Made by a program: the position numbers and the translations under genes
IMG/VR virus record: IMGVR_UViG_3300025138_000446
Location: 1-21,465 of that record
Reading direction: 5' to 3' (one strand)
DNA: 21,465 bases
Source of the DNA: a virus
In this document: positions 1 to 21,465 of the stretch, piece by piece
Numbering within the stretch: position 1 is the first letter of the stretch
Layout: every line of letters starts with the position of its first letter
The notes under the pieces: generated by a model
Told to the model about the DNA's origin: nothing
Seen by the model: the letters and a program-made list of their open reading frames with translations, nothing else
The model's database searches: none

Positions 1-1
1 T

Positions 2-298
2 GTAATAGTAAAGAGAAGAAAAGAAATAGTCTTAGCCAAAACGTACGGCTCTATTTCTGGAACAACAGTTCAAGCTCGAGCTGCTTGCAATACTAGAGAC
101 TCTCTTAGTGAGACATACTACCACAATGGCAGTGGATCAACTCCTGTTGTTAACGATAGAGTTTATGTTTCGAGAAGAGCTGATAATGAAAGAGGCGTAT
201 TACAAGATGGGTTTTACAAAGTTACGGCTGATAGTAGAAGCTTTGGGAGTATACAAATAAGATACGGGGTAGTTGCAGCCGTAGAATCCTGCAGATAA
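2..298 (+). CDS. C-terminal fragment of a fibre-like phage protein (cut by left edge)
   Basis: The frame is open from base 2 to the TAA at 296-298, giving the last 98 residues of a gene that begins outside the window; there is no in-frame start here. The readable end includes the stretch YYHNGSGSTPVVNDRVYVS, followed by a GFYKV motif and a closing VAAVESCR. A YYHNGSG...P..GD.VY...G.Y pattern is one I remember from C-terminal modules of fibre-like and surface proteins of Bacteroidota phages, where it recurs as a small beta-rich unit; this is recollection, not a search result. Two cysteines (in AACNT and ESCR) could be structural. It lies 25 bases upstream of the next gene in the same direction, so it is probably the end of a preceding tail-fibre or virion gene. 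Function remains inferred. Confidence 0.6.
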   Translation, partial: VIVKRRKEIVLAKTYGSISGTTVQARAACNTRDSLSETYYHNGSGSTPVVNDRVYVSRRADNERGVLQDGFYKVTADSRSFGSIQIRYGVVAAVESCR

Positions 299-323
299 CA
301 ATTAACTTTAATTAAATTAAATC

Positions 324-626
324 ATGGCAAAAAGAAAGACTCCTAAGGTAGAAAGCCTTAGACCAAAAACTATTACGCAAGAGGAATTACAAAAGCTTCA
401 AGGCGTAGTTAAAGCAATCAACGAGGCTCAAATGCAGCTAGGTATGGTTGAAACTCAAAAACACAATATGTTACACGAGGTTGTTAAGCTTCAAGATATG
501 GTGAACGCTATTCAAAAAGACTTAGTTAGTAAGTACGGCAAACACGATGTCAACATAGTTGATGGAACAATTAAATATAATGAAAATGGAAACGACGAAG
601 CTAATAAGGAAGATAACAATAGGTAA
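324..626 (+). CDS. Small coiled-coil protein of unknown function
   Basis: This 100-residue protein has a basic N-terminus (MAKRKTPK) and then a long, heptad-like, Gln/Leu-rich helix over about residues 18-70 (LQKLQGVVKAINEAQ, then HEVVKLQDMVNAIQKDL). It ends in a short polar, Asn/Glu-rich tail. The helix is strongly predicted to form a coiled coil by eye; there is no signal peptide or membrane segment. I recognise the overall pattern (ETQKHNMLHEV...LQ, then YGKHDVNIVDGTI) as one seen in small proteins upstream of terminase genes in environmental phages, but know no function for it. The ATG follows an A/T-rich leader without a Shine-Dalgarno sequence. The 3' end overlaps the next gene by 47 bases in another frame, suggesting co-translation. 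Confidence 0.8.
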   Translation: MAKRKTPKVESLRPKTITQEELQKLQGVVKAINEAQMQLGMVETQKHNMLHEVVKLQDMVNAIQKDLVSKYGKHDVNIVDGTIKYNENGNDEANKEDNNR

Positions 627-813
627 AGACTATAAAGTCGACTCAATGCACTACTCAGTAGGGCAAGAGGTATACGGTGGCCATACTATTTGTGATATTA
701 TTGAAGAGGACGAAAAGTACTCAATATATATTAGAAAAAACAAAGATGTGCTTCCGTGGAAAGACTTTAACAAAAACATGGCTATTTCAGTAGAATATAA
801 CCTACAGTACTAA
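580..813 (+). CDS. Small conserved phage protein, function unknown
   Basis: This 77-residue protein is best started at the ATG at 580 (MKMETTKLIRKITIGKDYK), which sits behind an A/T-rich leader. A longer form from 559 adds seven residues but overlaps the upstream gene more; an ATG at 586 is also possible. The core reads YSVGQEVYGGHTICDIIEED and then a PWKDFNKNMAIS segment, suggesting a compact mixed alpha/beta or SH3-like fold. No catalytic motif is visible. I recall similar short proteins beside terminase genes in uncultured marine phages, always without a known role. The gene begins within the coiled-coil gene, and its TAA stop shares its last A with the ATG of the next gene (TAATG). This makes translational coupling through the cluster likely. 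Confidence 0.75.
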   Translation: MKMETTKLIRKITIGKDYKVDSMHYSVGQEVYGGHTICDIIEEDEKYSIYIRKNKDVLPWKDFNKNMAISVEYNLQY

Positions 814-1391
814 TGCAGAGTGTTTACGGTTTTGTTATAACTCCTAGTGGTGGTAGATATAAAAATACTAGTAAAGTTGGTGACAAAGAGTTAATAATAA
901 ACTCTGAGATTTATAACCATCAGTTTACTAATAGAGAAGCTACAGTTGTTGAGGTTCCTAAAATAAACAGCACAGGCATTAATAAAGGAGATACGGTGAT
1001 AGTTCATCACAACGTTTTTAGAAGATGGACTGATGTTCGTGGTAACGAAAAGAATAGTAAAAACTATTTTGACGACGACACATACGTTGTATACCAAGAT
1101 CAAATATTTCTATATAAAAATACTAAATGGAACTCTATGCCTGGCTTTTGCTTTGTAAAGCCAATAAAAGCTATTGGTAACTTTGATACAGATCAAGAAC
1201 AACCTTTGAAAGGCATAGTTAAACATACGGATGGTAGCGTGGAAAAAGGAGATCTAGTTGGTTTTACGCCTAACTCTGAATACGAGTTTGTTTTTGAAGG
1301 AGAAAGACTGTATAGAGTGTACTCTAAATTTATTACAATTAAATATGAATATCAAGGAAACGAAGAAGAGTATAATCCAAGCTGGGCATAA
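813..1391 (+). CDS. Possible GroES-like co-chaperonin (tentative)
   Basis: This 192-residue protein is beta-rich, with no signal peptide or membrane segment. Its first half has the order expected of a GroES-type barrel: a start resembling VxVxP, then GINKGDTVIVHHNVFRR at about residues 55-71 (GroES has GDxVxF at the equivalent place), then DDTYVVYQDQIFLY at 88-101, resembling the late strand that ends in 'ILA' in GroES. The second half repeats a GD-containing pattern (GSVEKGDLVGFTP at 141-153), so the protein could be a tandem barrel about twice the length of the roughly 97-residue GroES. GroES-like proteins are known in phages (T4 gp31 helps fold the capsid protein), which would fit a place just before the terminase and capsid genes. 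The fold assignment is inference; a plain hypothetical structural protein is the alternative. It starts in a TAATG overlap with the gene before. Confidence 0.5.
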   Translation: MQSVYGFVITPSGGRYKNTSKVGDKELIINSEIYNHQFTNREATVVEVPKINSTGINKGDTVIVHHNVFRRWTDVRGNEKNSKNYFDDDTYVVYQDQIFLYKNTKWNSMPGFCFVKPIKAIGNFDTDQEQPLKGIVKHTDGSVEKGDLVGFTPNSEYEFVFEGERLYRVYSKFITIKYEYQGNEEEYNPSWA

Positions 1392-1620
1392 GGCTGTTGA
1401 AGAACTTATCAAAGTTGCAAAGGAAGCTATTGTGGATGGTGATGATGACATTACTGCCGATAGACTTAAGAACGCTGCTGCTACAAAGAAGCTCGCGATC
1501 TTTGATGCCTTTGAGATACTTAATCGCATACAAGAAGAACAAGCTTTACTCGAGGGTAAGGCTGTTGAAGAGAAGAAAGAGAAGGTTTTTAAGGGCTTTG
1601 CCGAAGGTAGATCTAAATAA
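1345..1620 (+). CDS. Probable terminase small subunit
   Basis: This 91-residue, mostly helical protein is started at the ATG at 1345 (MNIKETKKSIIQAGHKAVEE). A longer open frame extends upstream to 1258, but that part lies wholly inside the preceding gene and reads like out-of-frame sequence. The central stretch DRLKNAAATKKLAIFDAF at about residues 39-56 is followed by an acidic then basic charged helix, with EEKKEKVFKGFAEG near the end. Small terminase subunits recognise the phage DNA, form rings and regulate the large subunit. The assignment rests on size, helical content and its position directly upstream of the large terminase, with which it shares a TAATG stop/start overlap. It also overlaps the preceding gene by 47 bases. 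No clear helix-turn-helix can be claimed by eye. Confidence 0.6.
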   Translation: MNIKETKKSIIQAGHKAVEELIKVAKEAIVDGDDDITADRLKNAAATKKLAIFDAFEILNRIQEEQALLEGKAVEEKKEKVFKGFAEGRSK

Positions 1621-3836
1621 TGTACGAGCAAACTTTATACAAAGTAATAGAGCCAATAAAAAAGACTACAATAAGTAGACTTAACAAAGGCAAGAAATGG
1701 GTGCAAGGCTACAGCAAGGAGCACGATGTTATAGTTATTGGTGATACTGGTAAAATCGGAGAAGTATACGAGATACAAGGCCTAAAGATAGCATTGCCAA
1801 AAGCGCCGAGTAGTGTGTATAGCAACGATGACAAAAAGTGGAAACAACTTGAAAAACCTGAGATACTTAAAAAAATTAAAACAATATTTGACTGGAAAGC
1901 GTATCCGGAAGATCAAAAAGAGCAGTGGCACGAATATATCGACGGAGAGTTCGATAGGCGCAACGGTGGTTTTTGGTTTAATAATAATGGAACGCCTACG
2001 TACATAACAGGTACTCACTATATGTACTTGCAATGGAGCAAGATTGACGTTGGCGCGCCTGACTTTAGAGAAGCAAATAGATTATTCTTTATATTCTGGG
2101 AGGCTTGCAAGGTTGATAAGAGATGTTATGGCATGTGCTATCTTAAAAATAGACGTTCTGGGTTTTCTTTCATGAGTTCAGCAGAAACTGTTAATCAAGC
2201 TACAATATCGAGTGATAGTAGATACGGAATACTATCTAAGAGTGGTGCCGATGCAAAGAAGATGTTTACTGATAAAGTTGTGCCTATATCAATAAACTAT
2301 CCTTTCTTTTTCAAGCCAATACAAGATGGTATGGATAGACCTAAGTCTGAGCTAGCGTATCGTGTTCCTGCGAGTAAATTTACCCGTAAGAAAATAGAAA
2401 CAAACGAAAAGCTAGAAGAGATAAAAGGTTTAGATACTACAATTGACTGGAAGAACACAGGTGACAACAGTTATGATGGTGAAAAGCTTTCACTACTAGT
2501 GCATGATGAGAGTGGTAAATGGGAACGACCAGATAACATACTCAATAACTGGCGAGTTACAAAGACTTGCTTAAGATTAGGTAGTAGGATTATAGGTAAA
2601 TGCATGATGGGATCAACGAGTAACGCTCTCGACAAAGGTGGTGATAATTTTAAAAAGTTATATAACGACAGTGATGTAACACAACGAAATAGAAATGGTC
2701 AAACACGCTCTGGTTTATATTCTTTGTTTATCCCAATGGAATGGAACTATGAAGGATTTATTGATCAGCATGGACGACCAGTGTTTGACACTCCAGTTGA
2801 AGAACGTTATGGACCAGACGGTGAACTAATTGACATTGGAGTAATAGAGAACTGGGAAAACGAAGCCGATGGGCTAAGAGGCGATCAAGATGGTTTAAAT
2901 GAATTTTATCGTCAGTTTCCTAGAACAGAAGAGCATGCGTTTAGAGATGAAACAAAAAATAGCTTATTTAATCTTGTTAAGATTTACGAGCAAATAGATT
3001 ATAACGAAGGAGTTAAGACAGACGCTACAGTTACTGTTGGTAGCTTTCAATGGATTAACGGAATAAAAGACACTCAAGTTGTTTTTAGTCCAGATCCAGG
3101 AGGAAGGTTCAAAGTAAGTTGGGTTCCGCCTTCTAACCTTCAAAATAGAACAATAATTAAAAATGGAATACGTTATCCAGGAAATGAACACATGGGAGCT
3201 TTTGGCTGTGATAGTTACGATATTAGTGGGACTGTTGATGGACGTGGCTCAAATGGCGCGTTACACGGATTAACTAAGTTCAGTATGGAAGATGCTCCGG
3301 CTAATCATTTTTTCCTAGAATATGTAGCTAGACCACAGACTGCTGAAATATTCTTTGAAGATGTATTGATGGCTTGCAAATTTTATGGCATGCCTATACT
3401 AGCAGAAAACAATAAGCCTAGACTTCTTTATTATTTAAGAAGAAGAGGATATAGGGGATACTCTATGAATAGACCAGATAAAACCTGGAATAAGCTTTCG
3501 GTGGCAGAAAAAGAGATTGGTGGTATACCAAACTCTAGTGAAGATATAAAACAAGCTCACGCCTCTGCTATAGAAATGTATATTCAAAGCCACGTTGGTC
3601 ATTTAGGTGATGGAGTGTATGGTAACATATACTTCAACGAAACACTTAATGACTGGGCTAAGTTCGACATAAACAAGCGAACTAAGTTTGATGCCGCTAT
3701 AAGTTCTGGGCTAGCTGTTATGGCTTGCAATAGACACTTGTATATGCCAAACGCAAAGGTCGAAAGACAAAAGTTAAATTTAAGCGTAGCCAAGTTTGAC
3801 AATAAAGGCTATTCATCGTCAATAATTAAAAAATAA
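1620..3836 (+). CDS. terL: Terminase large subunit (packaging ATPase and nuclease)
   Basis: This 738-residue protein is the DNA-packaging motor: the N-terminal ATPase pumps DNA into the capsid through the portal and the C-terminal nuclease cuts concatemers. The ATPase half contains a TPTYITGTHYMYLQW stretch, a non-classical Walker A (KNRRSGFS at residues 176-183), a Walker B with catalytic pair (LLVHDE, D296-E297) and a coupling-like GSTS motif at 331-334. The nuclease half is of RNase H type with three plausible metal-binding acids: D531 (GCDSYD), E596 (LAENNKP) and D691 (TKFDAAISSGLA). The length and the KxRRxGFS Walker A match my recollection of crAss-like phage terminases. It starts in a TAATG overlap with the small subunit gene and ends two bases before the portal gene, as in a normal packaging operon. 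All expected catalytic residues appear present. Confidence 0.95.
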   Translation: MYEQTLYKVIEPIKKTTISRLNKGKKWVQGYSKEHDVIVIGDTGKIGEVYEIQGLKIALPKAPSSVYSNDDKKWKQLEKPEILKKIKTIFDWKAYPEDQKEQWHEYIDGEFDRRNGGFWFNNNGTPTYITGTHYMYLQWSKIDVGAPDFREANRLFFIFWEACKVDKRCYGMCYLKNRRSGFSFMSSAETVNQATISSDSRYGILSKSGADAKKMFTDKVVPISINYPFFFKPIQDGMDRPKSELAYRVPASKFTRKKIETNEKLEEIKGLDTTIDWKNTGDNSYDGEKLSLLVHDESGKWERPDNILNNWRVTKTCLRLGSRIIGKCMMGSTSNALDKGGDNFKKLYNDSDVTQRNRNGQTRSGLYSLFIPMEWNYEGFIDQHGRPVFDTPVEERYGPDGELIDIGVIENWENEADGLRGDQDGLNEFYRQFPRTEEHAFRDETKNSLFNLVKIYEQIDYNEGVKTDATVTVGSFQWINGIKDTQVVFSPDPGGRFKVSWVPPSNLQNRTIIKNGIRYPGNEHMGAFGCDSYDISGTVDGRGSNGALHGLTKFSMEDAPANHFFLEYVARPQTAEIFFEDVLMACKFYGMPILAENNKPRLLYYLRRRGYRGYSMNRPDKTWNKLSVAEKEIGGIPNSSEDIKQAHASAIEMYIQSHVGHLGDGVYGNIYFNETLNDWAKFDINKRTKFDAAISSGLAVMACNRHLYMPNAKVERQKLNLSVAKFDNKGYSSSIIKK

Positions 3837-3838
3837 AT

Positions 3839-6265
3839 ATGGCTGGGTCAGTTATAAAAAATTATTTTCCTTCTCAAGTTGTTAGTGATATTGAGAAAGT
3901 GTCAATGGAGTATGGTATGAAAGTAGCTAAAGCTATTGAGTACGAATGGTTCGAAGACAGGTTTTCACATAGTAATAGGTATTTAAACAATAGGGTAGAA
4001 TTTCACAAGCTTAGGCTATACGCAAGAGGCGAGCAGCCAATACAAAAATACAAAGATGAGTTGTCTATAAACGGTGACTTGTCATACTTAAACTTAGACT
4101 GGAAGCCAGTTCCAATTATATCTAAATTTGTTGATATAGTTGTAAATGGTATGTCTAATAGGGCTTACGAAATAAAGGCTTACTCTCAAGATCCGTATGG
4201 AATGAGCAAGAGGACAGCTTACATGGAAGGAATACTAGCTGATATGGACACTAAGGATCTAGCTCAATACGCTAGCGCTAAGTTTAAAGTCAATGTTTTT
4301 GATAATCCACCTGAGCAACTACCTTCGTCTATTGAAGAGCTTCAACTACACATGCAACTGTCTTACAAGCAGGCTGTAGAGATAGCACAAGAGCAGGCTC
4401 TTGACGTGTTGATGGAAGGTAATAGATATGAATTAATCAAAAAAAGATTTTTCTACGATTTAACGGTAATAGGAATAGGTGCTGTTAAAACTGGGTTTAA
4501 CACTTCAGAAGGTGTAACAATAGAATATGTTGATCCATCAAACTTAGTTTACTCCTACACTGACGATCCTTACTTTGAAGACTTATACTACATAGGTGAA
4601 GTGAAAAATATACCCGTTAACGAGCTTGTTAGAGAGTTTCCAAACTTAACGCAAGGCGAGCTTGAAGAGATAGTTCAAGAGTACAACAGTTACACCGGTA
4701 ATACTAAATACGGATATAACACAGGTAAGAAAACAGATAATAATAAGGTTCAGGTTTTGTACTTCAACTACAAGACTTTTATGAACAACACCTACAAGGT
4801 TAAAGAAACTGCAACTGGAGCGCAGAAAGCTATAAAGAAAGATGACTTATTTAATCCTCCTAAAGACAAGCAAGAGAATTTTACAAAACTTCAAAAGCAA
4901 GTTGAGGTTTTATATGAAGGTGCTTTAGTTCTAGGATCAAACAAGATGCTTAAGTGGGGCATGGCTAAGAATATGACTAGGCCAAAAAGTGACTACAACA
5001 AAGTTAAGATGAACTATCACATCGTGGCACCTAGGATGTACAACGGAAGTATAGACTCTTTAGTAAAACGTATAACAGGTTTTGCTGATATGATTCAACT
5101 TACACATTTAAAACTACAACAAGTAATGTCTAGACTAGTTCCTGATGGAGTTTATTTAGATGCTGATGGTTTGGCTGAGATAGATTTAGGTAATGGAACC
5201 AACTACAATCCACAAGAAGCTTTAAACATGTATTTCCAGACAGGTTCTGTTATTGGTAGATCTTTAAACGAAAACGGAGAGTTTAATCCTGGCAAAAACC
5301 CAATACAAGAAATACAGTCTGGTTCTGGTGGACAAAAAATGCAAAGCCTAATAGGTACATATAACTACTACCTACAGATGATAAGGGATGTAACCGGCTT
5401 AAATGAAGCTCGTGATGGTAGTATGCCAGCTGAGAGATCTTTAGTTGGTATTCAAAAAATGGCAGCTGCAAATAGTAATACAGCTACTAGACACATTTTG
5501 CAAGCAGGATTATTTTTAACTTCCGAGGTAGCTGGAGCTTTGACACTTAGAATATCTGATATACTAGAATACTCTCCGACTAAAGATGCCTTTACACAAG
5601 CAATAGGAGCGCACAATGTCGGAACACTAGAAGATATATCTGATATGTATCTTTATGACTTTGGTATATTTCTAGAGCTTTCTCCTGATGAAGAAGAAAA
5701 GCAGTTACTAGAAAACAACATACAGCAAGCGTTGCAGCAACAATTGATAGAGCTTTCAGACGCAATTGATCTTAGAGAAATTAAAAACATAAAGCTAGCT
5801 AATCAATTGCTGAAGATTAGAAGACAAAAGAAGTTAATGCAAGATCAAAAGATGCAGCAAGAAAACGCGGCTGCACAAGCTAAAGCTCAAGGTGAAGCAC
5901 AGCAGGCTGCTGCTCAAGCTGAGGCTCAAAAGAATCAAGCTATTACGCAATCTCAAATAGCCCTTGAAGAAGCTAAGGAAAACTTCAAAAGAGAAACCAT
6001 GATGCATGAGGCTAATGTTAAGAAGCAGCTAATGGATCACGAGTTTCAGATCAACATGCAGTTAAAGCAGATGGAAGTAACGGGGAAAAAGCAAGCTGAG
6101 ACTGGAAAAGAAGATCGTAAAGACGAAAGAACAAAGATACAAGCCTCACAACAAAGTGAGCTTATAGACCAAAGAAAAACCGGTGGACCACCTAAAAAGT
6201 TCGAATCTGCCGGTAATGATATACTCGGAGGTGGATTCGGTATGGAAACATTTAACCCGAGGTAA
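3839..6265 (+). CDS. Portal protein
   Basis: This 808-residue protein is the probable portal, the dodecameric ring at the capsid vertex through which DNA enters and leaves. The N-terminal part has FHKLRLYARGEQPIQKYK (about residues 55-72) and DWKPVPIISKFVDIVVNGM (87-105), a pattern typical of crAss-like and related portals. The middle contains GLNEARDGSMPAERSLVG, and then a long helical region. From about residue 615 to 765 it is extremely Gln/Ala/Lys-rich and probably a long coiled coil, the barrel-like extension found in large portals. The tail ends in a Gly-rich ILGGGFGMETFNPR. Size and place, between large terminase and the scaffold/capsid genes, both support the call. The ATG lies two bases after the terminase stop in an AAATAAATATGG context with no Shine-Dalgarno sequence. 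Confidence 0.92.
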   Translation: MAGSVIKNYFPSQVVSDIEKVSMEYGMKVAKAIEYEWFEDRFSHSNRYLNNRVEFHKLRLYARGEQPIQKYKDELSINGDLSYLNLDWKPVPIISKFVDIVVNGMSNRAYEIKAYSQDPYGMSKRTAYMEGILADMDTKDLAQYASAKFKVNVFDNPPEQLPSSIEELQLHMQLSYKQAVEIAQEQALDVLMEGNRYELIKKRFFYDLTVIGIGAVKTGFNTSEGVTIEYVDPSNLVYSYTDDPYFEDLYYIGEVKNIPVNELVREFPNLTQGELEEIVQEYNSYTGNTKYGYNTGKKTDNNKVQVLYFNYKTFMNNTYKVKETATGAQKAIKKDDLFNPPKDKQENFTKLQKQVEVLYEGALVLGSNKMLKWGMAKNMTRPKSDYNKVKMNYHIVAPRMYNGSIDSLVKRITGFADMIQLTHLKLQQVMSRLVPDGVYLDADGLAEIDLGNGTNYNPQEALNMYFQTGSVIGRSLNENGEFNPGKNPIQEIQSGSGGQKMQSLIGTYNYYLQMIRDVTGLNEARDGSMPAERSLVGIQKMAAANSNTATRHILQAGLFLTSEVAGALTLRISDILEYSPTKDAFTQAIGAHNVGTLEDISDMYLYDFGIFLELSPDEEEKQLLENNIQQALQQQLIELSDAIDLREIKNIKLANQLLKIRRQKKLMQDQKMQQENAAAQAKAQGEAQQAAAQAEAQKNQAITQSQIALEEAKENFKRETMMHEANVKKQLMDHEFQINMQLKQMEVTGKKQAETGKEDRKDERTKIQASQQSELIDQRKTGGPPKKFESAGNDILGGGFGMETFNPR

Positions 6266-6289
6266 ACTAACTAATTTATATTTTATATT

Positions 6290-7387
6290 ATGGAAGAAAA
6301 TGAAAACGTAGAAGAAGTGCAAGGCACTGAATCAACAGAAGAACAAGTTGTAGAGCAAGAGTCGCCGGTATCTTATAAGGAAGATGGTACTATTGTTTTA
6401 GATATGAACAAGCTTAACGAAATAGAGCAAGAAGTACAGGTTGAAGAGCAACCAATTGAAGCTACTCAAGAAGTAGCGCAAGAGGTGGCACAGGAAGAAG
6501 AAGTGAATAACGTTGTAGAAGCTGCTAACGAAGCTTTAGACAATGCAGCACAAACTGGAGCTCAGCTACCAGAAAACATACAGAAGCTGGTAGATTTTGT
6601 TAATGACACCGGCGGAAGCGTAGAAGACTACGTAAAGTTAAATCGCGACTATAAAGAAATGGATAGTCAAACTGCTTTACAAGAGTACTACGAAAGAACT
6701 AAACCTCACTTAACAAAAGAGGAAGTGAGCTTCATAATGGAGGATCAGTTTTCTTTTGATGAAGAGATTGATGATGAAAAAGATATAAAAAGAAAAAAGT
6801 TGGCTTTAAAAGAGCAAGTTGCAGAAGCCAAGACCTACTTAGACGGGGAAAAGTCTAAATATTACGACAAGATTAAAGCTACGCCAACTGTCAATGATGA
6901 TTATCAGAAGGCAATGGATTTCTTTAATCGATATAACGAAGAGGCTGAACAAAATCAGCGAGTAACTGAAGAGCGCTCTAAGTATTTTGAAGAAAAAACA
7001 GATAATGTTTTTAACAACGAATTCAAAGGTTTTGAATATGAAGTTGGTGATCAAAAATTTAGAGTAAACGTTCGTGATGCTGCTAAGACGAAAGAGGCAC
7101 AATCAGATCTTAATAATTTTATCAACAATCATATAGATGATGACGGTAAGATTAAAGACGCTGCTGAGTACCACAAATCGATTTATACAGCAATGAACCC
7201 TGATGTTGTCGCTAGGCATTTCTACGAGCAAGGCAAGGCCGATGCTTTGAAGATGTCTGTAGCTGAAACTAAAAATATCGACATGTCACCTAGATCTTCT
7301 CATGGAGAAGTAGAGGCTGGAGGTATTAGAGTTAGAGCTCTTGATATAGATACAACACCTTCGTTTAAATTTAAAAAACGAAAATAA
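6290..7387 (+). CDS. Probable capsid scaffolding protein
   Basis: This 365-residue protein is very acidic in its first 95 residues (many Glu, Gln and Val, with a repeated QEVA unit near 60-70). It has a mainly helical, charged middle with long Glu/Lys-rich segments, and ends in a basic tail (SFKFKKRK). There is no membrane segment and no protease motif that I can see. Highly charged, helical proteins with basic C-termini between portal and major capsid genes are typical scaffolding proteins, which template capsid assembly and leave before or during packaging; in P22 the basic C-terminus binds the coat protein. The call rests on composition and position, since scaffolds share little sequence. 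It starts 24 bases after the portal stop behind an A/T-only leader. A minor internal head protein is the main alternative. Confidence 0.65.
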   Translation: MEENENVEEVQGTESTEEQVVEQESPVSYKEDGTIVLDMNKLNEIEQEVQVEEQPIEATQEVAQEVAQEEEVNNVVEAANEALDNAAQTGAQLPENIQKLVDFVNDTGGSVEDYVKLNRDYKEMDSQTALQEYYERTKPHLTKEEVSFIMEDQFSFDEEIDDEKDIKRKKLALKEQVAEAKTYLDGEKSKYYDKIKATPTVNDDYQKAMDFFNRYNEEAEQNQRVTEERSKYFEEKTDNVFNNEFKGFEYEVGDQKFRVNVRDAAKTKEAQSDLNNFINNHIDDDGKIKDAAEYHKSIYTAMNPDVVARHFYEQGKADALKMSVAETKNIDMSPRSSHGEVEAGGIRVRALDIDTTPSFKFKKRK

Positions 7388-7412
7388 TTTAACAATTTAA
7401 AAACAATTTATT

Positions 7413-8927
7413 ATGGCAATTACTCCAGGAAGTAGTTTAAATGCAACGCCAGCTCCAAATAAGCAAACGTTGAATAACAACTACTTAGATTTTACGGCTA
7501 CAGGTGCGGGAGTTAACACTTGGGCTCAACAATATTTACCAGACCTTATGGAAAAAGAGGCTGAAGTTTTCGGACCGAGAACTATCGCAGGCTTTTTATC
7601 TAAAATAGGTGCTGAAGAGGCAATGCAAGCTGATCAGGTTGTATGGTCTGAACAAGGACGTTTACACATTTCGTACACAGGACAAGTTACTCACGCAACT
7701 CAAGGTGTACCAACAAACGCTTCTGAAATTACAATTACTAAAGAGATTGACGGAGCAGGTGTTACTTCTTCAGGAACTGTAGTTGATCACGCTGTTAGAG
7801 TTCACGACACTATTGTTGTGGCTAACTCAAACGGTGTTTTTAAATGTATGGTAACAGAAGTCGCAGGTAACGTTATCTCTGTAGCTTGCTACACGCAAGA
7901 TTCGCTAGCAACTTCTTCTACTGCAAACGACACGACTATATTGGTTTATGGTTCTGAGTATGCAAAAGGTAAGTCTTACACTAATGCAGCAGGTACAGCG
8001 GTATCTGACTCTCACAGTGCTAACGAGCCTAAAATGCAAACTTACAGCAACAAGCCAATCATCATCAAAGATTACTACGAAGTATCAGGTTCTGACACTG
8101 CTAGAATCGGTTGGGTTGAAGTTACAGGTGAAGAAGGACAATCAGGTTACTTATGGTACTTGAAGGCTGAAGCTGACACAAGAGCTCGTTTTAACGACTA
8201 CTTAGAAATGGCTATGCTTGAAGGTGAAAAGTCTGCTTTAGATGGTTCTGATACTTTAATTGAAGGATCGTTTGGTATGTACGGCGCAACTGGAAACCAA
8301 GTTGGTACTGAAGGTTTGTTTGCTGCTATCGAAGCAAGAGGAAACGAAACTTCTGGTGTAACTGGTGTTAATGCTGCTACTGACTTAGCTGAATTTGATG
8401 CTATCTTAGCTGAATTTGACAAGCAAGGTGCTATTGAAGAAAACATGATGTTCGTAAACAGAGCTACTAGCTTAGCAATGGATGACATGTTAGCTTCTAT
8501 GAATTCTTATGGTGCTGGTGGTACTTCTTACGGAGTATTCGAGAACGATGAGGATATGGCATTAAACTTAGGTTTTTCTGGATTCAGAAGAGGTTCTTAT
8601 GACTTCTACAAGTCTGATATGAGATACTTAAATGACAAAGCTACTCGTGGTGGAATTAACGCTGCTGCTGGTTCAAATGCAATCAGAGGAGTTATTATTC
8701 CTGCTGGTACATCAACTGTTTACGATCAGCAATTAGGAAAGAACCTTAAGCGTCCTTTCTTACATGTTCGTTACAGAGCTTCTCAGACAGATAATCGTAG
8801 AATGAAGACTTGGACTACTGGTTCGGTTGGAGCTGCTACATCTTCTTTAGATGCAATGCAAATTCACTTCTTATCTGAAAGATGTTTAGTTACTCAAGGT
8901 GCTAACAACTTTATGTTAATGAAGTAG
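7413..8927 (+). CDS. Major capsid protein (HK97-fold, crAss-like type)
   Basis: This 504-residue protein probably forms the capsid shell. Near the N-terminus it reads NTWAQQYLPDLMEKEAEVFG (residues 35-54), then PRTIAGFLSKIGAEEAM (55-71) and ADQVVWSEQGRLHISY (73-88), which matches the pattern I recall for crAss-like major capsid proteins. A beta-rich stretch at about 90-200 is probably an insertion domain on the capsid surface. The second half has Gly/Ala-rich alpha/beta sequence, and the end LSERCLVTQGANNFMLMK also fits the family. Codon choice looks smoother than in the neighbours (many GCT, GGT, AAC, TTC), in keeping with very high expression. It follows the scaffold gene and is closed by a strong hairpin terminator at 8940-8971. 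The leader is A/T-only with no Shine-Dalgarno sequence. Confidence 0.93.
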   Translation: MAITPGSSLNATPAPNKQTLNNNYLDFTATGAGVNTWAQQYLPDLMEKEAEVFGPRTIAGFLSKIGAEEAMQADQVVWSEQGRLHISYTGQVTHATQGVPTNASEITITKEIDGAGVTSSGTVVDHAVRVHDTIVVANSNGVFKCMVTEVAGNVISVACYTQDSLATSSTANDTTILVYGSEYAKGKSYTNAAGTAVSDSHSANEPKMQTYSNKPIIIKDYYEVSGSDTARIGWVEVTGEEGQSGYLWYLKAEADTRARFNDYLEMAMLEGEKSALDGSDTLIEGSFGMYGATGNQVGTEGLFAAIEARGNETSGVTGVNAATDLAEFDAILAEFDKQGAIEENMMFVNRATSLAMDDMLASMNSYGAGGTSYGVFENDEDMALNLGFSGFRRGSYDFYKSDMRYLNDKATRGGINAAAGSNAIRGVIIPAGTSTVYDQQLGKNLKRPFLHVRYRASQTDNRRMKTWTTGSVGAATSSLDAMQIHFLSERCLVTQGANNFMLMK

Positions 8928-8939
8928 AAATACTTTTTG

Positions 8940-8971
8940 AACTACCCTGCCTTCGGGTGGGGTAGTTTTTT
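8940..8971 (+). terminator. Strong intrinsic terminator after the capsid gene
   Basis: A 12-base-pair stem (AACTACCCTGCC at 8940-8951 against GGTGGGGTAGTT at 8956-8967, with two G-T pairs) encloses a TTCG tetraloop at 8952-8955, and a run of T follows (8966-8971, then more T after a short gap). This is a textbook Rho-independent terminator with an extra-stable C(UUCG)G loop. It begins 12 bases after the capsid stop. It could end most transcripts after the capsid gene, so that capsid mRNA exceeds that of the genes downstream, or act as a 3' stabiliser with partial readthrough into the connector genes. Confidence 0.88.
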
Positions 8972-8995
8972 ATTAATTTTTTATTATATTATATC

Positions 8996-9823
8996 ATGGC
9001 TAAAAAGCAAACAACAAAGGTTGAAGTAGAACAACCACAAACAAAAGCTACAAATGAAATGGTTGAGGTGGTTATTGAAAAACCACAACCTAAAAAACCC
9101 GATTGGGAAATAAAAGATAGAATGTACTATCTTAAAAACAATAAAAAGCCTTTGTCAAAAATGGTTAAGTCAGCAGGCATTTTCTGGTTTGACGAAGAAA
9201 AAGGTTTTGAAAGAGAGTTGAAGTATTGTAAGAATCAACAAACTTCTTTTGTTGATGAAATGAAAGGTGATCAAAGGCTTTCTCACATTATATTTAGAGC
9301 AGGAAGTTTATTCGTGCCTAAAGAAGAAACGGTTTTACAAAAACTACTATCATTATACCATCCTCATAGAGAAAATATATTCTACGAGCACAAACCAATT
9401 AAAGTTGCTGAAAATCAACTAGACTGGTTAGAATTTGAAGTTGAGGCAATGGTAATAGCTAGAGGAATGGACGTTGATATGGCTGAGGCTATTATGAGAG
9501 TAGAGATAGGATCTGAAGTTACTAAGATGAGTTCTAAAGAGCTTAGAAGAGATTTGTTACTATTTGCTAAGAAAAACCCTAAGTTATTCCTAGAGTTGAC
9601 TACAGATGACAATGTAATGCTAAGGAACTTTGGTATTAAAGCTGTAGAAGCTAGAATAATTAAATTATCAGGAGATCAACGTAATTTCATGTGGTCTTCA
9701 AACGATAGAAAAATTATGACAGTACCGTTTGACGAACACCCATACTCTGCTTTAGCCGCTTGGTTTAAAACAGATGAAGGAATGGAGATATACTCCAACA
9801 TAGAAAAGCGCTTAAACGCGTAA
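8996..9823 (+). CDS. Conserved phage virion or head-completion protein
   Basis: This 275-residue protein has a basic, Lys/Gln/Pro-rich N-terminus (1-35) and then a mixed alpha/beta body. Recognisable stretches include DWEIKDRMYYLKNNKKPLS (36-54), SFVDEMKGDQRLSHIIFRAG (84-103), KELRRDLLLFAKKNPKLFLE (181-200) and TVPFDEHPYSALAAWFKTDE (242-261). No catalytic motif, signal peptide or membrane segment is visible. I recall similar proteins directly downstream of the major capsid gene in uncultured marine phages, without a proven role. The position between capsid and connector genes suggests a head-completion, capsid-auxiliary or assembly protein. It lies just after the capsid terminator, so it may depend on readthrough. 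The ATG at 8996 follows an A/T-rich leader and no other start is competitive. Confidence 0.75.
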   Translation: MAKKQTTKVEVEQPQTKATNEMVEVVIEKPQPKKPDWEIKDRMYYLKNNKKPLSKMVKSAGIFWFDEEKGFERELKYCKNQQTSFVDEMKGDQRLSHIIFRAGSLFVPKEETVLQKLLSLYHPHRENIFYEHKPIKVAENQLDWLEFEVEAMVIARGMDVDMAEAIMRVEIGSEVTKMSSKELRRDLLLFAKKNPKLFLELTTDDNVMLRNFGIKAVEARIIKLSGDQRNFMWSSNDRKIMTVPFDEHPYSALAAWFKTDEGMEIYSNIEKRLNA

Positions 9824-9829
9824 TCACTA

Positions 9830-9871
9830 TATAGTAGGGCAGCCACTCTGCGGGGTGGTTGCTTAACTATA
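9830..9871 (+). other. Intergenic hairpin with UGCG tetraloop, no T-run
   Basis: A 10-base-pair stem (GCAGCCACTC at 9839-9848 against GGGTGGTTGC at 9853-9862, two G-T pairs) encloses a TGCG loop at 9849-9852, which belongs to the stable UNCG tetraloop class. A second outer stem pairs TATAGT (9830-9835) with ACTATA (9866-9871) across a small internal loop. It is followed by eight A and not by T, so it is not a standard Rho-independent terminator in this direction. It may be a transcript-end stabiliser, a processing site, or a terminator of a less usual kind. It starts six bases after the upstream stop. Confidence 0.65.
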
Positions 9872-9884
9872 AAAAAAACATACA

Positions 9885-10631
9885 ATGGCAGTAAACGTAG
9901 ATTCAGTATATCAAAAAGTATTGGCCATTGCCAACAAAGAACAAAGAGGTTATATAACACCTTTAGAATTTAACCTGCTTGCAAATCAAGCTCAAGACGC
10001 TATATTTGAGCAGTATTTCTACGATATTAAGCAGTGGAACGATCAGAAAGCTGGAAACTCTACTGAGTATTCAGACATGCTAGACGTTTTAGCAGAGAAA
10101 ATATCACCATTCGAACAATACAAAGTAGCTGTGTCTGCCGTAGCTAGTACTAACGAAATAACGCTACCTACAGATACTTACAGGCTAGGTACAGTGTTTT
10201 TTGCTGTTGGTGGTGCTTATGATGTTGAAGTTGAGAGAGTTGAAAAAAACGACTTCTTGTACATGGAAAGAACAGCGTTATTTAGCCCTTCAAAGACTAG
10301 GCCTGTTTATGTTAGAAAGTCAGATACAAAGCTAAAACTTTTTCCAGCTGCTAATACTCCAGCATACGCTACAGGCAACGTTTCTTGTAATTACATTAAA
10401 AAACCATCAGAGGTTTACTTTGGATATGTACTTATACCTCAGTCACAAGGTGGTAATGAATATCCACTATACGACGCTACTAACTCCACTGATTTTGAAT
10501 TACACCAATCAGAAGAGAATACATTAGTATATAAAATATTAGAACTATCAGGAATAATATTAAACAAGCCAGGGCTTATACAGATAGCCGCTGGAGAAGA
10601 TCAACAAATAACTCAAGAAGAAAAAGTATAA
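9885..10631 (+). CDS. Probable head-tail connector (ring/adaptor) protein
   Basis: This 248-residue protein begins with helical sequence (VYQKVLAIANKEQRGYITPL at about residues 8-27, then FNLLANQAQDAIFEQYFYD) and continues as a beta-rich domain (NEITLPTDTYRLGTVFF, then RPVYVRKSDTKLKLFP). It ends in a helical, acidic tail. The helix-then-beta layout, size and position before the P22 gp4-like gene fit the head-tail connector or ring proteins stacked below the portal in short-tailed phages. No enzyme motif is visible. I recall close patterns in structural genes of uncultured marine phages. The exact ring is not decidable by eye. The gene ends in a double stop (TAATAA) two bases before the next ATG, so the two genes are probably co-translated. 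Confidence 0.68.
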   Translation: MAVNVDSVYQKVLAIANKEQRGYITPLEFNLLANQAQDAIFEQYFYDIKQWNDQKAGNSTEYSDMLDVLAEKISPFEQYKVAVSAVASTNEITLPTDTYRLGTVFFAVGGAYDVEVERVEKNDFLYMERTALFSPSKTRPVYVRKSDTKLKLFPAANTPAYATGNVSCNYIKKPSEVYFGYVLIPQSQGGNEYPLYDATNSTDFELHQSEENTLVYKILELSGIILNKPGLIQIAAGEDQQITQEEKV

Positions 10632-10634
10632 TAA

Positions 10635-11531
10635 ATGGGACTATTAGACAACACGACACAAGCAGCTTATTATGCTGACGGTAATAGTGCTAACTATGGC
10701 AACTATCAATTTACATCGCTTGAGCATATTATAAATCAATTTATGCTAGCCTATGTAGGTGAGCAGAAGATAATAGACAAAATAAAAAGAACAGATGTTG
10801 CTTTTCACGCTCAACGTGCGTTGCAAGAGTTAAGCTTCGATACTTTCAAATGTACTAAGTCTCACGAAATAGAAGTTCCGAACACGTTAACTTTAACGCT
10901 TCCTCAGGATTACGTTAACTACGTAAAACTAGTTGCTGTTGATGCTTCTGGTATACATCAAGTTTTATATCCAACACAGTACTCAAGCGATCCAACAGCT
11001 CCACTTCAAACAGGTGCAATAGGTAATGAAAACTTTATAGACGCTGGTGCTGATGGTAGTATTGACTTACAATCAGAGTCGAACACTTGGGATGCGTATA
11101 ACAACGGCACCGTAGAAACACTAGCTACTGACGGACACGACACTAGCACTTATGACGAGCTTATTGGTGGTAGATACGGAATAGACCCTCAGTTTGCTCA
11201 AACAAACGGTTCTTTTTACATAAATGATTTAAAAGGTAGAATACACTTTAGCTCTAATCTTGGTGGAAAAACTGTGATACTTAAGTACATAAGTGACAGC
11301 CTAGGTACAGATGACGAAATGCAAGTGCATAAGTTTGCGGAAGAAGCTATGTATAAATATATAGCGCACGCTGTTTTAGCAACTAAAGCAAATGTTCCAG
11401 AATATCTAGTAGCTAGATTTAAAAAAGAGGCTTTTGCTTCAAAAAGACAAGCTAAGCTTAGGTTGTCTAATATAAAGCTAGAAGAAATCACACAGATACT
11501 TAGAGGTAAGTCTAAGCAAATTAAACACTAG
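10635..11531 (+). CDS. Head-tail adaptor, P22 gp4-like (tail tubular) protein
   Basis: This 298-residue protein has a helical N-terminal segment (IINQFMLAYVGEQKIIDKIK at 32-51, then DVAFHAQRALQELSFDTFK at 54-72), a beta strand pair (NTLTLTLPQDYVNYVKLVAV at 83-102) and a long C-terminal helical region (about 230-298, basic at the end). The RALQEL...F...K followed by LPxDYVNYVKL pattern is one I associate with the gp4-like/tubular adaptor family of short-tailed phages, which binds the portal and closes the channel after packaging. A less conserved loop-rich stretch with many Asn, Asp and Thr lies at 115-200. It is the last of three connector genes and precedes the tail-stabilisation gene by three bases, as expected for a tail vertex operon. 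Confidence 0.75.
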   Translation: MGLLDNTTQAAYYADGNSANYGNYQFTSLEHIINQFMLAYVGEQKIIDKIKRTDVAFHAQRALQELSFDTFKCTKSHEIEVPNTLTLTLPQDYVNYVKLVAVDASGIHQVLYPTQYSSDPTAPLQTGAIGNENFIDAGADGSIDLQSESNTWDAYNNGTVETLATDGHDTSTYDELIGGRYGIDPQFAQTNGSFYINDLKGRIHFSSNLGGKTVILKYISDSLGTDDEMQVHKFAEEAMYKYIAHAVLATKANVPEYLVARFKKEAFASKRQAKLRLSNIKLEEITQILRGKSKQIKH

Positions 11532-11534
11532 TAT

Positions 11535-14500
11535 ATGCCAGAGTTAAAAAGAAATTTTATGCAAGGTCGAATGAACAAAGACCTTGATGAAAGAATAATA
11601 CCGGACGGAGAGTATAGAGATGCTTTGAACGTAGAGGTTTCTACTTCAGAAGAATCTTCAGTTGGAGCGGTTAAAAATATACCAGGCAACGAATTAATTG
11701 GTTCTATTAGGCTTAGCGATAGATGGTGGAAAGGTAATTCTTCGGCTGAAGGCGATATTCAAGGGCCATGGAAATACAGCCAAGCGATAAACGGTAGTGA
11801 TTTTTCTACGATAGCAGAAACAGTAGGAGCTGTAACCGATCCAGCCACTGACAAAATATATTCTTTTGTGTCTAGTGTAATAGAACCGTACTATGTTCAA
11901 GCGGCATCTGGAACATCGTTCACACCTACAGAATACACTAAAACTAGCGTTGGCTCTTCAACACAGTCAAAAGAAGTTGTGGTTAACAATGTTGATAACC
12001 TTGCTGTTGGCATGATTGTAAAAGGTACTGGTGTAGAATTTGGTACAATAATATCTTCGATTTCATCGCTTGGTGATCCAGTAGTGCACACTATAACGCT
12101 TAGCAAACTAAACACAATAGGCGCAGGTGTCAGCTTAGTTTTTTCTGTAGCAGCCTTAGTAGGATGTGATGTAGATTGTGTAATGCAAATTGAGCCTAAC
12201 TCTTTTGTGGCAACTGAGCAAAGCACGGATACGCTAGCTGTTATGAATGATGTATACAATGTATATAGAATACCTAGAAGTCCAATAACTTTATTTAACG
12301 ATGAATTTGAAGGCAGAAATACTACCGCCGCTAACAAAGAAGACAAAACCGTAATATTCATTTCTGAAAGCACAGGGGGAAACAATCCAAGCTCTGATGC
12401 AATAGTGCCTGGTGTTAATACGGGCCAAATGAATTGGGGAAACGGGTTGGCTAAAGGATCTGAAGTTGAGATATACTTTGGTGGCATTAACGTTCTTACT
12501 CCAGACGTAATAAACGCGTTTACAAACAAGCCAATAGGAAAAGTTAAGGTTTCAAGCGTTGAGTTTAGCAAGGTGTATGACACAAACAACCCGACTATTA
12601 CTGTTACACTAAATAAAGCCATACCAGCAGACATAGTTACACAAGCAAAGATTGAGGGTGGATTATATTTTAAGTTTAAAAACGAAAGATTATTAAACTT
12701 TGAAAATGGAGTTAAGCTAAATTACACTGAAGCTAACGTCGAGGGTAACACGCTTATTGAAAATCATCCAACCCCTATAAATACTAAAATATCAGGCATA
12801 GATATTGTTGATAGTGTTATATATTTTACCGATGGTAAGACAGAGCCTAAAAGAATTGATATTAAAAAAGGGATAGAGGCTTCTAATTTTGCTACAAATT
12901 ATTCATCTGTTTTAAACTTTGGTGTAGAGCCTAATTATAGCCCTCTTTTGTTTGAAACTTCTCAAATAGTATACGAAGATCCTATAAGTCAGTATTTTGG
13001 AAGTCATCCAAGCTCGCCTAACTACAACTACGGTAATGGGCAGAATAGAAAAAAAGCAAAAAAATACGAACTAGAAGATATAACTGTAATACGAAGACAT
13101 CCTTTAAATCCTCCAGTAATAGACTTGAAGCGATCTAGCAGAGTAGGAATAACACATGAAGTTGGTTTGTTAGCTGGAACGCCAATAAGCAGCTCTACTA
13201 CTATGGGTCAGTCAATAGTATTTACTGTCACAAAAAATAAAAAAAGAGATTACGCGTTTCCTTCTTTTTATCCAGACGCAAGCACCTTAGATAATCACGA
13301 TAATACTAGAAATCACTCTTGGAGAGTAAACGATGTGCTTGTTTTAGATTCTTTATTCGGCTACTCTCCATCAGTAGCAAATCCACTAGGAGACGACAAC
13401 GGCTCGTTCAGCGACAGTGGATCTAGGATGCTTAAAGTTAAGATAACAGCCATATCATCTTCTGGTAGTTTTAGCCAACCTGGAGGTTCATCACCTCTTA
13501 CAGATTATCACGGTACCGATGGAGCGCTTATAAAAAGCAACCAAAGAGATTCTGAAATAGGTCTATACAATTTTGGCAATAGTTCTCAAAACTTATCTTC
13601 GCCAACCTACACTAAGTACGACGAAATACTTACTATTACGGCTGAAGTTGTTGATAAAAACGAAGCTTTGTCTAGAACTAATTTAAGTGCTACCGGAATT
13701 AAGTATTGGGAAGCTTCTTTAGAACCAGAAACTGCGGGTCTGTTTGAGGAAAAGTTTCCTAGATTTGCTATTAGATACAAATTTGACGACGGACAATACT
13801 CTGCTTTAAGTCCTTTTTCAGAACCTTGTTTTCTTCCTAAGACAACGTACAGATGGAATAAAGAAGATGGGCAAAACCTTGCTATGGTTAACGATGTTAG
13901 GCAAATAGTGCTTAGAGATTTTATTTCACCAAGCACGCCTGTAGACGTTAAGCAAATAGATGTACTTGTTAAGTTTGATGGCGAGAACAGTATATACAAA
14001 GTTGAATCTATAAAAAAAGGTAGCAGAGAGTGGAACAACGACAACGGTAAGTATGCTAAAACTATTCTAGGCCCAAGATCTTTAGTAACCAGTGGTACAG
14101 TTGCGTTCAACATGAACAACAGCAAAACACAAGCAAATAAATACGAATCTAAATCTTATGGTAGAACTAGAGGGCTTTTTGAAGTGAAAACAGAGAAAAT
14201 AGGTTCTGTAATATCTTCTAATCAAATCCTAAGACCGTTTGATGCTGTGCCAAGAAAAGCAAAAGCTCAGTGCATATCAGCTAATAGGTTGATATACGGA
14301 AACTACACTTTAGATTACGACTTAGTAACAAAAGAAGGTAAAGCTGTTGTTCCAAAATTTTTCTACGACTACAAAGAGCCTACTAACAAGTGGTACGGCT
14401 CTTTCAAAGAAACTACTGTTGATAATTTCCGCAACAATAGGATGTATGGAAGTCCAGCTAGGTCAATAAAAAGCGATAGAACATACACGCTTGGAGTTTC

Positions 14501-17054
14501 TTTTTTAGATAGGTTTGGAAGACAGTCACCGGTAATAACTGGTCCAAACAGCTCTTGTGTTTCTGTTCCTACTAGCGGTAGATTTCCCAATAGATTAAAC
14601 GTATTGATGGATTCTTCTAGCGGTATACCTTACTGGGCTACACACTTTAGGTACTACATGAAGGAAACTTCTAATGAGTATTACAATCTAGCTTTGTTTA
14701 GGGCTTATCCAGCTGAAGGCAATGGCGATGGAGAAGAAAATAGAACGACTAGCTATTGGTTAGCGTTTCACTCTTCAGACAGGAACAAAGTTCAAGAAGG
14801 TTCTACCCTTAGAATTAAAGAGAGAGGAGGTCAAGGTGCAGCGGGTGGTGAACAAGTTTCAAGGACATATACCATTACCGCTATATCCAACGAAGCTCCT
14901 AAGGAAGACGAGCTGGCCGATACTGTAACAATTGCTCCATCTAGACGAAAAGGCAAGTTTTACGCTAAGATAAAGGCTGACGCAACGTTTGTAAATACTT
15001 TAAAAGGAGGGTTTGGTGCAAATGATAAGTTTGGAGGAATACTATCTGACTATCATGATCCAGCTATTTTTGAGACGATACCTGATCCAGACATTGGATT
15101 AAACATTTTCTATGAAGTGCCTAGAACATATCCTATTGAGCTTACCGACAGTAATATACACGACTTAATAAACTTCGACGATTTTATAGCTTGTAACAGA
15201 TCTGGCTACGACGCGGATGGAGCAGACAAATCAGCTCCTACTTTTAGAGCGGCAGACAGCAATGGAACTCTTCATTCAAACGGAGGAGATCTTAATAATG
15301 GTACAGGTGCATTTCCTAACGAGCTATTCCATTTACACGATGGAAAACTAAACAGATATTGGGGTGATCTAAACACTAGAATTGTAGCGGTTAGAGGCGC
15401 ATCTGTTGAAGGAGGTATACAAAAAATACAACTAGATGCGATTAGAAACTTTGGTTTACCTGTTTTGCCAAATCCAATTGATCCTTCGCAAGCTTATATA
15501 GCGGGATCTACAGTAGGAATATCAACCGCTCTTATAGCCGACTCTGGTGGTACTGGGCCTTATACCGGCAACTACAATGTAGCTGGAGAATTTGCTACAG
15601 TAAGTCATTTAGGGCTTTTTGGAACTTTGTCTATAGTAAGACACGACGGAACTAGATCTGTATTAAATATTAACAATGTTAATGACGATGTACCTCTAAG
15701 TGGCAATATAGGCATGGGTTACCCGTCTCAAAATGATATTACTAGTGTATTTAACAACAATCAAAGCTATACAGCCACAAACACTGTTGAGTTAACTTCT
15801 AACATATTCTCAGCAACGCATGTTCTTCCTTTCCATAACTGTTGGTCGTTCAGCAATGGAGTTGAGTCAGACAGAATTAGAGATGACTTTAACACGCCTA
15901 GACTAGACAACGGAGTAAAAGCTTCTTCAACAGCAGAGACTTACGGCGAAAAAGAGTATAAACATGGTTTAATATTTTCTGGTATTTACAACGCTAAGAC
16001 AGACGTTAATAACTTAAACCAATTTATAAAAGCGATAGGAATAGTAAAAGATCTAAATCCAGAGTACGGTAGTATACAAAAACTCTTTACTAGAGATACT
16101 AACGTATTAGCTTTTTGTGAGAACAAGGTTTTAAAAATATTATCTAACAAAGACGCATTATTTAACGCAGATGGTAATACTAATGTAACTTCAAATAAAG
16201 CTGTTTTAGGTTCTGCTGTGCCTTTTCTAGGCGATCATGGTATATCTAGGAATGCAGAGTCTTTTGCAGAAGACGAGTTTAGATGCTATTTTGTAGATAG
16301 AGACAGAGGAGCAGTTTGCAGGTTGTCAAGAGATGGCATAACAGCAATATCCTCTATAGGTATGTCTGATTATTTTTCAGATGAACTTAGAAGTGCGGTT
16401 GCTTGTGTTGGATCTTTTAATAAAAACAAAGGAGAGTACGAGCTGACTATACATAACAACCTAGGTGTTGATGACGTTGATAATGATGCTACTACTGATA
16501 TTACAAAGCGCGTTCAAACTATTTCGTTTAACGAAAAAACTAATTCTTGGGTAAGTTTTAGATCCTATGCTATCGAACAAGGAGTTTCTATGAACAATCA
16601 GTACTTTACTTTAAAAAAAGGTAGGGTTTGGCTTCACTCAGATGATGCTACTGATGGTAGAAACAATTTCTACGGAACTCAATACTTCTCAAGCATAACA
16701 CCAATATTCAACGATGCTCCAGGATCTGTAAAAAGTTTTCAAACAATAAACTATGAAGGTACTCAGGCTCAAGTTATAGCTAATAGTAGAACAGCAACTA
16801 CAGCTGGATCGACTACTACTACCACTCTAAGTATTACGGGAAGCAAAGAAGGTCTTACCGTTGGTCAAGTTGTAACTAGCAACGATTTTACTCACGCAAA
16901 CCAAGGTAATCCAAAAGCAGACAGGCCAACAGTAACGGCTATATCTGAAAATGGTCAAGTATTAACGCTGAGCTCTGCTGTAACAATTGGAGCAGGTAAA
17001 ACAGTTGTGTTTTCAGACGCTGAGTACTACAATGATGATGCTTATACTGGCTGA
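11535..17054 (+). CDS. Giant tail stabilisation protein, main part, ending at an in-frame TGA
   Basis: As read with the standard code this is 1839 residues. The N-terminus MPELKRNFMQGRMNKDLDER followed by a GEYRDALNVEVSTSEES segment (about 27-43) is a signature I recall from phage stabilisation/tail proteins of crAss-like and marine phages, comparable in role to the P22 tail accessory factor or the crAss muzzle. The body is a long series of beta-rich segments without membrane regions or a signal peptide. Two similar small beta modules are inserted near residues 135-205 and 1751-1831 (both ending in an IGAG...VFS pattern). Near the end are FQTINYEGTQAQV and YYNDDAYTG, and then TGA at 17052. 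The frame stays open beyond the stop to 19421, so the true product is probably 2628 residues if the stop is decoded or is an error; see the next two entries. It lies three bases after the adaptor gene. Confidence 0.85.
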   Translation: MPELKRNFMQGRMNKDLDERIIPDGEYRDALNVEVSTSEESSVGAVKNIPGNELIGSIRLSDRWWKGNSSAEGDIQGPWKYSQAINGSDFSTIAETVGAVTDPATDKIYSFVSSVIEPYYVQAASGTSFTPTEYTKTSVGSSTQSKEVVVNNVDNLAVGMIVKGTGVEFGTIISSISSLGDPVVHTITLSKLNTIGAGVSLVFSVAALVGCDVDCVMQIEPNSFVATEQSTDTLAVMNDVYNVYRIPRSPITLFNDEFEGRNTTAANKEDKTVIFISESTGGNNPSSDAIVPGVNTGQMNWGNGLAKGSEVEIYFGGINVLTPDVINAFTNKPIGKVKVSSVEFSKVYDTNNPTITVTLNKAIPADIVTQAKIEGGLYFKFKNERLLNFENGVKLNYTEANVEGNTLIENHPTPINTKISGIDIVDSVIYFTDGKTEPKRIDIKKGIEASNFATNYSSVLNFGVEPNYSPLLFETSQIVYEDPISQYFGSHPSSPNYNYGNGQNRKKAKKYELEDITVIRRHPLNPPVIDLKRSSRVGITHEVGLLAGTPISSSTTMGQSIVFTVTKNKKRDYAFPSFYPDASTLDNHDNTRNHSWRVNDVLVLDSLFGYSPSVANPLGDDNGSFSDSGSRMLKVKITAISSSGSFSQPGGSSPLTDYHGTDGALIKSNQRDSEIGLYNFGNSSQNLSSPTYTKYDEILTITAEVVDKNEALSRTNLSATGIKYWEASLEPETAGLFEEKFPRFAIRYKFDDGQYSALSPFSEPCFLPKTTYRWNKEDGQNLAMVNDVRQIVLRDFISPSTPVDVKQIDVLVKFDGENSIYKVESIKKGSREWNNDNGKYAKTILGPRSLVTSGTVAFNMNNSKTQANKYESKSYGRTRGLFEVKTEKIGSVISSNQILRPFDAVPRKAKAQCISANRLIYGNYTLDYDLVTKEGKAVVPKFFYDYKEPTNKWYGSFKETTVDNFRNNRMYGSPARSIKSDRTYTLGVSFLDRFGRQSPVITGPNSSCVSVPTSGRFPNRLNVLMDSSSGIPYWATHFRYYMKETSNEYYNLALFRAYPAEGNGDGEENRTTSYWLAFHSSDRNKVQEGSTLRIKERGGQGAAGGEQVSRTYTITAISNEAPKEDELADTVTIAPSRRKGKFYAKIKADATFVNTLKGGFGANDKFGGILSDYHDPAIFETIPDPDIGLNIFYEVPRTYPIELTDSNIHDLINFDDFIACNRSGYDADGADKSAPTFRAADSNGTLHSNGGDLNNGTGAFPNELFHLHDGKLNRYWGDLNTRIVAVRGASVEGGIQKIQLDAIRNFGLPVLPNPIDPSQAYIAGSTVGISTALIADSGGTGPYTGNYNVAGEFATVSHLGLFGTLSIVRHDGTRSVLNINNVNDDVPLSGNIGMGYPSQNDITSVFNNNQSYTATNTVELTSNIFSATHVLPFHNCWSFSNGVESDRIRDDFNTPRLDNGVKASSTAETYGEKEYKHGLIFSGIYNAKTDVNNLNQFIKAIGIVKDLNPEYGSIQKLFTRDTNVLAFCENKVLKILSNKDALFNADGNTNVTSNKAVLGSAVPFLGDHGISRNAESFAEDEFRCYFVDRDRGAVCRLSRDGITAISSIGMSDYFSDELRSAVACVGSFNKNKGEYELTIHNNLGVDDVDNDATTDITKRVQTISFNEKTNSWVSFRSYAIEQGVSMNNQYFTLKKGRVWLHSDDATDGRNNFYGTQYFSSITPIFNDAPGSVKSFQTINYEGTQAQVIANSRTATTAGSTTTTTLSITGSKEGLTVGQVVTSNDFTHANQGNPKADRPTVTAISENGQVLTLSSAVTIGAGKTVVFSDAEYYNDDAYTG
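17052..17054 (+). other. In-frame TGA at a probable tryptophan position
   Basis: This TGA lies in frame (codon 1840) of a frame that is otherwise open from 11535 to 19421. Flanking residues read DDAYTG before it and YVESINTDQQEGK after it, followed by KEGKWFNYISG. In related tail proteins I remember a G-W-Y pattern at this place, so a TGG to TGA change is the simplest reading. The tryptophan codons elsewhere in this gene are TGG. Possible explanations are stop-to-tryptophan recoding, partial readthrough, a genuine nonsense mutation, or a base-call error. No frameshift is needed. Confidence 0.8.
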
Positions 17055-19421
17055 TATGTTGAGTCTATAAACACAGACCAACAAGAGGGTAAGGTTCTTG
17101 AATTTAAAAACAAAGAAGGCAAATGGTTTAATTACATATCGGGTGTAGCAACTACTTTCTCTACTGATAGAGGCGGTGGTGGCAGCACAGGAAACGTAGA
17201 CGCTCAAGAGTTTTCTGTACAAGGAATAGGTCACTTTCATGGCATATCTGGAGCTGGTAACAGTGGTCTTTTTTACTCTTCTACCGTAACAGCAACAATA
17301 ACAAATACTTGCGGTGTATCTGCAACTATAACAGGTAATACAGAGTCAAACATACCTTTTGGCACAAATTTTGGTACGTACACTGAGTTTGACCATGCTA
17401 CAGGCAAACAAAGAGTTACTATATGCCCGCCGACTGGGTACTCCTTTGTGTCACCGGATAATATAACAAACACATCGGTAGCAGTTGACAGCGTAACCTT
17501 AAACAGCACGACAACTCAAGCCAACAACATTGCCAATACTTTTACTACTACTGTAAATCAAACAAACGTAGTAAACGGCTGTATAACTGTTGATGTTAAT
17601 TGGCACGATGGCTACACTCCTAATGCAAATACAACATTAAGTATTGCTATTGCAGCTAGCTCAACAGGTGGCGAAATACAACTCTACAACTATCTAGCTG
17701 TAGCAAACTACGACCTAGCTTGGGAACAAAGCAGCTCTAACGAGTGGTCTTTAAACCAACCTATTGCTATAGACCCTAATCTAAACGCTAGTAGCCTGCA
17801 ATTAGGCGGATCTATCTTCAATGCAAACTTTGTAGACCTTGTTGTATCACCAAGTGAAAATGATGCGCTTAGCATATTGTCTGGAACTATTGATCCAACA
17901 ACCACTAGTCAAAGCTTTTCTTTTGAGTATGTAGCAGAAGGCAACACTTTTTTCAACGCGCCAACTACGCCTGGAGAGCAGGCTACAATTCGCAAGTTTA
18001 TTATACCTAAAGAAGTTGTTGGCTTTGGAGGAAACACTACAACGGTAGCAACAATTCCAGATGGATTTTACACATCTCCAGGTGCCAGCAACACAGCACA
18101 AGTAGGTAATGCAACTTACCCTGGACTTGTAGAAATTTATTGGGAGTTTACTGAATACAACTCTGTTGGGTTGGCCACGAAGCTAAAAGTTTACTGCAAG
18201 ATAAATCACACAGATTCTGGATATGTAGACAATCAAACTTACGGGTGCAACACTCCTACTAACGAAGCTAACTATGTTGATAGCTTTCCTTTATTACTTT
18301 GGATGCCTGCGCAAGACATAGGTGGTGGAGACGCGCCTGACGAGCCTAACGAGCCTACTGACATTCCTGGAGATATCTTTGACGATCCAAATCCTCCTTT
18401 AGTATTCAAAAACCAGGTAATAGTAGTACATCAAGACGCTGATGGCTCTCCTAGCACTGGGGTTTCAGTTCAAGTTGCTGAATTTGAAACAACTCAATTT
18501 GAAAATCTAAACCAATCAGTGGCGTCATGCTTTATGTCGGCTAATGCTGGGTTTTCTTTTGCAGAAGCAAATATAACTGTTGTAGATGGAAACAACGATA
18601 ATGCTCCGTCTGGCGGAGAAGCTAGCTACGTAGACGGTGTGGGAGGAGATACTTTAACAGCAAAAATACAATCAATAGTTTGTAAAGACATTGTTGTTGA
18701 CGGAGTTACCTTAGTTCAAGTTGACTTTACTTTTGAGAGTCTCATTATAACTTCTTCTAACGAAATTACTATAATAATAAAAGGAGATGCGGTAAATTTA
18801 GCCGCTGCTGAAGTTTCTCACGTTGTTAGAATAAGTAGTGTTGGGAGATTAGCTCATGGAGAAGACATAGACCAACGTATTTTTGGTAATGGATCTAGTG
18901 GAGCGCTAGCACTCACAGCGGCTCCAGATGGAAATTACACCGCAAGTGCTGACACACAAACCGGAGACGTTAAAACTTATTTACACGGATCACAAGTTAC
19001 TGGAACAAGCTCTAACGGAGTAGAAAGAACCGTTGCAACTGTTACATACAAAACAGTATCTGGGTCTAGATTTGTATCGGTTACACCAGACAATAACGGT
19101 AACAAGAAATTCTTACACTTATGCGGAGCGAGCTACAATGCTGGTACAGATAATGAAAAGATTTTAGCTTGGCTAAACGCTGAGCTTGATAACAACTTCT
19201 TTATAAGTTCTCAAAACAACTTAAATCAGTCTTACCATATATCTTTCGCTGTTAGTTCTTCTGGTTCTACGGGCGCAGGCAACATACAAGAGACAATAGT
19301 AGCAACAATAAAATTCACGGGTACAGGAGTTGCAGACGTTGCTACCACTATGCTTTTTCCAGGCGGACAAGATGGTAACGTTATATCCGCAACCCCTCAC
19401 GATAATCAATACTTTTTATAA
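17055..19421 (+). CDS. Continuation of the giant tail protein beyond the TGA (distal adhesin-like part)
   Basis: These 788 codons continue the frame of the upstream gene. There is no in-frame ATG between 17055 and about 18300; the first alternative start is a GTG at 17448, in mid-domain, so independent translation is unlikely. The first part (YVESINTDQQEGK, KEGKWFNYISG, DAQEFSVQGIG) looks like the real end of the stabilisation-protein domain. Beyond it come Thr/Asn/Val-rich beta domains typical of phage surface or adhesin regions (for example SSTVTATITNTCGV and NTFTTTVNQTNVVNGC). An acidic Pro-rich linker (PDEPNEPTDIPGDIFDDP, about 18340-18390) divides it from a second beta-rich domain starting VFKNQVIVVHQDADG. 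It was probably added by fusion and may bind the host surface. If the TGA is a real stop, this part is a decaying remnant; codon use does not look degraded. Confidence 0.7.
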   Translation, partial: YVESINTDQQEGKVLEFKNKEGKWFNYISGVATTFSTDRGGGGSTGNVDAQEFSVQGIGHFHGISGAGNSGLFYSSTVTATITNTCGVSATITGNTESNIPFGTNFGTYTEFDHATGKQRVTICPPTGYSFVSPDNITNTSVAVDSVTLNSTTTQANNIANTFTTTVNQTNVVNGCITVDVNWHDGYTPNANTTLSIAIAASSTGGEIQLYNYLAVANYDLAWEQSSSNEWSLNQPIAIDPNLNASSLQLGGSIFNANFVDLVVSPSENDALSILSGTIDPTTTSQSFSFEYVAEGNTFFNAPTTPGEQATIRKFIIPKEVVGFGGNTTTVATIPDGFYTSPGASNTAQVGNATYPGLVEIYWEFTEYNSVGLATKLKVYCKINHTDSGYVDNQTYGCNTPTNEANYVDSFPLLLWMPAQDIGGGDAPDEPNEPTDIPGDIFDDPNPPLVFKNQVIVVHQDADGSPSTGVSVQVAEFETTQFENLNQSVASCFMSANAGFSFAEANITVVDGNNDNAPSGGEASYVDGVGGDTLTAKIQSIVCKDIVVDGVTLVQVDFTFESLIITSSNEITIIIKGDAVNLAAAEVSHVVRISSVGRLAHGEDIDQRIFGNGSSGALALTAAPDGNYTASADTQTGDVKTYLHGSQVTGTSSNGVERTVATVTYKTVSGSRFVSVTPDNNGNKKFLHLCGASYNAGTDNEKILAWLNAELDNNFFISSQNNLNQSYHISFAVSSSGSTGAGNIQETIVATIKFTGTGVADVATTMLFPGGQDGNVISATPHDNQYFL

Positions 19422-19422
19422 T

Positions 19423-19791
19423 ATGCCAATAGTAACACTAACATTCACACATAGCATTAATAGATCAGCGCAAGTAGGTGACATAATATATTATACACCA
19501 ACAACTTCTCAAGGTGGTAGCGAGCAAGCTAGCTCAGACTATCAAGGTATGAGTAAGATGGGTGCTGTAACGGCTATAACTAGAACTTCAACAGGTGGAA
19601 CTATACTTGTAGATCATAGTACTGATATTCCGGCTCCTACTACTTCTGACTTTTTGTTTTTCAGTAAAGACAACGCTACAAACTTAGCTTCTCTAATTGG
19701 TTATTACGCTGAAGTGAAGTTTGTAAACAAATCTAACAAGAAGATAGAGATGTTTCAAGTAGGCGCTGATATGTTTGAGAGCAGTAAATAG
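19423..19791 (+). CDS. Small phage virion-associated protein of unknown function
   Basis: This 122-residue protein is started at the ATG at 19423 (MPIVTLTFTHSINRSAQVGD), one base after the upstream stop; an earlier start at 19330 would lie inside the tail gene and is rejected. It is beta-rich: RSAQVGDIIYYTPTT near 14-28, MGAVTAITRTSTGGTILVD near 47-65, DFLFFSKDNATNLASLIGYY near 75-94, and AEVKFVNKSNKKIEMFQV near the end. No catalytic motif is visible. I recall this pattern from short proteins that follow the tail-stabilisation gene in uncultured marine phages, and the tight spacing supports a shared transcript and a structural role. The gene ends with TAG, one of the three such stops in the window. 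Confidence 0.72.
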   Translation: MPIVTLTFTHSINRSAQVGDIIYYTPTTSQGGSEQASSDYQGMSKMGAVTAITRTSTGGTILVDHSTDIPAPTTSDFLFFSKDNATNLASLIGYYAEVKFVNKSNKKIEMFQVGADMFESSK

Positions 19792-19831
19792 AACACTATA
19801 AGTGTGATATTATACAAGTAAATTTAATTAA

Positions 19832-20293
19832 ATGAAAAAAGAGATAACTCTAGCTAATAGAGACAAGATATTAAAACTAGAAAAATATCTACTATTAAAT
19901 GCCGATGGTGAAAACATAGAGGGTAATGGTACGGATATTTTGCATAGTGAAAATTTTCCACTAAAACACACGTTTGTAGACGGCGTGTATATAAGGGAAA
20001 TGAAAATGAAGAAAGACTCGGCTGTAGTTGGTGCTATACACAAGCACTTGCACGCCTGGTTTTTATTATACGGTCATCTGTTTATAGCTACAGAAGACTT
20101 TCAAGAAGAGTACGTTGCTCCTTGCTATGTTGTAGCTAAACCAGGATCTAAGAGAGTTATATACGCAGCTGAAGATTCTTTATTTGTAAACGTACACGCA
20201 AATCCAGATGGTATTACAGACGTAGAAGAGTTAGAGAAAAAAATAGTATCTTTAAACCACGAAGATTATGAACAATACATTAAAAATAAATAA
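19832..20293 (+). CDS. Cupin-fold phage protein
   Basis: This 153-residue protein has a cupin-like beta-barrel core. The first motif reads VVGAIHKHLHAWFLLYGHL (about residues 65-83), with H70, H72 and H74 as possible metal ligands and G81 in the usual turn; a second conserved stretch reads KPGSKRVIYAAEDSLFVNVH (103-122), with H122 as the likely second-motif ligand. The cupin motif-1 glutamate is not obvious, so the metal site, if any, differs from the classical one. Upstream, PLKHTFVDGVYIREMKM suggests an N-terminal strand. A small helical tail follows. Such proteins occur in several phage tail or virion operons, with no proven role that I know of. The leader is TTTAATTAA directly before the ATG, with no Shine-Dalgarno sequence. 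A catalytic role or a purely structural one are both possible. Confidence 0.75.
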   Translation: MKKEITLANRDKILKLEKYLLLNADGENIEGNGTDILHSENFPLKHTFVDGVYIREMKMKKDSAVVGAIHKHLHAWFLLYGHLFIATEDFQEEYVAPCYVVAKPGSKRVIYAAEDSLFVNVHANPDGITDVEELEKKIVSLNHEDYEQYIKNK

Positions 20294-20296
20294 ATC

Positions 20297-21007
20297 ATGA
20301 GTTTAGCAATAGCAGGTATAGCGATGGCAGGTATTGGCATAGCCAAAGGTGTTTCGGGCTTTATAAAAGGTAGAAAAGCTAAGGCAGAAGAGAAAAGGCT
20401 AAAAGATCAAATGGCTGATCGTATGAAAGCTATGGAGGGTTTAGATACTTCTAATCCTTATGCAGACGTTAAGAACCAATATAAAGACATGGAGAATACC
20501 ATGGAAGATCTAGAGGTTAACACTCAACAAGCGGAGTTTGAAAGAGACGCCGCTTCGCAATCACAAGCAAACGTAATGAGTTCCATGCAGGAAGCTGGAG
20601 GTTTTGATGCTGGTAATATACAAGCTTTAGTAGCTGGTGGTGCTCAAGCAGCTAGACAGTCATCTGCTAGCATCGGTCAACAAGAGTCACAAAATAAAAT
20701 GGCTTCAGCTCAGCAAGCTGGCTCTAACCAAGAAATGGAAAGACGTGGAGCTATGGAAGTACAAGCACTTAAAGGCCAAGGTAAAGGCATGTCTCAGCAA
20801 ATGGAAATGAACAAGCAGCAAGCTTTAATGGGCATGACTCAAGGCCAACTGCAAACGGCACAAGCTGACAAGGCTGCAGCTAATCAAATGATGTTTGACG
20901 GAGCTAGCTCTGCCGTTGGAGCTTTTATGATGAAAGATCCTAAGGCTAAAGCTGGTTTAAAGAAAAGAAAAAAGAGCACTAAGAAAAAAGCTACTAAAAA
21001 GAAATAA
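20297..21007 (+). CDS. Probable internal virion (ejection) protein
   Basis: This 236-residue protein has a Gly/Ala-rich hydrophobic N-terminus (LAIAGIAMAGIGIAKGVSG, residues 3-21), a charged helical stretch, then a long Gln/Ala/Met-rich region (about 75-205) with almost no aromatic residues. The C-terminus is very lysine-rich, with KKRKKSTKKKATKKK as the last 15 residues. The first part could insert into a membrane, the Gln/Ala-rich part is likely helical, and the Lys-rich tail resembles histone-like DNA-binding tails. This layout fits proteins that are packed inside the head and ejected with the DNA, such as the P22 and T7 ejection proteins, but without sequence-level identity that I can claim. 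It lies three bases after the cupin gene and two bases before the next gene. Confidence 0.65.
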   Translation: MSLAIAGIAMAGIGIAKGVSGFIKGRKAKAEEKRLKDQMADRMKAMEGLDTSNPYADVKNQYKDMENTMEDLEVNTQQAEFERDAASQSQANVMSSMQEAGGFDAGNIQALVAGGAQAARQSSASIGQQESQNKMASAQQAGSNQEMERRGAMEVQALKGQGKGMSQQMEMNKQQALMGMTQGQLQTAQADKAAANQMMFDGASSAVGAFMMKDPKAKAGLKKRKKSTKKKATKKK

Positions 21008-21009
21008 GC

Positions 21010-21465
21010 ATGGCTGATAAAAAAACATCAAAAGAAGAGTCTGACGAAAGATTAGAAAAAGCTAAAAGCTTCGAGATGGACTTCTATGGTAAGATGCCAC
21101 AACGTGAAGGCTTTGAAGGTGAGTCTATGGGTATTACTGGGCTTAATAATTCTCTTACAGATCTATACAACACATTTGCTTTGCTAAAAGAAAAAGAGCT
21201 GCAAAACAGAGCTGATAAAGAAACCATAGAAGAATACGAAAAAACAGAAGCTAAAACAAAAGAAGCTAAAAATAGAGAGTTAGCTAAAGATAGTGATGGA
21301 GATGGAGCTCCAGACGCTATAGATAAAGACTCTAAAAATTTAGACTCTAAGCCTAATGACAGAGATGGTGATGGTGTTCCAGACAGCATAGATAAAGATA
21401 GTGGTAAACCGAAAAAGCAAGGACCGAGAATAGATATACCAGGCATAAATAGTAGCCCGTACTCA
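21010..21465 (+). CDS. Protein with thrombospondin-type-3 calcium-binding repeats, cut by right edge
   Basis: The frame is open from the ATG at 21010 to the right edge (152 codons seen, stop not reached). The N-terminus is MADKKTSKEESDERLEKAKS, then a helical, charged region to about residue 93 rich in Lys, Glu and Ala. Two calcium-binding repeats of TSP3 type follow: DSDGDGAPDAIDKD at residues 94-107 and DRDGDGVPDSIDKD at 117-130, each with the DxDGDGxPD core, separated by a short polar linker. A Pro/Lys-rich piece (KPKKQGPRIDIPG) continues to the edge. In bacteria such repeats occur in surface and secreted proteins; in a phage virion operon they suggest calcium-stabilised structure or a lytic or adhesive role. 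Enzyme domains, if any, lie beyond the window. It starts two bases after the ejection gene. Confidence 0.8.
   Translation, partial: MADKKTSKEESDERLEKAKSFEMDFYGKMPQREGFEGESMGITGLNNSLTDLYNTFALLKEKELQNRADKETIEEYEKTEAKTKEAKNRELAKDSDGDGAPDAIDKDSKNLDSKPNDRDGDGVPDSIDKDSGKPKKQGPRIDIPGINSSPYS

Follow-up and report, generated by a model that had tools for sequence, protein, structure and literature searches.

What does a single in-frame TGA in the middle of a very long phage tail gene stand for? The question is raised by the viral record IMGVR_UViG_3300025138_000446, of which the whole stretch of 21,465 bases was analysed and is referred to here as the window. On the + strand, the reading frame at 11535-19421 has TGA 17052-17054 as its sole interruption. 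ORF translation gives 1839 sense codons from ATG 11535 to the TGA and another 788 codons from the TGA to the TAA at 19419-19421, and no frameshift is necessary to join the two sides. The residues DAYTG lie before the TGA and YVESINTDQQEG after it. The sequence-only reading that pointed to this site had described a lone in-frame TGA splitting a 2628-codon frame (1839 and 788 codons plus the TGA) without a frameshift and with no ATG for the second part, and the ORF coordinates agree with it on each count. No ATG lies close to the break, and the earliest in-frame start 3' of the TGA is GTG 17448, 131 codons on. Were the stop recoded, which that reading named as one possibility, the locus would show how a change of the genetic code begins. 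The features of the locus are as follows.

11535..17051, + strand: muzzle (tail-tip) protein gene, the part before the TGA, 1839 codons (Pfam, phrog_14478, phage homologues)
17052..17054, + strand: in-frame TGA, TGG (Trp) in 84/84 relatives (ORF and alignment)
17055..17250 (end approximate), + strand: remainder of the MUZ_C region with the EFKNKEGKWFN motif, kept in relatives (alignment, MUZ_C span of relative L006)
17251..19421, + strand: muzzle C-terminal extension, differing among relatives, ending in TAA (40% identity to relatives L002/L003)

Judged by its sequence, the interrupted gene is a crassvirus-type muzzle protein gene, carried by an uncultured crAss-like podovirus of Bacteroidota type. 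In the window product, Pfam crAss_MUZ was matched at residues 5-66 and crAss_MUZ_C at residues 1709-1761, each above its curated cut-off, with 39.0 bits for PF25731 and 34.6 bits for PF25729 (cut-off 27 each); the PF25729 match was found also in L002, L005 and L006. The virion structural protein phrog_14478 matches the gene with an E value of 4e-105. Homologous virion proteins are present in Cellulophaga, Maribacter, Tenacibaculum and Flavobacterium phages, so a Bacteroidota host would fit; a domain search of bacterial genomes found none and hence gave no host hint. Two of the homologues, gp97 of Cellulophaga phage phi38:1 and CDS0075 of Maribacter phage Panino, are virion structural proteins that occupy the corresponding position in the gene order, with about 30% identity in an alignment that holds at the flanking blocks only and leaves the Trp column uncovered. 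The window as a whole is a + strand head-and-tail module, with terminase (phrog_6681), portal (phrog_6547), head proteins and the very long gene from 11535. These matches, together with the continuous ORFs of relatives, uphold the earlier proposal of a single tail gene and specify it as the muzzle, and they support the crAss-like phage context as regards this gene. An automated annotation will probably split the locus into two genes, one for a 1839-residue protein and one for a 657-residue protein from the spurious GTG, in a family that has one muzzle gene.

The closest counterpart with a solved structure is the muzzle gp44 of Bacteroides phage phicrAss001 (PDB 7qok, 7qol; PF25731, PF25729), to which the likeness consists of the Pfam matches at both ends of the present product. 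A sequence search of the PDB gave no useful match. The predicted structure of the homologous region of L006 had a mean pLDDT of 58 and was confident only in its middle part, the Trp region being low. A Foldseek search with this model, of low confidence overall, gave as top matches the phicrAss001 tail/muzzle chains 7qol_P and 7qok_A, with E values of 2e-9 and 7e-9. The phicrAss001 chain has about 1361 residues, whereas the frame described here has 2628 codons with a long variable C-terminal extension, and the TGA interruption is seen in this one record.

Then, what do relatives carry at the position of the TGA? The first relatives compared (L001, L002, L003, L005, L006 and L008) each have one unbroken frame with TGG at the site column. 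A broader scan returned 494 relatives, 80 of which were fetched for alignment; the 87 aligned rows, less 3 re-fetched stretches, represent 84 distinct loci. The Trp codon TGG is found in 87/87 rows, that is in 84/84 loci, and the window alone has TGA. The prediction of a Trp at the TGA, inside one continuous domain, was thus correct, and the alignment of homologues that had been called for shows none with a stop at the site. With a degenerate junction pattern (TGG or TGA), a search for a same-species contig over the site gave only three relatives at 61%, all with TGG. At the domain columns conserved in at least 97%, the window agrees at 25 of 26, the sole departure being the TGA itself. The MUZ_C match of L006 extends over residues 1665-1762, with the Trp at 1733, which places the window's TGA mid-way through the MUZ_C region.

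Beyond the Trp, the frame runs on for at least 33 codons in all 84 relatives. Where the end of the gene is visible, 46 of 78 loci stop within 110 codons after the Trp and 28 of 78 have an extension of more than 400 codons. The 788 codons downstream of the TGA in the window share 40% identity over 768 residues with the continuous ORF of L002/L003, and because they align with the same unbroken ORF in relatives, their openness is not a matter of chance. Across L001-L091, the stretch of the muzzle after MUZ_C can be as short as a few tens of codons or longer than 1,100, and this variable tail-tip extension may face the host surface.

We consider it very probable that the TGA is an ordinary, isolated single-base change of TGG to TGA in one assembled sequence, arisen by error or by chance mutation. 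The sequence-only reading had itself asked that a single-base error or a nonsense mutation be excluded, a caution that the analysis supports; all relatives have TGG, and no other sign of recoding was seen. A consensus error, or a consensus taken from a minority variant, is the probable form of this change; the wrong base would have come from sequencing, amplification or assembly. A real nonsense allele, that is a recent mutation recorded from the sampled genome, is conceivable but rather unlikely. With either origin, the functional gene in this population would be expected to run unbroken over 2628 codons as a single muzzle gene, with Trp at the site, and the TGA would mark an error or a dead allele. 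A second member of the family, L050, also has a damaged muzzle gene, with a frameshift and an in-frame TAA (at about 3934 and 4822). Counting the window and L050, disrupted copies of the gene are present in 2 of 85 contigs, which is roughly their frequency in these assemblies. Of the possible single-base changes in the window genes, about 4.7% create a stop, so that one such event is expected among thousands of contigs.

A point against an error or mutation is that the contig appears accurate elsewhere. The contig L102 (IMGVR_UViG_3300025168_001589) is 99.992% identical to the window, its positions 2579-14591 corresponding to window positions 1-12013, and it belongs to the same phage population. 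The lone mismatch in 12,013 bases, at window position 5386, is a synonymous AGG/AGA difference, which indicates a good window consensus in that half. L102 adds 2,578 bases upstream and ends inside the muzzle gene, and the comparison stops before the TGA site.

Could the TGA instead be read as Trp? Here TGA would be reassigned through a UCA-anticodon tRNA of the phage or its host, at so early a stage that one codon has been converted. TGA-to-Trp recoding of late genes has been published in crAss-like phages, with suppressor tRNAs often, though not always, found (PMC7886860). The present case, also in a crAss-like phage, resembles those (Yutin et al. 2021, PMC7886860) in having a stop at a Trp position within a late structural gene; the column is invariant, Trp is the residue expected if TGA were decoded, and a TGG-to-TGA change is the initial step that any recoding lineage must take. 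TGA is also scarce as a terminator. It ends none of the window genes besides the interrupted one, and among ORFs of at least 120 aa in the family loci L014-L102, the window's included, it ends 15 of 502, compared with 446 for TAA and 41 for TAG, which weakly favours a tolerance of recoding in the group. Close relatives do end genes with TGA, the homologue of the window gene at 813-1391 among them, which speaks against reassignment; in 4 of 5 such cases another stop follows 0-6 codons on, and some lie at 4-base overlaps with the next gene.

Codon usage within the window also speaks against recoding. The predicted genes contain about 57 TGG codons (56-58 depending on the gene set) and one in-frame TGA, which sets a 95% upper bound of 8% on the TGA share of Trp codons. 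The A-ending share in the A/G codon pairs of the window is 0.79 for CAA, 0.63 for AAA and 0.65 for GAA, and given this preference for A-ending codons in CAR, AAR and GAR, a free TGA-to-Trp code would yield many TGA codons. With 57 Trp codons, one TGA or none would be seen with a probability of about 1e-24 if TGA held a 65% share, and of 5e-5 even if its share were 20%. In recoded crAss-like phages the stops lie within conserved genes, the test set being TerL, MCP and portal (PMC7886860), and a suppressor tRNA is often present. In contrast, TerL, portal and MCP of the window have no in-frame TGA, and a tRNA search found none in the window, which covers an incomplete genome, or in the fragments of relatives; a tRNA of the host would be conceivable. 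Of the checks suggested earlier, the search for more in-frame TGA codons came back empty in the window's predicted genes, and that for a UCA suppressor tRNA in the window and the fragments of relatives; the proposal of stop recoding was not supported. A single stop codon at a conserved Trp position says little in favour of recoding if no other genes show stops as well. We rejected a general code change; in-frame TGA at Trp positions was not seen in several conserved genes. There is only a very slight chance that TGA is reassigned here, and it is just as improbable that the phage is at the very outset of such a change, as a lineage that seldom ends genes with TGA, has a host or a tRNA decoding UGA as Trp and has only now switched the first of its Trp codons.

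Leaky readthrough of the UGA, giving muzzle proteins of 1839 and 2628 residues in the manner of the extended coat protein of phage Q-beta, is likewise highly improbable. The likeness to the Q-beta A1 readthrough protein lies in one UGA followed by an open frame, which here extends to the TAA. The Q-beta UGA is a conserved gene end that follows a complete coat protein, whereas the stop described here is unconserved and truncates a domain. No relative (0/84) has a stop at the site, so the conservation expected of a programmed readthrough is absent among those examined. Even relatives with a short muzzle carry 33-110 codons after the Trp, and the 1839-residue form would accordingly have an incomplete MUZ_C region. 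There is thus no support for a functional short form, since the stop occurs in this record alone and the product would be missing a segment present in every relative, and the pair of short and long tail proteins proposed earlier finds no counterpart among relatives, all of which complete the truncated domain. UGA is known as a leaky stop, with low-level misreading as Trp in E. coli and Salmonella (PMC7918605), and a little full-length protein could possibly be made by such leakiness. The tail-tip protein of phicrAss001 is hexameric and about 1 MDa (PMC10172136), and such a protein would be an unlikely candidate for a full-length product of a few per cent.

It is hardly credible that the coding region after the TGA forms a distinct gene and that the TGA is a true gene end, and this reading was rejected, as nothing beyond the TGA itself favours it, the earliest start is a GTG 131 codons 3' with no ATG near the TGA, and all 84 relatives examined have ORFs continuous through the site, which rules out among them the second part as a gene of its own that the sequence-only reading had named as a refuting alternative. 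Scanning for just the extension turned up neither a relative nor a free-standing copy, but the scan was weak and missed known fused relatives too.

Downstream of the muzzle gene, positions 19832-20293 encode a 153-residue protein that matches phrog_12032 (short tail fiber) and phrog_24280 (tail fiber adhesin). The last gene, at 21010-21465 and cut by the contig end, has in its translation repeated DxDGDGxPDxIDKDS motifs that resemble calcium-binding repeats.

Follow-up and report, generated by a model that had tools for sequence, protein, structure and literature searches.

The muzzle (tail stabilisation) protein of the crass-related phage analysed here probably carries, in a slot between its conserved core and a small end domain, an accessory module that would bind the host surface, and the lone TGA that interrupts its gene is probably an accident. 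The proposed module is a 729-residue extension that starts right after the end of the core (EFSVQGIG), and the end domain that follows it would once have been the last part of the muzzle, as it still is in four flavobacterial phages, and is encoded here by a separate gene of 122 aa. Fusion to the muzzle would provide each tail with six copies of the module, presumably exposed near the barrel-muzzle joint, where they may contact the host surface and aid attachment or the triggering of the gate. The host-range determinants of crass-related phages outside the gut are poorly known, and a fixed site in a highly conserved tail gene that takes up several unrelated module families would be a place to seek receptor-binding parts and to compare them with hosts.

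The window, which means the whole stretch of DNA analysed, is a complete virus record of 21,465 bases, and the record itself is probably a genome fragment. Its gene set is that of a crass-related podovirus, with terminase, portal and virion structural proteins followed by a long gene at 11535-19421 (Table 1), the frame of which contains a single stop, the TGA at codon 1840, before the final TAA at 19419-19421. The protein that bears the extension is a crassvirus-type muzzle: it matches PF25731 with 39.0 bits and PF25729 with 34.6 bits, both above the curated cut-off of 27, and phrog_14478 with an E value of 4e-105. The last propeller blades of its predicted structure align to residues 1115-1241 of the phicrAss001 muzzle gp44 (chain 7qol_P) with a Z score of 10.1 and an rmsd of 3.1 over 116 aligned residues, in a model of the C-terminal core that is weak as a whole (pLDDT 56) and usable in its propeller part alone. 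In this structural alignment 7qol_P ranks second, beside SU10, and generic propellers score 8.6 and below, and hhalign of the muzzle to gp44 residues 1055-1279 gives 93.9%. Foldseek by itself found no match at E <= 0.001 for the model of the C-terminal core fragment, and sequence searches of solved structures with the muzzle, the extension and A1 as queries returned nothing useful. As in gp44 (PMC10172136), there are an N-terminal and a C-terminal Pfam domain, the propeller precedes the C-terminal domain, and the gene stands directly after the tail-tube/ring gene. In the search with the muzzle protein, Maribacter phage Panino and the Cellulophaga phages from the Calle/phi38:1 group (Callevirus) rank best among named phages, at roughly 30% identity across roughly one quarter of the query. 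The phage is termed crass-related, and membership of the order Crassvirales is not claimed, because NCBI gives Pervagoviridae, the family of the Cellulophaga Calle/phi38:1 phages, without an order. On the minus strand, antisense to the muzzle gene, there is also an open frame of 245 codons (11897-12634), which is probably due to chance.

Table 1. Positions of the muzzle gene, its parts and the following gene in the window
Feature	Position	Strand	Remarks
Crassvirus-type muzzle (tail stabilisation) gene	11535..19421	+	2628 codons, one in-frame TGA; PF25731, PF25729, phrog_14478
Muzzle C-terminal domain PF25729	16659..17144	+	Residues 1709-1761 matched directly; the part up to about residue 1870 assigned on the basis of relatives; an insert of some 70 residues splits the domain
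In-frame TGA, codon 1840	17052..17054	+	At a conserved tryptophan
Remaining conserved muzzle core 3' of the TGA	17055..17231	+	YVESI...EFKNKEGKWFN...EFSVQGIG
C-terminal extension (slot module), 729 residues	17232..19418	+	Clear relatives in L002, L003 and L004 only
Acidic Pro-rich linker in the extension	18339..18392	+	DEPNEPTDIPGDIFDDPN, residues 2269-2286
End-domain gene, 122 aa, conserved	19423..19791	+	Homologous to the muzzle C-terminal domain of four cultured flavobacterial phages

The point at which the canonical muzzle ends can be located precisely. An earlier note, made from the sequence of the window, had placed the end of the conserved domain at about 17230, and the conserved block indeed terminates in EFSVQGIG, with residue 1899 at 17229-17231. 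An alignment of 48 C-terminal regions shows the block G-W...FK.KEGKW...QG with little or no variation. The phicrAss001 protein stops 38 residues past the Pfam C-terminal domain, which sets it apart from the window muzzle, and in L030, a relative with a short muzzle, this distance is 42 residues. The 729 residues beyond residue 1899 are thus outside the canonical muzzle.

The description of this region as more than 700 residues rich in Thr, Asn and Val, divided by an acidic Pro-rich linker near 18340-18390, holds in both respects. Residues 1899-2628 contain 11.4% Thr, 8.5% Val and 9.0% Asn, as compared with 8.1%, 7.2% and 8.1% in residues 1-1898, and Lys and Arg together fall from 9.6% to 3.2%; the linker is found at the expected place. 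The extension aligns to the corresponding region in L002 and L004 with 38% identity over 787 columns (E 8e-151), and in the comparison of residues 1841-2628 with L002, where synonymous sites are near saturation, pN (0.39) is lower than pS (0.68). The 788 open codons, the homology to L002 and L004 and the excess of pS over pN indicate that the extension is more than a product of chance. Identity to L002 is 40-43% in the module, 82-84% in the adjoining conserved core and 53-61% in the middle of the muzzle, and L002-L003, a pair with less saturation, gives an omega of 0.19 for the module and 0.04 for the adjoining core. Mid-muzzle omega is 0.21-0.23, and the halves of the module have values of 0.23 and 0.46; since the mid-muzzle is also only 53-61% identical, fast change is not particular to the module. 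The extension has no match in Pfam, PHROG or PDB, including no Pfam or PHROG match to an Ig-like domain, and it has no internal repeats. The beta domains that the earlier note had seen in it are putative at best, as its AlphaFold model, built from four sequences, has a mean pLDDT of 34. Used by itself as a query, the extension brought up no relative, a scan with its alignment found L002-L004 only, and none of 582 pattern matches in a scan of genome contigs was related. Furthermore, its family has no link to other module families beyond a built-in overlap of 11 residues.

Comparison with related loci reveals that the extension fills a slot that is occupied in every relative in which it can be read. 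Among the 63 relatives that could be read at the conserved tryptophan of the C-terminal domain, 56 have a closed muzzle frame, and past the tryptophan the protein runs on for 68-94 residues in 26 of them and for 245-1479 residues in the other 30. The comparison of homologue lengths that the earlier note had suggested thus separates the extension from the core domains, and the claim that it was added to a tail protein finds support: its place is past the canonical end, and both its family and its length differ among the relatives. A profile of the end-domain gene, made from the window and 22 further records (most of them among those later counted), identified this gene downstream of the muzzle in 48 of the 56 closed records, and in the remaining eight the record ends too soon or there is no end-gene match. 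None of the 48 has an empty slot between the core and the end gene: the module is fused to the muzzle in 16, is a separate gene in 22 and occurs in both forms in 10. Locus counts include near-copies unless stated; without near-copies (n = 35) the slot is fused in 13, separate in 13 and both in 9, with 544-1656 residues in total. Separate slot genes begin between -9 and +30 bases from the muzzle stop, and in the window, where the slot is of the fused kind, the next ATG stands two bases past the muzzle stop. It counts against an added extension that every readable slot holds a module, as would be expected of an essential core domain, and in its favour that the sequences in the slot differ.

One module family exists both fused and separate. 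In L026 the module is fused, and it matches genes that stand apart from the muzzle in L022 (E 1e-42) and L009 (E 3e-73); the profile of the fused family aligns to a profile of four separate genes at 100% over 552 columns, and the fused and separate profiles of this family reach the large separate family L014/L030 at 94-97%. In L009 the break falls within the module, which leaves 207 residues on the muzzle and 484 in the following gene. The family of the window module was not found as a separate gene among the relatives. The fused extensions form eight groups without BLAST links, and six changes of the short state are required on the core tree, at least five of them forced by well-supported branches.

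The other border of the slot is the end-domain gene, which encodes 107-136 aa in 41 of the 48 relatives, 183 aa in one and 286-395 aa in six. Its counterpart is the C-terminal part of the muzzle itself in Panino, elemo, phi38:1 and Gundel, four of the seven named muzzles tested (E 9e-16 to 2e-6 with a set of 10 sequences), and in these four the end domain comes right after the core with no large module in between. In Cellulophaga phage phi13:2 (L074, 5432-10999) and in ctfjg026 (L071, 7001-13021) it resides in a separate gene of 241-267 aa, phrog_18548, which apparently holds the muzzle C-terminal domain as well. The first part of phrog_18548 also matches residues 1661-1765 of the window muzzle, and L052 shows a clean break at about the same point. 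With the break at the junction and this earlier one in phi13:2, ctfjg026 and L052, the muzzle gene has therefore been opened at two places in the wider group. The muzzle and the end gene of ctfjg026 are separated by a gene that bears the annotation putative glycosidase and has no Pfam or PHROG match. In L052 the split at 15399-15429 yields genes of 1906 aa and 195 aa and precedes the C-terminal domain, and the first of the two products ends in a Thr/Pro/Ser-rich tail.

A wider reading can be put forward tentatively, with the balance somewhat against it, according to which the end of the muzzle is a dedicated cassette site for a required and freely exchangeable host-recognition module, fission and fusion switch the module between the free and the fused form, and folding tolerates breaks at two junctions. 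If this were true, fused modules would be fixed at six copies per tail and free-standing ones could be dosed independently, and parts of the domain that joins the tail could be supplied by a separate chain.

Evidence on what the modules may do comes from the domains found in the slots of relatives. The Ig/cadherin-like domain Big_9 is above the Pfam cut-off at the end of the phi13:2 muzzle (73.9 against 23.6) and in three of the seven separate slot genes scanned (L030 47.7, L057 41.3, L058 24.0). Of the 37 fused extensions, only two contain a Pfam domain above cut-off, an LRR in L065 (39.5 against 27) and a Hint domain in L053, and none contains an Ig domain above cut-off, so the case for an adhesin function rests on the other slot families. 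Lectin-like Pfam matches in L012, L013, L024 and L054 are weak, lie below cut-off and were not used. The receptor-binding, adhesin-like character that had been proposed for the extension is thus echoed by Ig/cadherin-like or LRR domains in some slot modules of relatives, but not by the window module, which has no match. An exposed binding role is our best guess, somewhat better than even. In L053 the Hint/Vint match covers residues 882-1002, close to the end of the extension (46.1 bits, cut-off 27), and perhaps relates to self-processing.

Known systems offer partial parallels. One is phi13:2 gp120/gp121, in which an Ig/cadherin-like module ends the muzzle gene and the end-domain gene follows, but there the break precedes the muzzle C-terminal domain, apparently a part of gp121 (phrog_18548). 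The crAss-BACON tandem repeats and the Ig-like adhesins of gut phages are further examples of modular Ig-like domains within or close to crass-like tail genes; unlike the module discussed here, these are not described as muzzle-fused in the accessible text of the two reports (PMC6949934, PMC13370021), and the window module, for its part, has no Ig match. According to the portion of Bayfield et al. available (PMC10172136), length variation of crassvirus muzzles is located in the crass and IG2 insertions, and a review, as far as its text could be accessed, assigns a docking role to the crass and Ig domains (PMC10136315). No report of a C-terminal muzzle module slot was found in the accessible parts of the open-licence literature.

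A possible position of the module is suggested by the nozzle proteins T7 gp12 and SU10 gp17, which resemble the muzzle in that, in the passages available, the chain past the propeller forms a platform joining the tail tube, and which differ in that those published descriptions mention no such C-terminal extension. By analogy with this platform, the extension may leave the protein near the muzzle-barrel joint, and if muzzles of the gp44 type resemble T7 and SU10, the module may sit there and not at the tip, so that it is doubtful whether the term distal, in the sense of the tail tip, suits the extension. The same comparison lends something to an alternative in which the slot module is a structural part, such as a fibre dock, a hub or another tail element, and not a receptor binder: in T7 the fibre dock and platform come after the propeller (PMC6702177, from the part of the text available), and all 48 readable relatives have a module. 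However, several module families have no detectable similarity to each other and differ widely in length, and some slot modules contain Ig/cadherin, LRR or Hint domains, which makes a purely structural role unlikely, if still the most serious competitor to host-surface binding.

The TGA calls for a separate explanation. It lies 59 residues before the junction of core and extension, inside the conserved C-terminal domain, and since the nearly full-length Pfam matches of L007 and L030 extend past the conserved tryptophan, it would remove the end of the core domain together with the extension. The codon at this tryptophan is TGG in 63 of the 67 related loci and no other codon was read; in the remaining four the tryptophan falls in an alignment gap (L025) or the alignment falls short of it (L005, L018, L027). 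The counts are 57 TGG and this one TGA in 12 window genes, and 2698 TGG and one TGA in the aligned genes of relatives, where the TGA is located in the disrupted start of L060. Past the TGA, 788 codons are free of stops and the conserved block is intact. No near-identical record spanning the TGA was found with a 26-base pattern, in scans that may omit such records, and L027, which is 99.99% identical to the window over 10,479 bases, ends at window base 12013, before the TGA. The codon most likely arose either as a single G-to-A mistake in sequencing or assembly or as a nonsense variant of low frequency, and a lone stop codon in a metagenome contig should not be equated with regulation.

The earlier note had proposed that the TGA governs expression of the extension and hence the share of tails that carry it, which the data do not bear out: the stop interrupts the conserved domain itself, none of the readable relatives has it, no restart lies nearby and a search of the partial contigs yielded no suppressor tRNA. 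A programmed or suppressed stop, read as Trp by a suppressor tRNA or through leaky decoding so that a fraction of the muzzles is extended, would fit the residue expected at codon 1840 and the rarity of TGA stops in the clade, and the recoding idea was reasonable because TGA recoded to Trp, mainly in late genes, has been published for crass-like phages (PMC7886860, in the text available). Among 702 ORFs of at least 120 aa in the 67 related loci, near-copies included, TGA is the stop in seven and TAA in 632, and none of 14 window genes ends in TGA when the muzzle is taken to its TAA, which fits recoding and fits a strong TAA bias equally well. Four of the seven TGA-ending ORFs are antisense, and the other three, each in a relative, are genes that end within ATGA overlaps with the next gene, which argues against reassignment. 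Reassignment to Trp would lead one to expect frequent TGA in several conserved genes, which is not seen, and the TGG and TGA counts do not support recoding here. No tRNA, suppressors included, was found in the window or in the 60 of 67 relative loci scanned, all partial contigs, and the RNA fold around the TGA is ordinary (z -0.75). Because 59 core residues would be lost along with the extension, the short product would not equal a normal short muzzle. Programmed or suppressed reading is thus very improbable.

Further routes by which the TGA might act were considered and rejected. Selenocysteine insertion or a stimulatory hairpin finds no footing in the unremarkable fold, and a restart past the TGA does not lead back to the core since the first in-frame ATG, GTG or TTG is a GTG at 17448, 393 bases on and too far in, from which a free module may at most be translated. 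A stop at the module junction is also discounted, as the muzzle stops observed in relatives are at least 10 residues past QGIG, or ahead of the C-terminal domain (in L052 and apparently also in phi13:2 and ctfjg026), and not at the tryptophan. For relatives with a split arrangement, conserved readthrough across the junction does not fit the mixed frames of the separate genes, which are in the muzzle frame in 7 of 13 non-redundant separate-only records, near kin among them.

Should the TGA be real and not be decoded as Trp, both the end of the conserved C-terminal domain and the extension would be missing from the muzzle, and the codon could be a true nonsense allele of the phage population, the sign of a muzzle that is defective or in decay. 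Other records of the set do show single nonsense codons and changes of frame: in a conserved gene of L042 there is a lone TAG at 4214, for which two records of 99.8% identity have TTG and which also serves as a yardstick for accidents, and the muzzle frame is not open from its start to the tryptophan in 4 of 63 relatives, owing to frame changes in L024 and L043, a clean gene split in L052 and a start that does not align in L060. The muzzle is expected to be essential, and the open frame and conserved block past the TGA show no sign of decay, so a defective allele is improbable, less so than programmed reading. A further irregular muzzle is that of Panino (L070), whose annotation divides it near 9262, close to a short run of T, into two genes that are not in the same frame, either through an error or a frameshift.
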